From positions 1 to 22,712 of the IMG/VR virus record IMGVR_UViG_3300020204_000404: a stretch of 22,712 nucleotides of DNA; one strand, given 5' to 3'. This document shows, one piece after another, positions 1 to 22,712 of this stretch. The stretch is from a virus. The notes beneath the pieces are model-generated. The model was not told the DNA's origin, made no database searches, and saw only the letters and a list, made by a program, of their open reading frames with translations. How positions within the stretch are numbered: the stretch's first letter is position 1; each line of letters starts with the position of its first letter. Both the position numbers and the translations under genes were made by a program.

Positions 1-1536
1 GTCTCTGAGATCGAAAAAACGTATGAATACCTGCAGGGATCTGCGGGCAACTTTCGTAATAAAGAAATTTACGAAGGCAAGTTAGAAAATCTATATAAGA
101 AACTAAACAAGCTCGTGGAGCAGGGAAACATGAAAAACTTGAAATCACTTACTGAAGCAGAAATTGCATTGAAGCTTACGAACGTACCGGATGAGCTCGA
201 GGACGAGCTCGATAACCTCGGCGTCGAATTAGTTGCCGGCGGCGAAGAATCCGATGAAGAAGCCCCTGAAGGTGAAGAGGGTTCTGAAGAAGAACTTGAT
301 CTTGATCTTGGGGAAGAAGGCGGTGAAGAAGAAGCCGCTGGTGAAGAAGCAGGAAAGAAAGAAGAGTCTCTTCGTCTTTCTGACAACGTGATCGTTGAGA
401 TCGACGAAGGAATGCTACGCCGCGAAATCGCACGCATGCGCTCTCTTCGTGAGTCCGCCGACGACGTTCAGACTTGGGGCCACGGTCCAGGTGAAGTTTC
501 CGATGAATTTGAAGATGAAGACATGGGCGATCCCTTCGTTGACATCGATTTGTCAGAAGCCGATCTTCCTGAAGAGGATGAGGATCAGGTAGACGAGATG
601 GACCAAGTCGACGAGGCGGACTCTGATCAAGTCGACGAGATGGACGAAATGGCTTATGAGATGGATGGACAAATGAAGAGCCAAGCAGTCGACCGTCCAG
701 GTTCTCGTGGACAAGTTGCAGGCCCAGGTGCTGGTTCTTCTAAGCGCGGCCGTTCTCCTGGAACAGACGTCGCTGAAGTTCAGAAGAAAGATGATGAAAA
801 GCATGAAGTAGCATGTGAGGCCGATGGCGAAGAAGATGATGCTGATAAAAAAGAAGTGCAGCATGAGTCTATCCGTGCTCGCCTCACTCGAGAAGTTCGT
901 CTTCAGACTGAAGCCAAAAAGAAGGCGGCTGCAGCCAAAAAGAAGCAAGCAGAAGCTAAAAAGAAGGCTCACGAGAAGCAGCAAGAAGCTCAGCAAAAGA
1001 TGAAGCAAAAGATGCTGCAAGAAGCCCAAAAGGCTAAGCAAGAAGCTCAAAAGCAGGCTAAGCATGCCAAGAAGATGGCTGAAGCATATGCTTATTACGC
1101 AAACATTTTCAACGAGTCGGTGCGACGCACCGCCAAGTTGCAGTCGGTTCTCGCAGAGAGACGCAATGAAGACCGCCGCAATGGCGCTTCCACAAGGTCG
1201 ACGGAAGAGACCTCAACACTCCGTAAGAAGTTGGCAGAAACGAATCTGTTCAACACCAAACTTCTGTACAGCAACAAGCTTCTTCAGAATGAGTCGCTCA
1301 CGAAGCGCCAAAAGGCCGAAATCATTGAGCGCCTCGATGAAGCTGCTAGCGAAAGAGAAGTTAAGCTTGTGTACGAAAGCCTCGTTAAGGCGCTCGGCGG
1401 CAACTCTCGTCCAATGACAGAGGGCGCTCAACGTCAAGTCCTCGGTTCTTCTTCACAAGCGACTCGTTCGGCATCTTCGGTCATCAGCGAAAGCTATGAA
1501 GCCGATCGTTGGGCGAAGTTAGCAGGTATCAAGTGA
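1..1536 (+). CDS. Prohead core/scaffolding protein (5' partial)
   Basis: Probable internal scaffold of the capsid, equivalent in position and style to T4 gp22, acting inside the prohead before DNA packaging. The frame is open from base 1 with a plausible protein sequence, so the true start lies upstream. An internal ATG at 130 with GGAG at 117-120 could be mistaken for the start. The visible 511 codons begin with a short charged segment, then a very acidic Glu/Asp-rich part, a short DQVDEMD-type repeat around base 585-650, a Lys/Ala/Gln-rich coiled coil (about 900-1090) and a C-terminal end of the type RWAKLAGIK, which I recognise from T4-like core proteins. An LTEAE stretch near base 150 resembles the site cut by the T4 prohead protease. 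It lies 35 bp ahead of the capsid gene, the usual scaffold position. Function is inferred from composition and context, since scaffolds diverge quickly. The upstream part could carry a further domain. Confidence 0.75.
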   Translation, partial: VSEIEKTYEYLQGSAGNFRNKEIYEGKLENLYKKLNKLVEQGNMKNLKSLTEAEIALKLTNVPDELEDELDNLGVELVAGGEESDEEAPEGEEGSEEELDLDLGEEGGEEEAAGEEAGKKEESLRLSDNVIVEIDEGMLRREIARMRSLRESADDVQTWGHGPGEVSDEFEDEDMGDPFVDIDLSEADLPEEDEDQVDEMDQVDEADSDQVDEMDEMAYEMDGQMKSQAVDRPGSRGQVAGPGAGSSKRGRSPGTDVAEVQKKDDEKHEVACEADGEEDDADKKEVQHESIRARLTREVRLQTEAKKKAAAAKKKQAEAKKKAHEKQQEAQQKMKQKMLQEAQKAKQEAQKQAKHAKKMAEAYAYYANIFNESVRRTAKLQSVLAERRNEDRRNGASTRSTEETSTLRKKLAETNLFNTKLLYSNKLLQNESLTKRQKAEIIERLDEAASEREVKLVYESLVKALGGNSRPMTEGAQRQVLGSSSQATRSASSVISESYEADRWAKLAGIK

Positions 1537-1571
1537 TTCGTTAACCAACACAGATTTATTAGGAGAAAAAA

Positions 1572-3452
1572 ATGAAGCATTTTACGTTAGATCAATTAGC
1601 TCAAGGCATCAAGGACAAGCATGTCGGTGCCGAGCGCGCCCGTTTGACAGAAAAGTGGAGCCGCACAGGTCTCCTCCGCGGTCTCGATGGCACACGTCGT
1701 GAGATGATGTCGCAGCTCCTCGAGAACCAGGCAGCACAGGTCCTCAAGGAGAGCAACGCTCTCTCGACCGGCGGCGGCAGTCTCGTTGGTTCAGGCCAAA
1801 TCCAAGGCTTCTCCAACATCGCCTTCCCGATCGTTCGCCGCGTGTTCGGTGGCCTCGTCGCCAACGAGCTCGTCTCCATCCAACCAATGAGCCTTCCCTC
1901 AGGTCTAATCTTCTATCTTGATTATACCTACGGCTCAGACGTCGGTAAGCCACTGGGCGAAACCGGTGAGGTCTACTCTCGTGGTACATCTCTCTACAAC
2001 AACCCAGCTGGTAAGGGAGTTCGTTCCGGCTCTCTCGCGACAGGTGGTATGTACGACCTCGTCGGTACTGGTTACTCTCGCGTCACCGGTTCAATGTCTG
2101 CGCTAAACTTCGCCGCAGGGACAGTGTACTCTGGTTCTTATAAGGGCGCCGACGCACTTACTTGGACCGACGGTGGTATCGTCGCAGCAGCAAGCGACTT
2201 CTCGGGATCCAATGCTCGTTGGTTGGACTTCGACGGTCAAGTTGAAACGGCCTTGTCACAAGGTGACCTCGACTTGTTCTTTGTTTACGTTCCTACATCT
2301 GCAATCACAGCTGTAATACCAGCTGCGGATCTTCTTGCAGTTGAACAAATCGCAATGTTCAGCGGCTATGGAGCCAATGCAACCGCATGGGGCGAGACAT
2401 ACCAAGGTGGACAAGGAGTTCTTAACCTTCGTCGCCTCAACAAGCGTGGTAACTTCGCCCCCGCCTCGGGCTTCTCTCCAGATGCATTGAATGGTACACA
2501 CGTTCAAATGGTTCTTAAGGGCGCAAACGGCCTCAGCGCACTAACATCAGGAAACGGTGCACTCTCTTGTGCTGTCGCTTCAAGCCTCTCGGTTGATTCG
2601 GCATCCGGCGCGACCGTGACCGTTCCGTCCTTCGAGTCTGACTTCGGAGCGACACCGGCACCGGCGATCCCAGAGATCGACATCAAGATCGAGTCCATCG
2701 CGATCACAGCAGAGACTCGCAAGCTCCGCGCCAAGTGGTCACCGGAACTCGCACAAGACCTCAACGCGTACCACTCAATGGACGCCGAGGTCGAGCTCAC
2801 CTCGATCCTCTCCGAGCAGATTGCTCTAGAGATCGACCGCGAGATCCTCAACGACCTTGTGACACAAGCCAACGGCGCCAACTACTACTGGTCGCGCGCT
2901 CCAGGCAAGTTCGTTAACAAGACAACCGGTGCCGCAGTCACGTTAGCTTCGTCCCTCTCTATCGGTCCGGCCTTCACCGGTACGGTCCGCGAGTGGTACG
3001 AAACGCTCATCGAGACCGTCATCGACGTCGCCAACACCATCCATCGTAAGACCCTCCGTGGCTCTGCAAACTTCCTCGTTTGCGGTCCGGACGTCGCCAC
3101 CATCCTCGAGGCCTCCGTGCTCTACAAGCCGAAGTTCTCCATGGACGGCGAAGGACAGGTTGGCTCACCGTTCACTGTCGGCGCCGAGGCAATCGGTACT
3201 CTCAGCAACCGCTTCACAGTCTACAAGGATCCTTACTTCGTCAGAAACAAGATCCTCGTCGGCTACAAGGGTGGCAGCTACCTCGAGACCGGCTACGTCT
3301 ACGCTCCGTACGTGCCACTCATCGTGACACCAACCATCTTTGCACCGGAAGATTTCACACCTCGTAAGGGCGTGATGACTCGCTACGGCAAGAAGATGGT
3401 CCGCACCGATTTCTACGGCACGGTGACGTGCTTGGACATGAACATCATCTGA
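1572..3452 (+). CDS. Major capsid protein, T4 gp23-like
   Basis: Builds the capsid shell. The 626-residue product shows gp23-family blocks. Near residues 80-118 are FPIVRRVFGGLVANELVS and QPMSLPSGLIFYLD, which match the T4 segment following the cleavage site. Residues 381-430 (ETRKLRAKWSPELAQDL, then HSMDAEVELTSILSEQIALE) match the T4 core helix region, and residues 563-610 match the T4 C-terminus. Residues 51-53 (ENQ) and an LKE at 58-60 lie where T4 gp23 is trimmed by its protease, so cleavage after Glu60 is possible. A Gly/Ser/Ala-rich stretch at about 172-368 is much longer than the corresponding part of T4 gp23 (521 aa in total) and probably forms a surface insertion domain. AGGAG at 1561-1565 with a 6-nt spacer sets the start. 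Codons are strongly C-ending, unlike the AT-ending tail genes, as expected for the most abundant virion protein. A terminator follows. Confidence 0.95.
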   Translation: MKHFTLDQLAQGIKDKHVGAERARLTEKWSRTGLLRGLDGTRREMMSQLLENQAAQVLKESNALSTGGGSLVGSGQIQGFSNIAFPIVRRVFGGLVANELVSIQPMSLPSGLIFYLDYTYGSDVGKPLGETGEVYSRGTSLYNNPAGKGVRSGSLATGGMYDLVGTGYSRVTGSMSALNFAAGTVYSGSYKGADALTWTDGGIVAAASDFSGSNARWLDFDGQVETALSQGDLDLFFVYVPTSAITAVIPAADLLAVEQIAMFSGYGANATAWGETYQGGQGVLNLRRLNKRGNFAPASGFSPDALNGTHVQMVLKGANGLSALTSGNGALSCAVASSLSVDSASGATVTVPSFESDFGATPAPAIPEIDIKIESIAITAETRKLRAKWSPELAQDLNAYHSMDAEVELTSILSEQIALEIDREILNDLVTQANGANYYWSRAPGKFVNKTTGAAVTLASSLSIGPAFTGTVREWYETLIETVIDVANTIHRKTLRGSANFLVCGPDVATILEASVLYKPKFSMDGEGQVGSPFTVGAEAIGTLSNRFTVYKDPYFVRNKILVGYKGGSYLETGYVYAPYVPLIVTPTIFAPEDFTPRKGVMTRYGKKMVRTDFYGTVTCLDMNII

Positions 3453-3478
3453 TAGTCGGAAACGACCATCTTTGATAG

Positions 3479-3512
3479 GAAAGGCCTTCGAAAGAGGGCC
3501 TTTCTTGTTTTT
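3479..3512 (+). terminator. Rho-independent terminator after capsid gene
   Basis: An 8-bp perfect stem (GAAAGGCC at 3479-3486 pairing with GGCCTTTC at 3497-3504) with a 10-nt loop is followed directly by TTGTTTTT. It begins 27 bp after the capsid stop codon. It separates abundant head mRNA from the endonuclease genes downstream. Confidence 0.9.
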
Positions 3513-3525
3513 ATAATCTTAATTT

Positions 3526-3554
3526 TTTACAAAACGCATGTTACCATGTATATT
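3526..3554 (+). promoter_or_regulatory. Sigma70-type promoter for first homing endonuclease
   Basis: TTTACA at 3526-3531 and TATATT at 3549-3554 are separated by 17 bp, each one mismatch from consensus. Predicted transcription would start about 3561, which is the ATG itself, so the mRNA would be leaderless. No Shine-Dalgarno sequence precedes the gene, which agrees with this. It lies just after the capsid terminator. Confidence 0.6.
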
Positions 3555-3560
3555 TAGATC

Positions 3561-4421
3561 ATGATCACATGCAAAGAATGCGGACATGAATGTTCGGCAC
3601 AGAATGCTTTAGGATACCACTTACGCTCTCACGGTTTGACGTACCCTGATTACGTAGTCAAACATGAATATGATGGTACTTGGCCACACTGCACCTGCGG
3701 GACAAAGCTTCCTTACAAAAAAGGAGGCTTTTCTCGTTTCTGTTCCAAGTCCTGTGCAGCTAGCGGGACCAACAATCCTATGTCAGGAAAGACAGGAGAA
3801 AAATCTCCGTTATTCGGACTAAAGAGAACCGAAGAACAATTAAAGAATTATTCTGAGGGTGCCAAGAAGCGATGGGAGATTCATGGTGATAGAATCAGAA
3901 AAATGATGAAAACTGATGCATATAAGAATATGCAATCATTGGCAAACAAAAATTCTTATGCAACAACCGATAGAGCAAAAAGAACGTCCGAATCCGTCCA
4001 CCGTTTCTGGGCCGAGTCTCCGCTCGCCCCCCTCCTCCGCGAAGAGGCATCGCAGCGCGCCATCAGGCTCCTTGCCGAGAACAAGATCGGTCCACAGGCT
4101 CCATTCAAGCGTGAAACCTTGATCAACCCGTGGACGGGCGAAGAAGAGCACATGCATTCTTCGTGGGAATCTGTCTTCTTCCAGACGTGCGTTGAGCGGA
4201 AGTATGAGGTGACCAAGAACCATGGGATCACGATTCCTTACGTTCATCCGGATGGAACAACGCGAAACTATATTCCAGATTTCTTTGGAAGAGAGGATAG
4301 AGTGTTGTACGAAGTGAAGGGTCGGCGTGACGAAGTTGATGATGCCAAGTGGAATGCTGCGCGAGATTATTGCGATCGTATGGGTTGGGGCTTCGTGATC
4401 ATGATGCCCCCAGAGTTTTAG
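3561..4421 (+). CDS. Free-standing homing endonuclease, zinc finger + NUMOD3 + PD-(D/E)XK
   Basis: A 286-aa selfish DNA endonuclease that would cut phage genomes lacking it and so spread. An N-terminal zinc finger (C4-C7-H20-H24) is followed by a second Cys cluster (C44, C46, C61, C65). A NUMOD3-type DNA-binding segment lies at about 70-105 (GTNNPMSGKTGEKSPLFG). The C-terminal nuclease has the PD-(D/E)XK pattern: SSWES with Glu203, IPDFF with Asp240, and YEVKGRR with Glu251 and Lys253. This arrangement is common in phage-borne homing endonucleases next to conserved genes, here the capsid gene. The reading frame is intact and the catalytic residues are present, so it may be active. Bases 3995-4150 are visibly more GC-rich than the first third of the gene, suggesting domain shuffling. 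The cut site cannot be told from the sequence. Confidence 0.85.
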   Translation: MITCKECGHECSAQNALGYHLRSHGLTYPDYVVKHEYDGTWPHCTCGTKLPYKKGGFSRFCSKSCAASGTNNPMSGKTGEKSPLFGLKRTEEQLKNYSEGAKKRWEIHGDRIRKMMKTDAYKNMQSLANKNSYATTDRAKRTSESVHRFWAESPLAPLLREEASQRAIRLLAENKIGPQAPFKRETLINPWTGEEEHMHSSWESVFFQTCVERKYEVTKNHGITIPYVHPDGTTRNYIPDFFGREDRVLYEVKGRRDEVDDAKWNAARDYCDRMGWGFVIMMPPEF

Positions 4422-4427
4422 AACTTA

Positions 4428-4460
4428 GTGTTACAAACACGCTCCTTGTGTTACTATATA
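4428..4460 (+). promoter_or_regulatory. Putative promoter and inverted repeat before second homing endonuclease
   Basis: GTGTT-ACA-AACAC at 4428-4440 is a perfect inverted repeat, and GTGTTAC recurs at 4448-4454 just before TATATA (4455-4460), a likely -10 box. A weak -35 (TTACAA, 4431-4436) sits 18 bp upstream, inside the inverted repeat, so a protein bound there would block the promoter. The repeat may be chance because it is short. Confidence 0.4.
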
Positions 4461-4482
4461 GTCCATACAAGGGTGTAATGAC

Positions 4483-5907
4483 ATGGACTGTAGGCTATGT
4501 GACTTTCGACATGATGATGCAAAGAAACTGACAAACCACATCAGGTCAATTCACGATCTGTCATCAGAGGATTACACTGTTGAAGTATACCACGGAGGTA
4601 AAAAACCTGTTTGCGAAGTGCGTTCATCCTCCGTCAGATATGTTTCTTTTTCTTTTAAAAGATTCTGCAAAGACCATTCCCATCTCGCTATGAAAGAAGG
4701 CGGAGCCCGAGGCGGAAAGGCCGAAGCTTGGAATAAGGGGCAAAGTAAGGATACAGATCCAAGGATAAAGCTCCAGTCTGAATCAATGACAGGTGAAGGT
4801 AACCCGTTCTATGGTCGCCGCCATACACGAGAGACCCTAGAAAAAATTAGCTTAAGTAAGATGTTGGAAACATCTACGCTAAAAGAAAGATTATTGGAGA
4901 GGCAGTCTGAGTTCACCCTCATTACTCCGTTAGAAGAATACATCTCTCGGCAAGAGCAGTACCTCAAGTTTCAGTGTAATCAATGTGGAGAGGTTCAACC
5001 AAAGACTCTACAGGCCTTTGAGAGAGGAAGTAGGTGTTATAAGTGCCACCCATTCAGCAAGTCCAATTGGGAACTAGAGGTGTTCACATTCGTTCAATCA
5101 TTAACATCTGATGTGATATCAGGCGACAAGAAGGCGATGTCTCCGAAGGAAATCGACGTGTATGTTCCTTCCAAAAAATTTGGGATAGAGTGTCATGGGT
5201 TGTACTGGCACAGCGAAGGTTCTAAACAAGGGGTTTTTGATAAGAACAAGCATCTAGAAAAATCCGTCCTTGCTGCGAAGAACGGCATAAAGTTGCTGCA
5301 GATATTTGAGGATGAATGGAGAGACAAGCGAGAGATATGCGAGTCGATGATCCGCCACCGTCTCGGCATGGATCGTTACAGGTGTAAGACCTGGTCCACA
5401 AAAGTCGTCGAATTAAACACACAAGAACAAAGGTCTTTCTTCGATTCTACACACATAGCAGGATATGTCCCGTCCAAGGTAACGTGGGGATTAAGAGACA
5501 GGAGTGGTATCGTCGTTGCTGCCTTGTCACTTCGTATTCCAAGGAACGGCAAGAAGTACGAAGGTTACCTAGAAATTGCTCGGTACAGCACGGCTCAAGC
5601 GACCTCTGTTCCTGGGGGTTTGTCTAAGTTGGTGAAACGCGCCAAAGAGTGGTGCAAAAAAAACGGATACCGTGGAATCATGACATACGTCGATAGACGT
5701 GTAGGAGAAGGGGACGGATATAAGTCTGTAGGGTTTTCTTTTCTAGGATCAACGACCGTAGATTATTGGTACACTGATAACCAGCTTCGTTACGATAGGT
5801 TTAAGTTTAGAGCAAAAAATGGTAAGTCCGAACGTCAGATTGCAATTGAGGTGAGAGTCTCAAGGATTTATGGATGTGGATCACACATGTACGTCATCAA
5901 TTTATAA
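4483..5907 (+). CDS. Hef-like homing endonuclease with NUMOD3 and C-terminal GNAT-like domain
   Basis: A second intact selfish endonuclease, 474 aa. In order: a zinc finger (C3-C6-H19-H24) related to that of the preceding gene; WNKGQ and a NUMOD3-type segment at about 82-123 (GEGNPFYGRRHTRETLEKIS); a zinc ribbon (C165, C168, C185, C188); and a PD-(D/E)XK nuclease at about 195-295 (Glu199, EIDVY with Asp225, FGIECHG with Glu236, HLEK, IFEDEW). This nuclease and what follows match the phage Hef-like family. The last third (about 300-474) is the domain usually attached to it, with a GNAT-like look (EIARYST, VPGGLSKLVKRAKEW, YVDRR). AAGGG at 4469-4473 is a weak ribosome site. Its stop is followed immediately by a TnpB remnant, so this interval has taken several insertions. 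The target is unknown. Confidence 0.85.
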   Translation: MDCRLCDFRHDDAKKLTNHIRSIHDLSSEDYTVEVYHGGKKPVCEVRSSSVRYVSFSFKRFCKDHSHLAMKEGGARGGKAEAWNKGQSKDTDPRIKLQSESMTGEGNPFYGRRHTRETLEKISLSKMLETSTLKERLLERQSEFTLITPLEEYISRQEQYLKFQCNQCGEVQPKTLQAFERGSRCYKCHPFSKSNWELEVFTFVQSLTSDVISGDKKAMSPKEIDVYVPSKKFGIECHGLYWHSEGSKQGVFDKNKHLEKSVLAAKNGIKLLQIFEDEWRDKREICESMIRHRLGMDRYRCKTWSTKVVELNTQEQRSFFDSTHIAGYVPSKVTWGLRDRSGIVVAALSLRIPRNGKKYEGYLEIARYSTAQATSVPGGLSKLVKRAKEWCKKNGYRGIMTYVDRRVGEGDGYKSVGFSFLGSTTVDYWYTDNQLRYDRFKFRAKNGKSERQIAIEVRVSRIYGCGSHMYVINL

Positions 5908-6052
5908 TTGTGAATAGAATGATCAAGACTGGCTTTGCGGCATATACTTCACAGAAGTGTTCTTTTTGCGGAAACATTTTGAGAAGTAATCGTCAAGGAG
6001 GCAAATATTCTTGCAAAAAAGGCATACGGCATGTAATATCAGAGATCGTTAG
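5908..6052 (+). pseudogene. Decayed 3' end of an IS200/IS605-type tnpB
   Basis: Between the endonuclease stop and base 6019 one frame reads GFAAYTSQKCSFCG, then NR, GGKYSCKK. This is the C-terminal zinc ribbon of TnpB nucleases (typical YTSQ-C-x2-C, NR, F/Y-x-C-x2-C). The second CxxC is broken. After CKK the family-like ending HTACNIRDR followed by TAG (6023-6052) continues in a different frame, which looks like a small deletion compared with the usual C-G-H-A-D-x-N-A-x-R-N-I. Nothing of the RuvC part is seen upstream because the preceding endonuclease gene occupies that DNA. It should be non-functional as a nuclease. A 67-aa frame starting at 5874 covers it but overlaps the endonuclease gene and is not a real gene. 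Confidence 0.6.
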
Positions 6053-6065
6053 GTCTCTAAATCAT

Positions 6066-6085
6066 CTCACAGTTTAAACTGTGAG
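6066..6085. repeat. Perfect 20-bp palindrome (CTCACAGTTTAAACTGTGAG)
   Basis: Two 10-bp half-sites with no spacer, centred on GTTTAAAC, 13 bp after the end of the TnpB remnant. IS200/IS605 elements carry subterminal palindromes and a structured omega RNA at the tnpB 3' end, so this may be a leftover of that end. It could also be an operator or a transcript hairpin. The rest of 6086-6240 shows no gene that I can support. Confidence 0.6.
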
Positions 6086-6240
6086 CAGGATGCAGTCAAT
6101 CATCCGTACGGAAACAGCGTTGTTCTTGGCGCTGAGTTCCAAGGTCATGGCCTTGTACCGTGACTATTTGACTAAAAAATGGTTATAGAAGATAAAAAGG
6201 CAGAAGCTCTTAAATCGCAAGAAAAAGAAGAAGATTGATG

Positions 6241-6246
6241 TATAAT
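6241..6246 (+). promoter_or_regulatory. Putative -10 box (TATAAT) before HNH gene
   Basis: Consensus TATAAT 7 bp upstream of the GTG start. No good -35 box is present at 16-18 bp, so support is limited to the -10 box and the lack of any ribosome site. Confidence 0.3.
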
Positions 6247-6253
6247 TGTATCC

Positions 6254-6580
6254 GTGAAGAGACGACGGATGCATGGTCAGCCTAAGTTAGAGAAAGATCG
6301 ATGCGAGATCTGTAGGTATGACCGTCCTGCGGCAATAAACATTCATCATATAATTCCGAGGTGTGATCCTCGATGCACAAATGATAACAATAATCTCGCT
6401 GTCGTTTGCCATTCTTGTCATGATTTAATTCATGAAGGAGAAATAACGATAATCGGTGTATATTCATCAACAGGCGGAAGAAAACTTATGTGGTTTAAAC
6501 AAGATGAAGAGCCGCCATTAGAACGAGAGTTTTGGTTAATAAAAGAAAATCCTCTTGTTTTAAGAAGAAAACAAAAATAA
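6254..6580 (+). CDS. Small HNH endonuclease
   Basis: A 108-aa HNH nuclease, probably a third mobile endonuclease of this interval. It shows CEIC at 17-20, the catalytic pair in IHHIIPR (His31-His32), an Asn-rich DNNNLAVVC turn and CHSCHDLIH (C52, C55, H56, H60). The two CxxC pairs would bind a structural zinc and the HH/N/H residues form the metal site, so the enzyme looks intact. Start: GTG at 6254 has no Shine-Dalgarno, but a perfect TATAAT lies at 6241-6246, implying a leaderless message; an ATG at 6269 is the alternative. No NUMOD or other DNA-binding domain is visible, which leaves open a restriction-like or packaging-related role. Its position next to two homing endonucleases favours selfish DNA. 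Confidence 0.8.
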   Translation: MKRRRMHGQPKLEKDRCEICRYDRPAAINIHHIIPRCDPRCTNDNNNLAVVCHSCHDLIHEGEITIIGVYSSTGGRKLMWFKQDEEPPLEREFWLIKENPLVLRRKQK

Positions 6581-6591
6581 TTGTTGACCAC

Positions 6592-6620
6592 TTTATATTT
6601 TTCTTTACCTGTGTTATTAT
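6592..6620 (+). promoter_or_regulatory. Putative promoter of the exported three-gene cluster
   Basis: TTTATA at 6592-6597 and TATTAT at 6615-6620 are 17 bp apart. Transcription would begin about 6627, only three bases before the ATG at 6630, and no Shine-Dalgarno sequence is present. The segment TGTGTTATTATAT (6610-6622) resembles TGTGTTACTATAT before the second homing endonuclease, so both may answer to the same polymerase or sigma factor. Confidence 0.45.
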
Positions 6621-6629
6621 ATTACCAAT

Positions 6630-8093
6630 ATGGGTAGAAGAAATAACGTTGTAATAAATGGATTGATAGTATCTCTCGCATTCGGATTAACGTTATACGG
6701 ATGTGAACGTCCTAATCCTTATAAGCTAGCAGGCGACACGTCTGCTGTTTTTAAAGATTGTCCGACTCCGAAACAATCTGCTACGGCTTCTGGCGATTCG
6801 CAAACGTCTGTTACGGTCTCAACGAACGTTTCAACAACGATATCTGGAGGTTTGACGTCGGCTTCTGTTTCACCCGGGTCGGGGCAACAACAACAAGAGA
6901 TGACAGAGCTTGATGAAAGAGAGTTAGATTATTCAGAGGCGTTGCGAACGGCAAGCATCTTAATCTTAGGGGATGTTCCAACTGTTTCTGAAATATATGA
7001 GTTGGCAGATTTACCTGCGGATATGCAGGATGAAAAATACCAAGAGTTGATCGATAAGAAGCTATCTGATCCACATTTTGCAGCTACCTTGGTCGAATTT
7101 TTTAAGTATACTTTTAAAATGGGTGGCATTTCTACTGTAGCCGGCGAGCCAAATCGTGACACCGCGCCTACTTTTGCAGCGAAGATAGTATATGAAGAAA
7201 AAGATTGGAGAAATATAATTGTCCAGCAGACTAATACATGTCCTACTTTTAATGCTACAAGCAATACCTTTATTGATGGTTCTTGTAACAATCTTCTTGC
7301 CGGGATGAATCATTCAGGAATCCTAACAGATCCAGGAGTTCAAAGTTTATACTACGGTAATCTATCATTTCGTCGTAATCGATTCTTTCATGAGACATTT
7401 TTATGTAGATCTGGAAATGAACAATCAGGTGGTGAACCGACAGATCAACCTCCTACAGCTTCTCCTTGTTCAGGAGCTGATCCAATCCCAGGATATCAAA
7501 ATAAGTGGCCTGTTAGCGAAATTGCTGGTGCTTGTAATGGTGGACGAGTAGATTTTCATGCCTATAATTCCAGCAACGTTTGCGCAAATTGCCATGCAAC
7601 ATGGAATCATCGTTCTCCTTTATTCAGCCAATTTGATTCAAAGGGAGTTTTTCAACCGTTGACACCGGTCGGAGAATATTCGGTATTTGTACCAGTCAAT
7701 GGTTCTCCAAGAGCGAAGTTATCCGATTGGCTTTGCACTGCTCCATCTTGTCCAAATGGTGGCAACAACAAACCAGCGTGGAAAAAGGTAATGAAAGTTA
7801 ACGGAGTTGAAATGCCCGCCTCCGCAGATACGATCAATGAACTTGGTCAACAGATGTCAAAGGATGATGAAGTAATCGAATGCGTTGTAAAGAGGATGTG
7901 GAATTATTCCATGGGTCGTGCAGATATAACTGAGATTGGTGGTCGTTCTTGGGTGTCCCTACCAGATCGTAAGGACAAGAATCCAGAATTGGTGACGATG
8001 TCAAAACTCGTGACGATGTTTAAAGGAAATGGATATAACCTTAAGCAGGTATTCCGTACCATCTTACTTTCCGATGATTTCGTGAGGTTCTAA
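6630..8093 (+). CDS. Cytochrome-like lipoprotein, DUF1592/DUF1588/DUF1585 type
   Basis: A 487-aa exported lipoprotein. A basic start, a hydrophobic stretch (8-23) and LYGC with Cys25 form a signal peptide II. A Ser/Thr-rich linker (about 48-90, including VSPGSGQQ) follows. Residues about 100-165 resemble the N-terminal part of planctomycete/myxobacterial DUF1592-like proteins. Residues about 228-345 resemble DUF1588: GILTDPG, RFFHETFLC, then NVCANCH at 316-322, a CxxCH heme c type motif. The last 90 residues match DUF1585: IECVVKRMWNYSMGR, then GYNLKQVFRTILLSDDF. The molecular role of these families is unknown; redox or surface roles are guesses. With one CxxCH it could bind heme, if the host matures c-type cytochromes. 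It leads a cluster with 3- and 12-bp gaps. I know of no usual phage function for this family. Confidence 0.75.
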   Translation: MGRRNNVVINGLIVSLAFGLTLYGCERPNPYKLAGDTSAVFKDCPTPKQSATASGDSQTSVTVSTNVSTTISGGLTSASVSPGSGQQQQEMTELDERELDYSEALRTASILILGDVPTVSEIYELADLPADMQDEKYQELIDKKLSDPHFAATLVEFFKYTFKMGGISTVAGEPNRDTAPTFAAKIVYEEKDWRNIIVQQTNTCPTFNATSNTFIDGSCNNLLAGMNHSGILTDPGVQSLYYGNLSFRRNRFFHETFLCRSGNEQSGGEPTDQPPTASPCSGADPIPGYQNKWPVSEIAGACNGGRVDFHAYNSSNVCANCHATWNHRSPLFSQFDSKGVFQPLTPVGEYSVFVPVNGSPRAKLSDWLCTAPSCPNGGNNKPAWKKVMKVNGVEMPASADTINELGQQMSKDDEVIECVVKRMWNYSMGRADITEIGGRSWVSLPDRKDKNPELVTMSKLVTMFKGNGYNLKQVFRTILLSDDFVRF

Positions 8094-8096
8094 ACC

Positions 8097-9134
8097 ATGC
8101 AAAAAAATATAATGAAAAAATTTGGTTGGTCTACACTCGGAATAATTTCAACATTTTTAATGTTTAATTCGTGCGGTTCTACTGCACCTGATATTGGCGA
8201 AAATTATTGTCCTGACATAGAAGACTTATTAGGACCAGCAACCGTTGTTAGCGTAGCTGCATCTACATCTTCAGCAACAACAGACGGTGGAGTAGGAGGT
8301 TCACAAGTTTCTGCTGGTTCTGGCCAGCAAATGTCAACTGGCAGCGGGATGAAAGAGCTTTCGGAATACGACATTCCTAATCAAGATGAAATTATGTCTA
8401 GATTGCATTCTTGTAGAAAATTGACTTATGTACAATTAGGAAATTTTTTAAAGGCAAGAGGTGTTGCAGTTCCAACAGGAAATCTATTAGATAACCGAAC
8501 AACGATGACGAACGTTTTTGGTCAATCGGTAACGCTTGGAAACATTTTTGGTGGTTCAGGCGCATCATGTGAAACGGCAATAACTGATGCAAACGGAACA
8601 AATGATCCTGTTTGCTCAGGAGCAGAAATTTGTTTTTGTAATCAAGACGATAAAATGAATCAGGTTAATCGTAGTTGTCTTGACGTCGGAAATAACTCAC
8701 CGGATGCAGCAGATGGATATTGCGTATCCAAACCATCTACGGCGGGATTTTTATATTTTTCAGGAAAAGATGCTTTAGGCGTTCCAAAATTGGATTCGCG
8801 TCTTGGGGAAAAAGAAGAACATTCAACAGCTTCTGCAATGAAAATGATGGATATTTTCATTCAAGCTGCCTCACAAATCGTTACAAACATATCTGATCCT
8901 AACAAAGCACCGGCTTGTACATTAAATGGTAAAAACCTTCCTATGTTTGCCAACGATGGAAGTTGCGTTGAAGAATCAGTAAGTTGCTTGATTGGATATC
9001 CTGCGACGGATGATCACATGTTGTTGTGTAATTTGCTAATTCAAAAAGCAAAATCTGGTGATCAATCAGATTTAATTAAGAAGCGTAACATTGCAGTTGC
9101 GGTGATGCTCGCCGCGGCACATTCATGTCAATGA
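8097..9134 (+). CDS. Cysteine-rich lipoprotein of unknown function
   Basis: A 345-aa product not matched to a named family. A Lys-rich start and hydrophobic run to FNSC give a lipobox-like site at Cys26, with Phe at -3 and Asn at -2, so somewhat atypical. The next region has the same plan as the preceding protein: a CP pair, a Ser/Thr/Gly-rich linker and VSAGSGQQ (71-78), followed by an acidic KELSEYD. The body holds 14 cysteines including the lipid one, with a cluster at 158-209 (CSGAEICFCNQ), suggesting a disulfide-bonded periplasmic or surface domain. The C-terminal part (CLIGYPATDDHMLLCN, then a helical end) ends in HSCQ. GAGG at 8084-8087 gives a good ribosome site, and the 3-bp gap to the gene before implies co-translation and probably a shared complex. 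Confidence 0.7.
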   Translation: MQKNIMKKFGWSTLGIISTFLMFNSCGSTAPDIGENYCPDIEDLLGPATVVSVAASTSSATTDGGVGGSQVSAGSGQQMSTGSGMKELSEYDIPNQDEIMSRLHSCRKLTYVQLGNFLKARGVAVPTGNLLDNRTTMTNVFGQSVTLGNIFGGSGASCETAITDANGTNDPVCSGAEICFCNQDDKMNQVNRSCLDVGNNSPDAADGYCVSKPSTAGFLYFSGKDALGVPKLDSRLGEKEEHSTASAMKMMDIFIQAASQIVTNISDPNKAPACTLNGKNLPMFANDGSCVEESVSCLIGYPATDDHMLLCNLLIQKAKSGDQSDLIKKRNIAVAVMLAAAHSCQ

Positions 9135-9146
9135 GGAAGAAAACAA

Positions 9147-10748
9147 ATGGCTAATTGGAAACTAAAAGAACTCCGTGATGAACGTCGTAGAACATTTCTT
9201 AAGATGTGTGGCGTTACTGCTGCAGCTATTGGTATATCTCGTACTGACTTATTAAACTTCCTTTCTGATGAAGGAGGGTATGGATTAGCTGAAGCTGCTG
9301 GCACGACTTATGGAAGATCTTTATTGGTCCCAGCGCCAAATGGAGTTCATGCATGGTTTCAAGAGTTATGGCCAGTTCCAGATGTTGCAATGAAAGCAAC
9401 TGCAAATGCTAACGTCCCAGGAATGTCTTCTAATTTTGGAGGATTCTCATCTTACCTGTATACATCTCAATATGGTTACAATCCCGTAAATGGATACCGC
9501 GGAACTTATACACAAGGCAAAGGAAATCAGCTTCCTTCTCTTCCAATAGGGGTTAAAGGCTGGGATGGTGGGGATAGATCCTTTTTTTATGGTCCTCATG
9601 CCCCATGGTTCGATCATATTCTTGGTCTTCCAAAGTATCCTGTAACTGCATATATGTCAGGAAAAGATGAAACTCACACTGAATTTCCAATTTCTCAAGT
9701 AGCTCTTTCTGGTAATTCATCTATGCAAGCAGCATTAGCATCTTTGGGCGCCGCAGGTTCTTCTTCAATTGTCCCCGTCTTAGGAATCGACCCCGTAAAA
9801 TATGGTAGAGCACCTGGCGCCCCTGAAATAGCGACTGTTCCATCGTCTGCGGGGATGATTGATTTATTTAATTCAGCCGCCAGTCAATTTACTTTATCAT
9901 CAAAAGCAGATCAAGAATTATTTGACGTGTATTACAAGGCACTAGTAGGTTTAAGAAAGTCTTCGAATAGAACGACTTGGTTACCTCAAATGCAAGTGAC
10001 TAAGAATGCAGCTCGAATCATTGGTTTAAACTTTGCTTCGCAATTAACTCCGATAAGCCAAGATCTTGCAGATTTTGGAATTCAAGAAATGATTGATAGC
10101 ATAAATTCATCTTCTTCTTACATGTCATCTGCTCAGCGTAAAGGTATTGAGGAATTTGGAAGAACTTTAATTGTTGTTGCAAAATCATTTGCATTAGGTC
10201 TATCTAAGACCGCTATTGTAGCCTTATCCCCAGGCCCAACCAGTGATACGACGTTTACAGATCCTCACGTTACATTTGATTCTCAAACGCAAATGAGTCA
10301 AGGTAGAAATACCATAAAGCATTTAGGGAAAGTTCTTGATGGATTTTACAACTACTTGTCTCAACAAGTCGATCCAGAAAGTCCTACAGAAAAACTAGAT
10401 CAAAACACAACGTTCGTTGCATACGGTGATACGCCCCATACTCCATTACAAGGTTCTACATGGCCGGACGCCACCCCGGATGCGTGTAATTGGACATATG
10501 TGATGGATCCTAAAAGAAACGTTAAGAATGGGTGGTTCGGTCATGTTTATGCAAACAAAGTTAATGGAAAAAACGCAGTTGGATTCAACCCGTTGACTGG
10601 CCTCGACGATTCGACAAAGACATCTGAACAGATGTCGTCATTTGCTTCTGTTGCAACTATTTATGCGGTTGCAAAAGGTGACAACAATAAGACTGCCGAA
10701 TATGGTGTTTCTCCAAATGTAGTTTCTGGAATGATTAACGTTAAATGA
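9147..10748 (+). CDS. Tat-exported DUF1501/DUF1552-type protein
   Basis: A 533-aa secreted protein. Residues 13-19 (RRRTFLK) form a twin-arginine signal, followed by a hydrophobic CGVTAAAIGI and a possible cut after AEA at 48-50, so it would be exported folded. Later segments recall DUF1501/DUF1552 proteins, which have an alkaline-phosphatase/sulfatase-like fold: RSLLVPAPNGVHAWFQELWP at 57-76, a C-terminal half with MSQGRNTIKHLGKVLDGFYN, and LDQNTTFVAYGDTPHTP in place of the family's GT/L-LDN-T-VVV-SE-GRTP region. The usual downstream His motifs are not obvious, so the match is distant and activity is doubtful. In bacteria these proteins are encoded beside DUF1549/DUF1588/DUF1585 proteins, exactly the partner found here. 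AGGA at 9134-9137 is the ribosome site, 12 bp after the previous gene. Confidence 0.65.
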   Translation: MANWKLKELRDERRRTFLKMCGVTAAAIGISRTDLLNFLSDEGGYGLAEAAGTTYGRSLLVPAPNGVHAWFQELWPVPDVAMKATANANVPGMSSNFGGFSSYLYTSQYGYNPVNGYRGTYTQGKGNQLPSLPIGVKGWDGGDRSFFYGPHAPWFDHILGLPKYPVTAYMSGKDETHTEFPISQVALSGNSSMQAALASLGAAGSSSIVPVLGIDPVKYGRAPGAPEIATVPSSAGMIDLFNSAASQFTLSSKADQELFDVYYKALVGLRKSSNRTTWLPQMQVTKNAARIIGLNFASQLTPISQDLADFGIQEMIDSINSSSSYMSSAQRKGIEEFGRTLIVVAKSFALGLSKTAIVALSPGPTSDTTFTDPHVTFDSQTQMSQGRNTIKHLGKVLDGFYNYLSQQVDPESPTEKLDQNTTFVAYGDTPHTPLQGSTWPDATPDACNWTYVMDPKRNVKNGWFGHVYANKVNGKNAVGFNPLTGLDDSTKTSEQMSSFASVATIYAVAKGDNNKTAEYGVSPNVVSGMINVK

Positions 10749-10773
10749 TTTAAATCGACGCCGTATTGAAGTT

Positions 10774-10801
10774 TTGTACATGATTTTTAGGTTGATATAT
10801 C
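10774..10801 (+). promoter_or_regulatory. Possible promoter before the 88-aa gene
   Basis: TTGTAC at 10774-10779 and TATATC at 10796-10801, 16 bp apart, lie in the 119-bp gap after the exported cluster. The match is moderate. It would give a leader of about 60 nt containing the hairpin at 10812-10834. Confidence 0.35.
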
Positions 10802-10811
10802 ATTCTACTAC

Positions 10812-10834
10812 ACGGTTCGAACATCTAAAACCGT
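10812..10834 (+). other. Leader hairpin
   Basis: ACGGTT (10812-10817) pairs with AACCGT (10829-10834) around an 11-nt loop, 33 bp before the start codon. It might stabilise the message or act in control. The stem is only 6 bp, so the call is weak. Confidence 0.3.
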
Positions 10835-10867
10835 ATTAAAAAATTTAAATAAATTGGAGATTTAAAA

Positions 10868-11134
10868 ATGCCTAAGACTAAGAAGAATTATACCTCAACC
10901 AACAAGAATGCAATTATCCGCAGCCGTCGCGACCGTAACGGTAAACTTCGTACTGAGACTGCTCAGCGTGATGATGGATTCAATGCAGCAGTATCGACAG
11001 ATACGCACAATGATTCAACTCGTTTTTTTATTGATCTAGATCAACAAACAGTTGAGTTTAGCGGCCGTGAGGCCCGCACACTATATCGCCTTCTCCGTAC
11101 TCATTACGCATACACGGGTAAGACGCTCCGCTGA
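10868..11134 (+). CDS. Small basic protein, unknown, probably highly expressed
   Basis: 88 aa, not recognised. The first half is rich in Lys, Arg and Asn (KTKKN, RSRRDRNGK) and may bind nucleic acid or be disordered. The second half (FFIDLDQQTVEFSGREARTL, then YRLLRTHYAYTGK) looks like a small folded helix-containing domain. GGAGA at 10856-10860 with a 7-nt spacer is a strong ribosome site. Many codons end in C (CGC, CGT, AAC), like the capsid gene and unlike its AT-ending neighbours, which suggests an abundant product. It stands alone, with its own probable promoter and a strong terminator. A minor virion or DNA-binding protein would fit, but this is a guess. Confidence 0.7.
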   Translation: MPKTKKNYTSTNKNAIIRSRRDRNGKLRTETAQRDDGFNAAVSTDTHNDSTRFFIDLDQQTVEFSGREARTLYRLLRTHYAYTGKTLR

Positions 11135-11157
11135 GGCTTAGCTTATTAGCTTAATTT

Positions 11158-11194
11158 AAAGGGAAGAATTAATTTTCTTCCCTTTTTTGTTTTT
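11158..11194 (+). terminator. Rho-independent terminator after the 88-aa gene
   Basis: An 11-bp perfect stem, AAAGGGAAGAA (11158-11168) with TTCTTCCCTTT (11175-11185), a 6-nt loop and a T-rich tail TTTTTTGTTTTT. The run of A before the stem could let it work on the opposite strand as well, though no minus-strand gene is seen. Confidence 0.9.
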
Positions 11195-11253
11195 AAAAAA
11201 GTTTAATCATCAAATTCTATATTAAGCTAACAATAGTTATTAATGAGGTTATT

Positions 11254-11469
11254 GTGGCAAAAACCATCCTTAAACCCAATACTATAATCGTTAAATTATT
11301 AAAGGCTAAGGATGAGTTAGAAAAAATAGCTTTTATAGTTGATGATTGGAAGCAAAATGGAATTAATAAGACTGGAATTATTCCTATCTTATTGGTCCCC
11401 TTTGAAGATAAACTTAAGAAGACAATCATTGATATCGATAAGATGATAAAAGACGCCTCTAAAATTTAA
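11254..11469 (+). CDS. Small hypothetical protein (71 aa)
   Basis: Begins with GTG, supported by GAGG at 11245-11248 (5-nt spacer). The product is Lys/Ile-rich and mostly helical in look, with a Pro-containing middle (TGIIPILLVPF) and a basic C-terminal helix (KLKKTIIDIDKMIKDASKI). No family recognised. It is the first gene after a terminator and may share a message with the small genes downstream. Confidence 0.55.
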   Translation: MAKTILKPNTIIVKLLKAKDELEKIAFIVDDWKQNGINKTGIIPILLVPFEDKLKKTIIDIDKMIKDASKI

Positions 11470-11490
11470 TAAAATGTTGAATTGATGATA

Positions 11491-11529
11491 GATATTTAAC
11501 ATACATTAAGGATATTTAACTACATTAAG
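11491..11529 (+). repeat. Tandem repeat just upstream of a start codon
   Basis: GATATTTAACATACATTAAG (11491-11510) is followed at once by GATATTTAACTACATTAAG (11511-11529), the same unit minus one A. Each copy ends in a TTAAG(G) that can serve as ribosome site; the second gives AAGG at 11527-11530, 8 nt before the ATG at 11539. It may be an operator, a recent slippage duplication, or a duplicated ribosome site. Confidence 0.75.
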
Positions 11530-11538
11530 GTACATTTT

Positions 11539-11865
11539 ATGAGAATTACAGAATCGCAACTTCGTAAAATTATTGCTGAAGAAATTTCAAGTTTGGTTGA
11601 AAATCCAACTGCAGATGGTCAAGAAGTTTCTGACCCTAAAGTTGAAGATGATGAAATAGCTGCTTTAAAAATGTTATTAATAAAATTAGATTCTGATGTT
11701 GCAACAAAAGTAATAAACGCAGTAAAAAAAGATTCTAAATTATCTTCTGAATTATCTACAGCTGATTATCAAGCATTGGGAAAAACGTTTTTAGGGATTC
11801 TTAAAGCTAAAGACACACAAACAATTGCTGCTATGAAAACTTTGGTCAATAAAATTGCAACTTGA
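11539..11865 (+). CDS. Small phage protein with LRKIIAEEI N-terminus
   Basis: 108 aa. The start MRITESQLRKIIAEEI is a short motif seen at the N-terminus of many small proteins of large T4-like and marine phages, often near head genes; its role is not established to my knowledge. An acidic linker (about 22-40) precedes a helical C-terminal domain of about 65 residues rich in Lys, Leu, Ala and Thr. There are no cysteines or enzyme motifs. AAGG at 11527-11530 marks the start. A capsid-internal or core-associated peptide is possible, an inference from the N-terminal motif alone. Confidence 0.65.
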   Translation: MRITESQLRKIIAEEISSLVENPTADGQEVSDPKVEDDEIAALKMLLIKLDSDVATKVINAVKKDSKLSSELSTADYQALGKTFLGILKAKDTQTIAAMKTLVNKIAT

Positions 11866-11871
11866 AATATT

Positions 11872-12051
11872 ATGTCCGCTACAACAGAAAATTTATTATT
11901 AAAAATCGTTGAACTCGAACAAAAGATTTTAGAATCTAAGGCTCGCGGTGAAAATTCTATCGAGATGGAAGAAACATTGGCATTGCTTAAGAGTAGATTT
12001 ACTTCAATGAATGAAGCCTTAAGCAGAAGTCAAGGCGTCTTGAAAGGATGA
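11872..12051 (+). CDS. Very small coiled-coil protein (59 aa)
   Basis: An ATG at 11872 opens a 59-codon frame, MSATTENLLLKIVELEQKIL through to QGVLKG, ending at TGA 12049-12051. It is a nearly continuous amphipathic helix with Leu/Ile spacing typical of a short coiled coil, and has no Pro in the body. It begins 6 bp after the preceding stop and its end lies at the start of the next gene, so translation is probably linked. No clear Shine-Dalgarno precedes it, so initiation may depend on the gene before. Function unknown. Confidence 0.6.
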   Translation: MSATTENLLLKIVELEQKILESKARGENSIEMEETLALLKSRFTSMNEALSRSQGVLKG

Positions 12052-12053
12052 CA

Positions 12054-12272
12054 ATGCAAAGAATAGATTTATATCAACCGATGGTCCATGTACGTGTAGG
12101 TTCTCCACCACTTTTTATCAATGTAGGTGTCAATCGTTCCAACGCAGAAACGATAGGAGGACCGGTAGAGAACGTAGTTCGCCCTGAAACATATGTACTA
12201 CTTTCTGCTCTTCCTGATGAGTTGCGTGAAAGAGTTAAAACCGCTATACAAGCTTTAGTTTCATCGATGTGA
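12054..12272 (+). CDS. Small hypothetical protein (72 aa)
   Basis: Not recognised. An ATG at 12048 overlaps the previous stop (ATGA), but AAAGG at 12043-12047 stands 6 nt before the ATG at 12054, so the second ATG is preferred. The product (MQRIDLYQPMVHVRVGSPPL onwards) has a beta-rich first half and a charged C-terminal helix (LPDELRERVKTAIQALVSSM). It ends 9 bp before the endolysin gene, so it is probably in the same operon. It has no membrane span, so a holin role is unlikely. Confidence 0.6.
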   Translation: MQRIDLYQPMVHVRVGSPPLFINVGVNRSNAETIGGPVENVVRPETYVLLSALPDELRERVKTAIQALVSSM

Positions 12273-12281
12273 GTATAATAT

Positions 12282-13067
12282 ATGTTTCAAGTTCTTAGAA
12301 AAGGCTCAACAGGGCCAGAAGTTGAAAAATGGCAAAACTTTTTACGAGGAAGAACGTCAAATAGTAGCATTGTGGCTGACGCGGTTTTTGGAAATATAAC
12401 AGAACTTGAAACAAAAGCATTCCAAAGCAGCAAAGGATTAATCCCGGATGGTGTAGTTGGTCCAAAAACTTTGGCTATAGCTATTAGTTCAGGATTTCCT
12501 GCTGTTTTAGATTCTTCAAAAAACATTAATGGACCAAACTGGCCGCAACAACCGCCTCATGGGCCTTTAAGTTTTTTAGATAGAGAAAAATTATTTGGTA
12601 AATTTTCTTATGTTTCATCTCCAACGTATGCAAACCCTGAAGCAATAACGATTACGTCAAACTGGACTTCAAATATTTCTCAAGTTTCAATTCATCACTT
12701 ACGCGGAATAGCTGGTGTTCCAAAATCAAGTACTATTCAATTTCATTCATTATTGATTCCTCAAATAACAAAACTTTTTAATAAATGGCATGATGAAGGA
12801 TTAACATATCTGATTTTATCATGGGGTGGTTCATGGGTACCCAGATTCGTTCGTGGATCAAGAACTTCTTTATCTAATCATGCTTGGGGAACGGCATTTG
12901 ATATTAACGTACAATGGAACATGTTAGGTGCTCAACCAGCATTAAGAGGTGAGACAGGTTCTGTTAGAGAGCTTGTAGAAATTGCTTATGAATATGGATT
13001 TTATTGGGGCGGATGGTTTGCAAATCGTCCTGATGGAATGCATTTTGAAGCTTACAAAATACTTTAA
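12282..13067 (+). CDS. Endolysin: peptidoglycan-binding domain + M15 peptidase
   Basis: A 261-aa cell-wall enzyme. Residues 5-70 are a peptidoglycan-binding domain of the PG_binding_1 type (GSTGPEVEKWQNFLRGR, VADAVFGNITELETKAFQ, DGVVGPKTL). The C-terminal part is a zinc peptidase of family M15 (VanY or L-alanyl-D-glutamate peptidase type): SNHAWGTAFDIN supplies His200 and Asp207, and GMHFE supplies His254, the three zinc ligands. It would cut the peptide stems of peptidoglycan. There is no signal peptide, so release in lysis would need a holin, not seen in this window. Lying just before the neck and tail genes, it could instead be virion-borne. There is no clear ribosome site; the start follows the previous stop by 9 bp. 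Confidence 0.9.
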   Translation: MFQVLRKGSTGPEVEKWQNFLRGRTSNSSIVADAVFGNITELETKAFQSSKGLIPDGVVGPKTLAIAISSGFPAVLDSSKNINGPNWPQQPPHGPLSFLDREKLFGKFSYVSSPTYANPEAITITSNWTSNISQVSIHHLRGIAGVPKSSTIQFHSLLIPQITKLFNKWHDEGLTYLILSWGGSWVPRFVRGSRTSLSNHAWGTAFDINVQWNMLGAQPALRGETGSVRELVEIAYEYGFYWGGWFANRPDGMHFEAYKIL

Positions 13068-13088
13068 AGTATTTCAAATAAAAAACAT

Positions 13089-13108
13089 TATCTAACACGT
13101 ATTAGATA
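13089..13108 (+). other. Intergenic hairpin after endolysin gene
   Basis: TATCTAA (13089-13095) pairs perfectly with TTAGATA (13102-13108) around a 6-nt loop. A run of seven T lies at 13118-13124, nine bases beyond the stem and so further off than in a standard terminator. It may be a weak terminator or a message-processing structure. The rest of 13068-13176 shows nothing else clear. Confidence 0.35.
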
Positions 13109-13191
13109 GATACTGCGTTTTTTTGTCGCATTTCATTGCGCTCAACCATAATTTTATCTATGGAGTCTAGCGCTCTAAGGAACGTTTATAC

Positions 13192-14379
13192 ATGACAACA
13201 TTTGTAGCAACGATTAATCCAACGCCATTTGGCTTTTTTGATGCCGAGGCTTCTTTTCAAACAGAAGCAGACTCGATGGTTTTATTTGTTAAGCGTAAAT
13301 TAGGCGATGACGTTCTTTCTGTAGAGTTAACAAAGAAAGAAATATGGGCATGTTTCGAAGAGGCATGCTGCGAATACAGTAGATTAATTCATGAGATGAA
13401 GATAACATCTGATTTAACAAACGTTTTGGGGTTGCCAACAGGGTCGACTGATCTAACAAACAGATATGCAAAGCGTACGGTAGAATATCTTCTTAGAATG
13501 GCAGAACCGTATGCGACAGAAGCATACATCGGTGGTTCATATGATGCTACGCTTGGATACATAGAACTTGTTTCTGGTCAACAAGATTACAACATTTATA
13601 ATGACGTTAAAGTTGCTGCCGGTGATGATAAAGACGAAGTAGTATACGACACGATGCCCTCAGGGTCTAAAGGAAAATTAAAAGTTGTTGAGTTATTCCA
13701 TTTTGAGCCACTAGCATCTCAACAATTTTTGTTGAACGCTTCAAATATCACAAACTTTTTAGCAACCAATTTTAACTATGAATCGTATGTTAACTCAACA
13801 GTCTTTTATGTCCTTCCAGTGTTTGAAGATGTTTTAAGAAGAGGTATGTTAGAAACAGCATTTAGGGTTAGAAGATCAAATTATTCTTATGAAATAATTG
13901 GAAGCAATTTAAGAATTTATCCAACGCCTTCAACTAATATTCAAATGGGTAAGCTTTTTATAAAATTAATGAAACCTCATAATCCACTAAATCCGACTGC
14001 ATATGCAGATGACTCGATTTACGGCATATCCGGACCCAACAATATGCCTTTTGGTAACATACCTTTTATTACAATAAATCAACCTGGAAAACAGTGGATT
14101 AGACAATACACGTTAGCATTATGCAAAGAACTTTTAGGTTTAATTAGATCTAAGTTTTCTTCGATACCAATTCCAAACGCAGACTTGCAGCTGAATGGGT
14201 CAGATTTGATTTCTCAAGGTAGGGAAGACAAAGACAAGTTAACGACTCAAATGAAAGAATTTTTAGAAAATTTAACAAGCGCAAAACTTCTTGAGCAAGA
14301 TGCTTTGGCAGCTGAAAATATGCAAAAACAGCTTAGATACATTCCAATGCCGCTAGGCAAAGGAATAGTAATCGGATAA
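13192..14379 (+). CDS. Neck protein, probably T4 gp13-like
   Basis: A 395-aa structural protein, likely part of the head-tail connector. The N-terminal part (about 25-65: MVLFVKRKLGDDVLSVELTK, then a helix with FEEACCEYS) has the pattern of gp13-type neck proteins, in which a conserved VELT-like strand and helical bundle are followed by a Gln/Tyr turn (here YIELVSGQQDYNIYN, about 122-136). The C-terminal half has no clear motif. It is the first of three consecutive genes that follow the T4 order 13-14-15, which supports the call more than the sequence does. AAGGAA at 13177-13182 sets the start. Other possibilities are a portal-associated adaptor or another connector subunit. Confidence 0.6.
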   Translation: MTTFVATINPTPFGFFDAEASFQTEADSMVLFVKRKLGDDVLSVELTKKEIWACFEEACCEYSRLIHEMKITSDLTNVLGLPTGSTDLTNRYAKRTVEYLLRMAEPYATEAYIGGSYDATLGYIELVSGQQDYNIYNDVKVAAGDDKDEVVYDTMPSGSKGKLKVVELFHFEPLASQQFLLNASNITNFLATNFNYESYVNSTVFYVLPVFEDVLRRGMLETAFRVRRSNYSYEIIGSNLRIYPTPSTNIQMGKLFIKLMKPHNPLNPTAYADDSIYGISGPNNMPFGNIPFITINQPGKQWIRQYTLALCKELLGLIRSKFSSIPIPNADLQLNGSDLISQGREDKDKLTTQMKEFLENLTSAKLLEQDALAAENMQKQLRYIPMPLGKGIVIG

Positions 14380-14383
14380 TAAA

Positions 14384-15052
14384 ATGGCAAGGCTTTTCAT
14401 TACCCAACGCGAGATTAACTTTATCTCTGACATAACGAAAGAGATTGTTAAAGATGTCGTCGGTCAAAAAATTTATTATTATCCAATTTCAGAGACAAAA
14501 ACAAAGACTCACGAGGTTTATGAAGAAGCTTTACAAAAGATTTTTGATAATCCAATTTTGATTGAAGCATTGGTCAATAGTGAATTTCAAAATGAAACTA
14601 AAATCAATAAGTTCGGTGTAGATACTCAATTTACTTTAGAGGTCTATATTCAACATCGAGATATGGTTGAAAAAGGAATTAATCCTTCAATAGGAGATTA
14701 TTTTTCTTTTGGTACAATATTTTATGAAATTACTGAATACAAATACATGCGCACTATCTATGGGCAGGCAGAAAATATAGATGGAATTTCTTTAGTAGGA
14801 ACGAGGGTTCGTGAAAGCCAATTCAAGGCTCTTATTAATGGCCCAACTGATCTTAAGTACACAGATCAAGGCGCTATTCAGGATACGTTCGTTCAACAAA
14901 GAGGCTTTGCAAAAAACAAAGAAGGTACGACTGCAGACACAAGAGATTTGGTTAAAAATGGTGTATTGGAACCACCTATCACTGGACCAAAAGAAGTTTC
15001 TAATCTTGGAGATCCAAACGATGTAGGTAATGCTTTTTACGATGAGGATTGA
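14384..15052 (+). CDS. Neck/head-closure protein, T4 gp14-like
   Basis: 222 aa, close in length to T4 gp14 (256 aa). The order of features agrees: an early GQKIYYYPISETKT segment (T4 has a CYYVPREY block there), an EALQKIFDNP helix, FGVDTQFTLEVYIQHRDM (T4: FGMQVQDEVTLSI), then PSIGDYFSFGTIFYEITEY (T4: PKEGDLIYFPMDNSLFEI). It would help seal the DNA-filled head and receive the tail. It begins 4 bp after the gp13-like gene and ends 2 bp before the gp15-like start, so the three are surely co-translated. No strong ribosome site of its own is seen; termination upstream may supply ribosomes. Confidence 0.75.
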   Translation: MARLFITQREINFISDITKEIVKDVVGQKIYYYPISETKTKTHEVYEEALQKIFDNPILIEALVNSEFQNETKINKFGVDTQFTLEVYIQHRDMVEKGINPSIGDYFSFGTIFYEITEYKYMRTIYGQAENIDGISLVGTRVRESQFKALINGPTDLKYTDQGAIQDTFVQQRGFAKNKEGTTADTRDLVKNGVLEPPITGPKEVSNLGDPNDVGNAFYDED

Positions 15053-15054
15053 TT

Positions 15055-16374
15055 ATGCCAGTTAGACATAATTCAAAAAGTCGCCCGAGGTTTGGTGTAA
15101 ATGGAATTAATACAGATTCGCATAATGGAAATCCTACGTTCACTATCCCACCAGTAGGTGTAGAGGATGTCGACGTTGCCTTATTTAAATTATTTGATAA
15201 TGAGATTAAGTTACAGGTAGGATCAAAAGATACAGAATTTAAAAAGGTTCCTGTCATTTTTGCGACAGGAGAAAAATGGGCGATATTAAAGAAAAGAAGA
15301 GCATTAAGAGATAGAAATAACTCTTTGATCCTTCCTTTGATTACGATAGCAAGAAACAATATTTCTCAAGATTTAGGTAGTGATATTGCAGGTAGAGGAA
15401 TTAATCAGCAAACAAGCGAAATCATTATTCGTAGACGGCTTGACAAATCTGATAGAAATTATCAAAATTTAATAAATCGTTATTTATTACAAAATCAAAA
15501 GAACGTTGCAACCAATCCTCAGTTGGCTCACATTGATGAACAAATATTAACTGAAAGAAAAGTAGGAGAAGACTCGAATACTCGAACAGGATTAGATGGT
15601 GCATGGTTAGCAGATATAAAAAAGAATAATATTTTTGAAACAATCGTCATACCATCTCCTCAATTTTGCACTGTTAGCTATGAAGTAACGATGTGGACGC
15701 AATATACGCAACATATGAATCAATTGATTGAACAAATTATTTCATCATTTTTGCCACAAGGAAATGCATGGCAATTAAACACACCAAAAGGGTATTGGTT
15801 TATAGCAACAGTAGACAATAACTCATATGATCCAGAAAATAATTTAGATGAGTTAGGTCAAGAAGAAAGAATTATCAAATACAAATTTAATATTAGCGTA
15901 AAAGCGTACATTTTTGCTTCGCAAGATCCTAACACGGGAATTCCTGTAAAAAGATATGTTTCATCACCCATTATTTCTTTTGAAACAAATGTTTTTGCTG
16001 GTGTCGTTAATAATGAGTCAAATTCAATAGTTGCTAATCCATTCTTAGGTTCTGATGATCCGACTCTACCATTATCAGATGAAGTAAATAGAAGAAGAGA
16101 TCAAAGAAACACAAACGGAACTCGTCTATATGATCCTAAAGATTCTTCAATATCAAATGATTCAGCAAATAGCACTAGAAATTCTAAATCTAATCAAATT
16201 GAACCTTTATATAGAAAAACACCAGGCGGGTATGTTAGGGTTTATGCTGTAAACCAAACATCAGGAGAGTCCGTCATTAAGCCAGCTTCACAAGTTAGCG
16301 CTACCCCCGCGCCGTTAACGGCTGATGCTTTATTAGGAGGTTTATCATATCATATCATCGGAGAAGATGATTGA
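15055..16374 (+). CDS. Tail terminator / sheath stabiliser, T4 gp15-like
   Basis: 439 aa from the ATG at 15055, chosen over a TTG at 15049 because GAGG (15044-15047) lies 7 nt before it. Two blocks match T4 gp15: KKVPVIFATGEKWAI followed by a LILPLITI strand (T4: IRVPITYASKEHF and ETILPRINL), and IPSPQFCTVSYEVTMWTQYT followed by QLIEQIISSFLPQ (T4: PSPIKMIYELSIFTRY and FQIVEQILPYFQP). In T4 this protein forms the hexameric ring that ends the tail tube and sheath and joins the neck. It is larger than T4 gp15 (272 aa), with an insert between the two blocks and a long Asn/Ser-rich C-terminal tail. It sits directly before the sheath genes, as expected. Confidence 0.8.
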   Translation: MPVRHNSKSRPRFGVNGINTDSHNGNPTFTIPPVGVEDVDVALFKLFDNEIKLQVGSKDTEFKKVPVIFATGEKWAILKKRRALRDRNNSLILPLITIARNNISQDLGSDIAGRGINQQTSEIIIRRRLDKSDRNYQNLINRYLLQNQKNVATNPQLAHIDEQILTERKVGEDSNTRTGLDGAWLADIKKNNIFETIVIPSPQFCTVSYEVTMWTQYTQHMNQLIEQIISSFLPQGNAWQLNTPKGYWFIATVDNNSYDPENNLDELGQEERIIKYKFNISVKAYIFASQDPNTGIPVKRYVSSPIISFETNVFAGVVNNESNSIVANPFLGSDDPTLPLSDEVNRRRDQRNTNGTRLYDPKDSSISNDSANSTRNSKSNQIEPLYRKTPGGYVRVYAVNQTSGESVIKPASQVSATPAPLTADALLGGLSYHIIGEDD

Positions 16375-16436
16375 TTTTTATTTTTGGTTTTTTTCAAATA
16401 CTTATAAGAAAGTTTGTTGCATGAAGGAGTAGTATA

Positions 16437-19400
16437 ATGGCTGAGCAGGTTTTTAGATCTCCTAATTTTTTTGAGCGTGAGATTGAGCTTAAAGCTCCAG
16501 CATCAGCAGGACCAATTGGAGTTCCAGCAGGTGTTATCGGTACATCTAACAAAGGTCCGGCATTCATTCCGGTCACCGTTGCTAGCTTTCAAGAGTTTGT
16601 TAACATATTTGGCGATTTAGATCCAAAGAAGTTTGGTCCATATGCAGTCAATGAGTTTTTAAAGAATAGAACAGCGCTTACTTACATGAGAGTATTAGGC
16701 GCTGGTGCTAACAAAACCACGACGGATATTTCAAATACAGCCGCATCCGGCCGCGTAAAAAATGCAGGTTTCAAGCTTGAAGGTGTTGTTTCAACAGCCA
16801 ACGGAGCGTTAGGCCGCCACAACGGTGCAATACAATTTTTATCTGCAGATCATACGCTTCAAACGAATGAAGCTTATGGTATGCCGATGTTTACTGATAA
16901 TGATTCACGTACCCAAGCTTCTAATATGAATCTTATTAGAGGCGTCGTCATGATGGCCACAGGAACTAGAATGATGGTTCTTGATGGAAATCAGTCTGTT
17001 CCTACAGCATTCAATGGGATGGCTGTTACCGATGACGCAGCGTTAGTTAAATCTGGAAAATTTAAGTTAGTCATCTCTTCTACTTTAGGCTCTGCATATT
17101 CATTTGATGACGGAGTTCCTGGAATTAAAGTATATACAGCATCAATGAACCCGTCAGATGATGATTACTTTGGAAAAGTTCTTAACAAAGACCCAGAAAA
17201 GTTTGCAACATATCAACATCTTCTCTATGCCGATTATGCAGTTGATGATGAAGTTGCTACAGTTGCTAATGATGACTACGTTGCAGTTCTTTCTGGTTCT
17301 TCATTAACCAGCAACGTTTCTGGCGAATCTACAACTGAATTCCGCAAGGCTTTCGGAGCTTTCGACACACGTTATGTTTCTCCTAAGACATCATACTTTA
17401 TTTCTCAGCCATTCGGCGCAACAGAGTATGATCTATTTGCAATTGAAGCTCTCGATGATGGAGCATATGCAAACAGCCTTTACAAGGTCTCAATTGCAAA
17501 TCTCAAGGTTTCTGAGAATGAAGCGGATGAATATGGAATATTCAACGTTCAAATTCGCGACTGGAATGACACAGACATCAACCCAGTCATTCTTGAAGAG
17601 TTTGTGAATTGTTCTTTAAACCCAGATTCAGATAATTATGTCGGAAAACTGATTGGTGATCGTAAGGTTACTTACGATTTTGACCAAGACATCGTTTCTG
17701 AAAGAAGGATTATATCTACGGGTAAGTACTCCAACGTTTCTAAGTACGTCAGAGTTATTATTAATTCAGCAGTTGAAGACAAGAAAGTTCCTGCAAAATC
17801 TCTTCCATTCGGGTTCAGAGGACCAGAACTTTTAAAGACCAATGATTCTCTAAATGATGGTTCAACAGGTGCTAAGAGGCTTGCTGGTTTATTTACAATA
17901 GATTCTTCAGGAATCTTATCACAATCAATCTTGCCTCCTGTTCCATTTAGGTTTAAAGTAACAAAAGGTCCGATGTCAGCCCCAGCTTGGGACGGTGATC
18001 CAGGACCTCAAGAAGTTGCATCACCTCAATTCTATTGGGGCGTCAAGTTTGAAAGAAATAATGTTCCTCTCAATGTAAATCTTTCTGAAGTTAAAAATCC
18101 TCTTCTTGAAAGCTACACTAAGTTTGCAGGTATTAAGAAGCTCGACGTTCTCGTGACCGGTTCCGGCGCTGATACTTTCAATAACAACAAATTCTCGTTG
18201 TCAAAGGTCGCATTCTCTGCAGGAACGATATCTAATCTAACTGGAACAATTCGTGCTCATATGCGAGAAGCTGCGTATGTAAGAAACGCAAAGCTAGATC
18301 CTACAACTTATATGATCAATGATCCTGTTTTAGGAAATAGAATCACGTTTGCTTCATTGCTATCAAATGGACAACCTTATGAATTTAACAAGTATTCTTC
18401 ATTTGCTAAATTCACAACATTCATGCAAGGTGGATTTGACGGTCTAAATGTCCTCGATTCTGCTGCCGCCCGAATGAATGATAAGGCAACATCATTTGAA
18501 ACACCACATGGTGGAGCTTCTGCAACTTATCTACCAGCCGGCCTCGCTTCAAATCAAGCAGGAACTGGTGTCGACAATAACTCAGTTAATTCTTACATTA
18601 CTGCGGTCGATGTTATGACGGATCCTCTACAAGTCAACGTCAATCTTTTGGCATTACCTGGAATTCGTGAAGATTATATCACGAACTATGCATCAAAGAA
18701 AGTTCGTGATTACGGTCTTTCGATGTACGTAATGGATCTTCCAAATTATGACGATAATAGTAATAGAATTTATGATGATTCTGCTGCTAAGATTAGCGTT
18801 GAAAATACTGCTTTAACATTCGAAGCAAGAATTTTTGATAACAATTATGTTGCAACTTACTTCCCAAACGTTTATGTAAATGATGTAACAAATGCCAAGT
18901 ATGTCAAAGTACCAGCTTCAGTTGCAGCATTAGGTGCGTTAGGATTTAATGATAGAGCCGCATATCCTTGGTTTGCTCCAGCAGGATTTAATCGTGCAGC
19001 GCTTGATTTTGTCAACAACGTCGAGGTTAGATTAAACGTGTCTGATAGAGATCGTCTCTACGATGCACGCATCAATCCAATTGCAACATTCCCAAGACTA
19101 GGCTTCGTGATTTACGGACAAAAGACGCTACAAATCAGAAAGTCAGCTCTTGATAGAGTCAACGTGCGTCGTCTTCTTCTTGAGGTCAAGAGACTTGTCA
19201 TAAACATTGCAAATAGAATTGTGTTTGAACAAAACACGCCTGCCGTCAGAAATAAATTCGTAGCTGATGCAATTCTTCAACTAAGTCTCATACAATCGCA
19301 GGCCGGCATTGAAGCATACCAAGTTGTGATGAACGAGACAAATAATACGCAAGAAGACGTTGATCTTAACCGTCTTAATGGTAGAATCGTAGTTGTTCCA

Positions 19401-19466
19401 ACAAGGGCAATTGAGTTCATTGCAATTGACTTCATCGTTACAAACTCTGGAGTTCAATTCGTTTGA
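16437..19466 (+). CDS. Tail sheath protein, copy 1
   Basis: 1009 aa, forms the contractile sheath around the tail tube. The N-terminal block GVPAGVIGTSNKGPAFIPV (28-46) and FGDLDPKKFGPYAVNEFL are standard for phage and contractile-injection sheaths. The conserved C-terminal domain starts about 904 (ALDRVNVRRLLLEVKR) and ends with IVVVPTRAIEFIAIDFIV, the strand-handshake part. A YPWFAPAG motif lies near 842. At 1009 residues against 659 in T4 gp18, the extra length is in the middle, probably outward-facing domains. AAGGAG at 16424-16429 gives a strong ribosome site. Paralogous to the next gene along its whole length. Confidence 0.95.
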   Translation: MAEQVFRSPNFFEREIELKAPASAGPIGVPAGVIGTSNKGPAFIPVTVASFQEFVNIFGDLDPKKFGPYAVNEFLKNRTALTYMRVLGAGANKTTTDISNTAASGRVKNAGFKLEGVVSTANGALGRHNGAIQFLSADHTLQTNEAYGMPMFTDNDSRTQASNMNLIRGVVMMATGTRMMVLDGNQSVPTAFNGMAVTDDAALVKSGKFKLVISSTLGSAYSFDDGVPGIKVYTASMNPSDDDYFGKVLNKDPEKFATYQHLLYADYAVDDEVATVANDDYVAVLSGSSLTSNVSGESTTEFRKAFGAFDTRYVSPKTSYFISQPFGATEYDLFAIEALDDGAYANSLYKVSIANLKVSENEADEYGIFNVQIRDWNDTDINPVILEEFVNCSLNPDSDNYVGKLIGDRKVTYDFDQDIVSERRIISTGKYSNVSKYVRVIINSAVEDKKVPAKSLPFGFRGPELLKTNDSLNDGSTGAKRLAGLFTIDSSGILSQSILPPVPFRFKVTKGPMSAPAWDGDPGPQEVASPQFYWGVKFERNNVPLNVNLSEVKNPLLESYTKFAGIKKLDVLVTGSGADTFNNNKFSLSKVAFSAGTISNLTGTIRAHMREAAYVRNAKLDPTTYMINDPVLGNRITFASLLSNGQPYEFNKYSSFAKFTTFMQGGFDGLNVLDSAAARMNDKATSFETPHGGASATYLPAGLASNQAGTGVDNNSVNSYITAVDVMTDPLQVNVNLLALPGIREDYITNYASKKVRDYGLSMYVMDLPNYDDNSNRIYDDSAAKISVENTALTFEARIFDNNYVATYFPNVYVNDVTNAKYVKVPASVAALGALGFNDRAAYPWFAPAGFNRAALDFVNNVEVRLNVSDRDRLYDARINPIATFPRLGFVIYGQKTLQIRKSALDRVNVRRLLLEVKRLVINIANRIVFEQNTPAVRNKFVADAILQLSLIQSQAGIEAYQVVMNETNNTQEDVDLNRLNGRIVVVPTRAIEFIAIDFIVTNSGVQFV

Positions 19467-19527
19467 TTAAAAAAAACTTAGGTAATCTGATACTTATCAA
19501 TCAAGCAAATCGGTAGGAGCGAAATAA
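19467..19527 (+). other. Gap between the two sheath genes
   Basis: 61 bp. It holds an A-rich run, a 12-bp inverted repeat TGATACTTATCA (19488-19499) and the ribosome site TAGGAG (19514-19519). No terminator is visible, so both sheath genes are probably on one message. Confidence 0.4.
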
Positions 19528-22500
19528 ATGGCACAGCTCAAGTTTGGCAGCGCAGGCGTAACAACAAGAGAATTAGATCTAACAGGACCGGTAGAGGTAT
19601 CACCAACTGGAGTACCTGCAGGCGTTATCGGTACAGCAGTTAAAGGACCGGCTTTCGTTCCGTTAACATATGGCACTCTATCAGACTTTTTTGCAAAGTT
19701 TGGTGAAAGTGACTCAAAGAAATTTGGACCTTTGGCCGTTTCAGAATGGTTAAGAAGAGCAGGTTCTGTAACCTACTTAAGAGTTTTAGGCACCGGCGAC
19801 GGTAAAAAACGTGCGACATCTGGAACGACAGCAGGTGATGTTACGAACGCTGGATTTACGGTAGGAGAAGAATTACCATCTGTAACCGATGGTTCTTTAT
19901 CATCAAATCCATTTGCAAATTCTGAAGGAATCCCTGGAAGAACATACTTCTTAGGATGTTTTATGTCTGAGTCTGCTGGCTCTTCTGTATTTAGTTCCGC
20001 AGGAATTCAAGGCGTTGGAAGCATTAATTCTATAGTAAATGGAGCAGTTCCGATTGTAAGAGGCGTCCTAATGGCTCCTTCTGGTGTAGTTCTTAGACTT
20101 TCTGCGTCTGCTGTAGGAATCGATTCCTCTAAACCAGCTTCCAGCATAATTGGTAATAATTCTGTAACGAACAAAGGAACATCATTAGGAACTTTGGTTC
20201 TATCTGATGTAAAGCAAGAATTTACGTTGATGCTAAATGGCCACAAAGGAACAAATTCTTTGTATCCGAATGTTATTACAGCATCATTCAACGTAACTTC
20301 TTCAAATTATATTAGCAAAGTTCTAAACACGGATCCTTACAAGATTCAAGAAGCAGGACATTATCTGGCTGCTCATTGGGACATCCACCCAGTATTAGCT
20401 GTAGTTACGGGCTCCGGTGTAGTGTCTGAAGCGCCAATCGCAGCTGGGTTAGAAAGATCTGCTTTTCTTTTATCATCATCATTGGCAAGAAACGTCGGTT
20501 CTTCCGTCGTTCCAAACTATGAAGGATTCCGTGATAGATTCTCAAGTGCAAAAACCTCTTGGATTATTTCGCAAAAGTTCGGTGGATCACCTCAAAATCT
20601 ATTTAAGTTACATTCTTTAGATGCTGGTGCAGGTATTTCTAACCAATACAAGATTTCTATTTACAACATCGTTCCATCATCTGATCCTTCTAACAAATAC
20701 GGTTCTTTTAGCCTTTCGATAAGAAGCTTAACGGACACCGATATCGATCAAAAGGTTTTAGAAAGATGGGAAGGGGTAAACCTAGATCCATCTTCTGATA
20801 GATACGTCGCTAAAGTCTTAGGAGATGTTAACGCTTATTATGACTTTGATAGAGATGAAGCAGAACAAAAGCTTATCGTTGATGGAAACTATGAACTTCG
20901 CTCACGTTATGTAAGAGTTGAAGTTTCTGATGCCGTAACAAATGAGACGATTGACCCAACCGCTTTACCAATGGGATTCAGAGGAATTTCTCATCTTGTA
21001 ACTTCTGGTTCATCACCATTAGCACCATTAAGTGAGGTTGATTCTTCTGCATTAAGCATAGCTACATTTACAAGAAATACGATCGAACCACCGCTTCCAT
21101 TCAGAAATCATTTAAATGATGGAACAGGACAACAAACTCAAGTTAACGTTAGATACCATTGGGGTGCTAAGTTTGAACATATCACAAACTTAGTTGAACA
21201 AAATAGCTCAATTCTTCAAGATAAATCATTTCATAGCTTTACGAAACATTTTCCAACGCATTCTACAGTTAACATGAACTTTGCAGTTGAGGATAACACC
21301 GGTGTTGCTGACACTGCAACAAATGGTATCTTGGATGTTGATAGATTCTGTAACAATATTTTTTCCTTAGAAAATATTAAGATAACAACTGGGTCAAATG
21401 GTACGGTCGCACAAAATAATGATTGGCAATATGCAACTTACGTTAGAAAAGGAAACATCATCACTGATGATGCCGCAAAGACAAGAGCGGTTCAAATCAG
21501 CGATCTTACAAATTCTCAAAATCGTAAATTCTTAAAGTTCTCTTTCATTATGCAAGGAGGATTTGACGGAGTTAATATTTTCGATAAAGATGAAGCAGAG
21601 ATTAACAACGCTGCAGTCGTAGCTGATATGAATGATGTTGATAGAGGCCGCAACGTCGGACCCAACGTTTCAGCATATCTTAAGGCTCTCGATGTTATGA
21701 AAAATACGACAAACGTAGATATCCAGCTTCTTGCAATCCCAGGCATTCGTGCCCCGATCATCACAGACGAAGCTATTAGAGCGACAGAAGAACGATTCGA
21801 CGCTCTATACATTATGGACGTTGAACAAGTAGACAAGAACGGAAACTTGATCAATATCTCATCTACGACAAAACCATCTGTTAAGGAGACAGTAGATCAA
21901 CACAAGGCTCGTAATCTTAATACGTCATTTGCGGCCGCATATTTCCCTGACGTTTTAATGAAGGATCCTTCTAAACCAACAAACTCTATAATCGTTCCAC
22001 CATCAGTAGTTGTCATGGGCGCCTTAGCATTGAACGATTCTTTAGGATACCCCTGGTTTGCACCAGCTGGTTTAACCAGAGGAGAGCTTCCAACAACCCT
22101 TGAGACAAGCATTCAACTTAAGGATGTAGATCTTGATTCGCTCTATGATGAAGACATCAACCCAATCTACGCTCCTTCTACAACGACCCGTGGAGGAACT
22201 AATCCAAAAGGTGGTGTAGTTGTCTGGGGTCAAAAGACGATGCTTCAAACTGCATCTGCGCTTGATAGAATCAACGTCCGTAGACTTCTTATCGACATTC
22301 GCCGTCAAGTTCGTGAGATTGCTCAAACAATCATCTTCGAACCAAACCGTGAAGCAACATTGGCTCGCTTCTCTGCAGCAGTGACACCACGTCTTCAGAG
22401 AATCCAAGCTCTCGCCGGGCTTGAGAGATTCCGCGTTATCATTGATTCTTCGACGACGACGCAGGCAGATGTTGAAAACAACACTGTACGTGGCAAGATC

Positions 22501-22578
22501 TTCTTACAACCCACTAAGACAGTTGAATTCGTCTCCTTGGATTTCGTTGTGGCCAACAACCTTCAACAAGTTCAATAA
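19528..22578 (+). CDS. Tail sheath protein, copy 2
   Basis: 1016 aa, a full paralogue of the preceding gene. The N-terminus has GVPAGVIGTAVKGPAFVPL and FGESDSKKFGPLAVSEWL. The middle shares FIMQGGFDGVNIFD with the copy before (FMQGGFDGLNVLD). The C-terminal domain of 106 residues (ALDRINVRRLLIDIRR to the end) is the same length as in copy 1, and YPWFAPAG is kept near 841. The reading frame is intact and all conserved blocks remain, so both copies should be functional. The copies differ widely in sequence, so the duplication is old. They may build a mixed sheath, occupy different tail zones, or serve different virion states. TAGGAG at 19514-19519 is the ribosome site. Confidence 0.95.
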   Translation: MAQLKFGSAGVTTRELDLTGPVEVSPTGVPAGVIGTAVKGPAFVPLTYGTLSDFFAKFGESDSKKFGPLAVSEWLRRAGSVTYLRVLGTGDGKKRATSGTTAGDVTNAGFTVGEELPSVTDGSLSSNPFANSEGIPGRTYFLGCFMSESAGSSVFSSAGIQGVGSINSIVNGAVPIVRGVLMAPSGVVLRLSASAVGIDSSKPASSIIGNNSVTNKGTSLGTLVLSDVKQEFTLMLNGHKGTNSLYPNVITASFNVTSSNYISKVLNTDPYKIQEAGHYLAAHWDIHPVLAVVTGSGVVSEAPIAAGLERSAFLLSSSLARNVGSSVVPNYEGFRDRFSSAKTSWIISQKFGGSPQNLFKLHSLDAGAGISNQYKISIYNIVPSSDPSNKYGSFSLSIRSLTDTDIDQKVLERWEGVNLDPSSDRYVAKVLGDVNAYYDFDRDEAEQKLIVDGNYELRSRYVRVEVSDAVTNETIDPTALPMGFRGISHLVTSGSSPLAPLSEVDSSALSIATFTRNTIEPPLPFRNHLNDGTGQQTQVNVRYHWGAKFEHITNLVEQNSSILQDKSFHSFTKHFPTHSTVNMNFAVEDNTGVADTATNGILDVDRFCNNIFSLENIKITTGSNGTVAQNNDWQYATYVRKGNIITDDAAKTRAVQISDLTNSQNRKFLKFSFIMQGGFDGVNIFDKDEAEINNAAVVADMNDVDRGRNVGPNVSAYLKALDVMKNTTNVDIQLLAIPGIRAPIITDEAIRATEERFDALYIMDVEQVDKNGNLINISSTTKPSVKETVDQHKARNLNTSFAAAYFPDVLMKDPSKPTNSIIVPPSVVVMGALALNDSLGYPWFAPAGLTRGELPTTLETSIQLKDVDLDSLYDEDINPIYAPSTTTRGGTNPKGGVVVWGQKTMLQTASALDRINVRRLLIDIRRQVREIAQTIIFEPNREATLARFSAAVTPRLQRIQALAGLERFRVIIDSSTTTQADVENNTVRGKIFLQPTKTVEFVSLDFVVANNLQQVQ

Positions 22579-22633
22579 AATAAATCGTAAAAAAGTATTT
22601 AATAATTTAGGTATTAAAATAATGGATTAATTT

Positions 22634-22666
22634 TTAAGGGCTTCTTTGGAGGCCCTTAATTATTTG
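22634..22666 (+). terminator. Terminator after the sheath genes
   Basis: TTAAGGGC (22634-22641) pairs with GCCCTTAA (22652-22659) around a 10-nt loop, followed by TTATTTG. The stem is good but the T-run is interrupted, so strength is moderate. Confidence 0.65.
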
Positions 22667-22678
22667 TACTATCATGCG

Positions 22679-22707
22679 TTGAATTAACAGGTCATATAGT
22701 TTATAAC
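22679..22707 (+). promoter_or_regulatory. Sigma70-type promoter at right edge
   Basis: TTGAAT (22679-22684) and TATAAC (22702-22707) are 17 bp apart, 4/6 and 5/6 matches to consensus. Being just after a terminator, it probably starts the next transcription unit beyond the window, where the tail tube gene would be expected in a T4-like order. Confidence 0.5.
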
Positions 22708-22712
22708 ACCGC

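Follow-up and report, generated by a model that had tools for sequence, protein, structure and literature searches.

Introduction

The omegaRNA of the Deinococcus radiodurans transposon ISDra2, as set out in the available text of PMC10097598, runs from stem 1, whose loop forms a pseudoknot with the transposon terminus, through stems 2 and 3a to a right-end hairpin that serves as stem 4; removal of stem 3b increased editing. The part of PMC8612924 accessible to us states that the guide comes from the DNA flanking the right end of the element, and the accessible part of PMC10278001 states that TnpB processes its own mRNA and supplies the criterion for a subterminal hairpin used below. Degraded relatives are also described, since according to the portion of PMC3119063 at hand core-deleted IS605 elements (PATEs, palindrome-associated mini-elements) of Haloquadratum walsbyi retain C-terminal tnpB sequence.

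Here, we describe a remnant of this kind in a 22,712-base virus record, IMGVR_UViG_3300020204_000404 (the window, by which we mean this whole stretch of DNA, and whose positions we use as coordinates). Its profile matches include a major capsid protein of T4 type and genes resembling those for a tail sheath. The original prediction, made from the sequence, had placed a TnpB zinc-ribbon remnant, a palindrome behind it and possibly a structured RNA at 5908-6180. Comparison with relatives gives an extent of about 5905 to 6172, and this segment is, with high confidence, an IS200/IS605 fossil that keeps a predicted omegaRNA scaffold, inert alone and usable only with a TnpB supplied in trans.

Results

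The remnant occupies a variable slot between two endonuclease genes

The genes on both sides of the remnant are as follows.

4483..5907, + strand: Hef-like homing endonuclease gene flanking the remnant on its left (474 aa, NUMOD3; PHROG 3339 homing endonuclease, E 1.4e-67)
6176..6238, + strand: likely C-terminal stub (KMVIEDKKAEALKSQEKEED*) of the gene entered by the element, similar to the end of the L021 slot ORF
6254..6580, + strand: HNH endonuclease gene (Pfam HNH, 22.8 bits; matched in 10 relatives), right flank

For comparison, we used the best 80 of 115 places related to the Hef protein. When 5800-6630 was searched by blastn against the loci among these, the downstream HNH gene was matched in 10 and the Hef end alone in 6 (L006, L007, L008, L010, L013 and L017). 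The interval between the Hef and HNH genes varies in length among the 10 relatives and, among the loci listed, in content too. None of these 10 has the remnant in this slot, which was found there only in the window and in G001 and G002, two other IMG/VR contigs that have the same bases as the window over 5800-6630 (831/831). The slot looks variable in these alignments, in keeping with the hot spot originally proposed. In L006-L008, identity with the window stops at 5904/5905, and the Hef gene is followed by a different small ORF and then the next large gene (among the loci listed). On the other side, 6176..6238 is likely the stub of an L021-type slot gene, to judge by a weak resemblance to the end of the L021 ORF that 90 of 3000 shuffles equalled; a search for further alleles of that gene returned L021's own contig only.

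The surroundings of the slot have features of their own. On the capsid-gene side (window 3000-4600 against L004, L003 and L020), the contigs diverge by roughly 10-30%, while from about 4600-5000 on they are nearly identical (L020 from about 3500 to 5151), a sharp mosaic border whose pattern fits gene conversion around the endonuclease genes. Directly after the major capsid gene, 3561-4421 encodes a protein with NUMOD3 and a TnsA-like N-terminal nuclease fold, a probable further mobile endonuclease. Window 6630-10748 holds three cell-type genes amid phage head and tail genes, an unusual phage cargo. The first gives weak DUF1549/DUF1585/DUF1588 (PSCyt/PSD) matches and has a lipoprotein-like start, the second (345 aa) has a similar start and the third (533 aa) a twin-arginine-like one, all start types being assigned by reading the sequence; the first two genes also lie behind the Hef gene in L006-L008.

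An intact relative identifies the remnant and its right end

ORF 5874-6077 contains YTSQKCSFCG at 5943-5972, the anticipated zinc-ribbon segment. It matches Pfam PF07282, the TnpB/Cas12f zinc-ribbon domain, at 21.5 bits (E 2.6e-4), under the family cut-off of 26.3, and PHROG transposase families at E 3.5e-4 and 5e-4. Taken by themselves, these profile matches are only suggestive of a TnpB origin. It is proved, at the level of sequence, by 6034-6172, whose nucleotides match the 3' end of a complete element.

That element lies at about 63.2-64.8 kb (locus L097) of G020 (IMGVR_UViG_3300009181_000033, 297,894 bases). Among the 34 virus records behind the best 80 of 115 Hef-related places, three have PF07282 matches, namely G001, G002 and G020, and the last also has relatives of the window's flanking homing-endonuclease genes. 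G020 carries three tnpB genes, and the right-end match lies behind the first. This closest complete relative pairs a divergent tnpA with a tnpB of 387 aa: TnpA (Y1_Tnp, PF01797, 125.9 bits) is encoded on the strand opposite to tnpB, and TnpB (NCBIfam guided_TnpB, 168.9 bits) keeps the RuvC D/E/D motifs and both Cys pairs, as seen by inspecting its translation. The same element, with an identical TnpB, is present in G035. Alignment of the window with L097 resolved the remnant into the following parts.

5902..5927, + strand: tnpB start (GTG at 5910), a probable survivor fused to the zinc-ribbon part; 21/26 identical to L097 662-687
5936..6021, + strand: TnpB zinc ribbon (YTSQ-C-x2-C ... YSC), second knuckle broken; PF07282, and 61/85 ungapped bases as in the intact tnpB (72%)
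6022..6034, + strand: frame-breaking deletion removing the second Cys pair and the RuvC-III motif (DINAAI), from alignment to L097 1640-1703
6034..6172, + strand: putative omegaRNA scaffold, consisting of the tnpB 3' end and the transposon right end; 128/139 ungapped bases as in L097 1692-1842

Over 6034-6172, identity is 92% ungapped and 85% counting one 12-base gap (E 1e-45). Since the similarity ends at TTTGAC in both sequences and the flanks beyond differ, we place the right end of the element at 6172. The window remnant shares its right end with an element that carries a Y1 (HUH) tnpA, one of the criteria for IS200/IS605, and the comparison supports the original prediction of a tnpB remnant followed by an omegaRNA and right-end region.

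No uninterrupted relative of the right flank of the G020 element was found among 16 records, and searches of GTDB species genomes with peptide patterns returned no relative of its TnpB; the 484-kb phage record LR756508.1 has nine places similar to this protein. A TnpA search gave 17 loci, two of which are the known element, and 9 of the other 15 hold more distant TnpBs. L116 contains at 3001-3240 a truncated tnpA, 74% identical to G020 TnpA residues 66-145 and followed by a hairpin. In this locus, where no tnpB was matched, the one-sided remnant is the converse of the window's. A degenerate core pattern hit four genome loci and three further viral loci, which were discarded as not TnpB by translation. 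The second tnpB of G020 (L087 1342-2448, at about 74.6-75.7 kb) has no adjacent tnpA in the stretch examined. Its right-end hairpin core, ACGGCCTTGTGCCGT, is the left-end hairpin core of the first G020 element, the two share the GLVP protein end, and the L087 element may be moved in trans by the TnpA of the first.

The nuclease gene is destroyed

The match of 5902-5927 to the L097 tnpB start is in frame with the zinc ribbon, and its score was reached by 0/5000 shuffles against the start region and 10/5000 against the whole element; the tnpB start codon seems, from this match, to survive at 5910. Reading the same bases as the left end of the element was rejected (score 18, against 27 for the tnpB start). 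About 870 bp are gone between the first tnpB codons and the zinc ribbon, including two of the three RuvC motifs, and the second knuckle is broken as anticipated, by the deletion at 6022-6034. A TnpB end in another frame had also been proposed. It exists in the 5906 frame (NIRDR*VSKSSHSLNCEQDAVNHPYGNSVVL-GAEFQGHGLVP*), where the TnpB continuation past the break, which contains a stop, matches the intact protein, but ANILAKKAYGM* in the 5908 frame lies outside that match. RuvC D/E/D motifs and a four-Cys zinc ribbon, the signature of a functional TnpB, do not stand together in one frame, and the nuclease of the window copy is, by its reading frames, dead.

The left end of the element, tnpA and most of tnpB are absent. 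There is no left-end subterminal hairpin, as Hef coding sequence runs to 5904 and tnpB-start sequence comes next. With its left end lost, the window copy counts as a remnant rather than a complete element. At the left junction stands TTTAT, a sequence found in uninterrupted relatives too, and judging from these bases the junction likely arose by a microhomology deletion. The proposed comparison with relatives put the edges of the remnant at 5904/5905 on the left, where identity ends, and at 6172 on the right. We saw no intact TnpB in the window, G001 or G002, all three contigs being fragments. Across 50,697 phage records, there was no nucleotide match to the remnant, and protein matches were weak and confined to 4 records.

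Another 3' remnant of the same tnpB family, independent of the window's, lies at 962-1166 of locus L102 in G036 (IMGVR_UViG_3300044957_001541), behind a gene that we assigned as DNA ligase by reading its ORF. It keeps the tnpB C-terminus, the RNA region and the right-end hairpin only, and its right-end terminus is damaged. Because L102 was found with patterns taken from the right end, any count of 3' remnants is biased.

The right end is predicted to fold as an omegaRNA scaffold

Folding and comparison of the window, G020 and L102 sequences gave the predicted RNA elements below.

6041..6058, + strand: 5' hairpin I; of its 7 pairs, 2 differ in both bases in G036/L102 yet still pair
6066..6085, + strand: 5' hairpin II, the palindrome CTCACAGTTTAAACTGTGAG (20 bp, perfect), imperfect (G.U) in the intact element and L102
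6088..6105, + strand: stem 1 (GGATG/CATCC) with the GTCAA pseudoknot strand 6095-6099 in its loop; invariant in the three sequences
6110..6140, + strand: stems 2 and 3a, with a 12-nt deletion of distal stem 3 at 6128/6129 relative to the intact copy
6143..6165, + strand: stem 4, the right-end hairpin (TnpA-type, subterminal), its core weakened by two changes, one giving a C-A mismatch
6168..6172, + strand: TTGAC, element end and pseudoknot 3' strand, from its pairing and from the G020 similarity, which stops here
6173..6188, + strand: 16-nt guide position in flanking DNA, by analogy with ISDra2 (accessible part of PMC8612924)

The fold of 6034-6172 reaches -48.3 kcal/mol (z -4.41), with 0/200 shuffles as stable. 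The same stretch scores z -3.66 in the intact copy and z -2.99 in L102, with 1/200 shuffles as stable in each; L102 alone prefers another fold in its middle part. In a common structure of the three sequences that includes the pseudoknot, 98.4% of cells are paired, compared with 29-41% when partners are slid, and column shuffles, a modest control with only three distinct sequences, reached the observed pairing values in 48/500 cases. The pseudoknot is a matter of sequence complementarity only, between TTGAC at 6168-6172 and GTCAA at 6095-6099 in the stem-1 loop, and a perfect 5-nt complement within about 130 nt would arise by chance roughly 1 time in 8. In L102, the right end has lost TG and the pairing is broken. 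The second G020 tnpB element has TTCAG/CTGAA as the counterpart, although its complementary 5-mer does not sit in an evident hairpin loop. Behind this gene, the model matched weakly over all 157 positions (14.9 bits), in agreement with the same plan.

The right-end hairpin of the window lies 7 nt before 6172, within the distance of about 10 nt that defines a subterminal hairpin. A structured RNA that begins in the tnpB 3' end and takes in this hairpin and the right end is what defines an omegaRNA and is predicted here, the window copy keeping a near-complete predicted scaffold. The original suggestion that the remnant could retain a structured RNA is supported by the fold (z -4.41) and its ISDra2-like plan. 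Rfam gave no match in the window at the gathering threshold and chance-like sub-threshold matches at E up to 10, among them one to the palindrome as a microRNA hairpin, which we discarded.

The palindrome at 6066-6085 is perfect over 20 bp, as first noted, and about 0.02 such palindromes would be expected in 22.7 kb. It does not stand behind tnpB, where it had been placed, but inside the former tnpB reading frame, and it is not the right-end hairpin. Its assignment to the structured RNA region holds in that it forms an extra stem 5' of the predicted omegaRNA core, roughly where the 5' region of ISDra2 is dispensable.

By analogy with ISDra2, 6173 would be the first base of the guide. A 27-base pattern detected no empty allele among viral contigs, nor was there one within two mismatches of the guide in the examined loci, one 2-mismatch match (L074) aside. 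With neither an empty allele nor a left end found, the insertion site is not fixed to the base.

Discussion

Our reading is that an IS200/IS605 transposon probably inserted into a small gene of a large tailed phage, in the interval between two homing-endonuclease genes, and that the transposon later lost its left end, tnpA and most of tnpB, which would leave a complete right end together with half of the zinc ribbon and the start of tnpB. A + strand transcript of this right end would fold into stem 1, the terminal pseudoknot and stems 2, 3a and 4. Folding, the three-sequence comparison and the ISDra2 structure suggest that a guide would be read after the scaffold, from flanking DNA at 6173. 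Because it has neither a nuclease nor a left end, the remnant alone is expected to do nothing. It would be active only with a related TnpB in trans, such as that of G020, and such use of the modelled RNA is possible.

Might the remnant do more? It could be a working non-autonomous guide, co-transcribed with the endonuclease genes and loaded into the TnpB of another element or of a co-infecting phage, so that insert-less alleles are cut (homing) or bound. The scaffold core is complete, pseudoknot included, and the part that is missing is the counterpart of stem 3b, whose removal raised ISDra2 activity (available text of PMC10097598). A related phage, G020, has a related TnpB, and the right end is more conserved relative to it (92%) than the zinc ribbon is (72%), but this conservation can date from before the death of tnpB. 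The adjacent endonuclease genes are on the same strand and a TATAAT box lies at the junction (5903-5908), although the 7 promoter matches found are about as many as chance would give (6.4). Nor does the identity of the three contigs inform on selection or constraint of the RNA, since neighbouring genes are equally, or nearly equally, invariant, and these contigs, fragments as they are, show no TnpB beyond the remnant. We consider a working guide improbable. The same low probability attaches to the broader idea that the TnpB-less omegaRNA is a parasitic or trans-acting guide, served by TnpB from related phages or hosts and cleaving or binding insert-less alleles, in which case the slot would also be defended by an RNA-only guide.

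It is still harder to see the remnant as a PATE-like mini-element, kept mobile by a TnpA that recognizes the right-end hairpin in trans. Core-deleted IS605 elements with C-terminal tnpB sequence do exist in Haloquadratum (PMC3119063, in the portion at hand), and in G020 a TnpA occurs along with a second tnpB element whose hairpin core is the same. However, PATEs are mobile and have near-terminal palindromes at both ends, whereas the window has a right end only, with tnpB-start sequence where a left-end hairpin would be; the right-end hairpin core carries two changes, one a C-A mismatch; and there is one strong copy per record, with no second in any of the 37 records. Since a dimeric regulator could bind a palindrome that is perfect over 20 bp, 6066-6085 might be a phage operator, or else a terminator, unrelated to the zinc-ribbon fragment. 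The palindrome nevertheless lines up position by position with tnpB coding sequence in the G020 element and in L102, where it is imperfect, no T-run follows it and a terminator scan omits it, which leaves this explanation very little weight. An inert fossil with a retained scaffold remains by far the best account.

If trans use is true, guide RNAs could outlive their nucleases and spread apart from them, and the window RNA and the intact G020 TnpB form a pair that allows a direct test. If there is no trans use, the remnant, as a fossil, fixes the right end of a phage-borne IS200/IS605 lineage. In the open-access literature searched, as far as its accessible text goes, we came across no account of a TnpB-free omegaRNA being used.

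Among known systems, the G020 element is the nearest, with the same tnpB start, tnpB C-terminal frame, right end and terminal TTTGAC as the window, but it has an intact tnpA and tnpB and 12 nt more in stem 3. Compared with ISDra2 by layout only and not by sequence alignment, the window has the same order of elements, a tnpB that stops about 9-10 nt short of the right end and a flanking guide; unlike ISDra2 as described in the text available, it has no TnpB, a shorter stem 1 and a distal stem 3 that is mostly lost, the 12 missing nt corresponding to the distal stem 3 that is dispensable there (PMC10097598). The remnant resembles PATEs, as far as the portion of PMC3119063 at hand describes them, in that an internal deletion spares end sequences together with some of the C-terminal tnpB region, and differs in being in a phage, without a left end and not a two-ended mobile unit. 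L102 is likewise a 3' remnant of the same family with an RNA region and right-end hairpin, but it lies behind a DNA ligase gene, with a damaged terminus and a broken pseudoknot. Taken together, the window remnant is mostly an ordinary genetic fossil of a known kind, and a clear viral case of one in which the nuclease protein is destroyed while the RNA part is nearly whole, beside two protein homing endonucleases.

Follow-up and report, generated by a model that had tools for sequence, protein, structure and literature searches.

What could a phage gain from three genes for exported proteins that are placed among its structural genes, and where would such genes come from? This question is raised by IMGVR_UViG_3300020204_000404, an IMG/VR record whose full 22,712 bp were analyzed and are named the window here. 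An initial annotation of this DNA had reported a trio of genes, P1, P2, and P3, at positions 6630 to 10748, with intact frames and intergenic gaps of 3 and 12 bp, inside a phage structural region. The open reading frames at 6630-8093, 8097-9134, and 9147-10748 bear this out. A Gp23-type major capsid gene (MCP) lies on one side of the trio, and the genes for the adaptor, the sheath stabilizer, and two tail sheaths lie on the other side. The genes of this region are the following.

1572-3452: Gp23-type major capsid gene, MCP (profile E value of 1.6e-77), upstream of the trio
3561-4421 and 4483-5907: two homing endonuclease genes
6254-6580, plus strand: HNH endonuclease gene, adjoining the trio
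6630-8093, plus strand: P1, a predicted lipoprotein of 487 aa with a Ser/Thr-rich tether and DUF1549-like, DUF1588-like (with one CxxCH), and DUF1585-like parts
8097-9134, plus strand: P2, a predicted Cys-rich lipoprotein of 345 aa of no known family
9147-10748, plus strand: P3, a Tat-signal protein of 533 aa with a predicted mixed alpha/beta fold
After the trio and before the next gene: small genes
12282-13067: M15 peptidase/endolysin-like gene
13192-14379: head-tail adaptor gene, downstream of the trio
15049-16374: sheath stabilizer gene, downstream of the trio
Downstream of the sheath stabilizer: two tail sheath genes

All three products carry putative export signals, and P1 has in addition a possible heme-binding motif, at these positions.

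6702-6704, plus strand: lipobox cysteine C25 of P1, invariant in the alignment
7581-7595, plus strand: CxxCH motif (CANCH) of the heme c type in P1, once per sequence
8172-8174, plus strand: lipobox cysteine C26 of P2, invariant in 20 of 20 P2 sequences
9186-9191, plus strand: twin-arginine pair R14 R15 of P3, the Tat signal

The N-terminal hydrophobic stretch of P1 ended in the lipobox cysteine in all phage homologues (18/18), and exactly one CxxCH motif, located in the DUF1588 region, was present in 38 of 38 P1 sequences, 24 from phages and 14 cellular ones. This agrees with the initial description of P1 as a signal peptide II lipoprotein with a CxxCH motif. P2 had been described as a Cys-rich lipoprotein, which was confirmed by about 14 cysteine residues and the invariant C26; a profile search with P2 yielded no family match. 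With an N-terminal hydrophobic stretch and an invariant lipobox cysteine in each of them, P1 and P2 are predicted to be bacterial lipoproteins.

The proposed likeness of P1 to DUF1588 and DUF1585 proteins needs to be considered separately for the copy in the window and for its relatives. The window copy reached 25.6 bits with PSD2/DUF1585, just under the Pfam cut-off of 25.8, and matched PSCyt2/DUF1549 (20.1 bits) and PSCyt3/DUF1588 (14.0 bits) weakly, which makes the likeness of this protein itself a borderline one at profile level. Relatives passed the cut-offs. PSD2 was matched by 18 of 18 phage P1 sequences with a best E value of 1.6e-7, its cut-off was exceeded by the host P1 of locus L054 (29.5), and the P1 of L060 was above the cut-offs of both PSCyt2 (43.9) and PSD2 (29.3), as was that of the second-lineage phage L102 for PSCyt2 (29.9) and PSCyt3 (28.8). 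The weak matches of the window copy, together with these relatives, support the suggested kinship with the DUF1549/1588/1585 genes of the myxobacterial and planctomycete type. As judged from its sequence, P1 is a small member, or a close relative, of the PSCyt/PSD proteins: it contains in miniature the same types of parts as the PSCyt2/PSCyt3/PSD2 proteins of Planctomycetes, Verrucomicrobia, and Myxococcota but is much shorter, with weaker profile matches. A PDB sequence search with P1 gave no match.

The assignment of P3 as a Tat protein was supported by the twin-arginine pair in 65 of 65 phage and cellular sequences and by a score of 17.0 bits with TIGR01409 (cut-off, 16.7) for a twin-arginine signal with FLK. 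A second part of the initial annotation, that P3 is DUF1501/DUF1552-like, was not borne out by profile matches. P3 matched neither DUF1501 (PF07394) nor DUF1552/HXXSHH (PF07586) in Pfam, and an alignment with DUF1501 by hhalign (E value of 0.05, probability of 1%) left this family unsupported. Full-length P3 aligned with HXXSHH at a probability of 93 to 94% (93.8%; E value of 1.8e-7). After removal of the 58 to 60 N-terminal residues, the probability dropped to 6.5% in one comparison and to 2.6% in another, a value that column-shuffled controls also reached. The full-length signal was therefore due mostly to the Tat region, and the HXXSHH assignment was downgraded because the match vanishes once the N terminus is removed. 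P3 does share a Tat signal, a similar length, and a place downstream of a DUF1585 gene with HXXSHH (PF07586, formerly DUF1552), but it lacks the HxxSHH motif; in the alignment with L210, P3 has DPHVTFD near the place of this motif. In the same host genomes, almost all HXXSHH genes are located directly downstream of a PSD2 gene, just as P1 precedes a Tat-signal gene, and this gene order suggests that the role of P3 may be equivalent to that of HXXSHH. The trio differs from the PSD2-HXXSHH pair by the additional Cys-rich lipoprotein P2 in between and by a partner that is not recognizable as HXXSHH or DUF1501.

Residues H177, D372, H374, D428, and D441 of P3 were invariant across the 65 phage and cellular sequences, and this His/Asp set could bind a metal. 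An AlphaFold model of P3 with the cellular and class B sequences (see below) reached a pLDDT of 73.7 and a pTM of 0.77, compared to a pLDDT of 32 with the phage sequences alone. The best match of this model in the PDB had an E value of 0.36, which is not significant. The first 35 PDB hits were all enzymes of the alkaline-phosphatase superfamily, namely sulfatases, phosphoglycerate mutases, autotaxin/NPP, and phosphonate hydrolase. The predicted fold may thus weakly resemble that of sulfatases and other enzymes of this superfamily, in a match that is not significant. A PDB sequence search with P3 gave no match, and a comparison of the model with a viral structure library gave no significant one. 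The best viral hit was a "DUF1501 domain-containing protein [uncultured Caudovirales phage]," which is too weak with an E value of 0.63 and a TM score of 0.28.

Cellular copies of the trio exist. When 84,980 species genomes were scanned, the alignment of P3 identified ten loci, all of them in metagenome-assembled genomes (MAGs) of Myxococcota, labeled as Polyangiaceae, Polyangia, Myxococcales, or Deltaproteobacteria. Identity to the window was 49 to 75% for P3, 46 to 66% for P1, and 44 to 63% for P2. Polyangia MAGs contained the complete trio in the same gene order on chromosomal contigs, with a host GC content of 63 to 71%. Where flanks were available, a Clp-type ATPase gene was found upstream (L053, L054, L060), and GH35 and NADH-dehydrogenase-type (NuoN/M/L-like) genes were found downstream (L052, L054). 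A profile built from phage P3 sequences only matched in 26 of 379 genomes of the phylum, and a broader one matched in 73 of 290 genomes of the class Polyangia. Among the fetched cellular loci, P2 was upstream of P3 in essentially all, and P1 was upstream of P2 in nearly all of those with enough sequence. The three genes thus make up an operon-like unit in Polyangia.

Phages seem to have obtained it more than once. A trio of a different, paralogous type, class B, was present in three phage contigs, L102 (a 200,303-bp record), L186, and L187. In L102, the class B proteins have lengths of 388 (P1), 241 (P2), and 459 aa (P3), and P3 is 38% identical to that of the window. The class B trio is located upstream of the HNH gene, and the class A trio is located downstream of it. 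The P3 tree united the class A phages in one clade (99/98) that lay among sequences of freshwater Polyangia, and it placed L102 and L186 next to a paralogue from genome G379 (96/91). The P1 and P3 trees each needed two phage origins, with 0% of the bootstraps showing one, and the AU test against a single phage clade gave a p-AU of 6.6e-7. A single origin of the phage trio was thereby ruled out, and by the tree topologies, there were at least two captures, this number being a minimum. The cellular sequences branch more deeply and show greater diversity, and they are thus most simply explained by a transfer from cells to phages. With homologues on chromosomes and the phage copies nested among them, the trio is of cellular origin. 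Polyangia are the probable hosts of this large uncultured phage lineage, as judged solely from gene relatedness; the phage capsid gene was sought in eight Polyangia genomes and not found in them, which shows little.

The initial annotation had proposed a search for the trio in further phages, and the trio proved to recur in the same slot in dozens of contigs. Scans of IMG/VR yielded 23 loci with P1 (66 to 100% identity) and 33 loci with P3 (80 to 100%), and a tally of contig names gave at least 37 trio-bearing contigs besides the window, with sizes of up to 211 kb. On contigs of sufficient length, the order was MCP, in some cases endonucleases, usually HNH, then P1, P2, and P3, followed by the adaptor. 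Records of 211,097, 204,651, and 187,069 bp each carried one copy. A tblastn search of INPHARED gave no match, and PHROGs contained no family for the trio.

A protein scan with MCP identified 80 relatives, several of which had capsids with 75 to 82% identity but no trio. In L118 (a 297,894-bp record), which has no trio, HNH was directly adjoined by another gene, and the trio was also absent from L092 (161,915 bp). In L070, HNH adjoined a small gene (MQDW...), and in L102, the trio sat between those two genes, so that these two contigs display the empty and the occupied form of one site. Because some close relatives do without it, the trio is accessory cargo, and the HNH gene was considered a part of the slot and not of the trio because it is also present in the trio-less L118, L070, and L092. 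Within the phages, the distances of the three trio genes were correlated with one another (r of about 0.8; for P3, r = 0.80 with P1 and r = 0.81 with P2), and those of P3 showed no correlation with the MCP distances (r = 0.09; P = 0.25), as would fit a trio exchanged as one cassette. In contig L049, P3 was fused to an endonuclease gene and truncated, which may be a deletion or a chimera.

The initial annotation had also considered the trio to be maintained and its base composition to match that of the phage. The GC3 values agree with the latter: they were 0.25 to 0.32 for the trio and 0.19 to 0.30 for the downstream phage genes, compared to 0.77 to 0.88 for the host copies, with MCP as an outlier (0.64). 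Concerning maintenance, the frames are intact, and the median dN/dS ratios, which rest on few pairs because many dS values are near saturation, were 0.064 for P3, 0.081 for P1, and 0.154 for P2, with 0.165 for MCP and 0.045 for the adaptor. These ratios argue for strong purifying selection on P3 and P1. A candidate promoter precedes the first gene.

6615-6623, plus strand: putative −10 promoter element TATTATATT, a consensus match just upstream of the P1 start codon

A match of at least 5/6 to TATAAT that started at −14 to −12 of the P1 ATG was found upstream of P1 in 14 of the 19 distinct regions from class A phages; at the same positions, it occurred in 0 of 14 MCP, 0 of 20 P2, 0 of 21 P3, and 7 of 13 HNH genes, all counts being consensus matches uncorrected for shared descent. 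In most class A phages, no Shine-Dalgarno sequence was present at normal distance upstream of P1. A −10-like element without a Shine-Dalgarno sequence suggests a leaderless transcript, apparently initiated at a promoter that belongs to P1 itself.

To understand the biological meaning of the trio, these data can be combined into one reading, which is favored here and considered reasonably probable: the trio would be an accessory, host-derived, exported redox/hydrolase cassette that keeps a host activity running in infection. A lineage of large Gp23-type phages would have acquired an operon that was already present on the chromosome of Polyangia (Myxococcota), and its expression in infected cells would be driven by a promoter of its own. 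P1 and P2 would be exported via the Sec/lipoprotein route of the host and anchored by N-terminal lipids on long, flexible Ser/Thr-rich tethers, and P3 would be delivered folded through the host Tat system. The three proteins may act jointly at the envelope in a redox-linked or hydrolytic enzyme system. In it, P1 would be a probable mono-heme partner of the c type for electron transfer or redox reactions, P2 a putative disulfide-rich partner, and P3 a probable metal-dependent enzyme with the invariant His/Asp residues. The phage copy may keep the activity of the host operon and so sustain or raise it during infection. The same operon type was kept at least twice independently, which indicates that it matters during infection, and the phages probably keep the operon intact to run a host envelope enzyme at this time. 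Published accounts assign no established function to PSCyt genes and propose a part in redox or carbohydrate metabolism for them (PMC5615132, PMC2754498), and the literature mentioning DUF1552 gave no function.

Alternatively, as the initial annotation had suggested, the trio may serve superinfection exclusion or receptor masking, with displayed phage lipoproteins that replace or cover a host complex used by competitors. Two tethered lipoproteins and a Tat protein would indeed be directed to the envelope, and the trio is an accessory unit that was captured repeatedly and traveled as one block independently of the capsid gene, as would be expected of genes for competition between phages. Other phages have surface lipoproteins with such a role, an example being Ltp (PMC3952083). 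Nevertheless, the three large trio proteins retain residues that are invariant even in the cellular homologues, and the dN/dS ratios are very low, lowest in the Tat protein P3, without the diversification expected of a contested surface. Known exclusion lipoproteins are, to our knowledge, small single proteins. PADLOC gave no match for the trio, and no positive evidence for exclusion or masking was found. An exclusion function is hence rather unlikely, and the enzyme reading was favored over it because dN/dS is low and the polar residues of the cellular type are conserved.

A passive passenger, a host fragment gained at a hot spot by recombination or homing-endonuclease activity and without benefit for the phage, would fit the abundance of homing endonucleases in the slot and the truncated P3 joined to an endonuclease gene in L049. 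Many diverged phage copies are intact, however, with dN/dS well below 1, the GC3 of the trio is ameliorated to the phage level, and two independent captures of one operon type are unlikely by drift, which makes this explanation improbable. The location between MCP and the connector genes, and the nearby M15 endolysin-like peptidase, might suggest that the trio products are components of the virion or of lysis. This is improbable as well: the predicted export signals are invariant, although assembly of virion proteins takes place in the cytoplasm; homing endonucleases and other nonstructural cargo are also housed in this region; and relatives that share the structural genes do without the trio. 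A misassembly of host and phage DNA, a concern of the initial annotation, is ruled out by the dozens of trio contigs, at least 37 besides the window in the same phage setting, and by phage copies that form their own clades with phage-like GC3, and no evidence for it was found.

With the exported enzyme cassette as the favored reading, the trio can be compared to known phage cargo. Phage auxiliary metabolic genes and morons are host-derived genes carried by phages, and the usual cargo comprises cytoplasmic metabolism, toxins, or single membrane proteins. Like auxiliary metabolic genes and morons, the trio consists of captured cellular genes that are ameliorated, under purifying selection, and accessory in a variable slot; in contrast, it would be a three-gene exported system with two export routes instead of a cytoplasmic metabolic enzyme. 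Ltp of Streptococcus phage TP-J34 is not known to have a Tat partner or a heme-type motif. Ltp is phage encoded, lipid anchored, and envelope located as predicted for the trio but is a single type of protein instead of three (PMC3952083).

A broader reading, that large Polyangia phages repeatedly take over a whole redox/hydrolase complex that their host exports, drive it from a promoter of their own, and so bring the envelope chemistry of the infected cell under phage control, is put forward tentatively. If true, this would be a class of auxiliary systems of phages whose place of action is the periplasm or the cell surface, reached via both Sec/lipoprotein and Tat export, and two of the three proteins would belong to families not yet described. 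P2 and P3 represent two conserved protein families without a convincing Pfam or PHROG entry. The trio also offers a handle on the large set of DUF1549/1588/1585 genes with Tat partners, several of which were present per host genome searched. Two or more paralogues were frequent per cellular genome.

The slot directly downstream of the Gp23-type major capsid gene is densely occupied by endonuclease genes, and its content differs between related phages.

3561-6580, dense endonuclease cluster directly 3' of the capsid gene

The cluster contains a NUMOD3/TnsA-like gene, a NUMOD3 homing endonuclease gene and the HNH endonuclease gene (6254-6580). The equivalent position is filled by collagen-like tail-fibre-type genes in the trio-free contig L092 and by a cytidylyltransferase-like gene in L102, which carries the class B trio. 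In contig L049, an endonuclease frame is joined to the Tat-signal protein P3.

L049:363-1685, frame resembling a homing endonuclease of the capsid-to-trio slot, joined to the second half of P3

This junction is located at the short common sequence VTKN and leaves out the lipoproteins P1 and P2 and half of P3; the end of P3 is also changed. The join represents either a true deletion or an assembly chimera.

A TATAAT-like element was present 12-13 bases upstream of the HNH start (6254) in 7 of 13 phages, and in these, as before P1, no Shine-Dalgarno sequence preceded the start. This element hints at a leaderless promoter type that may be general to the phage lineage.

The capsid gene (1572-3452) may have a separate history: its GC content at third codon positions was 0.64, whereas most of the remaining window genes had values of 0.19-0.32, and the capsid distances did not track those of P3.

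Five cellular host genomes (G001, G002, G299, G374, G379) each possessed 7-14 HXXSHH (PF07586) genes, nearly all with a PSD2 (DUF1585) gene directly upstream. The PSD2-HXXSHH pair is a widespread, uncharacterised two-gene unit.

Two tail-sheath genes of the window are arranged in tandem, with a mutual identity of about 33%.

16437-19466, tail-sheath gene 1, about 1,010 aa, PHROG tail sheath match in the C-terminal part
19528-22578, tail-sheath gene 2, about 1,010 aa, PHROG tail sheath match in the C-terminal part

To our knowledge, duplicated sheaths of large size are unusual.

Follow-up and report, generated by a model that had tools for sequence, protein, structure and literature searches.

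The DNA analysed here, referred to below as the window, is a stretch of 22,712 nucleotides (positions 1 to 22,712 of the IMG/VR virus record IMGVR_UViG_3300020204_000404), and its 3′ part carries two tandem genes, A and B, for tail sheath proteins of about 1,000 residues (Table 1). The genes upstream of A include a gp23-like capsid gene, whose nearest records are LR756508, Flavobacterium phage immuto and Mel-JY01, and gp13- and gp15-like genes; the ORF between the latter two gave no family match in profile searches and is called gp14-like by its position. Together these genes mark the phage as a distant relative of T4.

Table 1. Features of the window in order of position.
Feature	Position	Strand	Basis or remark
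gp23-like major capsid protein	1572..3452	+	PF07068, E 1.6e-77
Three homing endonuclease-like ORFs after the capsid gene	3561..6580		NUMOD3, HNH and TnsA-like domains
Part of the preceding stretch	3561..4421		also a weak match to a head-closure family
Three long ORFs of the structural cluster	6630..8093, 8097..9134, 9147..10748		no convincing family match
Endolysin-like gene within the neck/tail gene cluster	12282..13067		PG_binding_1 and Peptidase_M15_4
gp13-like head-tail adaptor	13192..14379	+	phrog_211, E 6e-10
Probable gp14-like neck protein	14384..15052	+	by position: flanked by the gp13- and gp15-like genes, the T4 order
gp15-like tail sheath stabiliser/terminator	15049..16374	+	phrog_227, E 2.3e-11; PF16724, E 3.8e-14; directly upstream of A
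Promoter-like ATACTTAT upstream of A	16398..16405	+
Ribosome-binding core AAGGAG of A	16424..16429	+
Sheath gene A	16437..19466	+	1009 aa; intact, ATG start
Promoter-like ATACTTAT upstream of B	19490..19497	+
Ribosome-binding core AGGAG of B	19515..19519	+
Sheath gene B	19528..22578	+	1016 aa; intact, ATG start
Terminator-like hairpin between B and C	22634..22659	+	11-bp stem, T-rich tail; same sequence in locus L003
Leader of C, cut by the contig end	22660..22712	+	matches the B-C spacer of locus L083

A and B lie on the same strand, 61 bases apart. A tblastn search of A against the window aligned the two at 37% identity over residues 1–1004 (E 7e-141), far above chance, and both match the tail-sheath family phrog_23 (A, E 2.9e-50; B, E 2e-50); matches to the Pfam sheath domains are weak and fall under Pfam's own cut-off. 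A reading made earlier from the sequence alone (the sequence-only reading) had described two intact tandem sheath genes that share conserved blocks, and these descriptions are borne out: the motif YPWFAPAG occurs at position 843 of A and 841 of B, and the distance from ALDR to the C-terminal end is 106 residues in both. The AlphaFold model of A (pLDDT 87.6, pTM 0.86) has as its best match the KP1 phage sheath 9f4a (Z 32.8, 5.8 Å over 451 residues), as does that of B (pLDDT 85.4, pTM 0.84; Z 30.7, 4.7 Å over 441 residues), so that solved T4-type sheaths are the best structural matches of both (Z of about 31–33). Each model has the sheath fold, a core made of N- and C-terminal parts with an outer insert; as read from the models against shorter sheaths, the core comprises approximately residues 1–90 and 715 to the end, two parts that flank an insert of about 620 residues. 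The genomic place is likewise that of a T4 gp18-type sheath, with the gp15-like gene just upstream and, in relatives, the tube gene downstream. A and B are thus tail sheath proteins of the T4 gp18 type. Chance or misread ORFs are ruled out by the phrog_23 matches, the A–B identity and the folds, and an assembly duplicate is ruled out by the 37% identity together with the recurrence of the same gene order in independent contigs.

The contig ends 134 bases 3′ of B, and relatives that are 99.7–100% identical to the window in A and B have another full-length sheath gene, here called C, some 160 bases downstream of B. The last bases of the window match the B-C spacer of one such relative, L083, and C therefore very probably starts about 28 bases past the contig, near position 22741. 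C encodes 999–1053 aa and shares approximately 50% identity with B and 28% with A; in loci that are read through, a single tube gene follows 3′ of the sheath array. Exactly three sheath copies are found in the large contigs of the window's subclade (211, 278, 204, 187 and 212 kb), and these five contigs rule out the third copy as an artefact; large contigs of sister clades (309 and 113 kb) have two. An array of two, as the sequence-only reading had it, is accordingly right as to the intactness of A and B but gives the wrong count for this subclade.

To place these genes among their relatives, we compared 82 loci showing both gp15 and tube; some partly overlap one another, and the counts are thus of loci rather than of independent phages. 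Fifty have the order A-B, 27 have A-B-C and two have A-B-tube followed by an extra sheath gene, while the remaining three are an A-B locus in which a frame break splits A into two ORFs (L165), the single-sheath phage Mel-JY01, and LR756508, which has an independent pair. The 27 A-B-C loci, each bounded by gp15 and tube, hold three sheath paralogues in one locus, as in the Afp/PVC-type sets, with C lying outside the window itself. None of the 82 has only A or only B, and A and B occur together in all 79 bounded loci of the clade. A single retained gene beside a decayed partner, the finding that would have spoken against long retention of both copies, was looked for among the relatives and not found; only two of 466 sheath ORFs are frame-broken. 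These two, L197 2939–6446 and L165 5266–8260, reflect either sequencing error or real decay. The array has also changed in other ways: in L168, L192, L199, L214 and L217, B is enlarged to 1,476–1,798 aa, apparently through growth of the insert, with A also enlarged in L217 (1,309 aa), and in L192, L195 and L199 the tube gene is followed by a further sheath gene, 26–32% identical, which arose separately from C.

Phylogenetic trees place all A genes in one clade (support 100/100) and B together with C in another (100/99 and 100/100), in which C is nested alongside B genes from the same subclade (100/100). Relatives with a single sheath gene, some of whose products measure 900–1,120 aa, branch outside these clades, and a tree topology test strongly rejects a grouping of Mel-JY01 with either A or B. 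From this topology, the A/B duplication therefore predates the sampled clade and postdates its split from single-sheath phages, and the second duplication, in which C arose from B, is characteristic of the window's subclade. The first duplication is thus old, as the sequence-only reading had supposed.

The sequences around the three genes suggest that A and B are strongly expressed and C weakly. In C-bearing loci, the motif ATANTTAT (N = C, T or A) precedes A, B and tube, and it was present upstream of A in 9 of 9 distinct upstream sequences; a search of the 61-base gap between A and B found no hairpin terminator. In every C-bearing locus examined, the B-C spacer contains a strong hairpin, which differs in sequence among subclades with its structure kept; that of the window folds at −20.3 kcal/mol (z −4.7). 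Beyond the hairpin, before C, the promoter-like motif takes the fixed form ATAGTTAT in all 21 distinct upstream sequences, and none of these 21 has a ribosome-site core before C, counts that do not represent 21 independent cases because the C-bearing loci are related. By comparison, a GGAG/AGGA core precedes A, B and tube in 100% of C-bearing loci, and the median ribosome-site pairing is −1.3 kcal/mol for C versus −6.5 to −8.0 kcal/mol for A, B and tube. Both forms of the motif may act as promoters. As ATAGTTAT is not clearly enriched overall in the 211-kb contig, where its total count is modest and it also precedes some other ORFs, a special regulon was rejected and we term it promoter-like only. 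A short upstream ORF controlling C, sought by eye in the leader sequences, was not conserved. Several ORFs in the 211-kb relative (L220–L230), some of them downstream of ATAGTTAT, share N-termini like MKITVGQLRSIIKEE, and may represent proteins that are packaged into the head by means of a shared targeting leader.

Selection also separates C from its neighbours. In pairs with unsaturated dS, dN/dS is 0.03–0.07 for A and B and 0.11–0.27 for C. Computed over 13 three-gene loci, divergence in core and insert, respectively, is 0.087 and 0.228 for A and 0.109 and 0.257 for B, conservation being much tighter in the core and the two arms than in the insert; a slow core and a fast insert are the pattern expected for lattice proteins. 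In C this pattern is reversed (0.506 and 0.403). The rate of change in C is 4.65 times that of B in the core and 1.56 times that of B in the insert, a core-to-insert ratio of 2.99 (95% CI 2.5–3.65). The lattice-forming parts of C have thus been specifically released, or driven to vary, with the reading frame kept.

C has moreover been exchanged between phages. Between L003 and L083, identity is 99.8% in B and only 66.8% in C (pS 0.01 versus 0.68), and such a contrast between a near-identical B and a divergent C requires replacement of C by recombination. Identity falls in the B-C spacer right after the hairpin, and the minus-strand homing endonuclease beside C also differs between the two (pS 0.71). 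Co-conversion with this neighbouring endonuclease is a plausible route by which C alleles are swapped.

With two sheath genes in the window and a third in its closest relatives, several different sheath proteins probably make up the contractile tail. The reading that we prefer, at a probability of roughly 55%, is that A and B form a two-component contractile sheath and that C is a scarce, specialised sheath relative with swapped alleles. In this model, A and B, which arose by the old tandem duplication, would be the two lattice-building sheath proteins of one distant T4-type myophage, made together in quantity and enclosing a single type of tail tube. Duplication of B later produced C, just past the contig end, in the window's subclade. 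C would be transcribed apart from A and B and weakly translated; it has lost most of the constraint on its lattice core while keeping its frame, and may form an end ring, a cap or another position in the tail, its alleles passing between phages. A two-component sheath around one tube would be the simplest reading of A and B, and a shared lattice is no more than plausible, since their arms are only 33–38% identical to each other. The different jobs that the sequence-only reading proposed for A and B, a mixed lattice or zones, would be compatible with everything observed, while the clear division of labour appears to lie in C. More tentatively, C may be a fast-changing, separately switched and scarce component with a job other than the bulk lattice, its arms and core varying in a way that controls the end of the tail, or else the mixing in of sheath proteins from co-infecting relatives, so that the system would comprise two conserved builders and one exchangeable specialist.

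Alternatively, only one of A and B might make up the bulk of the sheath, with the other confined to a special ring at either the baseplate or the neck, in the manner of the multiple sheath proteins in the Afp and PVC injection systems. The outer sheath of Afp is polymerised from Afp2, Afp3 and Afp4 (PMC12961389), and among solved structures Pvc2/3/4 and Afp2/3/4 are sequence relatives of the A/B family. However, A and B are alike in their strong expression signals and strict core conservation, and the gene that resembles a minor component is C, which makes this arrangement doubtful. As for C itself, it could be a copy without function that is on its way to decay, or it could be carried along by the homing endonuclease, a 560-aa minus-strand gene that often lies between C and tube and is swapped together with C; the loss of constraint on the lattice core of C would fit either. 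Against this, all loci that cover C in full have it open over approximately 1,000–1,050 codons, its dN/dS is 0.11–0.27 in the unsaturated pairs, it has its own conserved upstream motif, and it is kept in lineages without an endonuclease between C and tube (L025); we consider such an origin unlikely. That A and B are alternative sheaths for different times or hosts, each building a complete tail, is quite improbable, for although both keep every lattice element and each could form a sheath alone, they sit closely spaced on one strand with no terminator between them, with the same promoter-like motif and strong ribosome sites, and no lineage of the clade retains just one of them.

A contractile tail is generally pictured as a single protein present in hundreds of copies. 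The T4-like clade described here, which is large and uncultured, never appears with fewer than two different sheath proteins and adds a fast-changing and apparently separately controlled third. With it, one can test whether a phage sheath may be a mixed lattice in which each protein has its own place, as is the case for some injection systems, and which pressure makes a structural protein vary in its core rather than on its exterior.

The idea of several sheath proteins is already known from the published PaBG pair, a survey that reports two sheath copies in some phages (PMC9230969) and the three-sheath Afp. Among open-licence papers, we found no description of T4-type sheath genes fixed as a tandem pair throughout a large clade of uncultured phages, together with a third copy having a released core, its own signals and swapped alleles. 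As in T4 gp18 and phrog_23, the fold, the C-terminal core and the place before a gp19-type tube gene are the same, whereas the single gene of T4 encodes 659 aa and each of the two or three genes in the present phages encodes about 1,000 aa, including the long insert. The sequence-only reading was right that A and B are well above T4 gp18 in length, but the length is not unusual, as published sheaths of large phages reach 987 (AR9), 1086 (Atu_ph07) and 1283 aa (LacPavin_0818_WC45; PMC9230969).

Nearest among named phages by sheath is Microcystis phage Mel-JY01, which has the same local gene order but, unlike the window, a single sheath gene (812 aa) outside the A/B duplication. The uncultured huge phage LR756508.1 (484 kb; L138) resembles the window in that two adjacent 824-aa sheath genes, at 6020–8491 and 9509–11980, lie between a gp15-like gene and tube; several homing endonuclease-like ORFs follow the pair. 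Orthology with A and B is nevertheless rejected (LR1 with A, p-AU 0.0008; LR2 with B, p-AU 3e-7), and the pair is an independent duplication.

The Pseudomonas jumbo phage PaBG likewise has two full-length paralogous sheath genes in one genome; their products are 38% identical and derive from gene duplication (Kurochkina et al., 2018, as cited in PMC7412058), and both bands were identified in the structural proteome described in PMC7412058. The PaBG copies, at about 58 kDa each, are encoded by widely separated genes (gp76 and gp213), whereas A and B are of about 110 kDa and adjacent in a T4-type gene order, with a third copy following in one subclade. Afp2/3/4 and Pvc2/3/4 offer a parallel to the three-gene loci, as three related sheath paralogues around one apparatus. 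Those sheath proteins are 350–450 aa long and surround an apparatus with no DNA-filled head, compared with about 1,000 aa here, and unlike in the Afp and Pvc sets, the third copy here is fast-changing and appears to be separately controlled.
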